DNA of 64,000 nucleotides from positions 2,294,001 through 2,358,000 of the forward strand of contig CP082962.1 in the NCBI GenBank assembly GCA_021730285.1, in the 5' to 3' direction. The translations under genes and the position numbers were made by a program. Source of the stretch: Desulfovibrio sp. JY (GTDB lineage: Bacteria > Desulfobacterota > Desulfovibrionia > Desulfovibrionales > Desulfovibrionaceae). The notes below the pieces were generated by a model. It did no database searches. It worked only from the letters and a program-made list of their open reading frames with translations, and was not told the origin of the DNA. Of the stretch, positions 1 to 64,000 are shown one piece after another (the first letter of the stretch is position 1; each line of letters begins with the position of its first letter).

Positions 1-756
1 ATTTGTTATTTTTAAACACGCCTCGCCACTATTGTACGTGCTCGTATCTCTTGTAAGGACAGAGTTAACACCAACCCATCCGCTCGTGTCAGTTTCAAAT
101 TCACCATTTTCCACAACATTTATGCTGGAGTAGGCGCTCTCCAGTGTCCCGTTGCTCCACACGCCAAAGCCGGCGTTGGTGATGTGCGTCGGCTCGGAAC
201 TGCCAGCCGGGGCATCATCCCAGACCGGCAAGCCGCCGACCACCCGCAGAACCTTCCCCTCTGAACCGATCCCCAGCCGTTGCGGGGCTCCGGCCTCGGG
301 GTAGTAGACGAGGTCGCCGGCCGCCGTGCCGATGCCGACAGGGATGCCGCCCGCCAGGGCCTGCTGGGCGGCATCCACGGCCTCATCCCGAGCCGCAAAC
401 GTCACATCCCTTGCCGCCTCCGAGCCGGCCTGGGCCTCGCCGGCCAGAACCGCCGATGCGGCGGCTTCATCCGCCTTGGCCGTGGCCGTGGCTGCGGCGG
501 CCGTGGCAGTGTCGGCCGCGCCGGTTGCGGTTGTCGCCGCATCGGTGACCGTGGCGATACCTTCGGAAGCGGTGGACGCCGCCACGTTGACCTCGGCGGC
601 TACCGTGTTGACCTGCCACCTCCATATTTCCAGCTGGGTGGCCATCTGGATCAGGCCGGCGAAAAAGGCCATGCAACGCGTGCGAAATCCGCTTCCTTCG
701 GTTGGGGATGCGGGGAGCGCCGTTATCTCCTGAGTGACTTGTGTAGGCTCGGCCAT
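1..756 (-). CDS. phage tail fibre or distal tail protein, 3' truncated by window edge
   Basis: Reading leftward from ATG at 756 the frame stays open for 252 codons to base 1, so the C-terminus is missing. The start overlaps the stop of the upstream gene as TAATG. Residues 1-60 include a short hydrophobic stretch. Residues 60-130 are Ala/Thr-rich with a heptad-like pattern (AADTATAAAATATAKADEAA), typical of trimeric fibre stalks. After a Gly-rich linker, the end contains NGEFETDTSGW, resembling the start of a carbohydrate-binding module of the CBM 4/9 kind. Position after the tape measure and a distal tail protein supports a host-recognition fibre. The function is inferred from composition and place. 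Confidence 0.75.
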   Translation of the reverse strand, partial: MAEPTQVTQEITALPASPTEGSGFRTRCMAFFAGLIQMATQLEIWRWQVNTVAAEVNVAASTASEGIATVTDAATTATGAADTATAAAATATAKADEAAASAVLAGEAQAGSEAARDVTFAARDEAVDAAQQALAGGIPVGIGTAAGDLVYYPEAGAPQRLGIGSEGKVLRVVGGLPVWDDAPAGSSEPTHITNAGFGVWSNGTLESAYSSINVVENGEFETDTSGWVGVNSVLTRDTSTYNSGEACLKITN

Positions 757-1661
757 TATTTAACCCCCGTTATCTTGTACGAGACCTCTTGCATGGTTGC
801 CGTCTTGATCGTCGGCTCATAAGTACGCAACAACCCATAGGCTATCATAATATCGCTGAGGCCATCGGCGTGTACCTCATTGGCGCAGAAAAAAGCTGTT
901 GGCGTGGCGCGCAACGAACGGGCAACACGCAACGCCGCGCGCAGTTGGGATGTCTCTATTTGTAGGTCACCCTCCGACCCTACAGCATAAGCGCCTTGAG
1001 AAACATATATACCGCCAAATGTATTTGTATCAAAAATTGAGTAGTCCGTTGCTGGAATCGTCGGTTCCCATTGCGCATTGCCTAAAAATTTTGACTCACC
1101 GGGTATGATCTTGCCGACATCTGTTCCATCACTCCCGCGCAACGTGATTGTCACGATGGCTGCTGTCATCATGGGTATATTTATCCATACGACGTCATTA
1201 TACTCCCTCGACGCATAGATAAATTCCTCAATGTTTTGCGGGTCACTTAGCAGTAAATCAATTGTTTCTGAGTAAACAACATCGCCAGCAGTGTTTTTGA
1301 CTTCGATATCTACGGCCTCGGCAACAAGCCCGAACATGGCAATCGCATCGCAGTAGCTGACCGCGAGCACGTAGGTCTGATCTCCATCGGCATGGGACGT
1401 CGTATTGATGTAGGGATCAAATGCCCGCCATCGGAGGGTGTAGCCGCTGGCCGACCACCAGGGGGTGGTGCCAGAGAGGCTGGATGGTGGGGAGTGGCCA
1501 GCGTTGCTAGCCAGCAGCGACGTGTAAATCTGATGCGCCACCACGCAGGTTTCGCCGACGCCATAGACCGTGTCGGCATCATAGGCGGGGGCGTCATCCT
1601 CGGGGATGCTGGAGGAGACCAGCACATTGTCGTCGACGACCAAGGGCAGGAGGGTTTTCAC
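756..1661 (-). CDS. putative phage distal tail protein
   Basis: 301 residues from a GTG start whose GTGA overlaps the stop of the tape measure gene; GGAGG lies a few bases upstream. Residues 20-70 contain a short aromatic-rich module (YGVGETCVV, NAGHSPPS, TPWW) that resembles small carbohydrate-binding modules. The C-terminal half is a mixed region of the sort seen next to tape measure genes in Mu-like phages with non-contractile tails. Coupled to the genes on both sides, it most likely forms part of the tail tip. I do not recognise a named family with certainty. Confidence 0.7.
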   Translation of the reverse strand: MKTLLPLVVDDNVLVSSSIPEDDAPAYDADTVYGVGETCVVAHQIYTSLLASNAGHSPPSSLSGTTPWWSASGYTLRWRAFDPYINTTSHADGDQTYVLAVSYCDAIAMFGLVAEAVDIEVKNTAGDVVYSETIDLLLSDPQNIEEFIYASREYNDVVWINIPMMTAAIVTITLRGSDGTDVGKIIPGESKFLGNAQWEPTIPATDYSIFDTNTFGGIYVSQGAYAVGSEGDLQIETSQLRAALRVARSLRATPTAFFCANEVHADGLSDIMIAYGLLRTYEPTIKTATMQEVSYKITGVK

Positions 1662-4600
1662 GAGGCGACCTCCACCTTGCCGTCCACCGTTACCGTGCCC
1701 TTGACGCCGACTTGCAGGCTGCCAGTGACCGCCCAATCATCCTGGCGGGCATCCATCGAGGACAATTTACGGGTCTTGATGCGGTTCCACTGGCCGGATT
1801 CGGCGCGGAACTGATCGACCTTGTCCGCCAGCCTATCCATCCGGGCGATGAGCACCGAGACCAGCTCGCCGTTGCCACGGCCGAACGCGATTTCCTCGAA
1901 CGCCTCGTTCTGGCTGGGCGTCAGCACGCGCTCGGCGTCGTTGGCGCGCACCAGCGTGTTGTCGCCCCAGGCGCTGTCCGAGACGATGACGCCGCCGGCG
2001 TCGAAACCATAGGTCGATTTGAGCGCCTGCCATTGGCTGTAGGCGGACATGGCCTGGCTGTAGAGCGACATGACGTCGGACGGGAGCGCGGCGACGGATG
2101 GCCATGTGGCCTGGGAGGACGTGACCCATTGGGACAACGCACCCGACCAGTCGACATACCCGGTGCCGGCCCCGTAATTGGTGAGGTACCACCCGACATA
2201 GGCGGCCGACGTCATGCCGCCGGAGCCGCTCAGGATCGCATCGGCAGCGCGCATGGAGTTGGTGCCGCCGTCCCAATAATCCGAGGACAGCAAGTTGCCG
2301 ACGCCGCCGGACCAGCCCACGGCCGTGGTGGCCATCTGCGCCACCAAAGAGCCATACTTGCTCCCCTGGAACGCAGCCACGGCCTGCGCCCACAGCGTGT
2401 CGTACTGGGTCTTGCGTTGCGCGACCTCGGCCTGCTTGATGGCCAGTTCGGCCTTGGCAATCTGGTCATCGGTCACGGTCTGGGCGATGTCGGACAGGCC
2501 GGACGTGCCCGACGATGCGCCCGAGGCCAGGGACGACAACGTGCTGGTCACATAGTCGCGGGCGGAGGCGTAGACCGACTCGTCGGCCGTGCTGCTTTTG
2601 ACCGCGTCCAGATAGCTGGTGGCATAGGTGCCGATGGAGCCCATGGCATCGGTGTCGCCGGACGCCGCCTTGGCCAGCTGCTCATTGTAATAGGCCAGGG
2701 CGTTGTCAGCGACCACATTGGCCGAGTCTGTCGTGTAATCCTCGCCGGTGCGGATTTTGTAAATCGTGTCGTGGATGTCGTTGACCATCGAATCCACGGC
2801 TGAGGCAATGCTTTGCAGGGATTCAATGATCTGGTCAGCAAGATCGGTTTCTCCGGCCTTGTACCTCACAAATAGGGCCTGCAACTCCTGCATGGCTGTC
2901 TGGGTAGAGCCGTTCAACGTGTCCATCAAATCCGACTGCGACTTATACAGGTCTTGCAGATCGGATTTCATGCTGTCGAGCGTGTCACTCCAATACTTAG
3001 CCAACTCGTCAATCTGGACCTGCATGAGGTCAGCGAGCAGGCTATCGTCGACGCCATCCTCGTAAGCCTGGGTCAGCTCGTCGGCAAAACCGGCGACCTT
3101 TTGCAGCGCCTCGGCCTCGGCGTCATAGCCGGCCAACGTCGCCTTGCGCGCCTCCAGGTCCCGCTGCATGGCCTCGGTCGCCTGGGTGATGGCGTCGCCG
3201 GAATCCCGGATTTGGGCGATCAACTCCGCCCATTGGGCCTTCTGGAGTGTCTGGAAAAGGGCTTCCTCGGCCGATCCCACGCTCCAATTGTAGGTTTTGG
3301 CGAGGTCGGCCAGCTCGGCCGCGTTCTCGGCCATCTGAATGGCGATGAGCGAGGAGTTGTCGTCGATGGCCGTGGCGTAGCGTTTTTGGGCGTCGCGCAG
3401 CTCCTTGGCGTAGTCCTCGGCGTGCTGGGCGATCTTGGCCGCGTATTCCAGGGCCTGCACCTCGGCGAGGCGGGCGAGATAGGCCGCGTCGTACCCGGCG
3501 GCGCGGGCGGCCGTCAGCTCCTGCTCGGCGCTGGCCAGGGTCTCGGTCAGGTCGGCCTGATAATCGAGCCCCTGTGCCTTGAGCGCCCGGACATCCAGAG
3601 CCTGATAGGCCTGATGGACGGTCGTCGCCCACGAGTCCAGGGCGTCGGAGATGGTGTTGAGGGCGTTTACCCAGCCGGCGGCATCAGCCCACTTCTCGAA
3701 ATCGTCGACCGACAGCGCCCCGTGCATGGCCGCGTCGAACCGCTGCCAGAAATTGTCGATGGTGACGCCGGACGCCCCCAGCTCCTGGAGGGACTGGTTG
3801 GCCTTGTCGGTGTAGTAGGACGCTTGCTCCTGGTAGGCCTCGACGCTGTTCAGCACGTTTTTGACGAGGTTCTGCATCAACGTCTGGAAAGCATCCTCGC
3901 CACCGACGGCGTCTTCCAACTGGCTGGCGTAGTCGGCCTGGAGTATTTTGGAGAGCTGCTGATCCGTGACCGCCAGCGCCGCCGAACCATCGTTGGCGTT
4001 GGCCGCCAGCTCGGCCAGCTGGTCGGACGTGGCCCCCATGGCGCTGGCCATGGAGAGGATAGCCTGCGATGTGCCCTCGGCGGTCTCGGTATTGATTTGC
4101 CGGATCGAGGCGATGTCGTCGGCCGTGATGCCGGCCAGGGTCTCCAGGTCGTAGCCGTAGGCCTCGGTATAGCCGCCGACCAGCTGGTAGGCGTCGGCGA
4201 GGCGTGAAAACTCGTCGACGTAGACCTCGTATCGCTCGGCAACGGCGTCGAACGCGCCCCTCAACCCCGAATTGTCCAACGCTTGAAACGCCATCACGTT
4301 GGACGTGTTGCGGATATAGCTATCCATCTGCCCGTCCGTGATGGTCATCTCGGGCATGGTCAGCCCGGCCAGCAGGTCGCCGGTCGTGATCCCGAGCACC
4401 TTGCCGAAATCATGGAGATTCTCGGCCGCTTCCTTGAGCGCGTCATTGACCGCCTTGGCGACATCGGGGTCGACCATGCCGGTGTCGACCGAAAAATTGG
4501 AGGTGGACGTGCCGCCCATGGCCGATTGCGTGGTGGTCTTGTAGAAATCCACGCCGCTCATGTTGAGCGTGCCGGCGTTGATGGCGATCTTGTAGCCGGA

Positions 4601-7600
4601 GCCGGTTTTCTCGGTTTTTTCGCTGGAGCTAAACAGGCTGGTCACCAGCCCGGCCACGGCACCGACGGCCCCAACCACGCCCAAAGTCGAGGAGAGGACG
4701 GAAGAGAGCGACGAGGCTGTGCTGGCAGCCGACGAAAAGGAGCTAGCGAAGGATTCACCGGTCGACCACATATCCGAGCCGGCGTTCCAAACGTCGCCGT
4801 ACTGCGACAGTTCTTTCCCGATGGATTTCCCGATGTCCGGAGCATCGCCGATGACAACGCCTATGTCCGAAGTGGTCGAGGCCAGGGAATCCGCAAAACT
4901 GCCCCCCGTAGCTTTGCCAATGTAATCGCCAAGGCTCTTTAAGCCCGACAACCCGCTGGAGATGCTGCCGGAAGAGCCGCTACCGGCCGATCCCGTCAGG
5001 TTGGACAGACTGATTCCGCTTCCGGTCGAGCTGGAGCTGGACGACGAGCCGAACAGACTCCCGATGTCGAGTCGCCCCACGAAATCGTTGAGCCAGCGCC
5101 GGAGCATCTCCTCGATCATAGACGCAAAGATGCTGATAGCGCGGGATTTCAGGCTCTGAAATAAGCTCTCGATGCTGGTGGTGCCATCGCCAAAACCGCG
5201 CACCATATCGCCGACGCCGCTGACAATGCTATCCACCACATTGTTTGTGGCATCGACGATCGATTGGGCGGTCTGCTCCCAGGCGGCCTGGGCCTGGGTC
5301 GCGGCGGATTTGTAGGTCCCGTAGGTGAGCGCCCATTTCGCGGACAGCACTTCGGCGAAGCTGCTCGCATACTGTTCCTGCTTTTCGAGCAGTGCCTTGT
5401 TATAGGCGTCCCACTGCTGGGCCTCGTAAATTTTATAGGCCCGCTCGTCCGTTGCATTTTGCTTGACGATGGCAAGGTGCTGTTCGATGCGCTGCTTCTC
5501 GGCGTCGAAATATTCGCTGGAGACCCCGGCGAGGTCTTCGTATGCCTGTTTTCTGGCCTCAAGCTCCTTCAAAGCCATGACCTGTTGCAGCTCGCCAAGC
5601 TGCTTCGTCTTTTCCGCCTCGTCCTGAAGGGCGTTAATCCGCTTCTTTTGGTCCGCCTCCCAGGTCTGGGCCGTGGTCATGGAGGAGGCATAGAGGGCGT
5701 TCGGGTCGCCCGACAGCCGCCCCAGCTCGCCCAGCATATTGGCCGCGTCCTGCATGGATTTCTTCCAAGCGTCAGCCTCGGCGATCTTCTTTGCGACGGC
5801 CCGGTTCTTTTCGAGTTGCTCCAGGGCGGCACGCGCGGCCTCGGTGGAGCCCTTGGCCCCGATCATCGACCTGCTTATGCTTGCCGCGGCCGAATTGTAC
5901 TGCCGGTCAATCGCTGCCAGCTTCGCACTCAGCGGGTCACCTTCAAGCTGCGCGACGAGCTGGGCATACTGATCCTGGGCCTGTATGAGGTAGGCGGACG
6001 CCTGCTCGCCGTACCGCTCGGCGGCAACGGCAGCGTTGGCTTCCGCCTTGCTCCCTTTCGTCAGGGACTTCTGGTAGTCGCCTTGCGCAATGGTCAACCC
6101 ATCATAGAGCTTGGCTCTGTCCTGGAGGGCTTTTTCCAGGCCGGTTCCTTGCAAATTCCCGCTCGAAATATCTTTGTTGACCTGCGCTATTTTCGGGACA
6201 ATGTCGGACCATGCCTTTTGCAACTTGGACAGAGCAGAGAGAGGCACGCCGGACATGAGCTTGGAAGAGTCATAGGACGGGGCAAGTCCCATCATCTTGT
6301 TAAACTCATCCTGCGAATAGCTCTTCAGGCTCGACTTTTGCCCGTTCTTAGCGATGTCCTCTATCTCACCCAATAGCGTAGTAAGCTCTTTCTGCTGCGC
6401 TGTATCCTGGCCCTTGGACTGGACAGCGTCACCTACCCCCGCCCAAAAATCCTTAACCATCATCACCGTTTTCAAGCCCGGGATAAAACGCGCAATCGCT
6501 TCGGCGGCCTTCATGACCTTTCCGGCGGATATCCCGGCCTCGTCGCCAACTTTCTTGATCTCAGCCGCCGCGCCTGCGGCATATCCCTTGATGCCCAGCA
6601 GGTAGAGGTTGACGCTTTCCTTGTTTTCACTGAGCAGGCTGTTCGTGCTGCGGATCGCTCCCGCCAACTCTTCGCTAAACGCCGTGTAAACCATGTCCTT
6701 GTACTCGGCGACGGCGTTCTTGAGGCGCTCCATTTCGGCGGCGGCGCTGGTGGCCGCTTCGGCCGCGCCGGCCCCATAGGCTTGGTGCATGGCCTCGGCC
6801 AGCTTCGGCAGGAGGTCCACGGCCAACACCTGCCCCTGTTCCAACATCTTGCCCAACTCGGAGGTGGTAACGCCCATGGCCTGGGCAGCCAGGTTAAATG
6901 CACCCGGAAGGCGTTCACCCAGCTGGCCCCGCAGCTCCTCGGCCTGGACCGTGCCCTTGGACATCATCTGTTGGAGGGATAAAAGCGCACCGCTCGTCTG
7001 GTCAGAGGTCAAATGGAGCGCCCGGGACGCCTCGGCCACGGCGGAAAATATCTTTTCTGTCTCCTGGCCTTCCAGCGCCGTGCCCTTGGAGGCGTTCTTG
7101 AGCTGGGCATAGGCTTGGCCGGTCGATAGCAACTCCAACCCCAGACGCTTGGCCTCGCTGCTCACAAACGCGAAATCGGCGGCGGCGGTCGCGGAATCGC
7201 CGCTGGCAGTCTTCAGGGAGTTGCGCAGGGCATCGAACTGCATACCCACGGCCATGATGTCGGCGGCCATATCGGCCAGCCCACGAACAGACAGGTACGA
7301 CACGATCGCTGTGCCGGCCGTCCTGGCCAGGGCCTCTAGATTGCCCAATTCTGCACCGAACTGCTGCGCCTGGCGCACCTGGGCCTTGAGGCTGTCCACC
7401 TCCTTGACCCGGGATAGTTCGCGGCGCAGGTCGGCAACCCTGGATTTTGTGGCCGTCAGGGCGGCTTCCAGGTCGCGTCCGGACGTCGCCCCGGAGCTTG
7501 CCAGCTTCTTGTATGCGGCGACGGTCTCGGCGATATCGGCCCGGATGGCATTCCCGGACCGCATGCCGAGCTTTTGATAAGCGGCTTCGAGAGTGTCGGC

Positions 7601-7789
7601 CGTGACCTTGCCCTGGCTGGCCAGCTCCTTGGTCTTGGCCATGGTCGAGGACAGGGCCGCGTCGGCTTCTTTGCCCGCACGCGTAACCGTAGCCCCCAAG
7701 CCGTCCATGGCGTCGACGATCTTTCCGACGCCCTGGACGGCCTGCTCTGGGGGCAGATCAATTATGATGCGGACCCTGTTCTCAGCCAC
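1658..7789 (-). CDS. tail tape measure protein
   Basis: 2,043 residues from a GTG start preceded by GGGCGG; it begins just after the tail chaperone extension. Residues about 150-350 match the phage tape measure N-terminal domain (for example GTVQAEELRGQLGERLPGAF). The middle is long alpha-helical, Ala/Gln-rich sequence. Around residues 870-1,010 there is a Ser/Gly-rich hydrophobic stretch, a likely membrane-active segment. The C-terminus contains a basic coiled region ending in a small beta-rich tail. The protein sets tail length and guides DNA entry; at the usual ratio of about 0.15 nm per residue it would specify a tail near 300 nm, consistent with a siphophage. I see no lysozyme or peptidase motif. 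Confidence 0.95.
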   Translation of the reverse strand: MAENRVRIIIDLPPEQAVQGVGKIVDAMDGLGATVTRAGKEADAALSSTMAKTKELASQGKVTADTLEAAYQKLGMRSGNAIRADIAETVAAYKKLASSGATSGRDLEAALTATKSRVADLRRELSRVKEVDSLKAQVRQAQQFGAELGNLEALARTAGTAIVSYLSVRGLADMAADIMAVGMQFDALRNSLKTASGDSATAAADFAFVSSEAKRLGLELLSTGQAYAQLKNASKGTALEGQETEKIFSAVAEASRALHLTSDQTSGALLSLQQMMSKGTVQAEELRGQLGERLPGAFNLAAQAMGVTTSELGKMLEQGQVLAVDLLPKLAEAMHQAYGAGAAEAATSAAAEMERLKNAVAEYKDMVYTAFSEELAGAIRSTNSLLSENKESVNLYLLGIKGYAAGAAAEIKKVGDEAGISAGKVMKAAEAIARFIPGLKTVMMVKDFWAGVGDAVQSKGQDTAQQKELTTLLGEIEDIAKNGQKSSLKSYSQDEFNKMMGLAPSYDSSKLMSGVPLSALSKLQKAWSDIVPKIAQVNKDISSGNLQGTGLEKALQDRAKLYDGLTIAQGDYQKSLTKGSKAEANAAVAAERYGEQASAYLIQAQDQYAQLVAQLEGDPLSAKLAAIDRQYNSAAASISRSMIGAKGSTEAARAALEQLEKNRAVAKKIAEADAWKKSMQDAANMLGELGRLSGDPNALYASSMTTAQTWEADQKKRINALQDEAEKTKQLGELQQVMALKELEARKQAYEDLAGVSSEYFDAEKQRIEQHLAIVKQNATDERAYKIYEAQQWDAYNKALLEKQEQYASSFAEVLSAKWALTYGTYKSAATQAQAAWEQTAQSIVDATNNVVDSIVSGVGDMVRGFGDGTTSIESLFQSLKSRAISIFASMIEEMLRRWLNDFVGRLDIGSLFGSSSSSSSTGSGISLSNLTGSAGSGSSGSISSGLSGLKSLGDYIGKATGGSFADSLASTTSDIGVVIGDAPDIGKSIGKELSQYGDVWNAGSDMWSTGESFASSFSSAASTASSLSSVLSSTLGVVGAVGAVAGLVTSLFSSSEKTEKTGSGYKIAINAGTLNMSGVDFYKTTTQSAMGGTSTSNFSVDTGMVDPDVAKAVNDALKEAAENLHDFGKVLGITTGDLLAGLTMPEMTITDGQMDSYIRNTSNVMAFQALDNSGLRGAFDAVAERYEVYVDEFSRLADAYQLVGGYTEAYGYDLETLAGITADDIASIRQINTETAEGTSQAILSMASAMGATSDQLAELAANANDGSAALAVTDQQLSKILQADYASQLEDAVGGEDAFQTLMQNLVKNVLNSVEAYQEQASYYTDKANQSLQELGASGVTIDNFWQRFDAAMHGALSVDDFEKWADAAGWVNALNTISDALDSWATTVHQAYQALDVRALKAQGLDYQADLTETLASAEQELTAARAAGYDAAYLARLAEVQALEYAAKIAQHAEDYAKELRDAQKRYATAIDDNSSLIAIQMAENAAELADLAKTYNWSVGSAEEALFQTLQKAQWAELIAQIRDSGDAITQATEAMQRDLEARKATLAGYDAEAEALQKVAGFADELTQAYEDGVDDSLLADLMQVQIDELAKYWSDTLDSMKSDLQDLYKSQSDLMDTLNGSTQTAMQELQALFVRYKAGETDLADQIIESLQSIASAVDSMVNDIHDTIYKIRTGEDYTTDSANVVADNALAYYNEQLAKAASGDTDAMGSIGTYATSYLDAVKSSTADESVYASARDYVTSTLSSLASGASSGTSGLSDIAQTVTDDQIAKAELAIKQAEVAQRKTQYDTLWAQAVAAFQGSKYGSLVAQMATTAVGWSGGVGNLLSSDYWDGGTNSMRAADAILSGSGGMTSAAYVGWYLTNYGAGTGYVDWSGALSQWVTSSQATWPSVAALPSDVMSLYSQAMSAYSQWQALKSTYGFDAGGVIVSDSAWGDNTLVRANDAERVLTPSQNEAFEEIAFGRGNGELVSVLIARMDRLADKVDQFRAESGQWNRIKTRKLSSMDARQDDWAVTGSLQVGVKGTVTVDGKVEVAS

Positions 7790-7798
7790 GTTGCCGCC

Positions 7799-8068
7799 CT
7801 AAAACAGCCTTGGTTTTTTGCTTTGGATGTAGGTTTCGAGCGCGCCCAAATCCTCCCACAGATCGAGCGGCAAACTGTCCGCCGCGAACGGGTAGCCGGC
7901 CAGCCGCAGCTGGCGCAGTCGCAGCAGCCGCAGCACATAGGGCGAGGGGCGGGAGCGATACAGCTCGCAACGCTTGCAGAAGACTGCCAGCCAGCTTCCC
8001 TTTTCGCGCTTGCATTTCTCCCGTCCCCCGTCGCAGTGTTCCAGCGTGCGCTTGATGGCCGCGATTAA
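7799..8068 (-). CDS. tail assembly chaperone extension (T part), made by -1 frameshift
   Basis: This 89-codon open frame has no ATG, GTG or TTG start at its beginning. It lies in the -1 frame relative to the upstream chaperone gene and joins it at a slippery heptamer, AAACCCT, read as A AAC CCT, immediately before that gene's TAA stop. The frame encodes a convincing protein (YPFAADSLPLDLWEDLGALE) and ends at 7,799, ten bases before the tape measure start. By analogy with lambda G/GT and Mu gp41/gp42, a 260-residue fusion would be made at low frequency and help polymerise the tail tube around the tape measure. Slippage itself is not observed here. Confidence 0.82.
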   Translation of the reverse strand, partial: LIAAIKRTLEHCDGGREKCKREKGSWLAVFCKRCELYRSRPSPYVLRLLRLRQLRLAGYPFAADSLPLDLWEDLGALETYIQSKKPRLF

Positions 8069-8580
8069 GGGTTTACGGCTGGCGTGGCCTCCGTCGCGCC
8101 CGAGGTCGAGACGGCCGGGGACGCGGCAGCGGCGTCGCCTTCGCTATCGTCAAAGGCGAAATCCGGGTCTCCCAGGTCTTCGATGACCACGTCGATGCCG
8201 TCCTGTTCCTCGTTCTTCTTGCTGGCGACCGACGCGAACATCTTCTGGCCGACGGCGCGCAGGATGTCCGGCATCTGCTTGATCATCATCGGCTTCCAGT
8301 CCTTGTAGTAGGCGGGATCGCTTTCGTCCGAGGAGATGACCGAGCCATGGACCGTGTGATCGCCCTTGCGGAAACCATTGGTGATTTCGGCGGCCAGCAT
8401 GGTCTGCTTTTTGAAGGTCTTCGCGGTGATGACGATCTTGCGGCCCTTGCGCTCGGCTGCGTTGCTCCAGGCCAGACGCTGGGCATCGGTCGGGATGTCG
8501 CAGTAGAATTCCATTTCGGTGTCGGACAGGGTGTCGTAAACCTCGACGACGTTGCGGTCGGGGAATGCTTCGCGGGGCAT
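8065..8580 (-). CDS. tail assembly chaperone (G-type)
   Basis: 171 residues with a good ribosome site (AAGGAG, 6 bases before ATG). It sits between the tail tube and tape measure genes, the standard place of tail chaperones. The N-terminal 120 residues are a compact alpha/beta domain; the last 40 are acidic and then Ala/Thr/Pro-rich, a flexible linker toward the frameshift. The final codons before TAA carry the slippery heptamer AAACCCT. Family membership is inferred from position and the frameshift architecture rather than from a recognised motif. Confidence 0.82.
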   Translation of the reverse strand: MPREAFPDRNVVEVYDTLSDTEMEFYCDIPTDAQRLAWSNAAERKGRKIVITAKTFKKQTMLAAEITNGFRKGDHTVHGSVISSDESDPAYYKDWKPMMIKQMPDILRAVGQKMFASVASKKNEEQDGIDVVIEDLGDPDFAFDDSEGDAAAASPAVSTSGATEATPAVNP

Positions 8581-8614
8581 TTGTCGCTCCTTGCTTTGGT
8601 TTGGCGGTTATTGG

Positions 8615-9775
8615 TTAGAAGTAGCAGAGGTACATTTCATCATCGCCAGTGCGCCCCTTGCAGGGGAGGTAACTCTCGGCGTAGGTGGCGATCCCTTCCC
8701 GCGCGCCATATTTCAGGTCCGAGCGCTGGGCCGCGCCGACATAAAACGCCGCGCGGTTGCCGGGGGCGGTGCCCAAATAGCCGCTGATGGCGGACTTGGT
8801 GCCGCTTTTCCAGAGGTTCCACGGGTTGTAGGTGGCGAGCTTATCCACTTCGGGGTCCAGCGACCCCGACGGATCGCGGCCGGAGATGTACAGGCCGATC
8901 AGGCCCTCGCTTGCGTTGATGTCATTGCGCTTGCTGACCTTGGCTCCCAGGTCCAATTTCAGGGCCGTACAGACCGGAGTGTACGAGCCGATCTTGACGC
9001 CCATCCCCATGGCCTGGACGCCGACCAGTTCGGTCAACGTCGGGGCCGGCAGCACCGAATCCACCGGGTCGGCCCACAAGCCGGACAACTTGAAGTCGAT
9101 GAGGGCGATTTTCCCCACCTCGGCCGTCAGCGACCACGTGCCGACGATGCCCACCAGCTTGTGCAGGATGGAATCCTTCCAGAAGTAGGTCGTATCCGAC
9201 TTCTGGGCCGAGGGACCGGCCGTCACGGGCTGGTACAGCAAGGCCTTGGTCACGTCGGTCACATTGCCCGTGACGGCGGATTCGCCGCCGGTAATGACCT
9301 CGGGGGCTTCAAACGTGCCGGTGGTGGGGATGACCACGAGGATGGTGTCGCGTTCGAGGTACTCGATGACCCCGGTGGCGGCGGACGTGCCGCCGGTGAC
9401 GACCTCCCCGGCCTGGAACGCGGCGGCCTCGTTGAGTGTCAGGCGCACCGCATCCCGGCGCTGCATGCCGGAACAGCGCAGCAAACAGTCGTAATCCGGC
9501 GGCAGCGGCGTGATGCCGTCCACGTCCATGCCGCCGCCCCGCATCTCGACCTGGAGGGACAGGTCCAGATACTTGGCCCCGATAATGGAGCCGGTCTTGC
9601 TGTACGTGGTGCTGATGGTATCGCGGTCGGTCTTGTCCGCATTGGGGGTCACCTCCGCCCCCTTGTTGATGAGGATGCCGTTGGCGGCCGGGGTCGGCCC
9701 GGCATCCAAGGCGTAGGTTTCCTCCAGTTTGGACAGGACGGCCGAGACGTCGGCACGTTGGGTTTCGACGGGCAT
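8615..9775 (-). CDS. phage major tail tube protein
   Basis: 386 residues; ribosome site GGAG lies 9 bases before the ATG at 9,775. The protein is beta-rich with many Gly/Thr/Asp residues and repeated short motifs (TGGTSAATGVIEYL, TGGESAVTGNVTDV) that suggest an inserted Ig-like or repeat module around residues 125-175. It follows the gp37-like connector gene and precedes the chaperones, which is where tube proteins of non-contractile tails are encoded. A Mu myophage would have a sheath (gp39) here; none is present. Confidence 0.8.
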   Translation of the reverse strand: MPVETQRADVSAVLSKLEETYALDAGPTPAANGILINKGAEVTPNADKTDRDTISTTYSKTGSIIGAKYLDLSLQVEMRGGGMDVDGITPLPPDYDCLLRCSGMQRRDAVRLTLNEAAAFQAGEVVTGGTSAATGVIEYLERDTILVVIPTTGTFEAPEVITGGESAVTGNVTDVTKALLYQPVTAGPSAQKSDTTYFWKDSILHKLVGIVGTWSLTAEVGKIALIDFKLSGLWADPVDSVLPAPTLTELVGVQAMGMGVKIGSYTPVCTALKLDLGAKVSKRNDINASEGLIGLYISGRDPSGSLDPEVDKLATYNPWNLWKSGTKSAISGYLGTAPGNRAAFYVGAAQRSDLKYGAREGIATYAESYLPCKGRTGDDEMYLCYF

Positions 9776-9781
9776 GGTGGT

Positions 9782-10249
9782 TTACTCCATGGATACGAGG
9801 TAAACGGTTTCGATGACATAGCGGGCCGAGTAAACGCTCAGGCCCCGGCCCTGGATTTCGGACTGTTGGCCGACGCGGATACAGGGGAACACATCGCCGG
9901 CCGCGATCACCTTTTTGCCTTCCAGAAGGTCGGCCACGGCCTTGAGCAGCGCGTAGCTGCCCGAGGTGGTGGCGTCCCCCCGGCGCGCCAGGGCTTGATC
10001 GCCGCCGTGACGGGCGCAGGCAAAAATGACGAACTCCATATATTCCGCCCGGCGTGGGCCACGATCTTCAAACGACGAGCCGGTGTAGTGGACCAGCACG
10101 GCCGGCCACTGCTGTATGGCTCCCTCGAATTTTTCGAGGTCCATCTCGCCATTGTACGGTTCGATGGCGCGCACGCCGTGGGTCTCGGCCAGGGGCGTGA
10201 GCTTGGCCAGGATGCCGTCCTCGATCTCGGTGATGGTGCGGTCCGCCAT
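9782..10249 (-). CDS. DUF1834 family tail completion protein (Mu gp37-like)
   Basis: 155 residues. The N-terminal pattern (ITEIEDGILAKLTPL) and a later region with GSYALLKAVADLL fit the DUF1834/gp37 family of Mu-like phages. The family is thought to act at the head-tail junction or tail terminus. It begins 2 bases after the virion morphogenesis gene stops and ends 7 bases before the tube protein starts, so the three are one translational block. Confidence 0.85.
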   Translation of the reverse strand: MADRTITEIEDGILAKLTPLAETHGVRAIEPYNGEMDLEKFEGAIQQWPAVLVHYTGSSFEDRGPRRAEYMEFVIFACARHGGDQALARRGDATTSGSYALLKAVADLLEGKKVIAAGDVFPCIRVGQQSEIQGRGLSVYSARYVIETVYLVSME

Positions 10250-10250
10250 G

Positions 10251-10736
10251 CTACGCAGCCTCCGCCAAGTACTGGTTGATGATGTCGATGCACGTCCGCA
10301 GATAGGCGTCCGGCAAAGGCGACTGCGGCAGGTACGGCCGGGCCGGGATGGTCACCCGGTGGCTGCGACCGGCTTGACCGCCGAACTGATGGATCGCGGC
10401 ATAGGCGGCGCTGTTGCCCCAGCCGGCCCCGATCTCCACGGACGTGGGGCCGGGCTTGTAGTTCAGGGAGCCAAAGAGGCCGCGTTCTCCCTGCACCCGT
10501 AGAATTGCCCCCGGCCACTTGCCGCGCTTCTGCCGGGCCAGGATGGTGGACGCGGCAAGGGGCTTCCAGGGCGTGCCGTCCGGGGCCTGCTGCCGCGTGA
10601 ACCCGATACGGGCGAGATTGAGCAGCCGGTTGCCGATATCGTCCATGACGTCCTGCATATTGCCGAGCCGGGAGGCCAGGGTGGCCAGGGCGGTGCGCAG
10701 GGCCGCGTCAACGATGCGGATCGTGAAGCCGGCCAT
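10251..10736 (-). CDS. phage virion morphogenesis protein (Mu gpG-like)
   Basis: 161 residues from ATG at 10,736 (AAGGGG 8 bases upstream); a TTG two codons earlier is the less likely start. Motifs RQQAPDGTPWKPLA and HQFGGQAGRSHRVTIPARPY are characteristic of the gpG/phage_tail_S family, which is needed for tail completion and head-tail joining. In Mu this gene lies between gp30 and the protease gene; here it has moved to the connector block beside gp36/gp37-like genes, and its old position holds a gene-free stretch. Confidence 0.93.
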   Translation of the reverse strand: MAGFTIRIVDAALRTALATLASRLGNMQDVMDDIGNRLLNLARIGFTRQQAPDGTPWKPLAASTILARQKRGKWPGAILRVQGERGLFGSLNYKPGPTSVEIGAGWGNSAAYAAIHQFGGQAGRSHRVTIPARPYLPQSPLPDAYLRTCIDIINQYLAEAA

Positions 10737-10738
10737 GG

Positions 10739-11167
10739 TCAAAACCCCTTGAGTGCGTCGCCGGTCATGATGCGGATCGGCGCGTCGATCAGCACGGCCT
10801 CGCCCTCGGTGGGAGCCGGCGCTTCGACGCCGGCCGCCTGCAAGGTGATGCGCCCGGCCGCCAAGTCCTTGAGCTGGGCCAGGGCCGTGTCATTGTCTTC
10901 TTTGACCTTCGGGGGGGCTTCGTCGCGGTAGAGCAGGTACAGGGCGATGGCCGCCTGCCAGCCGTCGACCATGTCCGGCGTCGAGGCAAACGGCACGGCA
11001 TAGCCAGCGGATCGCGCATACCCGTGGATCGCGGCGGCCGCGTCGGCCAGTGCCTTGTCGAGAACCGCGTCGACGATGCCCCCGGTCGCGGGCACGGCGC
11101 GGTCGGTCAGCTGGATCAGCTTGCGCTCGCCGTAGCGGTCGATCATGCCGGCTTTATCAACGTACAT
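10739..11167 (-). CDS. DUF1320 family protein (Mu gp36-like)
   Basis: 142 residues beginning MYVDKAGMIDRYGERKLIQL, the hallmark opening of the DUF1320/gp36 family of Mu-like phages. The central stretch with DMVDGWQAAIALYLLY is also typical. The family is a head-tail connector component. It ends 2 bases before the ATG of the gpG-like gene. Confidence 0.92.
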   Translation of the reverse strand: MYVDKAGMIDRYGERKLIQLTDRAVPATGGIVDAVLDKALADAAAAIHGYARSAGYAVPFASTPDMVDGWQAAIALYLLYRDEAPPKVKEDNDTALAQLKDLAAGRITLQAAGVEAPAPTEGEAVLIDAPIRIMTGDALKGF

Positions 11168-11179
11168 CGCCCTGCCTCC

Positions 11180-11422
11180 TTACTTGCCGGTCTTGGGCGA
11201 CTTTTCGCCCTTGTCGTCCTTGCCGCCGTCGGGGTCGCCGTTGGCCGGGGCGGCGTCGGGCAGCTCCAGCTCCTGCACGACGAGATTCCGCTCGGCCTTG
11301 AGCGCCGCGAGCTGCTCGGCGGTAAAGGTGTCGGCCGGATGGTCCGTGGGCACGTCCGGGTGGGACATGCCCGCCCGGCGGAACCCCTGAATCTTGGATG
11401 TGATACGGATGACTTTCGGCAT
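11180..11422 (-). CDS. small phage protein, HI1506/gp35-related
   Basis: 80 residues. The N-terminal half (MPKVIRITSKIQGFRRAG) is typical of the short gp35-like proteins that follow the major head gene in Mu-like phages. The C-terminal half is acidic and Pro/Gly/Lys-rich and probably disordered. It has GGAGAATCCC before the ATG. Its exact role is unknown; position between the major head protein and gp36 suggests a minor head or connector protein. Confidence 0.8.
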   Translation of the reverse strand: MPKVIRITSKIQGFRRAGMSHPDVPTDHPADTFTAEQLAALKAERNLVVQELELPDAAPANGDPDGGKDDKGEKSPKTGK

Positions 11423-11446
11423 GGGATTCTCCTCTTCTGCCAGTGA

Positions 11447-12340
11447 TTACGCGAGGTACGGCACGGGCAGCACGTCGGCCGTCCCGAACCATTCGTTGGT
11501 GGCTCCGGCTGCGTTGTATTCGTTCTTCAGGAGCTTCCGCGCCGGGCCTTCCAGACTGGGGGGGACTACGAGCAGGTTGGGCATGATGCCGAGCGGTTTG
11601 CCGTCCTCGCCCTTGAAACTCTGCATGGCCGCGCGGGCGGCGGAATAGTTGTCGGCATCCAGGGTTTGCTTGGAGCCGTAGGCCATCTGCCAGAAGCCGA
11701 AGCCGACGTTGACGCGGGCGTCCACGCCATAAAGATACTCGCCGCGCATGAACACGTTTTCATCGGTTTCGCGGTCGAGGCGGACCAAGTTGTAGTCCTT
11801 GCGCTTCTGAAAGATCAGCGGCTTGACCGGCCGGGTCGTATCCAGCAGATACCACGCCGTATCCGTTCCGCCGCCGAAGTTGGAGACGCTGACGGTGGCA
11901 CCGTTGATCTCGACCGGGTGATCGGTGTCGAAAAAGTACTGGCCGTCGTAACAGGCCGTGGCGAACCCGGCCGCGAGCAGCTCGAAGACCAGGGTGTCGG
12001 GATGACGCGCGGCCGCGTCGCCGAGCATGGTGAATCGCGGTCCGTAGATGCCGTAGGTGTCGTCTTCGATGGCCTCGCGTTTGATGCCGATGGTCTTCTC
12101 AAACGGCTTGTTGCGGATCGCGTAGTCATGCAGGGCGAGTGCCTTGACCACACGGTCGCCGAGCCATTCCCGCAGGCCGCCGATATCGGCCAGCCAGGGA
12201 TAATGCTCCTCGGCCGTGGTCGAGGGCGAGAGCATGGCCACCCTTTGCCAAAACGATGGTGCGGCCGCAAAAGCGGTCTGGAACAGGAGGCGGTAGCCGG
12301 CGAACAGCGTCGACAGCGCGGCGGCGTTGATGACATCCAT
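11447..12340 (-). CDS. major head protein (Mu gpT-like)
   Basis: 297 residues, close to the 305 of Mu gpT. Recognisable segments include WLGDRVVKALALHDYAI, FEKTIGIKREAIEDD and the final third with YGVDARVNVGFGFWQMAYGS. It forms the capsid shell. The ribosome site is AAAGGAGATTG. It follows the protease/scaffold and the small decoration-type gene, the usual order for capsid assembly genes. Confidence 0.95.
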   Translation of the reverse strand: MDVINAAALSTLFAGYRLLFQTAFAAAPSFWQRVAMLSPSTTAEEHYPWLADIGGLREWLGDRVVKALALHDYAIRNKPFEKTIGIKREAIEDDTYGIYGPRFTMLGDAAARHPDTLVFELLAAGFATACYDGQYFFDTDHPVEINGATVSVSNFGGGTDTAWYLLDTTRPVKPLIFQKRKDYNLVRLDRETDENVFMRGEYLYGVDARVNVGFGFWQMAYGSKQTLDADNYSAARAAMQSFKGEDGKPLGIMPNLLVVPPSLEGPARKLLKNEYNAAGATNEWFGTADVLPVPYLA

Positions 12341-12367
12341 TGTTTCAATCTCCTTTCTGGGGCCGGG

Positions 12368-12775
12368 TTAGAACTCGACCCAGACGCCGTTGATGGCGTC
12401 CACGTCTCGGATGATGCCGATCGCCGATCGGGTGCCGGTGCCGTCGTTGGAGGCCACGGTCTGGTCGTCCACGGCGTAGGCCGATCCGCCGACATGGGCG
12501 CGGGTGACGGTATCGGTGCCGTCGTTGTCGAACGCGAAGACGCCTCGCTCGACTTCGACAAACGCCGCGCCATCAGCCCCGGTGGCGTTGGAAACGGCCC
12601 CTGTCGCGCGGCCGAGTCCCTTTTTCCCGGTGGCCGTGGTGGCCGGCTCGGCGTAGCCGGTCGCGTTCAACACGGCCAAGGCCCCGACGAAAAAAACCGC
12701 TCCGGCGGCCACGGGATGCACAACGATCTTGCCCTTGCGCCTCGGCGTGTTGCGATCCTTGGTTAAAGCGGCCAT
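12368..12775 (-). CDS. putative capsid decoration protein
   Basis: 135 residues, rich in Ala, Gly, Thr and Val and mostly beta by pattern (GAVFFVGALAVLNATGY, SAIGIIRDVDAINGVWVEF). Small beta-rich proteins of this kind between the scaffold and the major capsid gene are usually head decoration or cement proteins (DUF2190-like). It starts 3 bases after the protease/scaffold gene ends. Assignment is by position and composition. Confidence 0.65.
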   Translation of the reverse strand: MAALTKDRNTPRRKGKIVVHPVAAGAVFFVGALAVLNATGYAEPATTATGKKGLGRATGAVSNATGADGAAFVEVERGVFAFDNDGTDTVTRAHVGGSAYAVDDQTVASNDGTGTRSAIGIIRDVDAINGVWVEF

Positions 12776-12778
12776 CGC

Positions 12779-13438
12779 TTACACTCCCTCCTTTTTCAGA
12801 CTCTTCTTGAACGCCTCGGGATCGAGGCCGAGACGCGAACACACGGCCAGATCGATCTCGCCGAGCTGCCCATCGGCGGCCGGCGGCTGGCCGTGCGGAC
12901 CTTCCTGGCCGGGCTTGACGATGGACGGCGCAACCGCCGCGAAAGCCTTGAATCCTTCGAGGTCCTTGGACGCGTAGGCCAACGCCCAATCCTTGTTGCC
13001 GGGCGTGACCTTGCCGGCCTTCATGGCCGCTTCCACTGCCTCAACGGCCTTGTCTTTGGCCTGGCTGTTTTCCAGGGCCGCAAGGCGCGAGGCCACGGCT
13101 TGCAGCTCGGACACGGGAGCCCACTTGGTGGGATCGGGGCTGGCGTCCGGCTGGCCCCGCTTGGCGAGGACGTCCCTGGCGCAGGCGGCCAGCTGGGCCG
13201 GCTTGACCGGATCGGACATCCCCATGGCCTTGGCGGTTTCCTCGACGGCGGCCAGGACGTCGGCCAGGGCCTTGTCGGCTTCATAGGCCATGGCGGTTTC
13301 GGGGAGCCCCAGGCGTTTGGCCATGGCGGCGAGGCTTTTGGCCTCCCCCTGGGCGCACGTGACGATCCCTTCGGCCGTCGTGTCGGGCTTGAGCCCATAC
13401 GCGGCAGCCAGGGCGGCAATGACCTGTTCGAGGGTCAT
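12779..13438 (-). CDS. nested in-frame scaffold protein (Mu gpZ-like)
   Basis: Within the protease gene, the codon for MTLEQVIAALAAAYGL is preceded by GGAGGAGAA directly before the ATG at 13,438, a better ribosome site than that of the full-length gene. Starting there gives a 219-residue, helix-rich, acidic and Ala-rich protein lacking the protease domain. Mu makes its scaffold (Z) in the same way from the 3' part of gene I. The site is seen in the sequence; separate translation is inferred. Confidence 0.7.
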   Translation of the reverse strand: MTLEQVIAALAAAYGLKPDTTAEGIVTCAQGEAKSLAAMAKRLGLPETAMAYEADKALADVLAAVEETAKAMGMSDPVKPAQLAACARDVLAKRGQPDASPDPTKWAPVSELQAVASRLAALENSQAKDKAVEAVEAAMKAGKVTPGNKDWALAYASKDLEGFKAFAAVAPSIVKPGQEGPHGQPPAADGQLGEIDLAVCSRLGLDPEAFKKSLKKEGV

Positions 13439-13915
13439 TTCTCCTCCGTTGGGGTTATGGAGCCTGCTGGCCAGGGCCTGCATCTCCAGTTCAGGGGTAT
13501 TGGTAAGGGCCGCGTGCTCAATGCGCAGGACGCGACCATCCACGTCGAACCAGAAAACAGGCGAAAGGTATCGATATTCTCGGGCAGCGATGCAGGCCTC
13601 CGCCGTCGGCGTCCATTCCACGCGAGCCCAAATACCGTCGTCCCGCACCGCAAATTCTTTGAACCAGCCTGCGGCCGGCGCGGGGCGGCCGTTGTCGCGG
13701 CTCCAAAGGATTTGGTGGTCGTAGTCGATGGGCAGGTCCGCACCCGAAGCGGCGGCCAAAGTGGCGTCGATGACACTCTGTGGGTCATTCAGTTGAAATG
13801 GCCCGATCCCACTCCGGCCGGCGAATGAACCGGCGGGCATGACCTGGACCCATTCAGGAGCCTCGCCGGCATTGCCGGCGGCCAACGGGAGGGAGTTTAC
13901 AGCGCGTCGCAACAT
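12779..13915 (-). CDS. phage protease/scaffold (Mu gpI-like)
   Basis: 378 residues from ATG at 13,915; the frame stays open to a TTG at 13,960, but that codon lies inside the promoter-like palindrome. The N-terminal half fits the Mu I protease family (FQLNDPQSVIDATLAA, LPIDYDHQ, WARVEWTPTAEACIAAREYRYLSP). The C-terminal half is helical and scaffold-like. An internal ATG with a very strong ribosome site divides the two halves. The ATG is only 9 bases from the proposed -10 of the late promoter, so translation may be close to leaderless. Confidence 0.92.
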   Translation of the reverse strand: MLRRAVNSLPLAAGNAGEAPEWVQVMPAGSFAGRSGIGPFQLNDPQSVIDATLAAASGADLPIDYDHQILWSRDNGRPAPAAGWFKEFAVRDDGIWARVEWTPTAEACIAAREYRYLSPVFWFDVDGRVLRIEHAALTNTPELEMQALASRLHNPNGGEMTLEQVIAALAAAYGLKPDTTAEGIVTCAQGEAKSLAAMAKRLGLPETAMAYEADKALADVLAAVEETAKAMGMSDPVKPAQLAACARDVLAKRGQPDASPDPTKWAPVSELQAVASRLAALENSQAKDKAVEAVEAAMKAGKVTPGNKDWALAYASKDLEGFKAFAAVAPSIVKPGQEGPHGQPPAADGQLGEIDLAVCSRLGLDPEAFKKSLKKEGV

Positions 13916-13924
13916 GGCCCGGAC

Positions 13925-13971
13925 CCTAGCGGGCCGGGCGGCAGGATGCAGGGCGGACAACTGTCCGACCC
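13925..13971 (-). promoter_or_regulatory. putative late promoter for head/tail operon (PI-like)
   Basis: Leftward element upstream of the protease gene: a dyad CGGACA-AC-TGTCCG at 13,954-13,967 within a GGG/CCC frame, then exactly 23 bases, then GCTAGG (13,930-13,925), then 9 bases to ATG. The same arrangement with identical spacings occurs before the lysis region at 22,662-22,704. The position matches Mu PI, which is activated by the Mor-family protein C through a dyad next to the promoter. The -10 assignment is tentative. Confidence 0.7.
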
Positions 13972-14274
13972 AAACGGGTTCTCAACGGAGGGGATGCGTG
14001 GGAGGAAAACGAGGTTGCGATCCGGGTAACCCCATTGGACGGCCAGAGGCAACCCCGGACATACCCCGCAAACGCGTCAGACCATGTTTACTAGGCGATT
14101 TACTGGTTTTTACGGCCGTCGCCCTGGCTTCGCTTGCCCCGGGCCGAAAACGGGCTTATATTGCTCTTGACCTTTTTGACCGCCCTGTTTGGCCGGATAA
14201 TTCGCTCCCGGCTGAGTTTGCCCCGCCCTGGCAGCGGGAAAGCTCCGGGTGGGGGTGGCGTCCCACCAGGGCGG
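13972..14274. other. gene-free stretch between head genes
   Basis: About 300 bases without a convincing gene, unusual in this tightly packed region. It holds a + strand promoter-like pair and a + strand terminator (listed separately as a candidate small RNA). In Mu the gpG gene occupies this position; here gpG is at 10,251. Open frames crossing the stretch on either strand have poor composition. Confidence 0.6.
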
Positions 14275-14286
14275 TTATTTTATTCG
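14134..14286 (+). ncRNA. candidate small RNA on + strand, promoter to terminator
   Basis: TTGCCC (14,134-14,139), a 17-base spacer and TATATT (14,157-14,162) form a sigma-70-like promoter. About 60 bases later CCGCCCTGG (14,223-14,231) pairs with CCAGGGCGG (14,266-14,274), with an inner GGTGGG/CCCACC stem, and is followed by TTATTTTATT: a good intrinsic terminator on this strand only. The predicted RNA is about 115 bases and antisense to the intergenic part of the late transcript. No coding frame fits. Expression is not known. Confidence 0.4.
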
Positions 14287-15618
14287 CTCGTACAGCCCGG
14301 CGTTATCCAAAACGGCCGGGTCGATGATCCGACCGGACCGCACGTCGTTCGTGACGATGCGCACTCTCGCCCCAGCCGCGTCATGCGCCTTGGCGGCATA
14401 GTTGACCTGCACCACCAATTTCCCCGCCGACTCCTCGCCGGCATCGATCAGATACAACAGCGCCGGGTTGGCCTTGTCCCAGTAAATCGCCTCCGGCTCC
14501 CAGAGGGCGTCCACGGCGCGCGCGATAACCTCGCGGGGCAGGCCGATGCCGCTTGCCCGCTTTGTTTCGCGGTAAATGTGGGCAATACCCGCTTCCGAGA
14601 GCGTGATGGCCCCGCTGGACAGCTCGACCGCCTCGCCTCCGGCGCTGGCCCGGCCGGCCGCGAAAAACTCCAAGACCTCATCCGGCAGCGCCCCGACAAC
14701 CCGACGTTCACCGGTTTTTATGGGCGTCCCGGCGGCCAGGGCATCCAGGCGCGGCTTGATCCAGTCCGCCAGATCGCGCTTGAGCGCCGGCACCACAAAC
14801 CGGGCGCTGGCGGCCTGGGCGGCGGCCATATCCGGCGAGGTGTCCACGAGCTTACCCATCATGGCCCGGGCCGCGTGGCCGTCGAGCGCCGCCTCGCCCG
14901 GGTTGTAGGCAAAGCCCGGATCGATGCCGCGCGGGATCATTTGCGTCTCGCCCGTGCGGTCGTTGGTGTAGAGGGTCAGGTCGTCCTCGGGATCGGGCGA
15001 CACCTTGTAGCCAAAGGCTTCTAGGTCGTGGGCCGAAAGCTGGATGGTCGAGCACCGGCAGTGCCAGCCATTAGGTGGATAGTGGGTCTTCCACCAAGGG
15101 TGATCGACCGGCAGGACGGTCCCATTCCAAGCGCGGTGTTGAGGGCGCGTGACGCCATCCAGAATGGCCGAATAAAGCAGGTAGGGCGCGTACTTCTTGG
15201 CCCGTTGTATGCGCGCCCATTCGCCAGCCGCCTGGGACATGCGCATGTTGGTGTCGTAGATGATCTTGAGTCGTCGTGGGCTGCCGAGTTGCACGTCCTT
15301 GACCTCGCCGGTCAGCGGGTCCGCTTTTTCCATTTTGCCCCACCATCCTTTCGCTTGCAGGATAGGGGTCAGTTGGGCCGAAAACTGTTTGAGGGTCAAG
15401 CCTTGGCTGATGGCCGCGTCGGTCGCGGCCTGGATATCCTTGAGCACGTCGAAGCCGGCCGTTTTCGCCACGGTAAACGCCGTGGCATGCTCGGCCTGCC
15501 ACATGTCGCGCCAGTCCCAGCTTTCGACCTGGTTAAATCCCTTGGCCTTGAAATAGGCAATGGCTTCCTCGGGCGGGAGCGGCTGGAAACGGATAGAGCC
15601 ATCGTCATTTGTCGCCAC
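14275..15618 (-). CDS. MuF-type minor head protein with toxin-like C-terminal domain
   Basis: 447 residues. Residues 1-200 are the SPP1 gp7/Mu gpF head morphogenesis domain, with the Cys pair in PPNGWHCRCSTIQLS (187, 189). Residues about 305-447 form an extra domain (EAIYWDKANPALLYLI, KLVVQVNYAAK, RVRIVTNDVRSGRI) resembling the phage Barnase/EndoU/ColicinE5-like nuclease domains often fused to MuF proteins. The first part joins portal and capsid; the second may be an effector delivered with the virion, as proposed for MuF polymorphic toxins. Start overlaps the portal gene by 14 bases. No separate immunity gene is obvious beside it. Confidence 0.88.
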   Translation of the reverse strand: MATNDDGSIRFQPLPPEEAIAYFKAKGFNQVESWDWRDMWQAEHATAFTVAKTAGFDVLKDIQAATDAAISQGLTLKQFSAQLTPILQAKGWWGKMEKADPLTGEVKDVQLGSPRRLKIIYDTNMRMSQAAGEWARIQRAKKYAPYLLYSAILDGVTRPQHRAWNGTVLPVDHPWWKTHYPPNGWHCRCSTIQLSAHDLEAFGYKVSPDPEDDLTLYTNDRTGETQMIPRGIDPGFAYNPGEAALDGHAARAMMGKLVDTSPDMAAAQAASARFVVPALKRDLADWIKPRLDALAAGTPIKTGERRVVGALPDEVLEFFAAGRASAGGEAVELSSGAITLSEAGIAHIYRETKRASGIGLPREVIARAVDALWEPEAIYWDKANPALLYLIDAGEESAGKLVVQVNYAAKAHDAAGARVRIVTNDVRSGRIIDPAVLDNAGLYERIK

Positions 15619-17203
15619 TGTCCGCCCCCGTTTCGCCGCCCAGCCTCGCCATAAACGTCATGCGGGCCAGATGCTCGGTCAAGGGGCCGGCATCCTGGCC
15701 GGCCAGGGCCTCGGACAGGCGGCGCTGAAACTCCTCCAGGCTGGTACATTCGGCGAGCAGGCGGCGCACCGGTTCCAGAAGCGGGTCCACCAACTCCTGC
15801 CAATCGTCCAGTTCCTCGGCCACGGCCACGTCCACGGCATCCATGGGCCGCTCGGGCGCGGCAGCCTGGGGCGTGGCGGCATTGACGGCCCGGCGCGAGG
15901 CGGCAGCCTGCCGGCCCGAGGGCGCATCCCCGGGATCGGGCTGCGCCGGATCGGCGGTAGCTCCCTGGCCGGGGGCGTGGAGCAGCTCCTCATCCGGGGC
16001 TGGATCGGGCAGGCCGTATTTGTCGCGGATCGTGGACATCCCGACCTTAAGCCCCAAGGGCACCAGCGTTTTCAAATTCTCGGCCAGGGCCGTCAGGTCC
16101 TCTTCATCTTCGCGGCGGATAATGATCCGAGGATAGTACCGGCGCGGGCCGAGATTGAGGTCGACCATCGGCCGCACAAGGTCGCGGTTGAGGGTGGCGG
16201 CCAGTTGCCGGGCGTCAGCCGCTTCGATGTCGCGGCGCACCTCTTCGTGGGCATTGGCCGTGCCCACGTGCTGGCCCACATCCGTGGTCCCCGTTTGGCC
16301 GAGGACGGCCTTGGAAACCTGCTTGTCCAGGAAGTTCGCCAAGTTCTCGAAAAGCTGGATCGAACCCGAAATCTTGGCCTCGATAAAGTCGATGGACATG
16401 GAGGCCGGGATGATGGCCGCCGCGTCCCGGGAGATGGAGCGCACGGCCTGGAGGAGCACCTGCTTGTCCCGTTCGGACGCGCCCGGGCCGTATTTCCCGA
16501 CGCGCAGGGGCACGCCGAACACCTCGGCGAACTCCACCCAGCTCTTCAAATCGAAGTTTTTGAAGAGGTAACACCAAGCGCTGACCCTGGCCAAACCGCC
16601 ACGAATGGGCAGGCCGCTCTTGGATTTGTGAACGTGGGAAATGTACTTGTACGGCGAGAGCGGCACGGGCTGGCCACTTTCGGAAAGGAGCATGGGCGTG
16701 CGGCCATCCACGCGATCGAACTGGAACCATTTGGGGTCACGCCATTCCAGACGGGCCGGGAACCACTCCCCCCCCGAGGTGTCCCAAATGATTTCCGTCT
16801 CACTGAATGCCTTTCCGACCGCATCGAGCACGTCGAAAAGCTCGTCGGCCAGCTCGTCGCGGTTGAGCCAGTCGCGGACCAAGTCCGCCGCTTTGACGTC
16901 CTCGGCCGAGTCCGTGGCCGAAGCCACAGTAATGTCCAATCCGGCGACCTGATTCTTCCGCGTACTGAGCACACTGCGGTAATGGGGGTCGCGCTCCTCC
17001 ATGTCCTCGGCAAGCTCCAGATATTCGGTCGGGTCAAACTCCTCGGCCGCGCGCAGCAGCCGGGCCAGCCGTCCCGGGGTAAGCCCGGCTGCCGGGTGGC
17101 CGGACAGCACTTGGCGCACGCCGGTCACAGTCGGTCCGGCTTCCTCTTCCTTCAGCCGTCCCGTGTCCACGGGCCGGCCCAAATGGTCATATAGCGTCGG
17201 CAT
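15605..17203 (-). CDS. portal protein, DUF935 family (Mu gp29-like)
   Basis: 532 residues from ATG at 17,203, overlapping the terminase stop as ATGA. Typical DUF935 segments include EDMEERDPHYRSVLSTRK, KAFSETEIIWD and GGLARVSAWCYLFKNFDLK. The portal ring is the DNA entry gate of the capsid. The C-terminal 120 residues are low-complexity (Pro/Ala/Gln) and then helical, extending beyond the core fold. Confidence 0.95.
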   Translation of the reverse strand: MPTLYDHLGRPVDTGRLKEEEAGPTVTGVRQVLSGHPAAGLTPGRLARLLRAAEEFDPTEYLELAEDMEERDPHYRSVLSTRKNQVAGLDITVASATDSAEDVKAADLVRDWLNRDELADELFDVLDAVGKAFSETEIIWDTSGGEWFPARLEWRDPKWFQFDRVDGRTPMLLSESGQPVPLSPYKYISHVHKSKSGLPIRGGLARVSAWCYLFKNFDLKSWVEFAEVFGVPLRVGKYGPGASERDKQVLLQAVRSISRDAAAIIPASMSIDFIEAKISGSIQLFENLANFLDKQVSKAVLGQTGTTDVGQHVGTANAHEEVRRDIEAADARQLAATLNRDLVRPMVDLNLGPRRYYPRIIIRREDEEDLTALAENLKTLVPLGLKVGMSTIRDKYGLPDPAPDEELLHAPGQGATADPAQPDPGDAPSGRQAAASRRAVNAATPQAAAPERPMDAVDVAVAEELDDWQELVDPLLEPVRRLLAECTSLEEFQRRLSEALAGQDAGPLTEHLARMTFMARLGGETGADSGDK

Positions 17204-18810
17204 CAGTACGCTCCCCGGCCGAACCGCGCCCGGCCGCAAAATGCGTTGTCGTCGTCCTCACTGTCGTCACCACCGCCCTGGCCAGGGTGGCCGGCGTCAC
17301 CAAAAGCGGGTGTGTAGCCGTATTCGATTCGCTCCTGGCGCGTGGCGTAATATGCCAGGACGCCAGCCACCGCCGAGTCGCCGTGCCGGTACTGGCCGTC
17401 GCTACCCTTGACCCGTGCGCCGGATATCCCGGGTTTCCCCTGGACCAAGACCACCATGCGGTGATCGGCAATAACGTCTTCGTTGGCGTCCAGGCGCACA
17501 AGCTCGGACTCCATGGCCTGCCGGTATTTCGGGAACCATTCTGCATACCAGGAAGCCGAGAACATGACGCATTCCACCCGGTCCGGCCCATACTTCTGCA
17601 AGGCGGCCTCCGCGTGGCTTTGGCCGTTCCCGCGCGCGTCGAAGGCCGCCTTTTGCATAAGCGGGATGTTGTCCAGGATGTAAAAGGTGATGAGCTGTTG
17701 CACGTCGAAAGGGATATTGCGCAGCTCCACGGCAAATACCTGCCGCCAATGTCCCGGCCGGTCCTCTTGCCAGATCCAATCCACGGACAAGTCGCCGGAC
17801 CGGGCGAAGTCCTGGCTGTAAACTGTGGGTTTATCCGTGTTCAGGGCATCAATGATCGGCTTGAGGTTGTCCGTGATCCACCTGTCGGCTTTTTCAAGTC
17901 GCTCGGGATCAACCACAAATTCGGAGGGCTGTTGCCAGCGCAGCCGGGGGATGCCGTCGCTATGGCAGTGCTCCAATAAAAGCCGGGTGAAGAACGCGCC
18001 CGATCCACGTTTTGGGATGCAATCAAGCTCCTCGGCCGCATCCTCGGGGGTGGTATAGTCCGCGTAAATCTCTTCCCGGTAGATGGTCTCGGCCTGGGGG
18101 CTGTAGTCCTCTCCATTTACTAGACAGACACGCTGGTAAAATCCCTGGCGCAGGGCGTCGTCGAATGTGACCTTATGCAACGAGTACGGCAACTTTTTCG
18201 CCCTGACATCCTTGCAAAGCTGGTCAAAGACATTGTCCTCGCCGTCATGGGTGGACACGATATCGATGCGGCCGCCCCACATGCGAAAAGCCAGGGACCC
18301 TTTGATGACCTCCTGGAGGTTCTCGTGGAACGCCGCTTCATCTATGCGGGCATGGCCCTGACGGGAGCGCCAGTTATAGGGGCACGAGGAAAGCGCTTCG
18401 ATTTTGAAGCCGCTGGCGAGCTGAATTTTATAGGTAACGATGCTGCGCTTTTCCTCTTCAAGGATTGTCACGCCGATCTTGCTAGCCGCCTGCTGGTATG
18501 CCCGGATAAAAAAAGCGCAATCGCCGATAAACTCGGCGGCCATGGCCATGTTGTAGCCCATGTAAAACTGGTTCATGCCCCCCTTGGCCCGGGCGGCCTC
18601 AAGGGCTGCTTCTGCGGCCAGAGCACCCCAGGAAAACCCGATGCGGCGGGATTTCTCACAGATGCGAACCGGGGCTTCATCCCGATGCCAAGCCGCTTGG
18701 TACGGTAAGAGGATTTTCGGGACATCGGCCGGGGCAAGATTTTTGGTCGCCCGAGTTCGCTGGATGTCCTCGACGAGTTGGAGGGCTTCCTCCCGTTCGG
18801 TCGTGGTCAT
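17203..18810 (-). CDS. terminase large subunit (Mu gp28-like)
   Basis: 535 residues from ATG at 18,810, 2 bases after the small subunit stop; a GTG three codons earlier is an alternative. The ATPase region shows ICEKSRRIGFSWGALAAEAA, the atypical Walker A of Mu gp28 relatives. The nuclease half contains YSQDFARSGDLSVDWIWQ. The enzyme packages DNA into the prohead by cutting near the phage ends within host flanking DNA. The last 40 residues are Asp/Gly-rich. Confidence 0.95.
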   Translation of the reverse strand: MTTTEREEALQLVEDIQRTRATKNLAPADVPKILLPYQAAWHRDEAPVRICEKSRRIGFSWGALAAEAALEAARAKGGMNQFYMGYNMAMAAEFIGDCAFFIRAYQQAASKIGVTILEEEKRSIVTYKIQLASGFKIEALSSCPYNWRSRQGHARIDEAAFHENLQEVIKGSLAFRMWGGRIDIVSTHDGEDNVFDQLCKDVRAKKLPYSLHKVTFDDALRQGFYQRVCLVNGEDYSPQAETIYREEIYADYTTPEDAAEELDCIPKRGSGAFFTRLLLEHCHSDGIPRLRWQQPSEFVVDPERLEKADRWITDNLKPIIDALNTDKPTVYSQDFARSGDLSVDWIWQEDRPGHWRQVFAVELRNIPFDVQQLITFYILDNIPLMQKAAFDARGNGQSHAEAALQKYGPDRVECVMFSASWYAEWFPKYRQAMESELVRLDANEDVIADHRMVVLVQGKPGISGARVKGSDGQYRHGDSAVAGVLAYYATRQERIEYGYTPAFGDAGHPGQGGGDDSEDDDNAFCGRARFGRGAY

Positions 18811-18812
18811 GC

Positions 18813-19367
18813 TCACGATGGGTCGACCTCCACCCCGAGGATTTGCGCCCGGATCAACCCCCACTGTTCCGGCGTCAGCCCGGCCTGATCCGCTGCGCCT
18901 TGAGCCGCTTCGGCGGCCTTCTCCAGGGCTTCTTTCCTGGCCTGCTCACGAATCTTGATCTCGGTGTCCAGGCCGATTTTGGAGCCCGCGGCCAAGTCCT
19001 TGATGGCCTTGGCAAGGCGTGCGGCATCAATGGCATCAATGGCGTCACCGTCGCGCAGCTTGGCGACGCCCGCCTTGAACACCAGCCGATGCACGATTTC
19101 GATCAGCACGCGCCCCATATCCCCCTCGGGGACTTCTCCCAGCTCACGCGCGAAAGCCGAGGCGATCTCGCGGCTTTCCCGGATATGCGCGGCGACCTCT
19201 TCGAACTCCTGGGAGTACCTGCCGACGGCGGATCGGGAGACCGGCGCACCCAGTTTTTGCAGGTGGGCAACAATCTGATCCAGGGTATGCGCTCCCCCGG
19301 CCAGCAGCCGGTCCAGTTCCTTGCGGATCGGCGCGGGCAACGTCTTGATCTTACTCCTGGACGGCAT
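18813..19367 (-). CDS. terminase small subunit, DUF3486 (Mu gp27-like)
   Basis: 184 residues from ATG at 19,367 (AGGTAGCGGT upstream). It starts MPSRSKIKTLPAPIRKELDR and continues with a helix-turn-helix region (LGAPVSRSAVGRYSQEFEEV), as in the DUF3486/gp27 family. It recognises packaging DNA and works with the large subunit encoded next. The C-terminal part is a long Ala/Glu/Lys helix ending LTPEQWGLIRAQILG. Confidence 0.92.
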   Translation of the reverse strand: MPSRSKIKTLPAPIRKELDRLLAGGAHTLDQIVAHLQKLGAPVSRSAVGRYSQEFEEVAAHIRESREIASAFARELGEVPEGDMGRVLIEIVHRLVFKAGVAKLRDGDAIDAIDAARLAKAIKDLAAGSKIGLDTEIKIREQARKEALEKAAEAAQGAADQAGLTPEQWGLIRAQILGVEVDPS

Positions 19368-19371
19368 ACCG

Positions 19372-19665
19372 CTACCTCGCCCGGGGGCGCTTGACGCCCG
19401 GCACCGTCGCCCGGCCCTCGGCCACATCCTGGCCACGGCCGGTCAGTTGCACCACGGTCACTGGACCGACCTTCTCGACGTTTACGAGTCCCTGTTCGGC
19501 GAGCCAGGAACACTCGGTTTCCACGCTATCCCGCGAGCAGCCATGGCCGATCAGGTCCAAGGCATCTTGCAGCACCGACGTATTGAGCTTGTGGTCCAAA
19601 TCCTCAGCCAACAGACGTAGGATCACCAGTCGGCGATCCTGGGAAAACACTTCCGCCAAACCCAT
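19372..19665 (-). CDS. gp26-like phage protein (VpaChn25_0724 family)
   Basis: 97 residues. The pattern of a winged-helix fold (RLVILRLLAEDLDHKLNTSV, SRDSVETECSWLAEQGLV) matches the small ArsR-like proteins found between DUF2730 and DUF3486 genes in Mu-like phages. Its exact role is unknown. The start overlaps the previous stop as TAATG. Confidence 0.85.
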   Translation of the reverse strand: MGLAEVFSQDRRLVILRLLAEDLDHKLNTSVLQDALDLIGHGCSRDSVETECSWLAEQGLVNVEKVGPVTVVQLTGRGQDVAEGRATVPGVKRPRAR

Positions 19666-20003
19666 TACTCCCTCCGATCGCGGCGATTACTGCCCAAGTG
19701 GTATTCGAGCAGGAGACTAAGCGGGTGTTCCACTCGTTTGAAAACCTCGGCCAGTCCCCGAAGCTCGGCAGCCTGTCCCTTGAAGTCGCCCCGTAGCCCC
19801 TCAACCTCCCTGGCCAAGTCGGTAAACGCCGTAGTCGAGGGCAGCCGTCCCATGTCCTCGGCCACTTCCTTGCGACACTGACGACGGCAGGTGGCGCAGG
19901 ATTCAACCGTGACGAACTTTCCGATCATCAACCACCAGACGCCTAGCATCACCGCCTGGGCCAGAGGGCCGATGATCGGCCAATACTGCAACAGCGTGTT
20001 CAC
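19665..20003 (-). CDS. DUF2730 family membrane protein (Mu gp25-like)
   Basis: 112 residues: one N-terminal membrane helix (IIGPLAQAVMLGVWWLMIG) followed by two CxxC-like pairs and a coiled coil (DLAREVEGLRGDFKGQAAEL). This is the layout of the DUF2730/gp25 family, often placed next to lysis genes, and it may be a spanin-like or lysis accessory protein. It lies 12 bases downstream of the zinc-finger gene. Confidence 0.85.
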   Translation of the reverse strand: MNTLLQYWPIIGPLAQAVMLGVWWLMIGKFVTVESCATCRRQCRKEVAEDMGRLPSTTAFTDLAREVEGLRGDFKGQAAELRGLAEVFKRVEHPLSLLLEYHLGSNRRDRRE

Positions 20004-20015
20004 GCATCCTCCCCC

Positions 20016-20231
20016 TTACTTCTCGCTCACTTCCTGGCACCCACGGCACCGCGTGGCCCCAGGCACGGCGGCCAGCCGGGCGGCCGGGATCGGCTCGCCG
20101 CATTCGACGCAGACCACCCGGCCATCCTCGACAACCTGCCCACCGGCAGGGGCCGGGCGCGCGGCGGCCGTCAACGCCGCCTCCCTGAAAAGCGCCTCGG
20201 CCGCCTGGGCATCATCGCCGATATCCGTCAC
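20016..20231 (-). CDS. TraR/DksA-type zinc-finger protein
   Basis: 71 residues from GTG at 20,231 whose GTGA overlaps the holin stop. The C-terminal half has CVECGEPIPAARLAAVPGAT followed by CRGC, the four-Cys zinc finger of the TraR/DksA family. Phage members of this size can bind RNA polymerase without DNA contact and alter host transcription. The N-terminal helix (DDAQAAEALFREAALTAA) matches the coiled part. Confidence 0.9.
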   Translation of the reverse strand: MTDIGDDAQAAEALFREAALTAAARPAPAGGQVVEDGRVVCVECGEPIPAARLAAVPGATRCRGCQEVSEK

Positions 20232-20656
20232 GCCCGGGGCTCCCTGGCACGGACCTTGGCGATGTCCACGCAGGCCTGCCAGCTGATATAGGCGACTGCC
20301 ACGCAGGCCACGGCAATCAGCTCCTGGGGCGACAGCCGCTTGTCCAGGGGTATCTGCGCAAGCATCCCCACAAGGGTCACGATGGCGACCCATACCTTCC
20401 GGCTTTTCCAGCCGCTTTCGGCCGAGGGCGGCAGGGTTGCCGCCATGTCGTCGAGCAGCTTGAGTTGGTCCTTGTTCACAATGCGCTCACCCGGATGTAT
20501 GAGCACCTCCGGCCCTGGCGTCCCGGGCGGGGCAGGCGGTACGACACCGCCCTTCATTCCCATTATGCGGGTCACGATTTCCTCGACTTCCGCGTGGGTC
20601 AGCCCGCCCATTTGGGACGCGGCCCGGGACAGCGTTTCCTTCTTCATGTCTTCCAT
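20228..20656 (-). CDS. putative holin
   Basis: 142 residues with GGAGGCGACC before the ATG. Two hydrophobic segments near the C-terminus (VWVAIVTLVGMLAQIPL and LIAVACVAVAYISWQACV) and a charged tail fit a class II-type holin. It lies directly after the transglycosylase, the expected lysis partner. The N-terminal 90 residues are soluble, longer than in many holins, so confidence in function is moderate. Confidence 0.65.
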   Translation of the reverse strand: MEDMKKETLSRAASQMGGLTHAEVEEIVTRIMGMKGGVVPPAPPGTPGPEVLIHPGERIVNKDQLKLLDDMAATLPPSAESGWKSRKVWVAIVTLVGMLAQIPLDKRLSPQELIAVACVAVAYISWQACVDIAKVRAREPRA

Positions 20657-20666
20657 GGTCGCCTCC

Positions 20667-21266
20667 TTATTCCGGCCACTGGCCGCCGGGGATCAGCGCC
20701 AGGATTTTGCCCGGGTACGGGCTGTCCAGCTGGTGGCGATTGCCGGGGCCTCCGTTGTAGGCGCGCATGACCGTGGGCCAGCCGCCATCGGCGAGGTATT
20801 TGTCCGCCAGCCGGCGCAGGTAGCGGCAGCCCCATTCCAGGCCGACCGCAGGGGTACACAGTTCCCCGAACCAGCCCCGGAAGCCGCAACATCGGGCCGT
20901 CTCGCCCATCACCTGCATGAGGCCCCAGGAGGTGGCCCGGCCGATCCGTTCGGTCTCCAAAGAGCAAAACTCCGGACGGAAATCGGGTGTTTCCCCCTTG
21001 AGGTAGCGCTCGTAGAATTGCGGCTCGAACCGCATGGCGGCCGGGATGCCGCCGGCCGATTCGTGGGCGACCATGGCCCGGACGAGCATGACCGGCAGCT
21101 GGTAGCTGGCGGCCATGGACACAACCAGCTCATCCTGGGTCGGAGCCGAGGCCGGCACGGGAGCCGTGGGCGAGGTGGCCGCCGGAGCGGCCCGCCTCTG
21201 TTGCAGCTCATCGCGGGCGGCGGACAGCGAATCCACAATGGTGTCAAAATCGATGGAAACTGGCAT
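20667..21266 (-). CDS. phage lytic transglycosylase (SLT fold)
   Basis: 199 residues. The SLT core shows catalytic Glu69 in MVAHESAGG, SWGLMQVM at 114-120 and RAYNGGPGN at 168-176. The N-terminal 45 residues are a Gln/Pro/Ala-rich linker without a signal peptide, so export would rely on the holin encoded next. It cleaves the glycan strands of peptidoglycan during lysis. Confidence 0.92.
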   Translation of the reverse strand: MPVSIDFDTIVDSLSAARDELQQRRAAPAATSPTAPVPASAPTQDELVVSMAASYQLPVMLVRAMVAHESAGGIPAAMRFEPQFYERYLKGETPDFRPEFCSLETERIGRATSWGLMQVMGETARCCGFRGWFGELCTPAVGLEWGCRYLRRLADKYLADGGWPTVMRAYNGGPGNRHQLDSPYPGKILALIPGGQWPE

Positions 21267-21285
21267 ATTCGTTCCTTTCTTTATC

Positions 21286-21346
21286 TTCCGGCTCCCGATA
21301 GGATATCTGTGCTACCTTCAACCCAAACCGGGAGGCGGAAGAAATG
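21286..21346 (+). promoter_or_regulatory. upstream element of + strand gene, shared with second copy at 31,179
   Basis: TTCCG (21,286-21,290) and GATAGGAT (21,297-21,304) are followed 27 bases after the TTCCG start by TAC, then TCAACCCA and GGGAGGCGGAAGAAATG. The same blocks in the same order stand before the gene at 31,248. It may be a shared promoter for genes expressed from the lysogen, against the direction of the phage operons. I cannot assign -35 and -10 boxes with confidence. Confidence 0.5.
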
Positions 21347-21622
21347 TCTTACGAATATCTATCTCCGTGCGTTCGAGGCAATGATGCCAAGGACATCTCA
21401 GAGAAATTGAATGCCGAACTTGCAAATCTTGCACGGGATGGATGGGAGGTTGTGCAACTTGTCCCCCTCACATTTGAACCACGCTTTCGGGAAATAAGCT
21501 CCAACCCACAAATACCCATGCCTCCTGCTCTAGATTCCTTCCAAACCACGACTATTCAAATTCTTCTGAGGCGACCTGTTTCCGAGTACAAAGGGCTTTT
21601 TCAAGGGTGTGATTTGTCATAA
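21344..21622 (+). CDS. DUF4177-like small protein, phage moron candidate
   Basis: 92 residues with a strong ribosome site (GGGAGGCGG). The pattern MSYEYLSPCV...LNAELANLARDGWEVVQL matches the small DUF4177 fold (aromatic start, a helix, then GWE and a beta strand). It is the only + strand gene in the late region and is lower in GC than its neighbours. Its 3' end overlaps the convergent 60-residue gene by 71 bases. Such genes are typical accessory additions expressed in the prophage state; its function is unknown. Confidence 0.8.
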   Translation: MSYEYLSPCVRGNDAKDISEKLNAELANLARDGWEVVQLVPLTFEPRFREISSNPQIPMPPALDSFQTTTIQILLRRPVSEYKGLFQGCDLS

Positions 21623-21734
21623 GGGCTGTATCAACAGTATACACCGGGGCGGTCAGCAGTCGTCTGACCGCCTTCATCTCTCTCAGGATCGCGTTCTGCA
21701 CGGCCATGTGCTGCTCGAACTGCTCGGGCGTCAT
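21552..21734 (-). CDS. small hypothetical phage protein
   Basis: 60 residues with an excellent ribosome site (AGGAGG, 7 bases before ATG). The N-terminal half is helical (MTPEQFEQHMAVQNAILREM). The C-terminal third overlaps the convergent + strand gene and may be the less constrained part. No family recognised. Confidence 0.65.
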   Translation of the reverse strand: MTPEQFEQHMAVQNAILREMKAVRRLLTAPVYTVDTALMTNHTLEKALCTRKQVASEEFE

Positions 21735-21744
21735 AGCAAGCCTC

Positions 21745-22188
21745 CTATTGTCCAGCCGCGCTCGTCACGGCCAGGGCCTGCACCGCGTCGGCCACCTCGC
21801 CGATGGCGCTTCGGGCCTTGGTCCAGAGCGTCAGGGCGTTTCCGAAGTTTCCGGCCTTGGCCGCCGCCTCAACGTCCGCCACCAGCCCCCGCGCCTTATC
21901 CAGCGCCTGTTCGACGACTTCCGCCGCATGGGGCGCGACGCTCGCCAGGGCGGCCAGCTTGTCCCGCAGCCCCGACACCGACGCCCACAGCCAGGTCAAG
22001 CCGGAATCCAGGCGCGCGGCAGTCGTGTCCGTCGCGGCCTCGGTTGTCGCCGTGTCCGGCCCCAGCGTGGACGCCTGGGGCGACGCGCCCGACGTCGAGC
22101 CCATGCCGCCAATCGTGCCCAGGCCGGAGCATCCGGCCAGCATCGCGGCCACACACACCACCACCAACAGTCCGATTATGCATCGCAT
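21745..22188 (-). CDS. phage lipoprotein
   Basis: 147 residues from ATG at 22,188, chosen because GAGGAG lies just upstream; a GTG at 22,203 is possible. A signal peptide ends in the lipobox LAGC (MRCIIGLLVVVCVAAMLAGC). The mature part is Ala/Thr-rich and then helical. As an early member of the late operon beside lysis genes it could be a spanin-type outer membrane lipoprotein, but it lacks the Pro-rich composition of classical Rz1. Confidence 0.75.
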   Translation of the reverse strand: MRCIIGLLVVVCVAAMLAGCSGLGTIGGMGSTSGASPQASTLGPDTATTEAATDTTAARLDSGLTWLWASVSGLRDKLAALASVAPHAAEVVEQALDKARGLVADVEAAAKAGNFGNALTLWTKARSAIGEVADAVQALAVTSAAGQ

Positions 22189-22199
22189 AAGACGGCTCC

Positions 22200-22652
22200 T
22201 CACCAGGGCGCGCGGCCCTGGCCGTTGTAGGGTTTGGCCAGTCCGCGCCGGACCATTTCCGTGGCCACGTCGCGCGTCTCGCCGTCGATTTGGGCCTCGA
22301 TGCCGGCCAGCAGCCGACAGTTTCCGTCGCGGCGCACGTCGCGCAGCACAACCGAGATGCCGGGCGGCAGGCGCGACGCCAGCCAGTCCCGGGCCAGCTC
22401 TGCCTGGGCACGGACGGAGGGACGGGGATCATGGATTTTTGGCAAGACGAGGCCGGCCACACGGACCTGGATCGGCGAGATGACCGCCGGCCAGGACGGC
22501 ACGGAAACGATCACGGTACCATCGTCGCGGACGTAGCCCACCACAGCCGGGACATTGTCGGCGTTGACCCGCTCTCCGGCGGCGATCCGGGGAGACCAGA
22601 CCGCCGCCAGGAGCAGGCACGCAAGTATGGAGGAGGCAACACGTCGCATCAT
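22200..22652 (-). CDS. exported SNase-like (thermonuclease fold) protein
   Basis: 150 residues with a signal peptide (MMRRVASSILACLLLAAVWS). The mature part follows the staphylococcal nuclease OB-fold pattern: VRVAGLVLPKI, a helix with AQAELARDWLASRL, GNCRLLAGIEAQIDG, and the closing VRRGLAKPYNGQGRAPW. The usual acidic residue in the IDxPE segment is replaced (LVLPK), so nuclease activity is doubtful. It is the first gene after the proposed late promoter, in the place of the Mu lysis region, and its ATG is only 9 bases after the proposed -10. Confidence 0.8.
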   Translation of the reverse strand: MMRRVASSILACLLLAAVWSPRIAAGERVNADNVPAVVGYVRDDGTVIVSVPSWPAVISPIQVRVAGLVLPKIHDPRPSVRAQAELARDWLASRLPPGISVVLRDVRRDGNCRLLAGIEAQIDGETRDVATEMVRRGLAKPYNGQGRAPW

Positions 22653-22661
22653 GGCGACGGG

Positions 22662-22704
22662 TTTAGCGGGATCGATGCAGGGGGGCGGGGCGGACAACTG
22701 TCCG
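22662..22704 (-). promoter_or_regulatory. putative late promoter for lysis/packaging operon (Plys-like)
   Basis: Dyad CGGACA-AC-TGTCCG at 22,691-22,704, then 23 bases, then GCTAAA (22,667-22,662), then 9 bases to ATG. The same dyad, flanks and spacings recur upstream of the protease gene at 13,925. The element follows the terminator of the early/middle operon and sits downstream of the Mor/C-like gene, the layout seen in Mu for Plys. The -10 call is tentative. Confidence 0.7.
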
Positions 22705-22786
22705 ACCCAATCGAGGGGAGGCGAGTATGGCCCATTTGCCCCAGGTCGGGGCAAGGCGTCAAGAGAGAGGACGCCTCATAAAAACC

Positions 22787-22818
22787 AAACGGCCCGCCAG
22801 TTTCCCGGCGGGCCGTTT
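22787..22818. terminator. bidirectional hairpin terminator after the early/middle operon
   Basis: AAACGGCCCGCC (22,787-22,798) and GGCGGGCCGTTT (22,807-22,818) form a perfect 12-bp stem with an 8-base loop. On the minus strand it is followed by GGTTTTTATG. It lies just past the last gene of the leftward early/middle operon and just before the late promoter, so it separates the two transcription units. Confidence 0.88.
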
Positions 22819-22836
22819 GTGTTTATTCACAATGTC

Positions 22837-23190
22837 TTATTCTGGACGAGGTATGCCTTGTGCTTTGTATGGGTCAAAATATGGATCAAATGGCATTTCC
22901 TTTCGAGCATGTTTGGAAAATGAACCGTGGGACTGATTTGTGTCTGGTTGTTGATGTTGCGTGTCGTCAACCCAAACAAATCCTCGTGATTGCATGCATT
23001 GTTTAAATTGAGACTCTGCTATTGATCGTGTAAGATAGCCTGCCCCCTTGGCCTGCATATTAGCCATATACTGGCAGTCATAACTTTTTTGCATTGCCTC
23101 TTGGCGAGGCATTGATCCGTAGTCCCAATGCCCATGCGCGCACCCACCCAGCGCCACACAGCAGATACATAATAAAATACATTTGTTCAT
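22837..23190 (-). CDS. small phage-encoded lipoprotein
   Basis: 117 residues from ATG at 23,190 (GGGGACGTATT upstream). The signal peptide ends with lipobox LGGC (MNKCILLCICCVALGGC). The mature part has four further Cys-containing or Gln/His-rich stretches (SYDCQYMANMQAKG). GC content is clearly lower than that of its neighbours, so it may be an acquired gene. As the last gene before the operon terminator it could be a lysogenic conversion gene; function unknown. Confidence 0.78.
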   Translation of the reverse strand: MNKCILLCICCVALGGCAHGHWDYGSMPRQEAMQKSYDCQYMANMQAKGAGYLTRSIAESQFKQCMQSRGFVWVDDTQHQQPDTNQSHGSFSKHARKEMPFDPYFDPYKAQGIPRPE

Positions 23191-23200
23191 AATACGTCCC

Positions 23201-23578
23201 CTACTGTTTCCTTTCCGTCCCCGGCGCGGGCGTTGCCGGCCCCGCCGCATCACCCTCCAGGCCTATCTCCGCCACCAGCCGCGACAGCGCCAACAGCGAC
23301 AACCGCCCCTTGGCAAGGTGCTGGATGCCGGCCCGAACCTCGGCCTCGGGCATGTTCGGCACGCGGCGCACATAGGCGTCGAGCGACTCGCCAAGCGCAC
23401 CCATCTGGCGCAGGATCGGTACGGCTTCCTTCAAAAAATCCGCGCATGACCGCATCAGCGCCAGCCGCAACACGTGCGTGGCCATATCCGGTCCCGCCGG
23501 CTTTTGCGCAGCTGCTGCCCCTTGCGCGGTCGGACGCGGCTTCCAGGCCGGCGCTCTCATCTTGCGTTTCTTGCCCAT
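23201..23578 (-). CDS. hypothetical phage protein
   Basis: 125 residues, start overlapping the previous gene by 22 bases. The N-terminus is basic (MGKKRKMRAPAWKPRP), followed by a helical domain (HVLRLALMRSCADFLKEAVP, EVRAGIQHLAKGRLSLLALS). No family recognised. Position in the middle operon after the Mor/C-like activator suggests a regulatory or replication accessory role. Confidence 0.7.
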   Translation of the reverse strand: MGKKRKMRAPAWKPRPTAQGAAAAQKPAGPDMATHVLRLALMRSCADFLKEAVPILRQMGALGESLDAYVRRVPNMPEAEVRAGIQHLAKGRLSLLALSRLVAEIGLEGDAAGPATPAPGTERKQ

Positions 23579-24066
23579 GCCACACCCTCATAGCGTTCCA
23601 GATCATCTACCAGCACCGGCTCCCGCCGGCCAACCAAAAACACCTGCCAGCGTCCGTCCAACCCCTGCATTGGGTCCGTCATAACCACAACAGCCTCATA
23701 CAATGCCGCGCCGTCATCGCCACGGCCAAGCAACAGCCGCCGCCGGTCGCCGCGTCCGACATCCGGCCGGGGATCGTCCTGGCGCTGCGCCGGGACGCCA
23801 GAAAGCTTTTCACTCATTTCCATCAGCAAAACAAACAGTTCCGCATACGTCAAAAAAACGTATTTCTGGTTGGCCGAGCGCCACCAGCTGCGGCCGACCC
23901 GAACGCGGTATTGGCCGTCGAGGCGCTCGCCGCCCGGGAACAGCCGCGCCGGGAACAGTTCAATGGCCACCCGGCTGGTGGGGCTTTCGATGGTGATACG
24001 TCCCTCGGGCTTGCGCTTATCGGCCATTTGCGTCCTCATGCGCGCACAATACGCGTCATTTTCCAT
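23557..24066 (-). CDS. hypothetical phage protein
   Basis: 169 residues from ATG at 24,066, which overlaps the Mor/C-like gene's stop as TGATG. Contains GRITIESPTSRVAIELFPAR and a Trp/Tyr-rich centre (RSWWRSANQKYVFLTYAELF). Composition is that of a normal soluble protein. No family recognised; the tight coupling suggests it belongs with the activator gene. Confidence 0.7.
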   Translation of the reverse strand: MENDAYCARMRTQMADKRKPEGRITIESPTSRVAIELFPARLFPGGERLDGQYRVRVGRSWWRSANQKYVFLTYAELFVLLMEMSEKLSGVPAQRQDDPRPDVGRGDRRRLLLGRGDDGAALYEAVVVMTDPMQGLDGRWQVFLVGRREPVLVDDLERYEGVAWARNAR

Positions 24067-24485
24067 CAGAACAGGTTGTACTGATCGTCGCGGCCGTTTC
24101 CGGCCCCGTACTCGTTTTTGTGGCGGCGCACCGTGCGCGCATCGACTCCAGCCAGCCGCGCAACGCGCTGGCCCGAAACCCCTTGCGCCAGCCCTTCGCG
24201 GATGGCCCGGGCCACGGCTGCCTTGTTGCCGGAGAGCGGCCCGAGCGGCACCTCGAATTTCCCGCCGCCGCAACGCCGGGCGATAACCCGCGCGGCCTCC
24301 CAGCCGCAGGCGACCACCAGCCAGTTATCGTCCGTCAGCCGCTCAGGGCGCGGGAAATAGGTCTGCGTGCCGCCCTTGGCCTCGGCCACGCGATAGGCGG
24401 CCAGCTGCCCGGCCGCGTTGGCAATGTCAGCCAGGATACCCGGCCAAATGAGCCCGTCTGCGTCAAAAGGGCGAGTGGCCGACAT
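24066..24485 (-). CDS. Mor/C-family transcription activator-like protein
   Basis: 139 residues (AAGGCGG before ATG). It has the layout of Mor-family proteins: an N-terminal dimerisation region, GGTQTYFPRPERLTDD in the middle, and a C-terminal helix-turn-helix (GQRVARLAGVDARTVRRHKN). In Mu, Mor turns on the middle promoter and its paralogue C the late promoters through dyad sites. Only one such gene is seen here, so it probably does the late job, and the dyads at 22,691 and 13,954 are its natural targets. That link is inference. Confidence 0.75.
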   Translation of the reverse strand: MSATRPFDADGLIWPGILADIANAAGQLAAYRVAEAKGGTQTYFPRPERLTDDNWLVVACGWEAARVIARRCGGGKFEVPLGPLSGNKAAVARAIREGLAQGVSGQRVARLAGVDARTVRRHKNEYGAGNGRDDQYNLF

Positions 24486-24960
24486 GTTTACCGCCTTCTT
24501 TGGCAGTTAACCGTTCCCGCTTCTCCCGGGCCAGCTTTCCCAGGCGCTTGTCCAGCGCCGCGATCACGGCGCGCAGCTGCTGGGGCGTGGCCCACTCCAG
24601 GCGCATGACGCCCGACTGCCGCTTGAGGATGCCTACGGCGTAGCTCCACGGCACGTGCCGACCTTCGGTCTGGCCAAGCGCGGTCAGCAGCGCCCCGATC
24701 TTGGCGATCATGGGCTCGCGCGCCTTGGCGCTGTCGGACGGCTTGGGATCGCCTTTCTTTTTGGCGACAAAGCCATGTTTGGTAAGGTGTCCGAGCAGAT
24801 CGTCGAGCTGCTTGGGGGACAGCTTGGCCGAGGACTCCACGCCGTAGAGGTTTTCGAGCATGGCGCGGTAGGTGCCGTCGTCCATGCCCAGGTCTTTCTT
24901 GGCGATGTGGATTTTGGCCAGCATGGCCCGGCGGCCGGCGGCGGAGGTGGTGGTGCTCAT
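24463..24960 (-). CDS. gemA: GemA family protein (Mu gp16-like, DUF1018)
   Basis: 165 residues from ATG at 24,960, overlapping the previous stop as ATGA. It shows the family opening (MLAKIHIAKKDLGMDDGTYR) and the later YAVGILKRQSGVMRLEWATP. GemA of Mu affects host gene expression and DNA topology during lytic growth. It occupies the usual place just before the Mor gene. Confidence 0.93.
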   Translation of the reverse strand: MSTTTSAAGRRAMLAKIHIAKKDLGMDDGTYRAMLENLYGVESSAKLSPKQLDDLLGHLTKHGFVAKKKGDPKPSDSAKAREPMIAKIGALLTALGQTEGRHVPWSYAVGILKRQSGVMRLEWATPQQLRAVIAALDKRLGKLAREKRERLTAKEGGKHVGHSPF

Positions 24961-25217
24961 CGCGTTTTCCCCTTCGTCGTTTTGGCCGGCTGGCGGATCA
25001 CGACGATGGCGTCGTCCTTCACAAGGCCCGCCTTGGCCGGGATGCGGCACACACGGTCGCAACCGGGACAGACCGGGCCATGCGACGCCATCCAGACGCG
25101 ATACGTTCCGGGCCGCTTGCACGGCTTGTAGCCGGGTTCGGCCTCGACGACCGTATGGCCGGGCTGACGGGAGACGACATGCAACCAGTAGGTATACTCG
25201 CCCAATCGTTCGGTCAT
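24957..25217 (-). CDS. small phage protein with Cys-pair motif
   Basis: 86 residues, overlapping its neighbours by 4 bases on both sides. A single CPGCDRVC cluster suggests metal binding. It starts MTERLGEYTYWLHVVSRQPG. No family recognised. The tight coupling within the early operon supports it as a real gene. Confidence 0.7.
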   Translation of the reverse strand: MTERLGEYTYWLHVVSRQPGHTVVEAEPGYKPCKRPGTYRVWMASHGPVCPGCDRVCRIPAKAGLVKDDAIVVIRQPAKTTKGKTR

Positions 25218-25411
25218 TCGGCGTCTCCTGCAAGGTGCTCAGACACTGCCCCTTGAATATCGTCCAGGTGCTCCATGGCCTCGCTCACGAGGGTGTCGAT
25301 GTAGTTGTCCTCGCCACCCCAGATGTTGGCGATGCCTTCCAACTGTTCACGGATCGCTTTGATTTTCCGCCGCGTCTTGGCTGCCGCACGTTTTGGCGTC
25401 CATGCTTGCAT
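25214..25411 (-). CDS. small hypothetical phage protein
   Basis: 65 residues from ATG at 25,411, selected for its strong ribosome site (GGAGGGATAGCC). Basic N-terminus (MQAWTPKRAAAKTRRKIK) then an acidic helical region. No family recognised. Overlaps the next gene by 4 bases. Confidence 0.7.
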   Translation of the reverse strand: MQAWTPKRAAAKTRRKIKAIREQLEGIANIWGGEDNYIDTLVSEAMEHLDDIQGAVSEHLAGDAE

Positions 25412-25413
25412 GG

Positions 25414-25662
25414 CTATCCCTCCTGGCCGTCGCCGAGGCACAGCAGGGCGCATGCAGCGTCGCCCTGAATGACCCGAAATTCCGTGACGAGCGCGGGCAA
25501 AGCCTTGAGCCTTTCCGCCACATGGCCGTCGCCCAGGATCACGTCGATCAAGTGGCGAGCCTCGGCAACATGCTTTTCGATATGCTCAAGCCGCTGCAAG
25601 GGTTGATGGGTCAAGAGTTGTTCGAACATGTTGTCCTCTGTCACCATGTTACATCTACCCAC
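25414..25662 (-). CDS. small hypothetical phage protein
   Basis: 82 residues if it starts at the GTG at 25,662 (AAGGGG 6 bases before); an ATG at 25,629 with AGAGG is almost as good. The helical sequence (LQRLEHIEKHVAEARHLIDV) could form a coiled coil. It ends 2 bases before the ATG of the next gene. No family recognised. Confidence 0.65.
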   Translation of the reverse strand: MGRCNMVTEDNMFEQLLTHQPLQRLEHIEKHVAEARHLIDVILGDGHVAERLKALPALVTEFRVIQGDAACALLCLGDGQEG

Positions 25663-25739
25663 TGCATTCCCCTTTGGCTGCTCATCAGGCCGGACGCGCC
25701 ACCGTCCGACGACCGCCCCGCAGGGCGGTTTCGCAAGGA

Positions 25740-25928
25740 TTATTCCGACACTGCATCCAGTATGATTTCGATAGCGTTCAACGACAGCCCGGCCGCATGC
25801 AGGCCCTCCTGGTTTTCTTCCAGAAACCGCGCCAACGCCGTCAGCTCAATATCGCTCAGGCACAACAGGCAGCCGAGGCACATTCTGTTCGGCTGGGCCT
25901 CGCAATAGTCCTCATTGCATGCGCCCAT
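25740..25928 (-). CDS. small Cys-rich phage protein
   Basis: 62 residues from ATG at 25,928. The N-terminal part has five Cys (CNEDYCEAQPNRMCLGCLLC), which suggests a metal-binding site; the rest is an acidic helix pair (LTALARFLEENQEGLHAAGL). A start at 25,955 would overlap the upstream gene more. No family recognised. Confidence 0.65.
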   Translation of the reverse strand: MGACNEDYCEAQPNRMCLGCLLCLSDIELTALARFLEENQEGLHAAGLSLNAIEIILDAVSE

Positions 25929-25932
25929 GGCC

Positions 25933-26208
25933 CTAGACCGTCCCGGCCATGACACGTCTGGCCTGGGTCACGTAGCCGGCCGGGAGTGCGCCGCATGCGC
26001 CGGCCTTCTTGATGAGCGCCGAGAGCTGCTCGGCTTTCGTCTTCCAGTTCCGCGCCTCGATCTCGGCGACGACCATAAAGCGAGGGGGTGGGCAGGCCTC
26101 TATCTCGTAGGAGCCGCAGCAGACGCACACCTTGGCCTCGGACTGGCCTTCGTCATGCGCGACCTCGGACCCGACGTGGCCGCAGTTGATGCAACGATAC
26201 CAACTCAT
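25933..26208 (-). CDS. small zinc-ribbon phage protein
   Basis: 91 residues (AGGAGGTCTGCC upstream). Two CxxC pairs (YRCINCGHVG and KVCVCCGSYE) form a rubredoxin-like zinc ribbon, followed by a helical tail. Such proteins occur in early operons of transposable phages; function unknown. Confidence 0.78.
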   Translation of the reverse strand: MSWYRCINCGHVGSEVAHDEGQSEAKVCVCCGSYEIEACPPPRFMVVAEIEARNWKTKAEQLSALIKKAGACGALPAGYVTQARRVMAGTV

Positions 26209-26220
26209 GGCAGACCTCCT

Positions 26221-26841
26221 TTACAGTGCCGCCAGATCGAGGGGGATGGGCTCATACTTCCCATCGCTGTCGCGGCGCTTATAGACCCGCAAATACGCCT
26301 TGGAGCCGGACACCTGGATGCTGTCGGAGATGGCTTTCATGGCTTGCAGCCAATCGGGGTCGGAGATGTCCAGGCTGCGCAGACCGAGGATGCGGCCAAC
26401 ATTCACACGGCCTTCACGGTCTACGTCAAATGCGCTGTTCACCAGGGCCTTGATGTTGTTGTTGCTTCCCTCGGACCACCGGGTGATGCACTGATCAATC
26501 AGGTTTTTGGCCGCTTGCAGGCGTTCATCAAACACGAGATTCTCGGAAATCTGACGCTGTACCAGATAGCGACCATCGAAGGACACCAGCCGGACATTGC
26601 CCTTTTTCCCTCCTATGGGAGCCTCGTACTTTTCCGCAGAGAGGTCCGCGAACGCTTCGACGTCTCCCATGGCCTTATCCCGGAAACGCTTCATGTCGCC
26701 TTGAAGCCTTTCCGCCATTCCCACCAGTTCCATAACCAGATCATTCCGGGCCATATCCACCGGCTTGACTTTGTCCACAGGGATCAAATGCCCCTGGCCA
26801 TTCTCCATGTATCCGTCAGGGATGTTGGCGCTCACTGTCAT
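26221..26841 (-). CDS. DUF3164 family protein
   Basis: 206 residues. Family features include IPDGYMENGQGHLIPVDKVK at the N-terminus, SFDGRYLVQRQISENLVFDE in the centre and the C-terminal VYKRRDSDGKYEPIPLDLAAL. DUF3164 proteins are found in nearly all Mu-like early operons downstream of MuB and are thought to aid replication or its control. Confidence 0.95.
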   Translation of the reverse strand: MTVSANIPDGYMENGQGHLIPVDKVKPVDMARNDLVMELVGMAERLQGDMKRFRDKAMGDVEAFADLSAEKYEAPIGGKKGNVRLVSFDGRYLVQRQISENLVFDERLQAAKNLIDQCITRWSEGSNNNIKALVNSAFDVDREGRVNVGRILGLRSLDISDPDWLQAMKAISDSIQVSGSKAYLRVYKRRDSDGKYEPIPLDLAAL

Positions 26842-27023
26842 TCCTCCTTGGCCGCCAGCGCGGGCACCATGCCGGCCATGGCGGTTTCTAGTTCCTCGGC
26901 CGTGTCAGCCGCGTCCGTCAGCTCCTCGCGGGCCATCTGGATGAGCCCCCATTGTTCCTCGGTCACCAGCCCGGCCAGCACGCCCAGGCCGTTGCGCACG
27001 TTGCGGATTTTGCTACCCAGCAT
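26838..27023 (-). CDS. small hypothetical phage protein
   Basis: 61 residues with GGGAGATTGAGCC before the ATG and a 4-base overlap with the DUF3164 gene. It is helical and acidic (LVTEEQWGLIQMAREELTDA). The segment EEQWGLI resembles the tail of the terminase small subunit, probably by chance. No family recognised. Confidence 0.7.
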   Translation of the reverse strand: MLGSKIRNVRNGLGVLAGLVTEEQWGLIQMAREELTDAADTAEELETAMAGMVPALAAKEE

Positions 27024-27148
27024 GGCTCAATCTCCCGCATTTCGCGCCGCGTCGCGCGGCATTTGAGTTTGTCCCGCTGCCGCCTGCCGGCAGACTTTGA
27101 TCTTCCCGGCGCGGCCAGCCGCCGGATGTCCCGATCCAGTCCCTTCAT
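26963..27148 (-). CDS. possible small basic protein overlapping two genes
   Basis: A 61-codon frame starting at ATG 27,148 with an exact GGGAGG ribosome site. It is rich in Arg and Lys (RRLAAPGRSKSAGRRQRDKL) and overlaps the 3' part of the HTH gene upstream and the 5' part of the 61-residue gene downstream in other frames. Only the ribosome site argues for it. Its second half looks like out-of-frame sequence. Confidence 0.3.
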   Translation of the reverse strand: MKGLDRDIRRLAAPGRSKSAGRRQRDKLKCRATRREMREIEPCWVAKSATCATAWACWPGW

Positions 27149-27494
27149 GATTGGCCTCCCGGTGCGGACAAACCCGACACTCGCGGTACAGCCGCACAAA
27201 CGTTGGATTGACGGCCGTCCACGGCCGCGCCTGATGCTCCCGGCAGGTCTCGACGCTGATCTCGCCAACTACCGGGCAGACCACCCGCCGCGTCATGAGT
27301 GTCTCGCGCACGCGGCGCGCCATGGCGGCCGTGTCGCCGTAAGTGCCCCCAAGCACCCTGGACACGGCCGCCGGGGAGACGCCCAGGCGAGCGGCCACAG
27401 CCCGTCCGGACGTGGCGTCGCAGGCGGCGGCCATGGCGGCCAGCCAATCCGGGATGTCTCCCCAGGCCAGCGTCACCTTTTCGATGGCGCTCAT
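27027..27494 (-). CDS. HTH phage protein
   Basis: 155 residues, overlapping the upstream gene by 4 bases. Residues 28-50 form a helix-turn-helix of the lambda-repressor/LacI kind (RAVAARLGVSPAAVSRVLGG). Then come a CREH and a CRVCPH motif suggesting metal binding, and a basic C-terminus. Probably a DNA-binding accessory protein of replication or early control. Confidence 0.7.
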   Translation of the reverse strand: MSAIEKVTLAWGDIPDWLAAMAAACDATSGRAVAARLGVSPAAVSRVLGGTYGDTAAMARRVRETLMTRRVVCPVVGEISVETCREHQARPWTAVNPTFVRLYRECRVCPHREANHEGTGSGHPAAGRAGKIKVCRQAAAGQTQMPRDAARNAGD

Positions 27495-28093
27495 TTGGCC
27501 CGTTCCTCGACCGGCTCGGTCTCACACATGATCTCGCCTGTGTTGGGGTCCAACAGCCGGCGGATGCGCTGGATTTGCGGCGCGCGAGGCCCACGGCGCA
27601 TGGCCGGGACGATGGCCCAGCGACCGGCCCCGGAGGAGCGCAGGTAGCCGGCTCGGGCAAGCCAGTCGACGTAATACTGGGCTTCATGCGGGGAGACGGG
27701 AGCCTCGGGCAGAGACGCGGTCGAAGCCAAATCCCGAATCGAGAAGTCTTTCAGGATGGGCATGATCCGCCACATCCGTTGGCGTCCGGTGGGGGGGATC
27801 AGCGTGCCGTTTTTCCGAACCCTCGGAGCTTCGAGCCCCATGGCCACGGGGACGACGGTATATTCCGCGCGGGGAAAGGCCCCAGCGTTGCCAAGCGGGG
27901 TCGGCTTACTCCCTGTTTTGGCCACGATGCCGGCCTTAACGAGCGCCTGGACGTAATCGTCCACGGAACCCCTCTTCAGCCGTGTCTGCTTGGCCAGATC
28001 ATCCACGGTAAATGTCCGGTTTTCCCGCATCGCATCCCAAATCAGGTCGCGTCCGGTGAGTCCCGGGGGCACATGGACGGCTTGTCTGCTCAT
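27491..28093 (-). CDS. winged-helix phage protein
   Basis: 200 residues; start overlaps the MuB gene stop as ATGA. Two helix-turn-helix-like halves are seen: TFTVDDLAKQTRLKRGSVDD near residue 35 and SIRDLASTASLPEAPVSPH near residue 120. Genes in this position after MuB are common in Desulfovibrio-type transposable phages; exact role unknown. Confidence 0.75.
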   Translation of the reverse strand: MSRQAVHVPPGLTGRDLIWDAMRENRTFTVDDLAKQTRLKRGSVDDYVQALVKAGIVAKTGSKPTPLGNAGAFPRAEYTVVPVAMGLEAPRVRKNGTLIPPTGRQRMWRIMPILKDFSIRDLASTASLPEAPVSPHEAQYYVDWLARAGYLRSSGAGRWAIVPAMRRGPRAPQIQRIRRLLDPNTGEIMCETEPVEERAK

Positions 28094-28848
28094 CGCAGCC
28101 CCCGTCGCATCGGGGCCTTGCCCGTAAACAGTTCCCGGGAGCCCCAGGCCGCGCGGTCCATGATCTCCAGGCCGTCAGCCAATCCCTCGGCCTGGATGCG
28201 CTCCAGATTCACGCAAATGCGCCGTACCGACCCTTGGGCACTTTCAACCACCAGGGCCAGCAGATCGTCCGCCACACGCACCCTGTCGCAGTACATGGCG
28301 CGTAACGTCTTGGCGTCTTCGATGTCCGCCGGCTGGGCTGGCACCCAATGCATGATCCGGCCGTGAAATCGTTCCCACGCCTCGAGCTTCCCCGGGAGCC
28401 GCTCCTCGCCGATGATGAGGATCGTTCCCTGGGAGCTTTCGAAGAGGTCTTTGACGATCTCGACCGCGTTTTTGTCCACGAGGTAATCCATCTCGTCGAC
28501 GATGAGCGGCCGTCCGGCGGACAGCTCCTCGGCGGCCTGATCCACCATGCCGTAGATAGTCCTGGCCGGCTCCTTGCTGCCTTTTGGGCGGATATTCATG
28601 GTCTTGAGGACGGCCTGCAAAAAGGCTTTTTTGGTCCAAGAGGACCGGCACTCGACGTAATAGGCGTCTGTCCTGGTCGCCACGTAAGCTGCGGCCGTCG
28701 ACTTGCCGTAGCCGGATGGCCCGTACATGCACACGATGCCCGGCAGATGGGACGGACGGTTTTTAGCCGCCTGCAATGCCTCCAGACACCGCTGCACATT
28801 GAGCAACGGGGCGGGGCCGCCATTGACAGGTTGTCCATGTTGCGTCAT
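28090..28848 (-). CDS. MuB-like transposition target ATPase (AAA family)
   Basis: 252 residues from ATG at 28,848 (GGGAGATCGAAAA upstream); the open frame continues further 5' but inside the transposase gene. Walker A is GPSGYGKST (43-51), Walker B RPLIVDEMDYLV. The protein binds target DNA, gives target immunity and stimulates MuA. It is shorter than Mu B (312 residues) and lacks a separate N-terminal HTH, like TniB/IstB-type relatives. Confidence 0.93.
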   Translation of the reverse strand: MTQHGQPVNGGPAPLLNVQRCLEALQAAKNRPSHLPGIVCMYGPSGYGKSTAAAYVATRTDAYYVECRSSWTKKAFLQAVLKTMNIRPKGSKEPARTIYGMVDQAAEELSAGRPLIVDEMDYLVDKNAVEIVKDLFESSQGTILIIGEERLPGKLEAWERFHGRIMHWVPAQPADIEDAKTLRAMYCDRVRVADDLLALVVESAQGSVRRICVNLERIQAEGLADGLEIMDRAAWGSRELFTGKAPMRRGLR

Positions 28849-28912
28849 TTTTCGATCTCCCTGCTTTGATTTCACTTGGAAGCCTGCCGGTTGCAACGGC
28901 AGGCTTCTGCTT

Positions 28913-31144
28913 TTACTGGCCGGCCTCGGCGAGTTGCGGGAAGAACTCACGCATCTGCCGTTCGGCCAGAAATTTTGGCGTTTTCTGATAGCTTTCCCAC
29001 CACTTCCGGTCTTTTTCGGGGACATCCTGCCCGGCCGTGATGGCGGCATCGACCGCAAGCCAGCGGTTGTAGCGCTGGCGTTCGGTATGCGCCTCGGGCA
29101 TTGCATGGACGGTCGCCTTCTCCCTGGCCATGTCCTCGACCAGGGCGGCGCGCGCGGCCAATTCGTCGGCCGTCGGCTCGTGCGGCGTGGGCGCGTCCCC
29201 GGCCCGGGCGGCGAGGCCAGCCTCTTTGAGCATCGGGGTTTCGTGGGGGACGGTGGGCTTGGGCAGGTGCGAGAGCTTGCCGGCCTGCTCCACGGCATGC
29301 TCCACGACCTCGCGGTAGACGTCGGCCGCGCCGACCTTGCGCGAGGCCGCCCTCATGGCCGCCTTTTCCTCGGCGCGCACCTTTTTGTAGACACGGGTGC
29401 GGGCCAAGGCGGCTTCGCATCTGGAGATACCCGTCAGCAGCGGGCAGACGGCCCGGCACAGGTATTCCATGCCGCCGTCCTCGTCCTGTTGATCGTGGGG
29501 AAGGAACACGTGGACCGCGCCCCAATCGGCACTATCTTCAAGGCACAACACCTGCCGGCCCTCGTGGCCGCCAAGTTCCGGGGCTGTGTAGTGGTAGCGG
29601 CCGATCTCGAGGCCCTTTTTACGGACGGGGCGGTAGCCGTCTCCCTTCTTGCCCGGCACAGGCGAGAGCAACACGTCCAGGGCGCGTTCGTCGCTGATCC
29701 GCCGAATCGGCTCGGACCATTCCGCCGCCTTTTGCCAGGGCGTCAGACCGTCCATCCCCTCGCCGGAGTGCGGCTCGTGGGCATAGATGGCATCGGTCCA
29801 CTCGTCGCAAAATTTTTGGAGCGCGTCAGGGGAGAGGAGCAGCTCGGGCGGCGTATCCAGATCGCCATGATGCAGGCCCTTGGCCAGTCGCACGGCAAAC
29901 GCCTTGCGGTCCTCGATGGCCTTGCGCTCGGCCACGCTGTGCCCGATATAACCGGGTAAATCCTCGAAAACGCCTCGAAGAAACGTGCCGAAGACACGCT
30001 CGACGAACGGCTTGTGCTCCGGGGTGAACGGCGGGGCGACTTCACGTTTGATGTTCAGGGCCAGGGCCAGCCGCACCATGTGCTTGCTGACATAATCCGA
30101 GCCGTTGTCCGTCACGAGGGTTTCGACCTGCCCCCAATCCAGCAGGCAACGGCGCAGGCATGAGGCCACGGCGGCAGTGCTGGACGATCGCGAAACCAGA
30201 AACTTGACCCGGCGCGTGTAAACGTCGATGCAGGCGACAATGATGTGGCGGGACTTCTTCTTTCCGTCCCAAAGCATGATGTCGCCTTTGGTGCTGTCCA
30301 TCTCCCAGCGCTGGTTCGGGTGGTCGATGCCTTCGTAACGGCTGCCCGTGGCCGGCTGATACCGGGATCGGCAGGCGTCAGGGCTGGTAATATCCAGCAT
30401 GAGACGGGGATTGTTTTTGCGAAACGTCCGCAACCAATCCTGCACCATCTTTTGCGTGATGCCAGCGGCCGGAAACCGCGTCGAAATACCCTTCAGCACG
30501 CGCTTTGCAGTGATGGTCGGACGCTCGTACAGTTCGCCCTTGATGAACTCGGCGATTTCCGGGTTCTGGTCGATCTTGCCCGTGCCCTTACGGTGGCCGT
30601 AGTCGCCGGCCAGCCGCGAAATTCCTTCCCTGGTGACGGCTTTTTGCCAGTTGCCTATGCTTGTCGCGCAGACCTTAGGCAGCACGGCGCGGACTGTAGC
30701 GTCGATTTCGATTTCCCCGGTGCGGTACTGCACGGCGAAGACGTGGCGGGCGGTTGAGGCCGGGAGACCCGAAGAGAGGAGGAACGCATCGAAAGCGGCG
30801 AGGAGCGTGGCCCGGGCCTCGGCGCGAAGCCGGTCCTTGCCGGCGAGCCGGGTAAATTTTGCCAGCCCTTCCTGGCGCGCGGCATCGGCCACGGCCTGGG
30901 CGGACTCCTCTTCGAGCCGGAGCTTGAGCCCTTCCATCCGCCCGGCGGCGGCCGCTTCCGAGGCGGCGACGTTCCCTAAGGCTTGGCGCACGTCGGCAGG
31001 GAGTGAGGCGAGCGGGTAAAGCCGCCGTTTACCGCCACGGCCGCGCCCTTTCTCTTCAACGTAAGGCCAATCCTTGTCGTAGATGACCCGCGTCGAAACC
31101 CCGAGCGCTTTCGCTATATTCTCTGCCGTAACCCTGTCTTCCAT
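28913..31144 (-). CDS. MuA-type transposase
   Basis: 743 residues. Residues 1-60 are a Mu-type winged helix (MEDRVTAENIAKALGVSTRV). The catalytic core has the DDE triad at Asp283 (QRWEMDSTKGD), Asp346 (LVTDNGSDY) and Glu382 (KPFVERVFG). Residues about 480-560 are the Mu-transpos_C beta barrel, and the tail has the MuB/ClpX-contact helical region. It pairs the phage ends and performs replicative transposition. Its binding sites are the repeats at 33,573-33,759. Length is slightly above Mu A (663). Confidence 0.97.
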   Translation of the reverse strand: MEDRVTAENIAKALGVSTRVIYDKDWPYVEEKGRGRGGKRRLYPLASLPADVRQALGNVAASEAAAAGRMEGLKLRLEEESAQAVADAARQEGLAKFTRLAGKDRLRAEARATLLAAFDAFLLSSGLPASTARHVFAVQYRTGEIEIDATVRAVLPKVCATSIGNWQKAVTREGISRLAGDYGHRKGTGKIDQNPEIAEFIKGELYERPTITAKRVLKGISTRFPAAGITQKMVQDWLRTFRKNNPRLMLDITSPDACRSRYQPATGSRYEGIDHPNQRWEMDSTKGDIMLWDGKKKSRHIIVACIDVYTRRVKFLVSRSSSTAAVASCLRRCLLDWGQVETLVTDNGSDYVSKHMVRLALALNIKREVAPPFTPEHKPFVERVFGTFLRGVFEDLPGYIGHSVAERKAIEDRKAFAVRLAKGLHHGDLDTPPELLLSPDALQKFCDEWTDAIYAHEPHSGEGMDGLTPWQKAAEWSEPIRRISDERALDVLLSPVPGKKGDGYRPVRKKGLEIGRYHYTAPELGGHEGRQVLCLEDSADWGAVHVFLPHDQQDEDGGMEYLCRAVCPLLTGISRCEAALARTRVYKKVRAEEKAAMRAASRKVGAADVYREVVEHAVEQAGKLSHLPKPTVPHETPMLKEAGLAARAGDAPTPHEPTADELAARAALVEDMAREKATVHAMPEAHTERQRYNRWLAVDAAITAGQDVPEKDRKWWESYQKTPKFLAERQMREFFPQLAEAGQ

Positions 31145-31178
31145 CGCCGTTACCGCCTGCCTTGCCGCCTTGTAAGTG

Positions 31179-31250
31179 TTCCGCGTCCCCTGATAGGATC
31201 GCCGTTACATGTTTCCACAACCGTCAACCCACACAGGAGACGCGGAAATG
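31179..31250 (+). promoter_or_regulatory. upstream element of + strand gene, related to the copy at 21,286
   Basis: TTCCG (31,179-31,183), GATAGGAT (31,192-31,199), TAC 27 bases after the TTCCG start, TCAACCCA, AGGAGACGCGGAAATGTCT. The same blocks precede the gene at 21,344. The 11-base sequence ATCGCCGTTAC occurs here (31,198-31,208) and again at 31,143-31,153 over the MuA start codon. A shared lysogen-active promoter is likely but unproven. Confidence 0.5.
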
Positions 31251-31526
31251 TCTGACGCCGAAAAGAAAGGGAAAAAGTTGGCACAGGACTTAAAAGCCAA
31301 ACTAACTAAAGAAATTGAAACTTTTCTTGATAAGCCAGAGAGCCGCCAATATGTGATCGGGGAAGCAGTCATATCTTTAATGGAGGAAGGGATGCCTATT
31401 AGCAAAGAATCGCTAAAAGAGTGGATTGAAGTGCGCATCTCTATTTCATCCCCTGGGTTTGGCAAAACGCGACTGGAGCATCTTCTCGATTGGATAGAAT
31501 CGCTGCCAACCCCCAAAACAACATAA
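31248..31526 (+). CDS. small hypothetical protein, phage moron candidate
   Basis: 92 residues from ATG at 31,248 (AGGAGA upstream); an in-frame ATG at 31,209 lies before the ribosome site. It is charged and helical (EKKGKKLAQDLKAKLTKEIE), lower in GC than its neighbours and oriented against the early operon. The 3' end overlaps the convergent gene at 31,441 by 86 bases. The upstream region is shared with the other + strand gene at 21,344. Function unknown. Confidence 0.75.
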   Translation: MSDAEKKGKKLAQDLKAKLTKEIETFLDKPESRQYVIGEAVISLMEEGMPISKESLKEWIEVRISISSPGFGKTRLEHLLDWIESLPTPKTT

Positions 31527-31767
31527 CCTTTATGCGGAACCACTCCTGTTCGCTAAGTCCCAGCTGGTCGACCAGACCAAGGAGAGCTGTCTTCTGGTCG
31601 TCGACCGGCTGGAGGATCAGGCGGTAGGCAAGTTCCAGCCCCATAATCATATGGTCCTGTCCGTTGCCGTTCTCCTTGAAATACACTTCAAGCTCGGCTT
31701 GCGTGGGTGGAGTCTCGCAAAGGAAGAATTCCGCCCCGTCTTCAATGATCACTTCGCCAAGTGCCAT
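31441..31767 (-). CDS. small hypothetical early phage protein
   Basis: 108 residues from ATG at 31,767 (GGAGGCGGCGTG). It is acidic at the N-terminus (MALGEVIIEDGAEFFLCE) and helical after (MGLELAYRLILQP). The start coincides with the end of the upstream HTH gene. The last 29 codons overlap the convergent + strand gene. No family recognised. Confidence 0.65.
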   Translation of the reverse strand: MALGEVIIEDGAEFFLCETPPTQAELEVYFKENGNGQDHMIMGLELAYRLILQPVDDQKTALLGLVDQLGLSEQEWFRIKVMLFWGLAAILSNREDAPVAFCQTQGMK

Positions 31768-31970
31768 CACGCCGCCTCCTTCTTTCCTTCTCCCAAGTAC
31801 TTCGCCGGACACCCTTGCCCAAGGAACCAGTCCCGGATCACCAGTGCTTTCTTCTTGCCGGCCAAAAAATGGTACACATAGGACTGATGCACACCCGCGC
31901 CATCCGCCACGTCCTGGACACTGAGTCCCCGCTTGAGCATCCATATTTTGATCGACCGCTTACGCACCAT
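31767..31970 (-). CDS. small HTH regulator (Ner-like position)
   Basis: 67 residues from ATG at 31,970. The sequence KIWMLKRGLSVQDVADGAGV with a following recognition helix is a compact XRE/Cro-type helix-turn-helix. A small HTH protein early in the lytic operon opposite the repressor is where Mu encodes Ner, which shuts off early and repressor transcription. Homology to Ner itself is not claimed. Confidence 0.75.
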   Translation of the reverse strand: MVRKRSIKIWMLKRGLSVQDVADGAGVHQSYVYHFLAGKKKALVIRDWFLGQGCPAKYLGEGKKEAA

Positions 31971-32412
31971 TGATCCGCTCCCACAGTTCACGCTTCTTGC
32001 GGCCGCGCCGCCGCTCCTCGACCACCACCTTGCCCAGCTCGTAGACGGCCGCCTCGGCCGGAGACAGCACCACGTGGCCGGCCGGGCAGGCGGCCGCCAA
32101 AATGCGGCTGTCGCCCAGGATCACGGTCAACGCGGCGACGTATTCAACGGGCAGGTGCCGCTCGCCGGCCTTGCTCTCGGCCGTCCAACTGTTGATATGA
32201 TGGATGCTGATCTGGTCGCCTGTTAACCGGGATAGCTCCCCGGCGACGTATTCCCGGGACAGGCCGGATGCGGACAAGGCTTCGCGCAGGGCCTCATAGA
32301 CGGCCTCGCGGCAGCGCAGGCTGCCGGCCGCCATGTTGGCCGTGGGCAGGCTGGCCAGGGGCAGGGTGAGCTGCACCATGGTTCCGCCTAAATTTCGTTT
32401 CGCCTTAGCCAT
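31960..32412 (-). CDS. first gene of the early operon, hypothetical regulator
   Basis: 150 residues, start at 32,412 next to the operator region. The central region (YEALREALSASGLSREYVAG) with QISIHHINSWTAESKAGER resembles short regulatory proteins that open the early operon of transposable phages. The C-terminus is basic (RRRGRKKRELWERI). It overlaps the next gene by 11 bases. Exact function unknown. Confidence 0.7.
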   Translation of the reverse strand: MAKAKRNLGGTMVQLTLPLASLPTANMAAGSLRCREAVYEALREALSASGLSREYVAGELSRLTGDQISIHHINSWTAESKAGERHLPVEYVAALTVILGDSRILAAACPAGHVVLSPAEAAVYELGKVVVEERRRGRKKRELWERINGA

Positions 32413-32586
32413 TGCCCGTCCCGTGATTCTCGACTAGAAATCGGGGAAAGCGGTCATATTTTGTGACCGCTTTAAGGCATGTCTAATGTCAAAGTCTTAT
32501 GTGGTCAAGGTAAAAATTTACTTCGTAGAAGCTTTTGACCACATTTTGCGGCAAATGTTTACAACTATTTAACATCATTTAAGTTT
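32413..32586. promoter_or_regulatory. repressor/early-operon control region with two inverted repeats
   Basis: Between the divergent early operon and repressor gene. A perfect dyad AAAGCGGTCA-N7-TGACCGCTTT spans 32,447-32,473. A second pair, ATGTGGTCAA (32,499-32,508) and TTGACCACAT (32,535-32,544), is 26 bases apart. All arms share GGTCA/TGACC, so both are likely bound by the same regulator, CI and/or the small HTH protein. A rightward TTGACC (32,535) followed by a TACAAC-like -10 overlaps the second pair and could drive the repressor. AT-rich compared with the surroundings. Confidence 0.75.
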
Positions 32587-33375
32587 ATGCCGTCACAAGT
32601 AAAAACCAACACTTCGCAGAACGCTTCGCAGAACATCCCAGGTTCTACGAAGTCTTTTGAGGCAAAGTTTGCCAGGGTCATGGAAGCATGCGGGGCGTCA
32701 AACGATTCTGAATTAGCCAGAATATTAAATATTACGCCCCCATCCGTAGGGACTGCACGAAAAAGACGTAAAATACCGAGCGGATGGGTTGAAAAAATAG
32801 CTGAAACTTTTGACGTTTCAGCGGATTGGCTGTTTTTTGGGAAGGGGCTGAAGCAGAGCGACAACGCCCAAACTGCGCCCGCTGAAGCGCAAAACGCCTG
32901 CCTCATCCCACCGGGAGAGCCCCAGTGGATGAGCCCGGAAGCCGCGCCAGCTATGGGATATTCGCTTATCCCCAAGGTAAAGGCCCGTCTGTGTGCGGGT
33001 ACAGGGAGTCTGGAGACGGAAGGTGAGGTGATCGGGTATTATGCTTTCAAAACCGACTTCCTCAGGCGGAAGGGACGCCCGAAGAAGATGGTTTTGATGG
33101 ATATAACAGGCGACAGCATGTCTCCTGTCTTGATGGACCGTGATTCAGTCTTGATTGATGAAAGCCAGAATGAGATTATTGCAGGCGGTATTTTCGCGGT
33201 AGGGATAGACAGCGAGGTTTACGTCAAATACCTGGACAAAATCCCTGGCAAGCTCATTTTGCGCAGCAAGAACACTGAGTATCATCCAATTGAAGTTGAT
33301 ATGAACGGGGAGCTTTCAGATTCCGTGCGCGTCATCGGCCGCATCGTTTGGAGTTGCCGCGAATATGTGAGATAA
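32587..33375 (+). CDS. CI-type phage repressor with S24 peptidase domain
   Basis: 262 residues. Residues 23-85 form the phage CI helix-turn-helix domain (DSELARILNITPPSVGTARK, DVSADWLFFGKG). Residues 125-262 are an S24/LexA-type domain with Ser177 (ITGDSMSPV) and Lys214 (VYVKYLDK), and a probable cleavage point Ala137-Gly138 in LCAGTGSL. It keeps the prophage silent; the intact dyad suggests RecA-stimulated self-cleavage, unlike the classical Mu repressor. It is AT-richer than the late genes. Confidence 0.93.
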   Translation: MPSQVKTNTSQNASQNIPGSTKSFEAKFARVMEACGASNDSELARILNITPPSVGTARKRRKIPSGWVEKIAETFDVSADWLFFGKGLKQSDNAQTAPAEAQNACLIPPGEPQWMSPEAAPAMGYSLIPKVKARLCAGTGSLETEGEVIGYYAFKTDFLRRKGRPKKMVLMDITGDSMSPVLMDRDSVLIDESQNEIIAGGIFAVGIDSEVYVKYLDKIPGKLILRSKNTEYHPIEVDMNGELSDSVRVIGRIVWSCREYVR

Positions 33376-33389
33376 AAAAGGAGATTTCC

Positions 33390-33572
33390 ATGCTTCCAGA
33401 CATCGGGCTTATGGTTGGCCTTTACATTATCACAAAAATGCTTGTCTTGATTAAGGACAACAATTCCAAACTGGTTAAAGTATTTGCCGTAATTACTATC
33501 CTCGTAGCCATAATCGGATCGCTGGATTTGTTTCTTGTCGGGACATCGGGGAAGTTCGCTGGCCTCAAGTAG
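33390..33572 (+). CDS. small membrane protein downstream of the repressor
   Basis: 60 residues from ATG at 33,390 with AAGGAG 6 bases upstream. Two hydrophobic segments (MLPDIGLMVGLYIITKMLVL and VFAVITILVAIIGSLDLFLV) leave little else. It is probably co-transcribed with the repressor, 14 bases downstream of it, and its stop touches the innermost transposase site. A lysogeny-expressed superinfection exclusion role is possible but unsupported beyond position. Confidence 0.75.
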   Translation: MLPDIGLMVGLYIITKMLVLIKDNNSKLVKVFAVITILVAIIGSLDLFLVGTSGKFAGLK

Positions 33573-33766
33573 TTCAAAACTATGCGTCGCAAGCGCGACG
33601 TTTGACCAAATCTAAGCGTCGTCGGCCGCGATCGCGTTTCCAGGTCCCCGACGGCGCTTGACACCCCGGATTCCCCCACGGCCCGGGGCTCCCCGTCCCA
33701 TCATATCCCACGTCCTCCCGGCATATCCCGGATCACTCCCCCTTCAAAACTAAGTGTCGGGGCACA
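33573..33766. repeat. phage left end (attL) with three transposase-binding-type repeats
   Basis: Three direct copies of TTCAAAACTAAGCGTCG-like sequence occur: 33,573-33,589, 33,607-33,621 (shorter match) and 33,743-33,759. The outermost is 5-7 bases from the terminus, read inward as TGTGCCCCGACAC or TGCCCCGACAC. The gap of about 136 bases between the outer and middle sites and the closer inner pair recall L1-L2-L3 of Mu. Host sequence begins at 33,765 or 33,767. Confidence 0.8.
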
Positions 33767-34459
33767 GCTGCGTCGAATCGGCTCTCTTGCCGATGCCCAC
33801 AATACTGCCATAAGCCTGTTTTTTTGGCGGTGGACCGGCAGCCATACGGGCAGTCAGCCCCCTCTTCCTCCTGCTTCCCCTGCTTCGGTGTCCCAACCCG
33901 TTGCCCCTGCGGCCCGGAGAGGCAGGGTAACCGCCATAACGGCCCTCCCGGGGCACGGATGACGCGCTCTGCCGGAAGCGGGAAGGCCGCGTTCATGGCC
34001 AAACCTTCCCGGTTTTCGTCCTCGATCACACCAAGCAGGCGATAGCTACGCCCTTCCTCCCACGGGGCACTTCTTTTGGCATCGACCTTGCTGATGCCCG
34101 GAAACAAGACATTGAAGCCGCTTTGACCGCCGTCGCCGGATCCCTTTGTCTTCGACCCGGAGACAGGCCAGTCCCGCGTTCCCTTCAAGGGCACGGAGTC
34201 GTGCGACGAGGACCTGAAGTCCGTGGAAAGCGGCAACATCACGGCCTCGGCGATCTGCCTGTCATGCGCATCGAGCTGTGGCGCTTTTCGAGCCATGTCC
34301 CGAAAAACGTCAGCGTGCCGGCGACGGCGTTGCCGCAGGCCACTACGACCGGCTGCGCGTACGGCATTTGCCAAAACGCATCCTGATCCCAACGTTGCAG
34401 TAATACTACATTTAACGAAAAAACGACGATAACGTGCAATTTATAAGGAGTTTTGTGTA
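33767..34459. pseudogene. degraded host sequence between prophage and autotransporter
   Basis: No convincing intact gene. On the minus strand, 34,062-34,137 encodes GDGGQSGFNVLFPGISKVDA, clearly related to GDGSQSGLDVYFPAMTMADA in the exported protein at 45,489, but no signal peptide or remaining domain follows. At 33,791-33,830 there is a 40-base repeat found in two other places in the window. The last 80 bases before 34,460 are AT-rich and probably hold the autotransporter promoter. I read it as remains of a paralogue. Confidence 0.5.
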
Positions 34460-37400
34460 ATGAGTAGGCGTTATTGCATATTATCGAAGAAAGAAAAGCG
34501 GAAAAATATTCGAAAGTTATCTATTGTGTGTAAATGTAGTATCATTTTTATGATTTTATGCACTGCATTGCAGCTGTTGCAATGTGTTGCTACAGCAGAA
34601 ACATACAGCCCTAGCGATTTGGGTACGCTTGAAGGTAATATAAGTACAGCAAAAGACGGAGATATTATTGATCTGAAGAACCTTGCCGATCAAACAAATT
34701 CACTGATAAGTGCGCTCGCTATTGGAACTTCAGGCAGTGTAACTCTGCAAAACACAAATGCAAAAGATGTAACTCTTGCTATCGGCGATGATACCATTCT
34801 CACCGAGAGTGATAATGTTATTACTCTGTCAAATTATACGAAGTTAACCCTGGGAGGGAACACAGACAAGGGGAATATTGTGTTAACCGCCTCGGGCTCG
34901 AGTAATTATGTGATTAATATCTCCAGTATGAACGCGGCGCTGAGCTCCATAGGCAAGAATGTCACCCTCTCCGTCGATTCGCACTTCCCGGCATACGGTA
35001 TTCGCGCTACTTATGGCATCAGCATCGACGGGGGGGTCTCCGGCTCCATCACCGCCACGGGGACCGGGAGTGGTGGCACCGCGTACGGCATATACGCTTT
35101 GGCAGGCGGGGTCAGCATCGACTCCATCGCCGACACGGGCCAAATCCAGGCCAAGGGGGCCCTCCAAGCTGCCGGACTCAGTGGGGCTAGCGGAGTAACC
35201 ATCACGCAGGATATGGCCGGCTCCATCACCGCCACGGTGACCGAGAAAGGCAGCAGCGCGTACGGCATGCTCGCTGCTGGCGGCGCGATCAGCATCGGCG
35301 GGGGGCTCTCCGGCTCCATCACCGCCACGGCGACCGGGGATGGTGGCCGCGCGTACGGACTTAAAAATGATGCCGGCAGCATCAGCATTTCCGGGCCGCT
35401 CTCCGGCTCCATCATCGCCACGGCGACCGGAAGTAGCGGCAGAGCGTACGGCGTTAGCACTCCTTCCGGCGACTTCAGCATTTCCGGGCCGCTCTCCGGC
35501 TCCATCACCGCCACGGCGACCGGAAGTAGCGGCACCGCGTACGGCATATACACTTCGGGAAGCGTCAGCATCGACTCCATCGCCGGCACGGGCCGAATCC
35601 TGGCCGAGGGGGCCGCGGACGCTGTCGGACTCAATGGGGCTAGCGGAGTAACCATCACGCACGATATGGCCGGCTCCATCATCGCCACGGCGACCGGAAG
35701 TAGCGGCAGCGCGTACGGCATGCTCGCTTATGGCCACGCGATCAGCATCGGCGGGCCGCTCTCCGGCTCCATCACCGCCACGGTGACCGGGGATGGTGGC
35801 CACGCGTACGGCGTTGCCATTTCTTCTATCGGCGACATCAGCATTTCCGGGCCGCTCTCCGGCTCCATCACCGCCACGGCGACCGGGGATGGTGGCCGCG
35901 CGTACGGCGTTAACACTTCTTCCGGCGACATCAGCATTTCCGGGCCGCTCTCCGGCTCCATCACCGCCATGACGACCGGGGCGGGCGGCGCCGCGCGCGG
36001 CATTTATAGCAGTAAGAGTCTCACGAACGGCTCGGGTGGCGCGCTGGTCATCTCCAGCACAGGTTCCGTTTCAGCCATATCCGACGGCATGGCCACAGCC
36101 GTTCTCTCCCACGGCCAGCTCCTGTTGACCGTCGAGGGAAAGCTCTCCGCCACGAACACCAGCGGCCACGTCTTCGACAGTGGTTACGCCATCCAATCCA
36201 GTTCAGGCAACGACGGCGTCACCTTGGCCGATGGGGCCACGATCATCGGCCGCATCGACCTGGGCTCCGGCAATGACAGCGACACCCTGAAGTTGCTCGG
36301 GACCCCGAATGCCGATACGAATATTCCCTTGATAAGCGGCGTCGAAACACTCGACGTCGGCGACGGGACAACGGCCACCAACTGGTCTCTCGCGCCGACA
36401 AGCGCAAGCTCTTTTACGACGACAACCATTTATACCAACGCCGCCCTCACCATCAACAGCAACGTCTCCCTCGGCGCGTTGACCCTCGACGGCGGTATGC
36501 TCCGTCCATCCGAAGACATGACCTATTCGGGGGACGTGGCGCTCTCTGTGAAAAATGGCACCTTCGACACCAACGGATACGCCATGACGCTTGCCGGCGT
36601 CGTCTCCGGTTCCGGCGCCTTGACCAAGACAGGATCGGGCACTCTGACGCTTGCCGGCACCAACACCTACACCGGGGCCACCAACATCAACGGGGGCACG
36701 CTGAGCATTTCCTCGGCGGCCAACCTGCAAGACACGAGCGGCATCACCCTTGACGGCGGCACGCTTCAGGCCACGAACACGCTGGCGCTTGACAAGTCGA
36801 TCGCCTTGGGCGCCAGCGGCGGCACCTTTGCAGTCGGCAACGGCAGCGACACCCTGACGCTTGCCGGCGTGGTCTCCGGTTCCGGCGCCTTGACCAAGAC
36901 AGGATCGGGCACTCTGACGCTTGCCGGCACCAACACCTACACCGGGGCCACCAACATCAACGGCGGCACGCTGAGCATTTCCTCGGCGGCCAACCTGCAA
37001 GGCACGAGCGGCATCACCCTTGACGGCGGCACGCTTCAGGCCACGAACACGCTGGAGCTTGGCAAGTCGATCGCCTTGGGCGCGAGCGGCGGCACCTTTG
37101 CAGTCGCCAACAGCAGCGACACCCTGACCCTTTCCGGCGCGATCACCGACGCCGTGCCGGGAACCGCCGGCTCCCTGACCAAGACCGGGGCCGGGACGCT
37201 CAAGCTCACCAACACCGGCAACACCTACTCCGGCCCGACCTTCATCAACCAGGGCACGCTGCAAGCCGGGGCGGTAAACGCCTTTTCCCCGAACTCCGTG
37301 GTGGTCCTGGCCAATGCCGCCGGGGCGACGTTGGACCTCAATAATTACGATCAGGTCATCGCCGGCCTTTCCGGCGGCGGATCGAACGGCGGCAACGTCT

Positions 37401-39478
37401 CCCTCGGCTCGGCCACCCTGACCGTGAACCAGGCCATCGACACCACCTACGCCGGCGTCATCTCCGGCACAGGCTCGCTCAAAAAGTCCGGTTCCGGCAC
37501 CCTGACCCTCACCGGAACCAACACCTACACGGGCGGCACCCTCTTCGCCGGCGGCACGATAGCGGTCGCCAGCGACGCCAACCTCGGCGACGCCTCGGGC
37601 AGCCTCACCTTCGACGGCGGCACGCTCAAGACCACCAACGACTTTGCAATCTCCCGGGACATCGAGGCCGCGAGCACCGGCACGCTGGACAACGGCGGCA
37701 ACAGCGTCAGCCTGCAAGGGAGCCTGACCGGCTCCGGCGCGCTGACCCTGGCCGGCTCCGGCACGGTCACCCTGGACACGGGCTTCGACGCCTCCACGTC
37801 CACCGGCACGGTCATCGTGGCCAACGGAACCACCCTCGCCGGCGTCGGCAAGCTGCACAACCTGACCGTCAACGGCATCATCTCGCCGGGCCATTCCCCC
37901 GGCACCATCACCGTCGGCGGCGACTTCACCCTGGGCTCGACCGGCACCTACGTGTGCCAGGTCAGCGCCTCCGGAGACTCCGACCTGATCAACGTGACCG
38001 GCAAGGCGACGCTCTCCGGCACACTCACCGTCGTGGCCGTCGACACCACCTACACCAGCGGCACGAGCTGGAACATACTCCAGGCTTCCTCCGTCAGCGG
38101 CACCTATTCCAACGTGACCTATGCCGGGACGCCGCAAAACTGGGTTTTCGTGCCGGGTGTCTCAGGCACCGGCGCCACACTGACCCTGACGCGCCAGTCC
38201 TACTCGACAGCGTCTTCAAGCTCGCAATCCTCCTCGACCGGCTCCGCCCTGGACGCCGCGGCCTACACCGCCACCGGCGAGATGGCCTCGCTTATTACGG
38301 TATTGGACAACTCCTACGGCCTGGCCGACGCGTCCTGGAGCAGCGCGCAAACCCTCGCCAGCGCGATCAGGTCCACGACGCAAAACGCCCTGACCGACTA
38401 TTCGCTCAATGTCCTCAGCGCCGAGGTCTACGACGCGTTTTCCCGGAATGTGTTCGCGGCCGGCCGGCTTCTGACCGCCGCCCAGCGCTCCGGGCTGCAC
38501 GAAGGCGAGGACGGCGTGGGCCAGGGTTTCGCCAACCCCCTGGAAATCGGGCCGTCGACGCTCGCCTCCCAAAACAACCAGTACGGCCTGGCCCTGGGGC
38601 TCGATACCGCCGGCGTCGGCGCGTCGTCCCTGTCCCTCGGACGCCTGGGGGTCTTTATCAAGCCGCTGGGCATGCGGGCCTTCCAGCAAGGCTCCTCGAA
38701 CCGGACCGGCTACTCCGCCGTTTCCGGCGGCATCACCGGCGGCCTGCTCTACCGCCCCTCCTCGAAGCTGACCCTGGCCCTGGCCCCCGGGTTCGTCACC
38801 CAGTCCATCAGCGTCCACAGCGAAGGCGGCGGCCAGGGGACGGTCAACGACTGGAGCCTGGGGCTTTTAGCCGCCTACAGGAGCGGCCCCTGGCACGCCG
38901 ACGCCGGGGTGCGCGGCGCGTACAACACGTTTCGGTCCTCGCGCTCCCTGCCGTTGCCAATGGGGTCGTACACGGCCAAGGGGAACTGGGATGGCTGGAA
39001 CGTGGATGTCAGCGCCGGCGGCGGTTACGACTTCACGGCCGGGGATTATACCTTCGGCCCGCTGGCGGCGGTGTCCTGGCAACGGTTGCATGAAAACGGC
39101 TTTGCCGAGACGGGGGCGGGCACGCTTGGCCAAAGCATTCGTCCCCGCAACACCGAGGCCCTCAATACGGTGCTTGGGGCGCGTCTGGCCCGGACCTTCG
39201 AGACGTCGGCCGGGGATGTGACGCCGGAGGTACGCCTGGGCTGGAGCGCGCAGTGGCTTGACGCATCGCAAAACATCACGGCCTCGTTCATTGGCGCGTC
39301 GGGGTCGACGTATCAGGTCAAAAGCGCGGATCATGCCTACAATTCGGCTCTGGTCGACATCGGGGTGAGTATGCGCGTGTCACCGTCGCTGACGGCCACG
39401 ACCCGTGCCGGCGTGGAGCTCTTCCGTCCCGGCTACGAGTCCCAGGCCGCAAGCGTCGGGCTCAAATATTCCTTTTGA
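34460..39478 (+). CDS. autotransporter (type Va), beta-helix passenger
   Basis: 1,672 residues; AAGGAG lies 10 bases before ATG. A long signal region (residues 1-47) has a basic start and a core ending near TAET. The passenger has about eight degenerate repeats with SGSITATATG and SISGPL (residues 190-520), then PATR-type repeats (LAGTNTYTGATNINGGTLS) at 700-1,100. The C-terminal 280 residues form the beta-barrel, ending LKYSF with the terminal aromatic needed for BamA. It is secreted through the outer membrane; an adhesin or protective surface role is likely. The first 500 bases are AT-rich, the rest GC-rich, suggesting a mosaic origin. Confidence 0.95.
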   Translation: MSRRYCILSKKEKRKNIRKLSIVCKCSIIFMILCTALQLLQCVATAETYSPSDLGTLEGNISTAKDGDIIDLKNLADQTNSLISALAIGTSGSVTLQNTNAKDVTLAIGDDTILTESDNVITLSNYTKLTLGGNTDKGNIVLTASGSSNYVINISSMNAALSSIGKNVTLSVDSHFPAYGIRATYGISIDGGVSGSITATGTGSGGTAYGIYALAGGVSIDSIADTGQIQAKGALQAAGLSGASGVTITQDMAGSITATVTEKGSSAYGMLAAGGAISIGGGLSGSITATATGDGGRAYGLKNDAGSISISGPLSGSIIATATGSSGRAYGVSTPSGDFSISGPLSGSITATATGSSGTAYGIYTSGSVSIDSIAGTGRILAEGAADAVGLNGASGVTITHDMAGSIIATATGSSGSAYGMLAYGHAISIGGPLSGSITATVTGDGGHAYGVAISSIGDISISGPLSGSITATATGDGGRAYGVNTSSGDISISGPLSGSITAMTTGAGGAARGIYSSKSLTNGSGGALVISSTGSVSAISDGMATAVLSHGQLLLTVEGKLSATNTSGHVFDSGYAIQSSSGNDGVTLADGATIIGRIDLGSGNDSDTLKLLGTPNADTNIPLISGVETLDVGDGTTATNWSLAPTSASSFTTTTIYTNAALTINSNVSLGALTLDGGMLRPSEDMTYSGDVALSVKNGTFDTNGYAMTLAGVVSGSGALTKTGSGTLTLAGTNTYTGATNINGGTLSISSAANLQDTSGITLDGGTLQATNTLALDKSIALGASGGTFAVGNGSDTLTLAGVVSGSGALTKTGSGTLTLAGTNTYTGATNINGGTLSISSAANLQGTSGITLDGGTLQATNTLELGKSIALGASGGTFAVANSSDTLTLSGAITDAVPGTAGSLTKTGAGTLKLTNTGNTYSGPTFINQGTLQAGAVNAFSPNSVVVLANAAGATLDLNNYDQVIAGLSGGGSNGGNVSLGSATLTVNQAIDTTYAGVISGTGSLKKSGSGTLTLTGTNTYTGGTLFAGGTIAVASDANLGDASGSLTFDGGTLKTTNDFAISRDIEAASTGTLDNGGNSVSLQGSLTGSGALTLAGSGTVTLDTGFDASTSTGTVIVANGTTLAGVGKLHNLTVNGIISPGHSPGTITVGGDFTLGSTGTYVCQVSASGDSDLINVTGKATLSGTLTVVAVDTTYTSGTSWNILQASSVSGTYSNVTYAGTPQNWVFVPGVSGTGATLTLTRQSYSTASSSSQSSSTGSALDAAAYTATGEMASLITVLDNSYGLADASWSSAQTLASAIRSTTQNALTDYSLNVLSAEVYDAFSRNVFAAGRLLTAAQRSGLHEGEDGVGQGFANPLEIGPSTLASQNNQYGLALGLDTAGVGASSLSLGRLGVFIKPLGMRAFQQGSSNRTGYSAVSGGITGGLLYRPSSKLTLALAPGFVTQSISVHSEGGGQGTVNDWSLGLLAAYRSGPWHADAGVRGAYNTFRSSRSLPLPMGSYTAKGNWDGWNVDVSAGGGYDFTAGDYTFGPLAAVSWQRLHENGFAETGAGTLGQSIRPRNTEALNTVLGARLARTFETSAGDVTPEVRLGWSAQWLDASQNITASFIGASGSTYQVKSADHAYNSALVDIGVSMRVSPSLTATTRAGVELFRPGYESQAASVGLKYSF
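35030..35995 (+). repeat. short tandem repeats encoding the passenger beta-helix
   Basis: A unit of roughly 105-120 bases containing GGCTCCATCACCGCCACGG recurs about eight times with small changes, encoding repeated SGSITATATG...AYG segments. It is a coding repeat within the autotransporter, not a CRISPR array: spacers are not unique and the units stay in frame. Confidence 0.8.
36587..37126 (+). repeat. two tandem 270-bp near-identical repeats
   Basis: 36,587-36,856 and 36,857-37,126 differ at only a few positions and each encodes 90 residues with TNTYTGATNINGGTLSISSA. The high identity implies a recent duplication or ongoing exchange, which could change passenger length. Confidence 0.85.
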
Positions 39479-39533
39479 CCGCCGGCTGGCGGCCTGGTTC
39501 GATGGCAATGCACTCTCAATAAAGGATGTCTTC

Positions 39534-40031
39534 ATGCGGTTTGGTCTTTTTCCCCTGTTGTTTCTTGGCCTCATGCTGTGCTCCACAGGTTGTCAAATGG
39601 GTTCGGGCAAGCCGACCATGGCGGTGATCAATACGCGGCAAGTCATCACCAAGTGCAATGCCGGCATAAACGCGTCCGAGCAGGTGCGGAAGAAATTCGC
39701 CCCGCGCCAGGCGGCCTTGAAAATCCAGGAAGAGGCCATCGCGAAGATCAAGGCCGCTCCGGGGTTAAGCGATCCGAAGACCGGAAAGCAGGCGGAACTT
39801 GAAAAGCTTGTGCGCCAGTATGTGGTGGACGCCCAAGCGCTGCGCAAGGATGTCGGCGAGGAGGAATCCACGGCGTTTAAACCCATTGTGGACAGGATCA
39901 ACAAGGTGCTTGCCGACTACGCCAAGGAGAATGGTTTGCTCTCCGTGCAGGATAAAAACGGCTTCGCCTTCATTGATCCGAGGATCGATATCACCGATGC
40001 GATCATAAAAAAGGTCGATGCAGCGAAATAG
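39534..40031 (+). CDS. OmpH/Skp-like lipoprotein
   Basis: 165 residues from ATG at 39,534 (AAGGA upstream). The signal peptide ends in a lipobox (LMLCSTGC). The mature part starts with a short strand (TMAVINTRQVI), followed by long helices (EQVRKKFAPRQAALKIQEEA), and closes with GFAFIDPRIDITDAIIKKVD, the typical end of the OmpH/Skp fold. Skp-type proteins hold unfolded outer membrane proteins in the periplasm. Encoded 55 bases after the autotransporter, it may be a dedicated helper for it. Confidence 0.85.
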   Translation: MRFGLFPLLFLGLMLCSTGCQMGSGKPTMAVINTRQVITKCNAGINASEQVRKKFAPRQAALKIQEEAIAKIKAAPGLSDPKTGKQAELEKLVRQYVVDAQALRKDVGEEESTAFKPIVDRINKVLADYAKENGLLSVQDKNGFAFIDPRIDITDAIIKKVDAAK

Positions 40032-40052
40032 TTTTCTGCCCCAGGACATGAA

Positions 40053-40102
40053 GAATGCTTATGGCTTCCCAAGATGATCATACTGGGCGGCCATAAGCAT
40101 TC
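40053..40102. terminator. perfect 13-bp inverted repeat after the OmpH-like gene
   Basis: GAATGCTTATGGC (40,053-40,065) pairs with GCCATAAGCATTC (40,090-40,102) across 24 bases that contain CCCA/TGGG. It begins 22 bases after the stop. On the + strand CTTTC follows, a weak U-tract, so an imperfect terminator or a processed RNA hairpin are both possible. Confidence 0.55.
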
Positions 40103-40396
40103 CTTTCGAGAAACCGCAGCGAGAAAGAACGCCACGTCCGTGCTGGTCCTGATTGCCTCCTTCGCAACATTGTCTCTCCTTTCGTACCGCCAAGATCGCC
40201 GGGTTTCGAGAACGGCCCAAGGCAACGCCATGCCATTTCACGGGTAACGATTTCTTTTTCTGAATCCCCCCAATGGTCGCCTTCCTCTCGCCAGAAGCGC
40301 CGGGCGTCGTTATGAAAACGGCGCTCCGGGCGGCCAAGGCGTTTATCGCGGGGCATCGGCCACGTCCGGGAGGTGGGACAGGCCTCTTCAGGCGGG
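40103..40396. other. intergenic stretch
   Basis: No convincing gene. A 30-codon minus-strand frame (40,078-40,170) has a strong GGAGAGACA ribosome site but an Arg-rich, unremarkable product (MLRRRQSGPARTWRSFSLRF). The part next to 40,397 lies after the stop of the leftward CapA-like gene and shows no clear terminator. Confidence 0.4.
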
Positions 40397-42037
40397 TCAG
40401 GGGCGCAGTCCCAGTTTCCGGTAGAGATTGCCGATGGGCAGACGGCGCAGGGCGTAGGTGCCTTGGGGGAAGAAACGGACTTCGAGGAGCGCGCCGTCGG
40501 CGTCGGGGCGGGACTGGTCGAAGAGGAAGTTGCCCAGGGACCAGGCCTGGCAGGCATTGGCGTCGCAGGTGAGCGGCCAGGCGTGATGCGGGTGGCAACC
40601 GATGACGCATTGGGTCCCTGCCGCAGTCAGGGCCTTGGCCAGGGCCAGGACCCGTGGGTCGGGGCCGCGGGCGAATTCCTCGCCCCAATGAATCATGGCG
40701 AAAAGCGGCTTGGGCGGCGTGGGGGGGATCAGCCGGTTGATGGCGGCCCGGGTCAGCAGGTTGCGGCGTCTGGGGTCGGCATTGTCCAGGTCGGTCAGGG
40801 CGGCCAGGCGAAACGGACCGAGATCCGTGGTCTGGCCGGCCAGGACGGGGATGATGCCGCTGCGGCGCAAGGTTCGGGCCATGCGGCGCAGGGCGCCTGG
40901 GCCCAGGTCATTGGCGTGGTTGTTGGCCAGTACGGCGACCGTGACGCCAAGATCGCGCAGCAGGCGCACGGTGTCGGCCCGGGGCATGCACAGGGTATAG
41001 GGGCCGGGATGGGCTGGGCAGCGGCGGGAGAGCACGCCTTCCAGATTGACGATCAGCGGCGCGCCGCCTGTACGTGCGCGCACCCGGCGGACGAGTTCCG
41101 CGCGTTTGCCGGGGCGGGCCAGCAGTTTGGCCATGAAGCGGCCAAAAAAGGCGTCGCCGGTGAAAATGAACCGGTCGGGGCCGGGCAGGGGAGCGTCCGT
41201 CGGGCCGTAGTACTGCACCATGTAGCTGGTGGAGCGGGTCACGGGCGTGGCGGCGTAGGCTTGGCTGTTGCGGTTGGCCACGGTGGCGGGGGCGGCATGA
41301 TGGACGTCCCGTTGCAGGGCGCGTTGGAGAAAAAGCGCGCCCAGGCAATCCACATGGCGCGGCTGGCTGAGGGTCAGGAGCTTTGCCGGATCGGGATCGG
41401 CCAGGAGGCGCAGGGTCTGCTGGTCCATGCGGGCGGCCTCTGCCGGCGTCAGGTCGTGTGAGAAGTCCGTGCTTTGAACGAGCAGGGTGTGGGCGTCAAG
41501 CAACGGCGTCAGGGCCTTGGCCAGGGTTCTCCATTGTTTTGGGGACGCCGAGGCCCGGATGGCCACGGCCACAAGGCGGGCCCTCGGAAAGTGGTGGGCT
41601 AGAAACGGGGTCAGGGCCTGGACGCCGTGCTCGTGGGAAAAAAGATTGGAGGCGCCCACCAGAGGGCAGGCCAGCAACCGGTCCGTGGCCTTTCTGTCCA
41701 GGGCCACGGGGCCCAGCGCGGTTTGGAAGTCCCGCACGGGCACGGCAAAGGGCGTGGCCGAGCGGTGGAAGTGGTCCGGGCACAGGATGATCACTCGGTG
41801 GTAGCGTTGCCCGCGCAGGCGCGAGAAGGCGTCGGCGATGAGGTCGGCGGCCAGGAGGTGATGGGGTACGGTGAGGCCGGTGACGCGCCAGGGAATGGCC
41901 GGGGTCGGCTTTCGGGCCAGGGCCGCCCGGAAAAGTCCCGGCTCCGGGTACAGGGCGGGAAAAGGCGGCGCGGCCTGGGCCGTGGCGGCGGCCAGCAGCC
42001 AGAGCGCCACTCCCCAGCCCAAAGATATCTTGAACAC
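40397..42037 (-). CDS. fusion of Memo-like (AmmeMemoRadiSam B) and CapA-type metallophosphatase domains, exported
   Basis: 546 residues with a signal peptide (residues 1-22). Residues 50-275 match the Memo/AmmeMemoRadiSam B fold: HH at 59-60, CPDHFHR (86-92), SHEHGVQALTPFL, QSTDFSHD (188-195) and DCLGALF. Residues 288-546 match the CapA/PgsA metallophosphatase family: FTGDAFFGR, NLEGVL, LANNHANDLG, HWGEEF and CHPHHAWP. CapA relatives act in capsule or poly-gamma-glutamate export; Memo-like proteins are metal-binding. Joining both in one exported protein is unusual. It is probably co-transcribed with the DUF3160 gene 78 bases upstream. Confidence 0.85.
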   Translation of the reverse strand: MFKISLGWGVALWLLAAATAQAAPPFPALYPEPGLFRAALARKPTPAIPWRVTGLTVPHHLLAADLIADAFSRLRGQRYHRVIILCPDHFHRSATPFAVPVRDFQTALGPVALDRKATDRLLACPLVGASNLFSHEHGVQALTPFLAHHFPRARLVAVAIRASASPKQWRTLAKALTPLLDAHTLLVQSTDFSHDLTPAEAARMDQQTLRLLADPDPAKLLTLSQPRHVDCLGALFLQRALQRDVHHAAPATVANRNSQAYAATPVTRSTSYMVQYYGPTDAPLPGPDRFIFTGDAFFGRFMAKLLARPGKRAELVRRVRARTGGAPLIVNLEGVLSRRCPAHPGPYTLCMPRADTVRLLRDLGVTVAVLANNHANDLGPGALRRMARTLRRSGIIPVLAGQTTDLGPFRLAALTDLDNADPRRRNLLTRAAINRLIPPTPPKPLFAMIHWGEEFARGPDPRVLALAKALTAAGTQCVIGCHPHHAWPLTCDANACQAWSLGNFLFDQSRPDADGALLEVRFFPQGTYALRRLPIGNLYRKLGLRP

Positions 42038-42115
42038 CCCCGACGACTCCTTTCCTCGTGCCCGTAAGGACGGCCGGGAGGGCCGGAAAATCCCCCCGGC
42101 CGCCGGGCGTCCCGC

Positions 42116-44425
42116 CTATTGTGTGTCCAAGCCCTTGTACCACGCGTTTTTTGCGGGCACGCGCGGCGGTTTGGCGTAGGCGTCGCCCCGCCAGGCCTCA
42201 TCGGTGAGGCGGCCTTCGCTTATGGGGCGGGCGAACTCGTAATGGTTGTAGGCCGTGCCCACGGTGAGCCTTGGGCTGTGCTCGTTGCCCACCAGCACGA
42301 GCATGACATAGGGCATGCCCGTGGCCTCGTAGAGCGCCTGCCCGGTGACGGCGTCGGTGTGGATGTCGGCGGTCAGGCCGCTTTTGCACTGGTCGCTGCA
42401 GAGGACGACCGATCCGAAGGGCGCGGCCATGAAACCCAGGTCCTGGGTACGCAACCTTTCGTATTCTTTCTCGGAAATAGGCTGGTTGGCCATCTCCTTG
42501 GCCGCCAGGGAGGCGTAGAAGGCCAGAAGGTCGTTGAACCTGCCCAGGCGTCCATACTCCTCCAGTTCATCGGGGAGCAGCTTGTAGTGGGCGAATCCGG
42601 CTTTGGCCGTGCCGAGGAGCTTGACCATGGCCGCCCAGAAGTCCGGGGCCGGTTCCACGAAGCCCCTGGGCACCGGGGGCGGCGTGCCCTCGTCCTCGCC
42701 GTCGCCGCACTCGGCATAGTTCTGCTTGGCGTACAGCACGGTGGCGTGCTTGAGTTCGGTGTAGGAGCCAAGGATGGTTTCGATGCGCTTGGCCGGGAAG
42801 GGCGGACTTTGCATGTAGGCCGGCCAGCCCGGTCCGTGGCGGGTCTTGAGGGTGGACAGGACGTGGAGCCAGGCCGCGGCCAGGCTTTCATCCCAGCTCT
42901 TTTCCGGCAGGCCGGCCAGTCCCTTGGCCGTGGCGTCCATCCGTCCCAGGAAGGCGGTCACCTCGTCCGGGGAAAAATCCTGGCCCGGACCGGCCAGAAA
43001 GGCGGCGGTGAACTCCCGGGCCGTGGCGTTGCCCAGGGCCGCCGGCACGAACAGGGCCGAAGGCATGGAGGGCAGGCGGACGTCGGTTTGTTCCTGGCCG
43101 GCGGTCAGGCGGGACAGGATCCAGGCGTCCGGGGAAAAACGCTGGCCGAACAGGCGGAAGTTTTTGAGCTGGGCGAGCATGGCCTCCTTGGTGGTCTTGG
43201 GGATGGAGGGATCGACCAGGATGTCGGACAGGATGCGCGGCTCGGGCAACTCGCCGAGACGGCCGGCGAGCCTTCCCAGCACATCCGGGTTCACGGCGTC
43301 GGCCAGGGACAGCTTCTTTTGCCCCAGCACCTTGAGGGCGAATGCGCGCAGGGTCTCGTAATCGGTGTCGTCGGGCATGCCGGCGAAAAAGCCGGTGACG
43401 TCCATCAGGCGTTTCCAGGAGGCGGACAGCGGTTTGCCGTCCTTGCCCGGCTCGGCCAGAAGCCCCGTGACGATCAGGGCGTCGGACAGGCCGGCGGGCG
43501 TGCCAAGCGGCCAGCCCATGCGGCCCAGGAACATCATGGCCCGGAAGTAGCCGCGCAGTTGCGAGTTTTTGGCGTAATGCCCCCGGGGCTTGTACTGGGT
43601 GTAGTCGGCCTTGATCGTGCCTTCGGGATCGTAGCTGCGAAAAAGCGGCGACGGCTCCATACCCTCGGCCGCGTAGATGCGCCGCAGTTCGGTTTGGAGG
43701 GCGGCCAGGGTTTGGGGCGAGAACGGCTTGGACAGGACGGCCAGGCGCTTTAGGGCGGCGGTGGGCGTGTCGGCCTTGTCGGGCACTTCCTCATCCCCGT
43801 ACACGGGCATTTCGCCGGGCTTGGGGGGCGCTTTCGCCTTGACGTTTTCCAGCAGCACCAGGGGCACGGTGAGCTGGGCGGCCACGGTTTCCAGGTGGTC
43901 GGCCAACGCGCCGGAAGCGGTTTTCCTGTGGGTCAGGGCCCGGTCCCGCAAAGCGGCCACGAACCGGGTCAGCAGCGGGGCCAGCTCCTTTTTTTCCAGA
44001 TACTCCAAGACGTTTTCGAAATATTTGCCCATGGCGTGGAGCACCACGTCCGGCCCCACGAACTTGGTGTTCTCCGGTTTGCGCTCAAGGGGCGAACCGT
44101 CGCCGCCGACAACGTCGAACATGCCGAGCATCTCGTCATAGCCGTTGAGGCAGTACGGGTCGGTATCGCCACCATCCTGGCCGAAGCGGGTGTCGCGCTT
44201 GGGCACCAGGAGGAATTTGTTGGCATCGAGGAAGCGTTTTTGGTCCGGGGTCAGGTTGATTTTGAGAAAGGAAAGCACCGCCTGGGCATTCCTGGCGTTT
44301 TCCAGGGAGGGAAGCGTCTCCTCCATGGCCGGTTTGGCCGGGCCCCCCTGGGCGGCGGCCAATCCGGGCAGGGCAACCAGAGACAGAACAAGCGCCAACA
44401 GCGGCAATGGACTTCGGTGGGACAT
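42116..44425 (-). CDS. exported DUF3160 family protein
   Basis: 769 residues from ATG at 44,425 (GGAGGCACC). The signal peptide is followed by AQGG. The large helical DUF3160 region includes GSYTELKHATVLYAKQNYAE and, near the end, SDQCKSGLTADIHTDAVTG. DUF3160 proteins are extracytoplasmic and of unknown function. It lies upstream of, and on the same strand as, the Memo/CapA fusion, so the pair may act together at the cell surface. Confidence 0.88.
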   Translation of the reverse strand: MSHRSPLPLLALVLSLVALPGLAAAQGGPAKPAMEETLPSLENARNAQAVLSFLKINLTPDQKRFLDANKFLLVPKRDTRFGQDGGDTDPYCLNGYDEMLGMFDVVGGDGSPLERKPENTKFVGPDVVLHAMGKYFENVLEYLEKKELAPLLTRFVAALRDRALTHRKTASGALADHLETVAAQLTVPLVLLENVKAKAPPKPGEMPVYGDEEVPDKADTPTAALKRLAVLSKPFSPQTLAALQTELRRIYAAEGMEPSPLFRSYDPEGTIKADYTQYKPRGHYAKNSQLRGYFRAMMFLGRMGWPLGTPAGLSDALIVTGLLAEPGKDGKPLSASWKRLMDVTGFFAGMPDDTDYETLRAFALKVLGQKKLSLADAVNPDVLGRLAGRLGELPEPRILSDILVDPSIPKTTKEAMLAQLKNFRLFGQRFSPDAWILSRLTAGQEQTDVRLPSMPSALFVPAALGNATAREFTAAFLAGPGQDFSPDEVTAFLGRMDATAKGLAGLPEKSWDESLAAAWLHVLSTLKTRHGPGWPAYMQSPPFPAKRIETILGSYTELKHATVLYAKQNYAECGDGEDEGTPPPVPRGFVEPAPDFWAAMVKLLGTAKAGFAHYKLLPDELEEYGRLGRFNDLLAFYASLAAKEMANQPISEKEYERLRTQDLGFMAAPFGSVVLCSDQCKSGLTADIHTDAVTGQALYEATGMPYVMLVLVGNEHSPRLTVGTAYNHYEFARPISEGRLTDEAWRGDAYAKPPRVPAKNAWYKGLDTQ

Positions 44426-44518
44426 GGTGCCTCCGGTCTCGCAATCGTGCGCGCTACGGTTTCTTCGAACATCCGGAATGCAAAGGGGACGTTTCCCCGG
44501 TGGGGGCATTCTGCATAT

Positions 44519-44818
44519 CTATCGCAAAGGATATCCACTTCCAAGTAGGCGTGCGCCGCTTTTGTCGAGCATATCCAGCAGGTACAATCCGCCAAGAACC
44601 AGGGTTGCGGCCAGGCAGCAGCCCGCCAGATACAATCCCGCGCGACGCTTCCGCAAAAAATATCCCCAGAGACACCAGCACCAAAAAACTCCGGCCATGA
44701 TGCAAAAGAGCAGGAGCGCATTTCCTTGCCGGGTCACCAGCAATACGCCCATGAACCAGAACTCGCATACCGCCGCAAGACACAGCGCCACGAGGCTCAA
44801 GGTGTAGTGGTAGTGCAT
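44519..44818 (-). CDS. small membrane protein
   Basis: 99 residues from ATG at 44,818 (AGAAGGTCC upstream). Three hydrophobic segments (TLSLVALCLAAVCEFWFMGV, LLLFCIMAGVFWCWCLWGYF, LYLAGCCLAATLVLGGLYLL) with several Cys and Trp. No family recognised. It follows the SH3-like gene by 26 bases and probably shares its transcript. Confidence 0.7.
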   Translation of the reverse strand: MHYHYTLSLVALCLAAVCEFWFMGVLLVTRQGNALLLFCIMAGVFWCWCLWGYFLRKRRAGLYLAGCCLAATLVLGGLYLLDMLDKSGARLLGSGYPLR

Positions 44819-44844
44819 GGACCTTCTTGCGGAAAGTTGGCGGA

Positions 44845-45363
44845 TTACCGTCTGGCCCAGGCCCGGGCGCACTGTTCGAGCTCGTTCTCGCTTATGGCAA
44901 GCGCCTGTTCCATGAGCCAGCCGTCATGGCTTTTACCTTTGGCGTCCACGTAGCGGACCTGCAACCATTCCTTGTAGATGCCGAGCAGGCGCACGGGGGC
45001 GTCGGCCGGGACCTTCACGCCGAGGGGGCTGTCGATATGAGGGCCCTTGCTCAGGGAGGGAGCACCGTCCTCGGTGGCTGAGGCGCACGTGCCCAGCATG
45101 CTGCCGTGCATCCAGCCCGTGACGCCGCCGGCCTCGACCTTGAACCAGCTGCCGGACTGTCCGCTGACCGGGACCTGGCGCGGCGTACTGCCGCTTTCGA
45201 ACGGGATGACCTTGATGATTTTTCCGGCGGGGGACGCGCGGACATTGGTCCCCCTGGGATCCTTGTCGATGAGCAGCACATTCCAGGACCGCCCGGCATC
45301 GCCGGCCGCGGCCGGCAGGGCGAAAAGCAGCAGAAGCAGGGACGCCGGCAGCAGTGTTTTCAT
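44845..45363 (-). CDS. exported SH3-like domain protein
   Basis: 172 residues from ATG at 45,363 (AAGGAG). Signal peptide ends ALPAAAG. Residues 25-95 form a bacterial SH3 (SH3b) domain (DPRGTNVRASPAGKIIKVIP, GSWFKVEAGGVTGWMHGSML), and a second SH3-like half follows (WLQVRYVDAKGKSHDGWLME). Such domains often bind cell wall or mediate periplasmic contacts. Specific role unknown. Confidence 0.82.
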   Translation of the reverse strand: MKTLLPASLLLLLFALPAAAGDAGRSWNVLLIDKDPRGTNVRASPAGKIIKVIPFESGSTPRQVPVSGQSGSWFKVEAGGVTGWMHGSMLGTCASATEDGAPSLSKGPHIDSPLGVKVPADAPVRLLGIYKEWLQVRYVDAKGKSHDGWLMEQALAISENELEQCARAWARR

Positions 45364-45488
45364 GTCCGGTTTTCTCCTTGTGGGCGTAAAGCCCTGTCCG
45401 GGGCGTGCCGGATGCCGCACAGCGCCACCTCCCCGGCCGCCATGGCTGCATGGTCCGGGGAGGCGAGCCGACGCCGCACGGTCGCGCC

Positions 45489-46151
45489 TTAGAATTTTCC
45501 GATATCGGCAAAGGTGGAGGCCACCACGGTGATCGAGTCGTCCTTTTTATCCATGTGCAAGGAGTAAACAATGGCGTCGCCAAAGTCGGCCATGGTGGCT
45601 TTTTGCGTGATGTGCCCGGTAGCCTTCATTGCCTTGGCCATTTCCTCGAACATGGCTTCAGGACAAAAGGTGACGGTGATGCTTCCCTTTTCCTGGCCGG
45701 CGTAGGTGCTTAGCGCATCCTTCAGGGCGTCGTCCCGCGCGTCCGTATCCTTTCCGGCGACAGCCAGCCTGGCGAAGTTCAGTTCGTTTTTCTCGTCACC
45801 GACCAGGCGGCTGACCACCATCGGCACGGCAAGACGCTCCTGCATGTCTTGCAGCATGGTGAAAACCTGGTCGTTGCCGGTCAGTTTCGCCGTCAGCCCG
45901 ACCACGGCGATGTCCTTGCCCTTGAGAAGCAGACGCACGTCCCACTTCTTGCCGCCCCAGGTGACCGTGGCCTTCATGGCGTTTTTCCCGGCTGCTGTGG
46001 CTCCCGACTTTTTGGCATCGGCCATGGTCATAGCCGGAAAATAGACGTCGAGTCCGCTCTGGCTGCCGTCGCCCGGATCGCCCTGCGCAAAGGCGAAGGA
46101 TGCGCAAAGGCAGCAGCAAAAGGCCAGGAGGCTGATAAGTCGTGCATGCAT
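45489..46151 (-). CDS. small exported protein of a locally repeated family
   Basis: 220 residues from ATG at 46,151 (GGGAGCACACCC). Signal peptide MHARLISLLAFCCCLCASFA. The mature start GDGSQSGLDVYFPAMTMADA is also found, degraded, at 34,062-34,137 and 47,483-47,569. The rest is alpha/beta (WGGKKWDVRLLLKGKDIAVV, DFGDAIVYSLHMDKKDDSIT). No named family recognised. Likely periplasmic. Confidence 0.8.
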   Translation of the reverse strand: MHARLISLLAFCCCLCASFAFAQGDPGDGSQSGLDVYFPAMTMADAKKSGATAAGKNAMKATVTWGGKKWDVRLLLKGKDIAVVGLTAKLTGNDQVFTMLQDMQERLAVPMVVSRLVGDEKNELNFARLAVAGKDTDARDDALKDALSTYAGQEKGSITVTFCPEAMFEEMAKAMKATGHITQKATMADFGDAIVYSLHMDKKDDSITVVASTFADIGKF

Positions 46152-46462
46152 GGGTGTGCTCCCAAGAGAGTATTGTTGTGCGGCATGGGCCGGAACAAGA
46201 CGCCATTGCTTTTCCGGCCGTGTCCTGGACCGGCAAGGGGAGACGGCCTTGCTTCCGTTTGGCCCGCGCACCTCGACGCAGGCCTCTTTCGCGGCAGATC
46301 CCGAAATGCTTCCGGGATTGGGTGCCTTATCAGGAGGGGGACATGGCTTTCGCCGCGGACCCGAAAGCTTGCGCATCCGGGCCCACGGCCCCTTTCTTGG
46401 CTCCTGGCAGGGATGCAGAGGGGAGATTGTCCCGCGCTTCGCCTGCGTTTTGGAACCTGGAA
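46152..46462. other. intergenic stretch
   Basis: No convincing gene. The part next to 46,151 should carry the promoter of the exported-protein gene. An ATCCCG/CGGGAT-type short inverted repeat near 46,300-46,322 has no U-tract. I see nothing else. Confidence 0.4.
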
Positions 46463-46897
46463 CTAGCTCGCCCGTTCGAAGTTGATATTGCGGACTTGGA
46501 CTTCAACGTCGTCATACGGAAAAGAACCGCGACGGGGTTGGACTTTTCTCCAGAATTTGATCTTCAGGCCCTTTTGCCGCCCCGGTCCGAGCGCGGGCGA
46601 AAAATCCCAGTCCACCTTGACCTTGCGGGAATATGTTTCTTCTCTCCCGCTGAAATATCCATGTACGGAAACCTCTACCCAGTTCACTCTTGCTATATAT
46701 TCGACTTGGGAGACATTGCGGAATATCGCATCAAATATGATGAGCTGCTTTCCATCCCGCACCGGACCGGCGATGGATCCGTTCATTTTGCAGTCGATCG
46801 TACGTGCCTCGCTGTCGATTGCCGATGCAGCAACCGCGAGGCATGTAAAAACGATCAGCATGACAAGAATTTTTTTGTACCTGGCCAGAGTGCTCAT
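46463..46897 (-). CDS. small exported or membrane-anchored protein
   Basis: 144 residues from ATG at 46,897 (GGAGATTCAAG). A hydrophobic N-terminus (KKILVMLIVFTCLAVAASAI) could be a signal peptide. The rest is a beta-sandwich-like sequence (RVNWVEVSVHGYFSGREETY, VEVQVRNINFER). GC content is lower than in the flanking genes. No family recognised. Confidence 0.72.
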   Translation of the reverse strand: MSTLARYKKILVMLIVFTCLAVAASAIDSEARTIDCKMNGSIAGPVRDGKQLIIFDAIFRNVSQVEYIARVNWVEVSVHGYFSGREETYSRKVKVDWDFSPALGPGRQKGLKIKFWRKVQPRRGSFPYDDVEVQVRNINFERAS

Positions 46898-47837
46898 CTT
46901 GAATCTCCATTTTCGATCACGTTGCGGCGACATCACGCAATGGATATCCCCTGTGTGATCGAGCTAGACATGAAAACACGGCACATTCCTTTTTCCCCGC
47001 AATCCTCTACCCATAACGCATATATGCGGCGAACTTCCTGTGCCTCTCCCACGGACGCGAGGGGCGAGAGCCTTCGCGCGGCGGCATTGCATGCGGCGTG
47101 CCTTCCACGGCAGGCCAAGCCTCCCTGGCTTTCGGGACGTGGGCGTTGTCGCCCGTAAAAGCAATATTGTATATATTTATTATTATATTTCATGTGGTTA
47201 TGATAAGGGGGCGTTGTTGCGTCGTCCTGTTCCCCGGTTTGCCCCCTCCCGGGGCCTGCGTCGGACAGCGATCGCGCATATGCCAAAAATTTTGGCGCAA
47301 CAGACGCCTGGGGGAACAGCGCCGCCATGGCACTGCTTCGCCATTGGAATCCTCAGAACAAGGCGGGCTGGACAACAAACGGCGCTCACGCGCGGCAGGG
47401 GGAAGATACAGAGGAAGGAGGCGCCAGAACTGCCCACGATTCTGCCAACAGCCTGTTTTTCGGTCGGCCGGCATGGAGAATTTCCGGCTGGCGTCGCACC
47501 CTTTTCCTTGGTGCCGGCCATGGCCAGGTCCGGGAAAGAGGCGTTGAGGCCGTTTGGGTTGTCACCGCCGGATTCCCTCGGGCAGGGATGGGGGAGGGGC
47601 AGGAGGTCGCGGTGGAGGGCCGGGAGACTTTGCGCGGCGCGCGTTCCTGTCTGCCGCTGCAGGCAGTGGCGCGGCGAGGTATGGCCGCGTCGCTTGCAAA
47701 GCGCTTGCATGCGCAGGGCAGGGAAATAATCACGCAACGAGCAGCTGTGTTCCAGAATGCATAAAGCTGGTATGGTTGTTGCTTCGGGCTGAGCACACCG
47801 CCTTAGAGCAGAACCCCTGTCATGAAATGGAGTCTAC
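46898..47837. pseudogene. gene-poor stretch with a degraded paralogue
   Basis: About 940 bases without an intact gene. On the minus strand, 47,483-47,569 encodes GGDNPNGLNASFPDLAMAGT followed by KEKGATPAG, matching the mature start of the exported protein at 45,489. Beyond it similarity stops, although the frame remains open. A 30-40 base repeat lies at 47,431-47,463. An AT-rich patch covers 47,158-47,215. I read the whole as the remains of a duplicated gene. Confidence 0.5.
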
Positions 47838-48635
47838 ATGCATACGAGAGTGCTGCACCTCCTGTTTATTTGTCTGTTCGGACTCTGTCTGGCTCTGCCC
47901 CGTGCAGCCTCCTGCATGGACGAGAAAAAAACGACCGCGCACCTGGGTTCCCTGGAGCTCAAGGATGGCCGGCTTGTGCTGCGCCAGACCGGCAAGCCTT
48001 TGCCCGATGGAGTGGCAACACTTACGCCCGTGGAGCATTCCGACATGCGGTTCGCGGTTGTCGAGGCTTTCGCCGTCGAGCGGGACAAGCTTCCCGTACG
48101 ACCGGGGCTGTATCTGGTCAGGTCCGACGGTGCGGTGACGTATTTCAATTCCGCCCTGGAGGATGAGGGGCCCGAGGCCTGGGAAAGCGTCGTGGCCGTG
48201 TCCCTGTCGCCGGACAAGGACATCTTGGCTCTGGGATATTTCGCCACGCTCCAAGGAGGTTGGTATTTTTTCCACTGGCCGGACGTCCGGCCCCTCGAGC
48301 ACCCCACGACCGTGGGGTACTGGGAGACTTCCCGCAAGTCGCCGCCGCTGCTGTGGAGCGGCAAGCGGCAGGTGGTTGTCGATTCCATGGACGTGGAAGG
48401 ATGCAAGCGGCCGTGCGACTATGATCCCTGTGGACGGATCTCGGTCGTGGCCTACGACCTGGACACGGGCAAAACCAGCCCGATTTTTCAAGGCACGGAT
48501 CTTTGCGACTATCGTGTGCGGTCCGTGAAAAATGGCTCGGTCACAGCCACGAAGCTTTGTCTGCCGAAGGTTGCGGCCTGGAAGAACTACCCGGGAAACG
48601 CATCCGCGGAAACCGTTGCCGCGCCCCTGCCGTAG
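47838..48635 (+). CDS. exported protein of unknown function
   Basis: 265 residues with a signal peptide (MHTRVLHLLFICLFGLCLAL). The mature part is beta-rich with four Cys in a CKRPCDYDPC cluster and CDYRV, suggesting disulfides. Segments such as SVVAVSLSPDKDILALGYFA and RISVVAYDLDTGKTSPIFQG look like beta-propeller blades. First of four same-strand exported protein genes. Confidence 0.78.
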   Translation: MHTRVLHLLFICLFGLCLALPRAASCMDEKKTTAHLGSLELKDGRLVLRQTGKPLPDGVATLTPVEHSDMRFAVVEAFAVERDKLPVRPGLYLVRSDGAVTYFNSALEDEGPEAWESVVAVSLSPDKDILALGYFATLQGGWYFFHWPDVRPLEHPTTVGYWETSRKSPPLLWSGKRQVVVDSMDVEGCKRPCDYDPCGRISVVAYDLDTGKTSPIFQGTDLCDYRVRSVKNGSVTATKLCLPKVAAWKNYPGNASAETVAAPLP

Positions 48636-48724
48636 GCAGGCCGGACAAACCGTCGCCAAGCGCCAGCCCAGGCACGACATCCCCCACGCACGGGGACACC
48701 CGCTTACACGACAGGAGGATAGGC

Positions 48725-49270
48725 ATGCCGCGCGCGAGACACATCCTTTGCGCCATGGCCCTTTCGCTTTTGCTCGCAGCCCTGGCCCCGGCCGCCGACA
48801 CAGCCAAGGGCGACGCCGGCATCAAGGAGGCGGCCGGACTTTGCGCCGCTCCTGCCGCGACCGTCGCCTTTTCCTGCAAGACCCGGGACAACTATCTGGT
48901 TGCCGTTTGTACCCGGGATAACGGCTTGCTCCAGCTGGTCTTCGAGCAGACGGGCAAGACGAACACCCGCGTCGCGCTGCCCAAGGACCCGGCGGAGAAG
49001 GCGTCCGTACGCGTGGGGTACATGCTGTATTCCGGCGGCGGCGGCAGCTATGGCGGGTTCAAAGCCGGGGACAGGGAGTACGTGGCCTATTCCGGCTTCG
49101 GAAAAGGCTGGAAGCAGGCCGGGATGTCCGAGGTCAGGGGGGAAAAGCACCTCGCGGAACACATCTGCCTTCCCGCGACCAGGCCCTACGATATCGGATT
49201 CCCTCTCCTGGGCGAAAAGGCCGGCTACGCCCGGGATGCGGCCCAGGATTTTGACCTCGACGTGCAATGA
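48725..49270 (+). CDS. small exported protein of unknown function
   Basis: 181 residues from ATG at 48,725 with a near-perfect ribosome site (AGGAGG). Signal peptide ends APAADT. The mature part has a Gly-rich centre (YSGGGGSYGGFKAGDREYVA) and four Cys. No family recognised. It ends 7 bases before the next gene, so translation is likely coupled. Confidence 0.78.
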   Translation: MPRARHILCAMALSLLLAALAPAADTAKGDAGIKEAAGLCAAPAATVAFSCKTRDNYLVAVCTRDNGLLQLVFEQTGKTNTRVALPKDPAEKASVRVGYMLYSGGGGSYGGFKAGDREYVAYSGFGKGWKQAGMSEVRGEKHLAEHICLPATRPYDIGFPLLGEKAGYARDAAQDFDLDVQ

Positions 49271-49277
49271 GGCCCCC

Positions 49278-50201
49278 ATGCGTCCCCATTTTTTCATCTG
49301 CTGCCTGCTGGTCCTGTGCGGCCTGTCGCCCCAAGACTCGCCGGCCGGACAGGTTGAAAACGCCACCAGCGTGTTCACCCTGAGCGGCCTGTCCCTGCCG
49401 GACCTTGCGGCGCCGCGACGAGTGGACATGCGCCTCGCTCCCGGCCAAAGCGAAACGGTTTCCCTGCCGCCAGGCAAAAGCCGCCTCAAGGCGGACATGG
49501 GCATGGTCCGTTTCGTCTTTCCGGCCGGCGAATACGGCACGGCGCGAAAACTCGTGGTCCAGGGGAGCGACAAGCCTGTCCTCGTCGTCACGGACGCCCG
49601 GGGAATCCCACACCGCGTGCCAGGCACGATGCTGAACCTGCGCGCGGCTGACGCCGGGGACGAAGCGGTCTTCGACTGCCGCCAATTTCTGTCCCCGGCC
49701 GATGCCGCGGACGTCGGCGCCATTTTGGGCCTGAGTCCCGAGCAGCTGGCCTCCGGCTGGGAAGGCGCCGTAGCTTACGGTCCCTTACGCGGCACGGGGC
49801 ATCTCCGTTTGCGGCACGGCCGGGTGCGGCTGACCATTTCGGGCAAGCTGACGCCCGAGACCGTAGCCAGCGTGTTGGACGCGCTGGAGGCGCAAGGACG
49901 GCTCTGGCGCGTGGCGCTGCCGGGGCGCGGCAAGGTTTCCGATGGAATCGCCCTCTCCGGAGCGCAACGCCCAAAGGCCCTGCGGCAATTGGCTTCGGAC
50001 GTACAGGCCGGGCTGCGAAGCAAAGCGGGCGTCGCGCTGCTTGCGAGTGTGGACAGCGCGGCCTCGGGTGGCGCGGTGCTCGCCCCCAACCCGTCGGAGG
50101 ATGCCCGGTGCGTCCTGGTGGGAATGGACTTCGCCACGGCGCGGTGGCGGTTGTCTTTTGTCACCACGGCCCAAGCCAGGGCCAGAATGAAAACCTCCTG
50201 A
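49278..50201 (+). CDS. exported protein of unknown function
   Basis: 307 residues from ATG at 49,278. Signal peptide MRPHFFICCLLVLCGLSPQD. The middle region (DVGAILGLSPEQLASGWEGA) and the last part are alpha/beta (LTPETVASVLDALEAQGRLW). No family recognised. It overlaps no neighbour and sits within the exported-protein run. Confidence 0.75.
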   Translation: MRPHFFICCLLVLCGLSPQDSPAGQVENATSVFTLSGLSLPDLAAPRRVDMRLAPGQSETVSLPPGKSRLKADMGMVRFVFPAGEYGTARKLVVQGSDKPVLVVTDARGIPHRVPGTMLNLRAADAGDEAVFDCRQFLSPADAADVGAILGLSPEQLASGWEGAVAYGPLRGTGHLRLRHGRVRLTISGKLTPETVASVLDALEAQGRLWRVALPGRGKVSDGIALSGAQRPKALRQLASDVQAGLRSKAGVALLASVDSAASGGAVLAPNPSEDARCVLVGMDFATARWRLSFVTTAQARARMKTS

Positions 50202-50344
50202 AACATTGCGGGTGCGGTGCAGCCACGGCTGCCCCTTTTCTTTCGTTTCCCGACCGCGGGCTGCTTCCGGCGGTCTTGTCCATGGCGGCCGGCGAAGAGT
50301 CGGCCGTTTACTCCGCCCACGATCTTACCGAAAGGGAATTCCCC

Positions 50345-51685
50345 ATGCGATACGCATTCCGGTGTCTTGGCGCCGTCCTGCTGACGGGCTTACTCACAAT
50401 TCCCGGATTGGCCCATGGCGCGCGGTTGGTCCGGGAAGTCTCCATCGGGACGTTTCGTCTGTCCCATTTCCCGCGCTCCGTCATCGAACCGGACATGCAC
50501 TCCCCGAAAAGTGTGGCCTTCACCCCCGATGGCCGGCTGCTCCTTATCAACGCCCTGGAAGCCGGCAAGACCTTCGCCTTCGAAACCGGAACATGGCGCA
50601 AGGCATGGCAGGTCAGCCACGCCTTCCCGGCCTCCGAGCAAGCGCGCCACGAGGCCTTGATCCCGGACAATTTGCGGCAGTATTTCGATTTCCCCCCAAA
50701 AGCCCGGGCCTGGACAGGCAAGCCGGTGGAGATGGCCATCACCCCGGACGGACGTCTGGCCTACGTCACCAGCTATCGGAAAAATTTTGACCCGCATGGG
50801 CATCTGGCCAGTTCGGTCAGCATCATCGACATCGCCGCCGGCAAGCTGATCGCCTCCCTGCCCAGCGGCCCCATTCCCAAGTCCCCGGCCATCTCGCCCG
50901 ACGGAACACGGCTGGTGGTGGCCGACTGGGGGGACAATACCGTCTCGGTCTGGGAACTCGGCAAGGACGGGCTGCCCCTGCGCCTGGTGAACCATTTCGC
51001 CGTCGGGAAACGGCTCGACGTGTCCGGACTCACGGGTAACCGGGACGTGCAATGCGGCTATTGCCTGCGCGGCACGACCTTTGCCTCGGACGGCAAAACC
51101 GTGCTCATAAGCCGCATGAGCCGCAACAACGGCCTGGACATCGTGGACGCGGTTTCGGGCGCGCATGTCGGATTTTTGCCCGACGTGCCGACTTCCTTAC
51201 GGCATCTCGTTTGCACCCGGGGGATGGTCTACGCCTCGTCCTCGGCCGGAAAGTGCCTTGCCAGCATCAAGGAAGCAACGCTGTTGTCCCCCAAGCACAA
51301 ACCCCGCAGGGAGAACTGGCGCGTCCGGAAAGCGGACTCCGGCGTGCGCACCATCGCCGTGGCCGGCGACGTCCTTGTGGCGGCCATGCACGGCCGCAAG
51401 GAGATCGGCCTGTATGACGCCGCGAGCCTCGCCCCCCTGGAAAGGCTCCCGACGGCGGCCTGGCCCGTGGGTGCCTGCGTGTCCCCGGACAATCGCTGGA
51501 TTGCGGTCACAGCCCAGGGGTACCATGGTTCCGGCGGCAATATGGTGGCCGTTTACCGTCTTGAGGACGACCGCCAGCCCACCGTAGTGTGTTCCCTCGC
51601 CCTCGTGGCCGAAGAAAAACACGTGGATCGGTTGCGCTTCGCGATTGCTTCCCTGCAACAAAGCCTCGCGCTGGTTTTCAATTGA
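50345..51685 (+). CDS. exported YVTN-type beta-propeller protein
   Basis: 446 residues from ATG at 50,345 (AAAGGG upstream). Signal peptide ends GLAHGA. Repeated blades include SPKSVAFTPDGRLLLI, VEMAITPDGRLAYVTSYR, SPAISPDGTRLVVADWGDNT and GACVSPDNRWIAVTAQG, the pattern of seven-bladed YVTN/lactonase-like propellers. Likely a periplasmic binding or scaffold protein. Its end overlaps the convergent phosphatase gene by 8 bases. Confidence 0.85.
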   Translation: MRYAFRCLGAVLLTGLLTIPGLAHGARLVREVSIGTFRLSHFPRSVIEPDMHSPKSVAFTPDGRLLLINALEAGKTFAFETGTWRKAWQVSHAFPASEQARHEALIPDNLRQYFDFPPKARAWTGKPVEMAITPDGRLAYVTSYRKNFDPHGHLASSVSIIDIAAGKLIASLPSGPIPKSPAISPDGTRLVVADWGDNTVSVWELGKDGLPLRLVNHFAVGKRLDVSGLTGNRDVQCGYCLRGTTFASDGKTVLISRMSRNNGLDIVDAVSGAHVGFLPDVPTSLRHLVCTRGMVYASSSAGKCLASIKEATLLSPKHKPRRENWRVRKADSGVRTIAVAGDVLVAAMHGRKEIGLYDAASLAPLERLPTAAWPVGACVSPDNRWIAVTAQGYHGSGGNMVAVYRLEDDRQPTVVCSLALVAEEKHVDRLRFAIASLQQSLALVFN

Positions 51686-54317
51686 GTTCCTTTCCCTCCC
51701 GGGCGCGGGTGATGACCATAAGCGAAATGTCGTCCGTGGCGGGCCGTCCGGCCATGTGCCGCGCGAGATCTTCCCGCAGCCGCGCGACGATGCCTTCCGG
51801 CCCGGACTCGGGAGCGACCTCGCGACAGGCCCGGTCGAAGGATTCGGCCAGCCGCGCCTCGCCGTAGAGTTCGCCGCCGGAGGCGTCGGGAGCGTTGCCG
51901 GAGGGCGGCGGCCCCTGGGCCTCGTCCGCGCCGTCGGTGTAGAGCAGCAAGGATTGCCCCGGCGCAAGGCGCACGTGAAAGGTGGAATAACGCTGGCCGT
52001 CACGCACGCCGAGCACCAACTCGCCGGGCCAGGCCAAGGGCCGGGCAGCGCCTGGCGAAAACCCGTCTCCTTGCGGCTCGGGTCCGGGCAGCGGCGGCGG
52101 ATGCCCGGCGCTGGCCCAGGAGAAGGTTCCGTCCCGGTCCAGGATGCCCACGAGCATGGTCACGAACATGGAGGAATTCTCGCGGCGCAAAAGCGCGCTG
52201 TTGAGGCGGGACAGCGTTTCGGCCGGGGAAAGGCCGGCCAACAGAAAGGCGCGGGCCAGGGACATGGTGCGGCTCATGACGATGGCCGCGGGAATGCCCT
52301 TGCCGCACACGTCGCCCATGAGGCAGCAAATCCGGGTCGGGTCTGCGGGATCGGGCACGAAACAGTCGTGCAGGTCGCCGCAGACCTCGCGGCACATATC
52401 CAGCCCGGCATGGACGGCGGCCCAGGGCAGGCGGGGAAAGACGGCTGGCAGCATGGAGCGTTGGATGTTTCGGGCCAGCTCCAGCTCGTTGCGCATGCGC
52501 TGCTCGGCCGCGGCGCTGTTGACGAGATTGCGAAACGAGGCCCGCAGGGTCACCCGCACCCGCTCGAAGGTATCGAGCATCCGGCCTATTTCGTCGGCGA
52601 AACGCGCCCTGGGCACGGGCGCGTCCAGGTCGCCCTGGCCGAAACGTTCCAGACAGGAGGCCAGGTCGTGCAGGGGGCGCAACGTGCGCGAGGTCACGAG
52701 CCAGGTGACGCAGCCGATGCACAGCGGTCCCAGAATGGCCATGAGGAAAAAGGCCCGGGGCAGTTCCTGCGGCGCGTCGCCGAGTTCCTCGCTGGAAACA
52801 AGCAGGGCCAGGGACCAGCCCGGCGTGCCCATGGGGTAATAGGCCAGGGACGTGGGCCCTTCCCAGGGCAGCGGCCAGGGGGTGGCGTCCCCATGGAGGA
52901 TCGGCCGCAGTTGGACCACTCCTTTTCCCCCGGCCAGGATTTTCTTTTCCAAGGCCAGGATTCCCGACGCATGGTCTTGGCGCGCCTCGTCGGCAAGGCT
53001 CTGCGGGCCGCTGCCCATCCGCCGCCCCACGGGATAGATGACGTACTGTCCGGTATGATCGAGGAAGAAGGGGACCGCGTTTTGAAAACCGGCCAGGGCG
53101 TGCAGCGTCCTGTCGATCCAGGGCATGACGATGATCGTGCCGATCCAGCCGTCCTCAGGCCTGCCCGAGGGGGTCAGGGGCACGGCATAGAGCATGGCCG
53201 CATGGGGATCGTCCTTGCCGAAGGTCATGGGGAGGCGTTGCCAGCGGGCGGGCGCGTCGCCGGCGGCAACCAGGGCCGTCAGGTCCCGATCCAGGCCCTC
53301 CCGGCGCGGTTCCCCGTCGCGCATACGGTACAACCAGGTTTTCCCGCCGTATCCCGTCACGACGCCGAGGACGGGAACCTCGGCCACCAGGGAACGCAGT
53401 GTCGGGCCGTTTTGCAGTCGCCGCAGCAGCGCGTCCGGATGCCCGGCCAGTTGCGCGATATCGGGGAGAAGGCGGGCGTTTCGGGCCAGACGCTCCACGG
53501 CGTCCCCCACACGCGCAATGAATGTCGAGGAGATAACCGACTGGGTGTGCATGGCCTGCATGGCGCGGGTGGTGGCGTTGGCGGCGCGCACGTTTGCCAC
53601 TTCCAGGGAATACAGCGCCATGGCCCCCCAGATGAGCGCCACGGAGCACAGGGTGAACACGACGGTCTGGCGCAGGGCCAGATTACCGAACCAGACCGCG
53701 CGCAGCCGGTCCAGCCTATTGCCGGCCTTGGCGGCCGGGGATGCGGCGTTCGGGGAACCCGTATCCGTCGCGCTGCGGCCGTTGAGCGGCAACTCGAGGC
53801 AAAGCCGGTTGCCGGAGCCTGTCCATTGGTACTCGGTCCGCGCGGTCAGCAGACGCACCAGGGTGAGGCCGCGTCCGCCGACCGGGGTGTCGCGGATGCC
53901 GGCCACGGGTTTGGGCTCGTAGGCGAGGGGATTGAAGGGCTTGCCCGTGTCGCGCAGCACGATGCGGACAACGCCCTGGGGAGGACGCGGTCCCGTTGTA
54001 CCATGGCCTTGGGCCGACGCGGGCGGGTCCTTGTCGCCGGGCGTTTCCCCTGGCCTGTCCGCCGCCAGATGTTCCAGCTGCAGGTCGACCTTCCCCTGGG
54101 CGTCGCGGACAGCGCCATGCATGCAGATGTTCGCAAGCAGTTCATCGAGCACAAGGCGCAACGAAAGGCCGTCGTCGCGGACGATGCCTTGCTGGGCGGC
54201 CCATTCCTGGACAACGGCGAGGATGCCCTCCACGGTGTCCGGTTGGGCGTCGAAACGCAGGACAAGGGTGCGCTTCTCCGTGGCGGCGGGTGGGAAAGCG
54301 GGGTCAGCGTGCGGCAT
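51678..54317 (-). CDS. fused anti-sigma-type kinase, membrane sensor, HAMP and SpoIIE phosphatase
   Basis: 879 residues from ATG at 54,317 (GGGGGG before it); upstream in-frame starts would overlap the divergent gene. Residues about 15-180 are an RsbW/HATPase-type kinase domain with N-box LVLDELLANICMHG and G-boxes LRDTGKPFNPL and VGGRGLTLVR. Two membrane helices (VVFTLCSVALIWGAMALYSL and FFLMAILGPLCIGCVTWLV) bracket an extracytoplasmic Cache-like sensor. HAMP follows, then a SpoIIE/PP2C domain (GDVCGKGIPAAIVM, WASAGHPPPLPG, LLLYTDGADEAQ, DDISLMVI). Kinase and phosphatase of a partner-switching pathway are thus in one chain. Confidence 0.9.
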   Translation of the reverse strand: MPHADPAFPPAATEKRTLVLRFDAQPDTVEGILAVVQEWAAQQGIVRDDGLSLRLVLDELLANICMHGAVRDAQGKVDLQLEHLAADRPGETPGDKDPPASAQGHGTTGPRPPQGVVRIVLRDTGKPFNPLAYEPKPVAGIRDTPVGGRGLTLVRLLTARTEYQWTGSGNRLCLELPLNGRSATDTGSPNAASPAAKAGNRLDRLRAVWFGNLALRQTVVFTLCSVALIWGAMALYSLEVANVRAANATTRAMQAMHTQSVISSTFIARVGDAVERLARNARLLPDIAQLAGHPDALLRRLQNGPTLRSLVAEVPVLGVVTGYGGKTWLYRMRDGEPRREGLDRDLTALVAAGDAPARWQRLPMTFGKDDPHAAMLYAVPLTPSGRPEDGWIGTIIVMPWIDRTLHALAGFQNAVPFFLDHTGQYVIYPVGRRMGSGPQSLADEARQDHASGILALEKKILAGGKGVVQLRPILHGDATPWPLPWEGPTSLAYYPMGTPGWSLALLVSSEELGDAPQELPRAFFLMAILGPLCIGCVTWLVTSRTLRPLHDLASCLERFGQGDLDAPVPRARFADEIGRMLDTFERVRVTLRASFRNLVNSAAAEQRMRNELELARNIQRSMLPAVFPRLPWAAVHAGLDMCREVCGDLHDCFVPDPADPTRICCLMGDVCGKGIPAAIVMSRTMSLARAFLLAGLSPAETLSRLNSALLRRENSSMFVTMLVGILDRDGTFSWASAGHPPPLPGPEPQGDGFSPGAARPLAWPGELVLGVRDGQRYSTFHVRLAPGQSLLLYTDGADEAQGPPPSGNAPDASGGELYGEARLAESFDRACREVAPESGPEGIVARLREDLARHMAGRPATDDISLMVITRAREGKELN

Positions 54318-54408
54318 CGGTCCCCCCCGCCCAGGGAAACTTGCATCGCCCATTTTTTGGGCATATGTCGTAGACTGCCCAATTATCACCCATGATTCGC
54401 AACCGCCT
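54318..54408. promoter_or_regulatory. divergent promoter region between sensor-phosphatase and regulator
   Basis: A 91-base gap between two divergent signalling genes, so it must carry both promoters or one of them. It includes GCCCATTTTTTGGGC, a short inverted repeat (54,349-54,363) that could be an operator. No TGGCAC-N5-TTGC sigma-54 box is visible. Confidence 0.45.
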
Positions 54409-55707
54409 ATGGATACGCCCTTGCTGTACGCCAAGCTGACCCAGATTTGTGAAGCAATAAGTCGCGGAGAATACGAACAGGCCAAGGCCGTTTTCGACCT
54501 GCCCCCCGGCGACGGTCAGGCCAATCCGGGCAATGTCCTGGCCGAGGCTCTGGGCATGATGCTGGTGCGCATCGAAGCGCGCGAGTTCGAACTGGGCCGC
54601 GCCATCACGGAGCTGACCGCCACCCGCGAGGAGCTTGTCTGGCACAAGGACCGGCTGGCCCATGAAAACAGCCGGCTGCGCGCGGAATTGCGGCGCAAGT
54701 CCGACGGCGCGCGCCCCGTGGCCTCCGCGCCGGCCATGCTCCAGCTCATGCGCCAGGCCGAGCGGGCCGCCCTTGTGGACGCGAACCTGCTCATCACCGG
54801 CGAGACCGGGACGGGCAAGGGCGTGTTCGCGCGCCACATCCACGCCATGAGCCAGCGGGCGGGGAAGCCTTTTATCCCCATCAACTGCGCGGCCATTCCC
54901 GCCTCGCTGCTGGAAAGCGAACTGTTCGGCATCGAGGCCGGGGTGGCTTCCGGCGTCCAGGCCCGGATCGGACGTTTCGAGCAGGCCGCCGGGGGCGCCA
55001 TCCTGCTGGATGAAATCGGGGACATGCCCCTGGAAAGCCAGGCCAAGCTGTTGCATGTCATCGAGACGGGTGTGGTGGAGCGCGTGGGCGGGCGCAAACC
55101 CATCAGCGTCGGCGTGCGCATCATGGCCGCCACCCACCGCGACCTGGAACGCCGCGTGGCCGAGGGGTCGTTTCGGGCCGACCTTTTTTACCGCCTCAAT
55201 GTCATGCGCTTGCATATTCCCCCTCTGCGGGAACGCCGGGAAGATATTCCCCTGCTGGCGCGGCTGTTCCTGGCCCGGCTGGCCGAGCGCTCGCCCTTTG
55301 CCGCCTCTATCGTCGCCCCGGCAGCCCTGAAGCTTTTACTGGCCCACTGCTGGCCCGGCAATATTCGCGAACTCGAAAACGAGTTGGAACGTTCCGCCCT
55401 CCTGGCCGAAGGGCCGGCCATCGGCCCCGGCGACCTCTCTCCCCTTATCGGGATGGCTGCACCGCTGGAGGACGATTGCGCCGTCTCGCCGGAACGGTCC
55501 CGGCCGGACATGGAAGACGAAGCCGCCGCCGCGCAGGACGCGCGCATCGCCACGCTGGCGGAAGTGGAATCCGCCCATATCCGGACCGTGCTGGACCGGA
55601 TGGGGGGCAACAAGTCAAAGACCGCGCAGGCCCTTGGCATCAGCCGGGAAGGGTTGCGCGTCAAACTGGAAAGGACGCGCGCAAACCACGGGCCTCAGAC
55701 CTCCTGA
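54409..55707 (+). CDS. AAA+/Fis-type transcription regulator (sigma-54 activator family, altered GAFTGA)
   Basis: 432 residues. The N-terminal 100 residues are helical with a likely coiled coil and no known receiver domain. The AAA+ core has Walker A GETGTGKG (131-138), Walker B LLDEIGD (199-205) and RADLFYRLN. The loop that normally reads GAFTGA reads GVASGV (178-183), so standard sigma-54 contact is doubtful. The C-terminus has a Fis helix-turn-helix (NKSKTAQALGISREGLRVKL). It lies between two sensor-phosphatase genes and probably regulates them or their target genes. Confidence 0.9.
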   Translation: MDTPLLYAKLTQICEAISRGEYEQAKAVFDLPPGDGQANPGNVLAEALGMMLVRIEAREFELGRAITELTATREELVWHKDRLAHENSRLRAELRRKSDGARPVASAPAMLQLMRQAERAALVDANLLITGETGTGKGVFARHIHAMSQRAGKPFIPINCAAIPASLLESELFGIEAGVASGVQARIGRFEQAAGGAILLDEIGDMPLESQAKLLHVIETGVVERVGGRKPISVGVRIMAATHRDLERRVAEGSFRADLFYRLNVMRLHIPPLRERREDIPLLARLFLARLAERSPFAASIVAPAALKLLLAHCWPGNIRELENELERSALLAEGPAIGPGDLSPLIGMAAPLEDDCAVSPERSRPDMEDEAAAAQDARIATLAEVESAHIRTVLDRMGGNKSKTAQALGISREGLRVKLERTRANHGPQTS

Positions 55708-57638
55708 CGGCCGGCGTCCTCGGGCGACACGTTCCAGGGATCGACCGGAGGCCGCGGCGTGCCCTTGGCGACGTCGCCCCGCCAACGCACCGCGAAAAAG
55801 GTCAGGTCGTCCTGGGGCGGGCCACCGGCATGCTGGCGTATCCGCGCGTAAAGCGCCCGCACAAGGTCAGCCGGCGCATCGGTATTTCCCGCCAGGAAAC
55901 GCCGTAACGCGCGTTCCCCGTAGGATCTTCCCAGGGCATCCGTCACGGAAAGCAGGCGTGGTCCGGCAAAAAGCAGCGTTTCCCCCCGGCGCAAACGGAT
56001 CTCGCGCTCCGGATATGTTTCCTTGTCGCGGATGCCGAGCGGCATGTTGCCGGTCCAGTCCAACTGATCCACCTCCCGCCCCAGACTGCGAAACGGCGGC
56101 GTGTGCCCCGCGCTGGCCCAACGCAGCAGACCGTCGTCCAGGTCCAGGATCCCCGCGAAAACGCTGACCATGTGCTGTTCGCGGGAGGCCGTCGGCCCGA
56201 GCACCCGGTTGCTGTGCTCCAGGGCCTTGCCCGGGGGCAGGCCGGTCAGCAGCAATTCATGCAGCAGCGGGATGATCCGACTGGTCAGCAAGGCGGCGGG
56301 CACGCCGTGGGCGGCGGCATTGCCCATGACGCAGCACAGACGCCGGGGGCTTTGGAAAAAATAGTCGTACATGTCGCCGCACACGTCCCCGGCCGTATGC
56401 GCAAAGGCCGCCACCTCCATATCGGCCGTCTGGGGGAGCTTTGGCGGGCGCATGGATTCCTGCATGCCGCGGGCGAAGGTCATTTCGCCGAAAAGTCGCT
56501 CCCGTGTCCGTCCGATCAAAGTCAGGTCCTGCATGCGCTGTCGCAGGGCCCGGCGCAGTTTCTCCGTGGCCAGGCGCAGGCGTTGGGCTTCATCGGGAAA
56601 ACGGGTGGCGGGCCCTGGGGCCGGTGCGTGCGGATCGGCCTCCAGCTCCCCGCGCGCCAGCCGCGCGGCCAGCCGGCCCAGGGGCTTGAGTGGACTGAGC
56701 ACCGTTTTGGAGGTGCGGTGCAGGCTGTAGGCGGCCAGCACCAAAACTGCCAGTCCAATGAGGCCCAGCAGGTGCGTCAGCCCGTCGAGGTCGCCAAAGA
56801 GGTCCTTGCGCGGGATGAGCAATCCCAAATGCAGTTCGCCGCCGGCCATCGGCATGAAAACAGCCATGTACGGCGTATCCTTCCAGACGAAGCTGCTCTC
56901 CCCGGAGGCCTGGGCCAACATGCGGGTCTTGAGCCGGGCCAAGGGGATGTCGTCTTGCGGCGGCAGGGTCCACATCCCATTGCGCGTGAGGAAGAATACA
57001 CTGCCGTTTGTAAAGGGACTGAAGGAACGCACGCGGTCGGAGAACCAGGAAATAGCCAGGCTGACGCTGCAAATGCCGATGGTTTCGGTTTTCCCGCCGC
57101 TGTCCGTGTCCACGATCGGCACGGAATAGCGCAGCATGAGATTGCGTGCGGCATCCACTTCGGGCGCGTGCCACTGCGGGGCGGTAAAAGCCTGGACGCG
57201 CTGCCGCGTCCATTCCGTCATGGGGGGAGGGCCGACCGACAGCAACTTCTTGCTGTCGTAGCGGCGCATGGTCACCTTGCCGTGTGCGTCCAACAGGAGC
57301 ACGTCCACAATCTGGCGTCCACGCGCATCGGAAATGATGGCGGACAGGTCCGCGTCGGCGGCTTTCTGCTCCTGCCCGTTTAAATGGGGAAAGGTGGCGA
57401 CCAACCGGAGCAGGGGCTGCATGCCGCGCTTAAGCCAGTTGCGGTTGTAATCGTCCTGCCGGGCGATGCTGCCCACAAGCTGGGCCACCTGCCCCCGGGC
57501 TGAAGCGAGTATCTGATCCCGGGCGTGCAGATAGCCAAGTGTCAGCAACAGCGCCAGCACCCCCACCAACCCCACCAGGATCGGTAGGGATTGGCGTGTT
57601 TCCAAGCGATAGCGCCAAGCTACCCGGGATGGGTTCAA
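55695..57638 (-). CDS. membrane sensor with HAMP and SpoIIE-type phosphatase
   Basis: 647 residues from TTG at 57,638, which overlaps the STAS gene stop as TTGA, a sign of translational coupling. Membrane helices near residues 20-37 and 290-310 bracket a Cache-type sensor (VVDVLLLDAHG-like core). HAMP follows, then the phosphatase with GDVCGDMYDYFF, NAAAHGVPAALLTSRI, WASAGHTPPF and PQDDLTFFAV. It would dephosphorylate the STAS antagonist encoded just upstream. The usual second GDV Asp region is NAAAHG here, slightly atypical. Confidence 0.9.
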   Translation of the reverse strand: MNPSRVAWRYRLETRQSLPILVGLVGVLALLLTLGYLHARDQILASARGQVAQLVGSIARQDDYNRNWLKRGMQPLLRLVATFPHLNGQEQKAADADLSAIISDARGRQIVDVLLLDAHGKVTMRRYDSKKLLSVGPPPMTEWTRQRVQAFTAPQWHAPEVDAARNLMLRYSVPIVDTDSGGKTETIGICSVSLAISWFSDRVRSFSPFTNGSVFFLTRNGMWTLPPQDDIPLARLKTRMLAQASGESSFVWKDTPYMAVFMPMAGGELHLGLLIPRKDLFGDLDGLTHLLGLIGLAVLVLAAYSLHRTSKTVLSPLKPLGRLAARLARGELEADPHAPAPGPATRFPDEAQRLRLATEKLRRALRQRMQDLTLIGRTRERLFGEMTFARGMQESMRPPKLPQTADMEVAAFAHTAGDVCGDMYDYFFQSPRRLCCVMGNAAAHGVPAALLTSRIIPLLHELLLTGLPPGKALEHSNRVLGPTASREQHMVSVFAGILDLDDGLLRWASAGHTPPFRSLGREVDQLDWTGNMPLGIRDKETYPEREIRLRRGETLLFAGPRLLSVTDALGRSYGERALRRFLAGNTDAPADLVRALYARIRQHAGGPPQDDLTFFAVRWRGDVAKGTPRPPVDPWNVSPEDAGRQEV

Positions 57639-57979
57639 GCCTTGTCCTTAAACGCCCGCAGAGCCGTGTCCACATCGGGGTATTCGGGAAACAGACTGCT
57701 AAAGCCGCTGCCCACGAAAACCTTGCGCACCTGGGCTTGCAGCGAACTCATATGAATGCCCCCCTGTAGGGGCTCCAGCAACTTCCCGGTGTTGAGCAGG
57801 CTGCGCAGGCCGAAAGAACTCACGTAATCCACCCCGGCGGCGTCGATGACGACCAGACGCATGCCCTCCCGCACCAACGCCGCGCACTGTTGCTCGAAGG
57901 CCGAGGCGGAAAAGGTGTCCCAGCGCCCGGAGAGTGTGATAATGTATGCGCCCTGGGCGGGACGGACCTGTATTTCCAT
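57635..57979 (-). CDS. STAS anti-sigma factor antagonist
   Basis: 114 residues from ATG at 57,979 (GGAGCACGCT). It has the STAS fold with GRWDTFSASAFEQQCAALV and the phosphorylation region AGVDYVSSFGLRSLL, where one Ser of the SS pair would be the target. Unphosphorylated antagonist binds the anti-sigma kinase. The kinase partner may be the N-terminal domain of the protein at 51,678, and the phosphatases are that protein and the one coupled to this gene. Confidence 0.92.
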   Translation of the reverse strand: MEIQVRPAQGAYIITLSGRWDTFSASAFEQQCAALVREGMRLVVIDAAGVDYVSSFGLRSLLNTGKLLEPLQGGIHMSSLQAQVRKVFVGSGFSSLFPEYPDVDTALRAFKDKA

Positions 57980-58131
57980 AGCGTGCTCCGGGCCGTGCCC
58001 AGTCGAATATGCTACCAAAAAAACGATACCGCTCCAAGTGCATTGCGTCGCCTCACGGCGGGCCTGACCGAAGGCCACCTCCCGGGTCTGAAAAACCTCA
58101 TGAACCCGCTCCCATACGAAGCGCGTCGTGC

Positions 58132-58548
58132 TTATTTTCCAATCTGGACATCCAGGGTATAATGCGTGTCGTCACCCCGCATGGCACCGACAATGATTTT
58201 GTAGGTACCGTCCACGGGCAGGACCCCTTTCCACGCGGTGGCATCGTCATCCTTGCCGGCTTTGGGCAGGTAGGCTTCCTCCTTGCCGGGCTTTTGGATG
58301 TGGAACAACACAAGCTTGTGCTTGTTGGACACTTTCACCTGCATGGTTTGTCCGGCCTTGGCCGTTATGGGATAGATATCGCGGTCCATCCCCTGGATCT
58401 CGCCTTTGAGGCTGGCGCTGTTGCCCCCGGACGCGAATTTGATTTGGGGCTTATCTCCGGCGACAGCAGCAGTCGCGAGGCACAAGAACATAATGAATGG
58501 CAGCGTGCGCGCCGTCAGGACGCGAAGAATGCTACAGCTCCTGGACAT
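58132..58548 (-). CDS. small exported protein, PPC/beta-sandwich-like
   Basis: 138 residues from ATG at 58,548 (GAGGAGAAATCAC). Signal peptide ends TAAVAGDK. The mature part resembles bacterial pre-peptidase C-terminal-like beta-sandwiches (SASLKGEIQGMDRDIYPITA, HYTLDVQIGK). It probably binds other proteins or matrix in the periplasm. Separate transcript from the STAS gene is likely. Confidence 0.78.
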   Translation of the reverse strand: MSRSCSILRVLTARTLPFIMFLCLATAAVAGDKPQIKFASGGNSASLKGEIQGMDRDIYPITAKAGQTMQVKVSNKHKLVLFHIQKPGKEEAYLPKAGKDDDATAWKGVLPVDGTYKIIVGAMRGDDTHYTLDVQIGK

Positions 58549-58606
58549 GTGATTTCTCCTCGGTTGTAGGCCTGGAAAGCCTGTTTCAGACGGAAAGAAC
58601 CGTTTG

Positions 58607-59227
58607 CTATCGGGCCATGAAATCGGAACTTGCCACAAATGATTTTGCAATGTCGCTGACCAGCGGGTTGAACACGGCACTGGACGATTTTGGGTAGGTC
58701 AAGATGAATGTTGCCGTGATGGCTTTATTCTTGATCGTTTTTTGGTAAACGATCTTCCCGTCTTTTATCCCGGAAACGACAAAGAAATTCTTCCCCATAT
58801 ATTCATATGTAACGCGCGAGCCAATCTCCTGTTGCGCTTTTATATAAAGCACTTTTATGGGATTTGTTTTCACGGAATTCCATTTCGCCCAGCAAATCAA
58901 TTTAACCTGTCCCTCCGAATCCTTGAAAATCTGCCCATCGCCAGCGTTGGACTCCCCCATGGCTGTGAGCAGTTTCTTGGGCCAAGCAATCACGTATCCA
59001 TACTTGTGGTTTGTATACCATTCATATGGAGTAGCTTTGCTGCCAACGGAGATGCCCCCTGCATCATGCCCTTGTTGCGATTGTGTGGCTAATACCTCTC
59101 GCGCGCCAGCCGGCAACAGCATGAAGAGAAGAAATACTGCAGGGACTGTATGCATGGTTAGGACGTACAGCTTGGCATTCATCGCAATTTTCACTGATTG
59201 AACCGCTTGGCATGATCGCAGGCCCAT
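58607..59227 (-). CDS. small exported protein of unknown function
   Basis: 206 residues from ATG at 59,227 (AGAGGTAAGC); an internal ATG at 59,182 could also start. Hydrophobic signal at residues 20-45 (HTVPAVFLLFMLLPAGA). The mature part is alpha/beta (KYGYVIAWPKKLLTAMGESN, GKIVYQKTIKNKAITATFIL), a pattern seen in small lipid- or protein-binding periplasmic proteins. GC is lower than average for the window. No family recognised. Confidence 0.75.
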   Translation of the reverse strand: MGLRSCQAVQSVKIAMNAKLYVLTMHTVPAVFLLFMLLPAGAREVLATQSQQGHDAGGISVGSKATPYEWYTNHKYGYVIAWPKKLLTAMGESNAGDGQIFKDSEGQVKLICWAKWNSVKTNPIKVLYIKAQQEIGSRVTYEYMGKNFFVVSGIKDGKIVYQKTIKNKAITATFILTYPKSSSAVFNPLVSDIAKSFVASSDFMAR

Positions 59228-59348
59228 GCTTACCTCTTTCTCTGATGATGTGCGGTGTAATATAAAAGCAAAAAAGCAAGCACACGCACAAATACAATGT
59301 GGGATTTTATCCCAGGCCCCGTTCGGGATGGCGCAATAGTTTGCAATA

Positions 59349-59696
59349 CTACTCAACGATAATGGACGAAGTTATATCGTTCCATCTGTCTCCGACATAT
59401 CGATGATTGCTCGTTACCGTAGCTCTTCTTCCACTGTAATTCTTATGCTCAAATAAATAAACAGTGTTTCCGTCTCTGACTTTTATCGAACTGAGCATAT
59501 CATTTCCGATATCAAGATCGTCTACATTGTAGCTCCCTTCTTGCAAACATTGCCTGCTTCCTCCGTAATCTATATGTTCATAAATGATGGCCGCACAGCG
59601 CTTTGCTTCAGATTTATTGGGGATGAGTACACACAGGCCAGCCACCATGGTAAACAACGCCATGGCAATATATCCATTAAGGTACGCCCGCTTCAT
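59349..59696 (-). CDS. exported beta/gamma-crystallin domain protein
   Basis: 115 residues from ATG at 59,696 (AAGGAGAAAAAG). Signal peptide MKRAYLNGYIAMALFTMVAG. The mature part has two Greek-key motifs of the beta/gamma-crystallin type: IIYEHIDYGGSRQCL...DDLDIGNDMLSSIKV and VYLFEHKNYSGRRATV...DRWNDITSSIIV, each ending in an N/D-x-x-S-S calcium-site-like signature. Likely a calcium-binding secreted protein. Clearly lower GC than the host average. Confidence 0.85.
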   Translation of the reverse strand: MKRAYLNGYIAMALFTMVAGLCVLIPNKSEAKRCAAIIYEHIDYGGSRQCLQEGSYNVDDLDIGNDMLSSIKVRDGNTVYLFEHKNYSGRRATVTSNHRYVGDRWNDITSSIIVE

Positions 59697-60205
59697 CTTT
59701 TTCTCCTTCATGCGATTTTGTTTTCCCAACGCTCTGGCCCGGCTCTGCATCCTATTTTGCTGCATACGCCTAGCGTTATGGTTGCCGAGGTAATGCATGG
59801 ACCGTGCCGGAGCAGAGGAGAAGCGAAACGCCTGAAGCAGTGCGCCTCCGCGCCCCTCGGGCGATGCTACGCATGCCAACAATCCTGCCGGTAGCCTGTT
59901 TTTTTGTCAGATTTCCTGGCATATAACCTGACAGCCGCTGGGGCCTGTTTCCAAATCACCGGAGTCAGATGCGGCACGCTGCGATGGTGACCATGGCAAG
60001 GAAGGTCTGGGCCAGCTTTTCGTAGCGGGTGGAACATCGTGGACATGAAGCACGATTGGAACGTCATCTATCCTTCCGTGAAAAAATAGGGCAAGGCCGG
60101 AGGAACGCGCAGGGTCCACGATTTCCCCTGGCCACGTCCGGCGTTGTCGGGCGTGACGTTCGCATGGCCATTTGCCGCCCGGTCGCCCAAGAGGTTTCTT
60201 GCCGC
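59697..60205. other. gene-free stretch with repeat and IS remnant
   Basis: Upstream of the crystallin-like gene and of the cytochrome operon. It contains a 40-base dispersed repeat (59,871-59,910), a transposase remnant (59,965-60,039) and about 165 bases before the cytochrome b ATG in which no clear promoter is recognised. Small open frames here are low-complexity. Confidence 0.5.
59965..60039 (-). pseudogene. remnant of IS5-type transposase C-terminus
   Basis: Read on the minus strand, 24 codons plus a stop give RCSTRYEKLAQTFLAMVTIA followed by ACRI. This matches the end of IS5/IS427-type transposases, usually of the form R-x-A-T-R-Y-E-K-L-A-x-x-F-L-A-M-x-x-x-A. No further transposase sequence, DDE residues or terminal repeats are visible on either side, so it is a fragment. 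Confidence 0.7.
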
Positions 60206-61489
60206 ATGGCGTCTTCCCGGAAATCCGTCACGGACCTGATCCTGCACCTGCATCCGCCAAGCGTGCCCGCCGCGACGTTGCGCTTCCGTCTGAGTTTCGG
60301 CCTTGGCGGCATGGCCGTGACACTTACCGGGCTGCTTTTCGCCACGGGCCTCCTGCTGCTTTTGGCCTACCGCCCCGAAACCGACGCGGCCTATGGTTCG
60401 ATCCTGGTCATCACCCGGGAGGTCCCCTTCGGTCGCTTTGTCCGCAACATCCACCACGCCAGCGCCAACCTGCTGGTGGCCGTCGCCCTGCTGCACCTTT
60501 TCCGCGTGGCGGCGACCGGCGCGTTCGGCCCGGGCCGGCGGCTCAACTGGATCATCGGCCTGGTGCTTTTTGCCCTTGTCCTGGCCGCCAATTTCACCGG
60601 CTACCTGCTTCCCTGGGACCAGCTCGCCTACTGGGCCGTGACCATCTGCACCAGCATGCTCGGCTACGTGCCCCTTGGCGGGCAGTGGCTGCTGGAACTG
60701 TTCCGGGGCGGGACGGACATCAGTCAACCGACCCTGGCCAACTTCTTCGTGCTCCATGTAGCGGCCGTGCCCGGTCTGCTGGTCGCCTTTTCCTTCTGGC
60801 ACTTCTGGCTGGTCCGCCGGGCCGGAGGGCTTGTCCGCCCCGGGGAGGAGGGCGATCCGCGCCTGCCGACCGTGCCGCATCTGCTCGTGCGGGAGGCGGC
60901 CGTTGGTCTGTGGCTGATCGCTTGCGTGCTCCTTGTCGCCATGGTCTGGGACGCGCCGCTTCTGGCCCAGGCCAATCCCGCGCTGAGCCCCAATCCGGCC
61001 AAGGCGCCGTGGTATTTCCAGGGCTTCCAGGAACTCCTGCTCCATCTCGATCCGGTTTTCGCCGTCTGCGTCTGGCCGCTTCTCGGCGCGGCGGCCTTGC
61101 TGGCCGTGCCCTTTTGGCCCGGCAGCGCCCTGCCGCCCGGGGACTGGTTCGGCTCGCCGCGCGGCCGGCGTCTGGCCGCCTGGATGGCTGCGGCCGGCCT
61201 GCTTTTTACCGCCGGGGCCATCCTGCTGGACAATTTCCTGCCCGTCGCCGCCGGGCCGGCCGCCAGCGCCTGGATCACCCGGGGCCTTTTGCCCACGCTC
61301 CTCGTGCTTGCCGTACTGGCGGGCGCGTATCGGTTGCTGGTCAAAACATGGGGCGCGACCCGGGCCGAAGCCGTGATGGCCTGTCTGTGCCTGGCCCTGG
61401 CCGGGCTTGTCGTGTGCACGGTCGTCGGCGTCTGGTTTCGCGGCCCGGAGATGCGCCTTGTCTGGCCTGTGGCGCAAGGAGGCGCGTAG
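60206..61489 (+). CDS. cytochrome b (full-length, bc/b6f type)
   Basis: 427 residues; ATG at 60,206 with AGAGG some distance upstream. It has about eight membrane helices. Haem ligands are His83/84 with His97 (NIHHASANLL...LLHLF) and His184 with His199 (LHVAAVPG...FWHF). The quinol-site region reads TGYLLPWDQLAYW and the PEWY equivalent is KAPWYFQGF, as in delta-proteobacterial enzymes. It carries electrons from menaquinol between two b haems. N- and C-terminal parts are fused, as in bc1, not split as in b6f. Confidence 0.93.
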   Translation: MASSRKSVTDLILHLHPPSVPAATLRFRLSFGLGGMAVTLTGLLFATGLLLLLAYRPETDAAYGSILVITREVPFGRFVRNIHHASANLLVAVALLHLFRVAATGAFGPGRRLNWIIGLVLFALVLAANFTGYLLPWDQLAYWAVTICTSMLGYVPLGGQWLLELFRGGTDISQPTLANFFVLHVAAVPGLLVAFSFWHFWLVRRAGGLVRPGEEGDPRLPTVPHLLVREAAVGLWLIACVLLVAMVWDAPLLAQANPALSPNPAKAPWYFQGFQELLLHLDPVFAVCVWPLLGAAALLAVPFWPGSALPPGDWFGSPRGRRLAAWMAAAGLLFTAGAILLDNFLPVAAGPAASAWITRGLLPTLLVLAVLAGAYRLLVKTWGATRAEAVMACLCLALAGLVVCTVVGVWFRGPEMRLVWPVAQGGA

Positions 61490-61495
61490 GACACC

Positions 61496-62023
61496 ATGAA
61501 GCGCAAAAGCAAAGAGGCGACGCCGGCCATGGAGAATGCCCCGGTCGAACCCGGCCGCCGCCGGTTTTTCGGCTGGCTGTGGGCCATGATCGGACTCGCC
61601 GCCGTGGCGGAATTCTGCTGGGTCGGCGTCTCGTTTCTGCTGGCCCGCAAGGAGCGAAGCGCCAAGGCCGCCGGGGCGCGCATCGTCACCGCCGGATCGG
61701 TCGACACCTTTTCGCCGGACACGGTGACCGCCATCCCAAGCGGCCAGTTCTTCCTGGCGCGCCTGCCCGACGGCGGTTTTCTGGCCCTGTCGCGCACCTG
61801 CACGCACCTGGGCTGCTCGATCCATTGGGACGCGGAAAAAAGTCGCTTCCAGTGTCCCTGCCACGGTTCGAGCTTCAATCTGGCCGGCGAGGTCCTAAGC
61901 GCCCCCGCCCCGAGGCCCCTGGACTGTTACCCGGTGCGCATCGAAAACGGCCTGGTAAAGGTAGACGTGGCCGCCCCGCGCCGCCGGGACCGCTTCGAAC
62001 CGGATCAGGCCGCCCGGATCTGA
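61496..62023 (+). CDS. Rieske iron-sulfur protein
   Basis: 175 residues, 6 bases after the cytochrome b stop. A Tat-type start (PGRRRFFGWL) precedes one membrane anchor. The [2Fe-2S] ligands are in CTHLGC (102-107) and CPCHGS (120-125). It accepts one electron from quinol at the positive side of the membrane and passes it to cytochrome c. Operon order cytochrome b then Rieske is the reverse of common bc1 operons. Confidence 0.95.
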   Translation: MKRKSKEATPAMENAPVEPGRRRFFGWLWAMIGLAAVAEFCWVGVSFLLARKERSAKAAGARIVTAGSVDTFSPDTVTAIPSGQFFLARLPDGGFLALSRTCTHLGCSIHWDAEKSRFQCPCHGSSFNLAGEVLSAPAPRPLDCYPVRIENGLVKVDVAAPRRRDRFEPDQAARI

Positions 62024-62053
62024 CGCCATGCCAACCCCAAGCGACAGCATGCC

Positions 62054-64000
62054 ATGACGCCGGCCACGGACAACACCAAACCCTGGGAACGGGCGGCCCT
62101 TTTCGCCGCCGGGATCATCCTGGCCTCGCCGTTGCTCTATCTGCTCGTCTTCGGCCCGGGAACGCCCCCGCCCAAGGACAGGCCGGCCGCCTTCGTCGGT
62201 AGCGAAAAATGCCGGAAATGCCACGAGACGGAGTATAAGAAATGGCTCGGTTCCGACCACCGCCTGGCCATGGCCGAAGCCGGCGAGGACACGGTGCTCG
62301 GCGATTTCGGCAACGTCAGCTTCACCGATCCCTACAGCCACGTCACGTCGCGCTTTTTCCGCAAGGACGGCAAATATTACGTCGAAACCGAAGGCCCGGA
62401 CGGCAAGCCCGGGCAGTTCCGGATCGCCTACACCTTTGGCGCGCGCCCCTTGCAGCAGTACCTCGTGCCCTTTCCCGGCGGCCGGCTCCAATGCCTCAAC
62501 ATCGCCTGGGACGTGGACAAAAAGACCTGGTACCGCCTGCCGCCCTATGACGTGGTCCCGCCGGGCGACTGGCTGCATTGGACCGGCGGCGGGCAGACCT
62601 GGAACGCCATGTGCGCCGAGTGCCACTCGACCAACGTGACCAAGGGCTACGATCCCGAAACAGGCGACTACCAGACCACCTGGTCCGAGATCACCGTGGG
62701 CTGCGAGGCCTGCCATGGCCCGGGTTCCAAACACCTCGCCTGGGCCGATCTGCCGCCTTTGGCCCGAAGCCGGACCGACAATTTCGGCCTCACCGTGCGC
62801 ACGGGAAACGTCACCGCCGACGAGCAGATACGGCTGTGCGCGCCCTGCCATTCCCGGCGCTTCCAGCTCGGCGACAACCGCCATGTCCAGGGCGAGCTGC
62901 TCGACCTCATGGTGCCGGAGCTTTTAAACGAAGGGGTCTACTACCCCGACGGCCAGATTTTGGCCGAGGATTACGTCTACGGCTCCTTTGCCCAAAGCAA
63001 GATGCACCAGCGCGGCGTTCGGTGCAGCGATTGTCACGACGTGCATAGCGGCAAGCTCCACAAGGAAGGCAACGCCGTGTGCACCCAGTGCCACCGGGCC
63101 GCTGTCTACGACACCAAGGAGCACCATTTCCATAAGGACGTGTACGAGGGAAAGCCGAGCGACGGGCACCTGTGCGTCAAGTGCCACATGCCCGGCCGAT
63201 ACTACATGGGCATCGACTACCGCCCGGACCACAGCCTGCGCGTGCCACGTCCGGACTTAAGCGCCAGGATCGACACCCCCAACGCCTGCATGGCCAAGGG
63301 CTGCCATGCGGACAAGAGTCTGGCCTGGAATATCGACGCCTGCACGAAATGGTACGGCGAGACGCGAAAGCCCCAGTACGGGACGGTCTTCGCCGCCGGC
63401 CGCGCCCGGAAGCCGGAGGCCGAGGCGGACCTGATCCGCCTGGCCGGGGACCCGCTGTTGCCGACCATCGTCCGGGCCACGGCCCTGGGGCTGTTGCGTG
63501 CCTATCCCAACCCGGCCAGCCATGACTGCCTGGCCAAGGGGCTCGACGACCCGGACGCCCTGATCCGCTACACCGCCATCCGCAGCCTGGAGTACTTCGA
63601 CCCCGAAACGCGGCTCAGGCGCATCGCGCCCAAGCTTTACGATCCGGTCAAGGCGGTGCGCATGGAAGCGGCCATGATGCTCTCCGCCCTGCCGGAAGAC
63701 CGCCTGCGCCCGGACGACCGGGAGGCCTTTCGCCAGGCCCTCGGCGACTACCGGCAAGCCATGCGGTACAACGCCGACCTCGCTCCGGAGCGCTACAATC
63801 TCGGCAACCTGGCCGCCAACCTGCACGATGTGCCGACGGCCATCCGCGAGTATGAAAAAGCCATTGCCATCGATTCCCAGTTCTACCCGGCCCAGGTCAA
63901 TCTGGCCATGCTGTTGAACGGGCAGGGGAAAAACAAGGAAGCCGAACGGCTCTTGAAGGAAGTCCTGCTGCAACATCCCGAACTGTATGAAGTGTCGTAT
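62054..64000 (+). CDS. eight-haem cytochrome c with HEAT- and TPR-like repeats, 3' truncated
   Basis: 649 codons to the window edge. A membrane anchor or signal (residues 14-34) is followed by haem motifs CRKCH (53-57), CAECH, CEACH, CAPCH, CSDCH, CTQCH, CVKCH and a CMAKGCH of the CX4CH type, eight in all. After about residue 440 come HEAT-like repeats (LIRYTAIRSLEYFDPETRLR) and then TPR-like ones (AIREYEKAIAIDSQFYPAQV). In place of cytochrome c1 it would take electrons from the Rieske protein. The ATG overlaps the stop of a nine-codon minicistron (ATG at 62,028). Confidence 0.93.
   Translation, partial: MTPATDNTKPWERAALFAAGIILASPLLYLLVFGPGTPPPKDRPAAFVGSEKCRKCHETEYKKWLGSDHRLAMAEAGEDTVLGDFGNVSFTDPYSHVTSRFFRKDGKYYVETEGPDGKPGQFRIAYTFGARPLQQYLVPFPGGRLQCLNIAWDVDKKTWYRLPPYDVVPPGDWLHWTGGGQTWNAMCAECHSTNVTKGYDPETGDYQTTWSEITVGCEACHGPGSKHLAWADLPPLARSRTDNFGLTVRTGNVTADEQIRLCAPCHSRRFQLGDNRHVQGELLDLMVPELLNEGVYYPDGQILAEDYVYGSFAQSKMHQRGVRCSDCHDVHSGKLHKEGNAVCTQCHRAAVYDTKEHHFHKDVYEGKPSDGHLCVKCHMPGRYYMGIDYRPDHSLRVPRPDLSARIDTPNACMAKGCHADKSLAWNIDACTKWYGETRKPQYGTVFAAGRARKPEAEADLIRLAGDPLLPTIVRATALGLLRAYPNPASHDCLAKGLDDPDALIRYTAIRSLEYFDPETRLRRIAPKLYDPVKAVRMEAAMMLSALPEDRLRPDDREAFRQALGDYRQAMRYNADLAPERYNLGNLAANLHDVPTAIREYEKAIAIDSQFYPAQVNLAMLLNGQGKNKEAERLLKEVLLQHPELYEVSY

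What the first reader, a model, noticed from the sequence alone, without database searches (positions are those of the whole stretch)
13915..22710. Two matched dyad elements define a candidate late regulon
CGGACA-AC-TGTCCG followed by exactly 23 bases, GCTARR, 9 bases and ATG occurs at 13,954 and 22,691, before the head and the lysis operons, the two places where Mu has C-activated promoters. Both coding regions then begin M-M/L-R-R. If GCTARR is the -10, the messages would be almost leaderless. The only Mor/C-type gene in the window (24,066) lies just upstream. I found no third copy by eye; Mu-type late promoters for the tail-fibre end would lie beyond base 1.
Basis: partly seen in the sequence, partly recalled or inferred. 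Interest (0 to 1): 0.78.

Follow-up and report, generated by a model that had tools for sequence, protein, structure and literature searches.

The report
Paired late-promoter operators in Mu-like prophage
Two identical mirror-image DNA sites in a Mu-like prophage are most likely the docking sites of the phage's own late-gene activator; many related phages carry such sites in their own spelling, matched to their own activator, and the head-protease message seems to begin right at its start codon.

Summary
CGGACA-AC-TGTCCG lies at 13954 and 22691, the only exact CGGACANNTGTCCG sites in the 4.69 Mb genome. Each precedes, at one fixed distance, an ATG: gene I (head protease) and the first gene of the lysis/terminase block.
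Relatives show what it is. A motif-free search finds matched dyad pairs, near gene I and upstream (usually just after the Mor/C-type activator gene), in 21 of 184 phages (null mean 1.1); an anchored relaxed search in 46 of 120 (null 4.8). Arms differ between phages, agree within a phage, and covary with recognition-helix residues of the activator (R117 with G3, R120 with G2). A -10 mark A..T sits at +27/+31 in 27 and 26 of 47 phages, 0-5 at other offsets. Gene I starts mostly at +38/+39 and lacks a Shine-Dalgarno. Phage B23 has such dyads at three places that match Mu's Plys, PI and PP.
Best reading: C-type late operators near -44 and a leaderless gene I message; a new variant of Mu's late system. 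A prediction recorded beforehand succeeded only in part. No bench data.

The parts
13954..13967 (.). Operator dyad CGGACA-AC-TGTCCG before gene I (head protease)
   Evidence: paired dyads in relatives
22691..22704 (.). Operator dyad CGGACA-AC-TGTCCG before the lysis/terminase block
13951..13973 (-). 23-base identical block TTGGGTCGGACAGTTGTCCGCCC, copy 1
22688..22710 (-). 23-base identical block, copy 2
13923..13928 (-). Inferred -10 element TAGGGT (26-31 after the dyad)
22660..22665 (-). Inferred -10 element TAAACC (26-31 after the dyad; A at 27 kept, T at 31 not)
12779..13915 (-). Gene I, Mu-like head protease (PF10123, E 4.8e-79); ATG at +39 after the dyad, inferred transcript start at 13916 or 13915
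22200..22652 (-). First gene after the second dyad: 150 aa, SNase-like domain (22.3 bits, cut-off 21) behind a signal-like N-terminus; ATG at +39
24066..24485 (-). Mor/C-type activator (phrog_836 late transcriptional activator, E 1.6e-13; Pfam Mor 20 bits, below its 24.9 cut-off); modelled helix 116-130 with R117 and R120
22786..22819 (.). Hairpin of 13-15 pairs with T-rich tails, terminator-like on both strands, between the activator gene block and the second dyad

Best explanation
The two dyads are the operators of the prophage's own Mor/C-type activator (24066-24485). A dimer binds the dyad at about -51 to -38 (centre about -44.5), in the place of a -35 element, and recruits the host sigma70-type RNA polymerase to a weak -10 at 26-31 bases after the dyad. 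This switches on two late operons: lysis/terminase/portal from 22.65 kb and head protease/capsid/tail from 13.9 kb. Transcription would begin at or one base before the start codon, so gene I is read from a leaderless message. Across Mu-like phages this arrangement is kept while the operator spelling changes together with recognition-helix residues of the activator (R117 with G at arm position 3; residue 120 with arm position 2: R-G, aromatic or H with T, E with C). Shown by computation: pairing, spacing, -10 marks, lack of Shine-Dalgarno, covariation. Inferred: binding, activation, transcript start, leaderless translation.
For: Only two exact sites in the genome, both in the prophage. CGGACANNTGTCCG exactly twice per locus, 7.9-12.0 kb apart, in L013, L038/L039, L043, L046 and L088/L089. 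Motif-free pairs of perfect dyads: 21 of 184 phages against a mismatched-phage null mean of 1.12, maximum 4 in 200; anchored search 46 of 120 against 4.8 at score 20 or more. A27..T31 in 27 of 47 gene I sites and 26 of 47 lysis sites, 0-5 at twelve other offsets. Gene I start codon (45 ATG, 3 GTG) at +38 (28), +39 (14), +37 (5), +40 (1) of 48 in a search restricted to 37-40; without that restriction in-frame ATG/GTG at 38 or 39 were counted 37 times in 69 loci. Gene I anti-SD energy median -2.8 (n=47), like random (-3.2); other ORFs -5.9 (n=294). Columns R117 (partial r 0.355) and R120 (0.27) exceed the permutation maximum 0.247 of 300. R117/G3: 29 both, 28 neither, 5 G3 only, 0 R117 only; within R117, R120/G2: 13 both, 15 neither, 1 R120 only, 0 G2 only. 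Held-out class score 16.82 against a permuted maximum of 15.70 in 5000. G041:C6: exact CGGACACCTGTCCG with ATG at +38 before a head protease of another family (phrog_976), plus a one-mismatch site after the activator gene. Named phages whose activators were not used for the rule: B23 (helix TERRVW, R117/W120) has CTGAAS-type dyads at three places and nowhere else in its record (Markov control mean 0.015, max 1 of 200), all three with A27 and T31; POA1180 (HERSAY, R117/Y120) has CTGACA-N-TGTCAG at three places (control mean 0.005). Mu precedent: Mor dyad centred at -43.5 and C dyads in Plys and PI (PMC4287176, passages; PMC4390567, abstract and passages).
Against: No binding, expression or 5'-end data. 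72 of 120 usable loci gave no pair at score 19 in the anchored search; some have the second site far from the activator gene, others have imperfect, differently spaced or no detected dyads. The recorded prediction failed for the two G001 loci (RTVRR helix, no dyad found in 13.7 and 7.4 kb after the gene; a head-protease ORF follows the activator gene directly), and in G041 the lysis-side site lies 3.2 kb after the gene, not within the 2 kb that I wrote; G077 (L120) gave no supported pair. Tree-controlled tests agree in direction but have too few independent pairs: on the portal tree R117/G3 3.8 of 4 and R120/G2 5 of 6, median p 0.125 and 0.0625; on the activator tree two pairs each. R117 with A at arm position 4 was also tried and is not supported. 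Columns A109, G38 and G39 score as high as the helix columns, perhaps as clade markers. L222 breaks the R120-G2 rule. The lysis-site -10 in the window lacks T31. Foldseek did not list Mor.
Confidence: 0.87

Rival explanations
1. The dyads are operators, but of another regulator (phage repressor, host LexA-like protein or another HTH protein) that represses or times the late operons.
For: A palindrome near a promoter is as typical of repressors as of activators; binding was not tested.
Against: Only two exact sites in the genome, so no host regulon. Arms covary with the recognition helix of the Mor/C-type protein. The place, about -44 and replacing a -35 element, is that of Mor/C sites.
Confidence: 0.07
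2. The dyads act in RNA, as terminator hairpins or other RNA structures between operons.
For: In L088 and L008 the lysis-site dyad is the core of a longer inverted repeat followed by T-rich sequence. A T-rich stretch follows many sites: at least 4 T in positions 3-10 at 19 of 47 gene I and 15 of 47 lysis sites.
Against: The arms are only 6 bases around a 2-base middle; extension beyond them averages 1.5 (gene I) and 2.0 bases (lysis); most sites have fewer than 4 T there; and the arms track a DNA-binding helix. In the window a separate terminator-like hairpin lies at 22786-22819. A double role at some lysis sites is not excluded.
Confidence: 0.03
3. Gene I is not leaderless: transcription begins further upstream and another start with a ribosome site is used; the fixed dyad-start distance is an indirect effect.
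For: Mu's annotated gene I and lys starts are preceded by Shine-Dalgarno-like sequence. Most lysis-site promoters lack a start codon near +38: 8 of 48 have one at 36-41 that opens at least 40 aa.
Against: A27..T31 marks appear equally at lysis sites, where no start codon constrains them; gene I shows no Shine-Dalgarno; annotated gene I starts of Thiobacimonas phage vB_ThpS-P1 (+39), Rhodovulum phage RS1 (+39) and phage B23 (+38) agree.
Confidence: 0.12
4. Chance or recent duplication: a 23-base block copied once within this prophage.
For: The two blocks are identical over 23 bases.
Against: The same arrangement occurs in phages with other arm spellings at the same two places, far above the null, and in some phages the middle bases differ between the two copies (L043, L088).
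Confidence: 0.01

Closest known systems
Phage Mu late promoters Plys and PI activated by C (PMC4461284, PMC4287176)
   Same: Activator family, dyad in place of the -35 element, weak -10, positions before the lysis operon and gene I; relatives such as B23 also have a site where Mu has PP.
   Different: Other operator sequence; two sites in the window's phage instead of four; no second Mor/C gene found in the window; gene I without the Shine-Dalgarno-like sequence that precedes Mu's annotated gene I.
Phage Mu middle promoter Pm activated by Mor (PMC4390567, PMC4287176)
   Same: Dimeric Mor-type activator on a dyad centred at -43.5 (here about -44.5 from the inferred start); no -35 element.
   Different: Mor's element is 16 bp with two 5-bp repeats around 6 bases; here 14 bp, 6-2-6. 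Here the promoters are late and paired.
Leaderless mRNAs (general class; mycobacterial work PMC4633059 seen only as a search listing with the start of its abstract)
   Same: Start codon at or next to the transcript start, no Shine-Dalgarno.
   Different: Here inferred for a phage gene, with the operator apparently fixing the distance to the start codon.

Membership tests
Mu C-type (Mor/C) activated late promoters | Phage-encoded Mor/C-family activator | tested here: met
   phrog_836 E 1.6e-13, matched by 46 of 46 aligned activators; Pfam Mor 20 bits is below its 24.9 cut-off for the window protein, 17 of 46 match Mor at E<=0.001; profile hits the Mor structure 1rr7 at E 0.0024 among many other HTH proteins, several with better E-values.
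Mu C-type (Mor/C) activated late promoters | Dyad replacing the -35 element, centred near -43.5 | tested here: met
   Centre about -44.5 from an inferred, unmapped start; -10 marks at 26-31 after the dyad.
Mu C-type (Mor/C) activated late promoters | Promoters before the lysis operon and gene I | tested here: met
   relatives.
Mu C-type (Mor/C) activated late promoters | Further late promoters (PP, Pmom) | tested here: not met
   No third exact or one-mismatch dyad in the window's prophage. Relatives B23 and POA1180 do have a third site, so this differs within the group.
Mu C-type (Mor/C) activated late promoters | Middle step: Mor activates C (two family members) | tested here: not met
   One Mor/C-type gene found in the window by profile search.
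Mu C-type (Mor/C) activated late promoters | Same operator sequence as Mu C sites | tested here: not met
   CGGACA-N2-TGTCCG is not in the Mu stretches read before lys and gene I; the Mu C consensus TTAT-N6-ATAA is recalled, not from a call.
Mu C-type (Mor/C) activated late promoters | Transcription depends on the activator | not testable with these tools
   Needs expression or binding experiments.
Leaderless mRNA | Start codon at the 5' end, no Shine-Dalgarno | tested here: inconclusive
   Spacing and anti-SD energies fit; the 5' end itself is not mapped.

The most novel reading that the evidence does not exclude
Mu-like phages share a minimal late switch of one activator and two (in some, three) operators, whose DNA specificity drifts so fast that close relatives no longer share it (42 arm changes among 62 phages on the portal tree), following a readable helix-to-base code. 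The operator also fixes the start codon of the head protease, which is translated from a leaderless message, and in at least one phage (G041:C6) the promoter cassette stays although the protease is of another family. The drift may insulate co-resident prophages from each other's late activators.
Probability: 0.55. Interest if true: 0.75.

Novelty: new variant of a known kind. Interest (0 to 1): 0.64.

Why it matters
It turns an eyeballed repeat into a rule that predicts where late transcription starts in many Mu-like phages, including unstudied ones, and which activator recognises which site. The Mor and C binding work that I found concerns Mu itself; the paired sites give dozens of natural activator-operator combinations for testing how this helix-turn-helix reads DNA. 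It also predicts leaderless translation of a head protease.

Tried and rejected
First dyad pattern had a 4-base spacer and gave only background. A third promoter in the window's phage: the two-mismatch site at 7868 lies inside an ORF, 79 bases before the tape-measure start, without the promoter marks; the one-mismatch site at genome 2284419 lies in an ORF outside the prophage as I judge it. Host regulon: rejected by the genome scan. Foldseek against PDB gave no match at E<=0.001, and Mor is not among the 50 rows shown of 212. Sinorhizobium phages Aussie and StopSmel, with another head module, gave no clear pair by a shared-word search. Rhodovulum phage vB_RhkS_P1 and Pelagibaca phage vB_PeaS-P1 share an element at the same places that is not a dyad of this kind. 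POA1180's dyads have a 1-base middle and were missed by the 6-2-6 search. R117 against A4 was tried without support.

Limits of counts. 258 loci were searched: 206 with gene I, 157 with an activator, 184 nonredundant by gene I, 120 usable with the activator upstream. The 21 pairs include L188, whose pair has no promoter marks. Searches looked for the second site only from -60 to +250 around the activator's end. The aligned set holds 49 loci, some near-identical. The covariation set is 53 phages (48 at score 19 or more, where about 7 false ones are expected, plus window, L088, L013, L046 and L008 added by hand), 47 after removing activators at 85% identity or more. The 62-phage set adds 15 R117-class phages from the 30 rows; six rows have fewer than 2 of 4 promoter marks: L046, L120 and L195 were already in the 47 and stayed, L188, L150 and L050 were left out (they would have fitted R117-G3). 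In R117 rows the best-supported of several pairs was taken, with promoter marks, not helix, deciding. Classes were defined after some held-out sites had been seen, so that test is not blind. Only the prediction was written down before the sequence was fetched: of four loci with the R117+R120 helix, G041:C6 passed on sequence (one mismatch in one site) but not on the stated distance, G041:C9 showed the lysis side only (CTGACATCTGTCCG, contig end), G001:C17 and C13 failed. G077, listed without a helix, has a single CCGACACGTGTCGG and no supported pair. B23 and POA1180 dyads were seen before their helices.
Full report
What is there. On the minus strand two copies of a 23-base block TTGGGT-CGGACAGTTGTCCG-CCC lie at 13951-13973 and 22688-22710. 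Each is followed at an identical distance by an ATG: 13915, gene I (Mu-like head protease, PF10123 E 4.8e-79), and 22652, the first gene of the block that holds a transglycosylase-type endolysin, terminase, portal and gpF genes. The dyad CGGACANNTGTCCG occurs exactly twice in the 4,686,982-base genome, at these places. A Mor/C-type gene lies at 24066-24485, and a terminator-like hairpin separates its block from the second dyad. The dyads lie where Mu has Plys and PI (Mu map).

Relatives. I fetched loci around portal and terminase homologues (searches kept the best 80 of 217, 523 and 579). With the exact motif, five further phage types carry CGGACANNTGTCCG exactly twice per locus, 7.9-12.0 kb apart (L013, L038/L039, L043, L046, L088/L089). 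A motif-free search, for palindromes near gene I whose arms recur upstream, found perfect pairs in 21 of 184 nonredundant phages; pairing phages at random gave 1.12 on average, at most 4 in 200 trials. Relaxed searches gave 41 of 120 against 3.0, and 46 of 120 against 4.8 when anchored on start codon and activator gene. Arms differ between phages (CGGACA, CTGACA, ATGACA, CTGAAG, CCGACA, CGCAAG, CCCGCC, GCGCAA, TGCCAT and others) and agree, wholly or nearly, within a phage. In a search limited to -60..+250 around the activator's end, 50 of 69 second dyads lie 0-29 bases after it. In the window, L008, L013, L046 and L088 the second dyad lies 1.2-2.2 kb further.

Promoter anatomy. Aligned on the dyad, position 27 is A and position 31 is T together in 27 of 47 gene I sites and 26 of 47 lysis sites; at twelve other offsets the count is 0-5. 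These are the two most conserved places of a sigma70 -10 element (general knowledge), so the -10 is at 26-31 (window TAGGGT and TAAACC), the start about position 38, and the dyad at about -51 to -38. Mor in Mu binds a dyad from -51 to -36 centred at -43.5 (PMC4287176, passages). Gene I has no Shine-Dalgarno signal beyond chance. So gene I would be leaderless or have a one-base leader. At the lysis side this holds for the window, B23 and some relatives (8 of 48 open at least 40 aa from an ATG/GTG at 36-41), not in general.

Who binds. In 47 nonredundant activators, after removing overall similarity, arm similarity is best tracked by R117 (0.355), A109 (0.350), G38 (0.289), R120 (0.270), G39 (0.264) and A116 (0.204); the highest value in 300 permutations was 0.247, so A116 alone does not exceed it. 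An AlphaFold2 model (mean pLDDT 84) puts 116-130 in the second helix of the C-terminal helix-turn-helix. All 29 phages with R117 have G at arm position 3, against 5 of 33 without it. Within them R120 goes with G at position 2 in 13 of 14; the 15 others (six Y, four Q, two F, one each H, E, I) never have G there. F, Y and H go with T, E with C, Q with T once and C three times, I with T. A contrast: the window activator is closer to L008 (64% identity) than to L088 (55%) or G041 (51%), yet shares R120 and the CGGACA operator with L088, and with one exact site in G041, while L008 has Q120 and ATGACA. On trees the informative contrasts for these two residues go the same way but are few: on the portal tree 3.8 of 4 and 5 of 6 (median p 0.125, 0.0625), on the activator tree two pairs each.

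Predictions. Class-specific dyads scored above all 5000 permutations in 44 held-out loci (16.82 against at most 15.70), though classes were defined with partial knowledge. A written prediction for Desulfovibrionaceae relatives was met in sequence in G041:C6: CTGACACTTGTCCG with TAGTCT at 26-31, 3.2 kb after the activator gene (I had written about 2 kb), and an exact CGGACACCTGTCCG with GAGGAT and ATG at +38, before a head protease of another family (phrog_976 E 4.5e-117). G041:C9 has the lysis-side site, then the contig ends. Both G001 loci failed, and G077 (helix with L120, no rule) gave no supported pair.

Named phages. Six records were read. Before gene I, Rhodovulum phage RS1 (+39), Thiobacimonas phage vB_ThpS-P1 (+39) and Alteromonadaceae phage B23 (+38) have a dyad at the annotated start; in Ochrobactrum phage POA1180 the annotated TTG is at +30 and an ATG at +39. 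RS1, ThpS-P1 and POA1180 have the partner 7-12 bases after the activator gene. B23 has exactly three matches to its dyad pattern, at 10242 (before the lysis region, ATG at +38), 17837 (gene I) and 28422 (between the N-like and the following tail gene, where Mu has PP), all with A27 and T31; a Markov control gave 0.015 on average. POA1180 has a third copy at 19464 before the tail sheath gene. The activators of B23 (R117, W120) and POA1180 (R117, Y120) fit the rule aromatic 120 with T2, and RS1 (DVSVRR) fits the CRCAAR class; none was used to make the rule. vB_RhkS_P1 and vB_PeaS-P1 show a different shared element and a different helix.

Literature. Nine searches listed work on Mu Mor and C; in the titles and abstract starts shown nothing described phage-specific paired operators, a Mor/C code or leaderless gene I in Mu-like phages. 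I opened only three papers, in passages: PMC4461284, PMC4287176 and PMC4390567 (abstract too). Other Mu-like phage papers listed were not opened, and subscription journals and preprints are not in that library, so novelty is judged on a partial view.

Verdict. The finding is real and its interpretation essentially right. It belongs to the broad Mor/C-operator kind but is not a copy of Mu's system: two promoters instead of four, one activator gene found in the window, other operator sequence, gene I apparently leaderless.

Noticed in passing
22200-22652 (-): The first gene after the lysis-side operator encodes a small SNase-like protein with a signal-like N-terminus; relatives were found in L007/L087 and L088/L089 but not in L008 or the other loci held. 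A nuclease at the head of a lysis block is unexpected.
   Followed up: partly
L088:3055 and L008:4727: The lysis-side operator is the core of a longer inverted repeat followed by a T-rich stretch, so operator and terminator of the upstream transcript may be one element.
   Followed up: partly
L279 (phage B23) 28422; L274 (POA1180) 19464: Third operator copies before tail genes; in B23 at the place of Mu's PP. The window's phage, with a long-tape-measure tail module, lacks one.
   Followed up: partly
window 35392-35954: CGGGCCGCTCTCCG recurs five times (spacings 93, 267, 96, 93) inside the large ORF 34460-39478 (+), a coding repeat.
   Followed up: no
L274 (Ochrobactrum phage POA1180) 5452: The annotated TTG start of the protease gene is probably too far upstream; the operator spacing points to the ATG 9 bases downstream.
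   Followed up: partly
L275 and L278: vB_RhkS_P1 and vB_PeaS-P1 share a CCCCCGAAAC-type element at both late sites that is not a 6-2-6 dyad, with a TAAYVHK/TAAWVHK-type helix; perhaps another operator type.
   Followed up: no
L269/L270 (G001): A short head-protease-like ORF (phrog_328 over residues 47-181) directly follows the Mor/C gene, an unusual order, perhaps a rearranged remnant.
   Followed up: partly
L271:14349-16679: Beyond base 1 the prophage seems to end with a DNA-methylase-like ORF and a patatin-like ORF (judged from the translations).
   Followed up: no
aligned gene I sites, positions 3-8 after the dyad: A TGTTTT-like stretch is conserved just after the dyad, at about -35 to -30 (T at 3 in 34 of 49, G at 4 in 32 of 49).
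   Followed up: no
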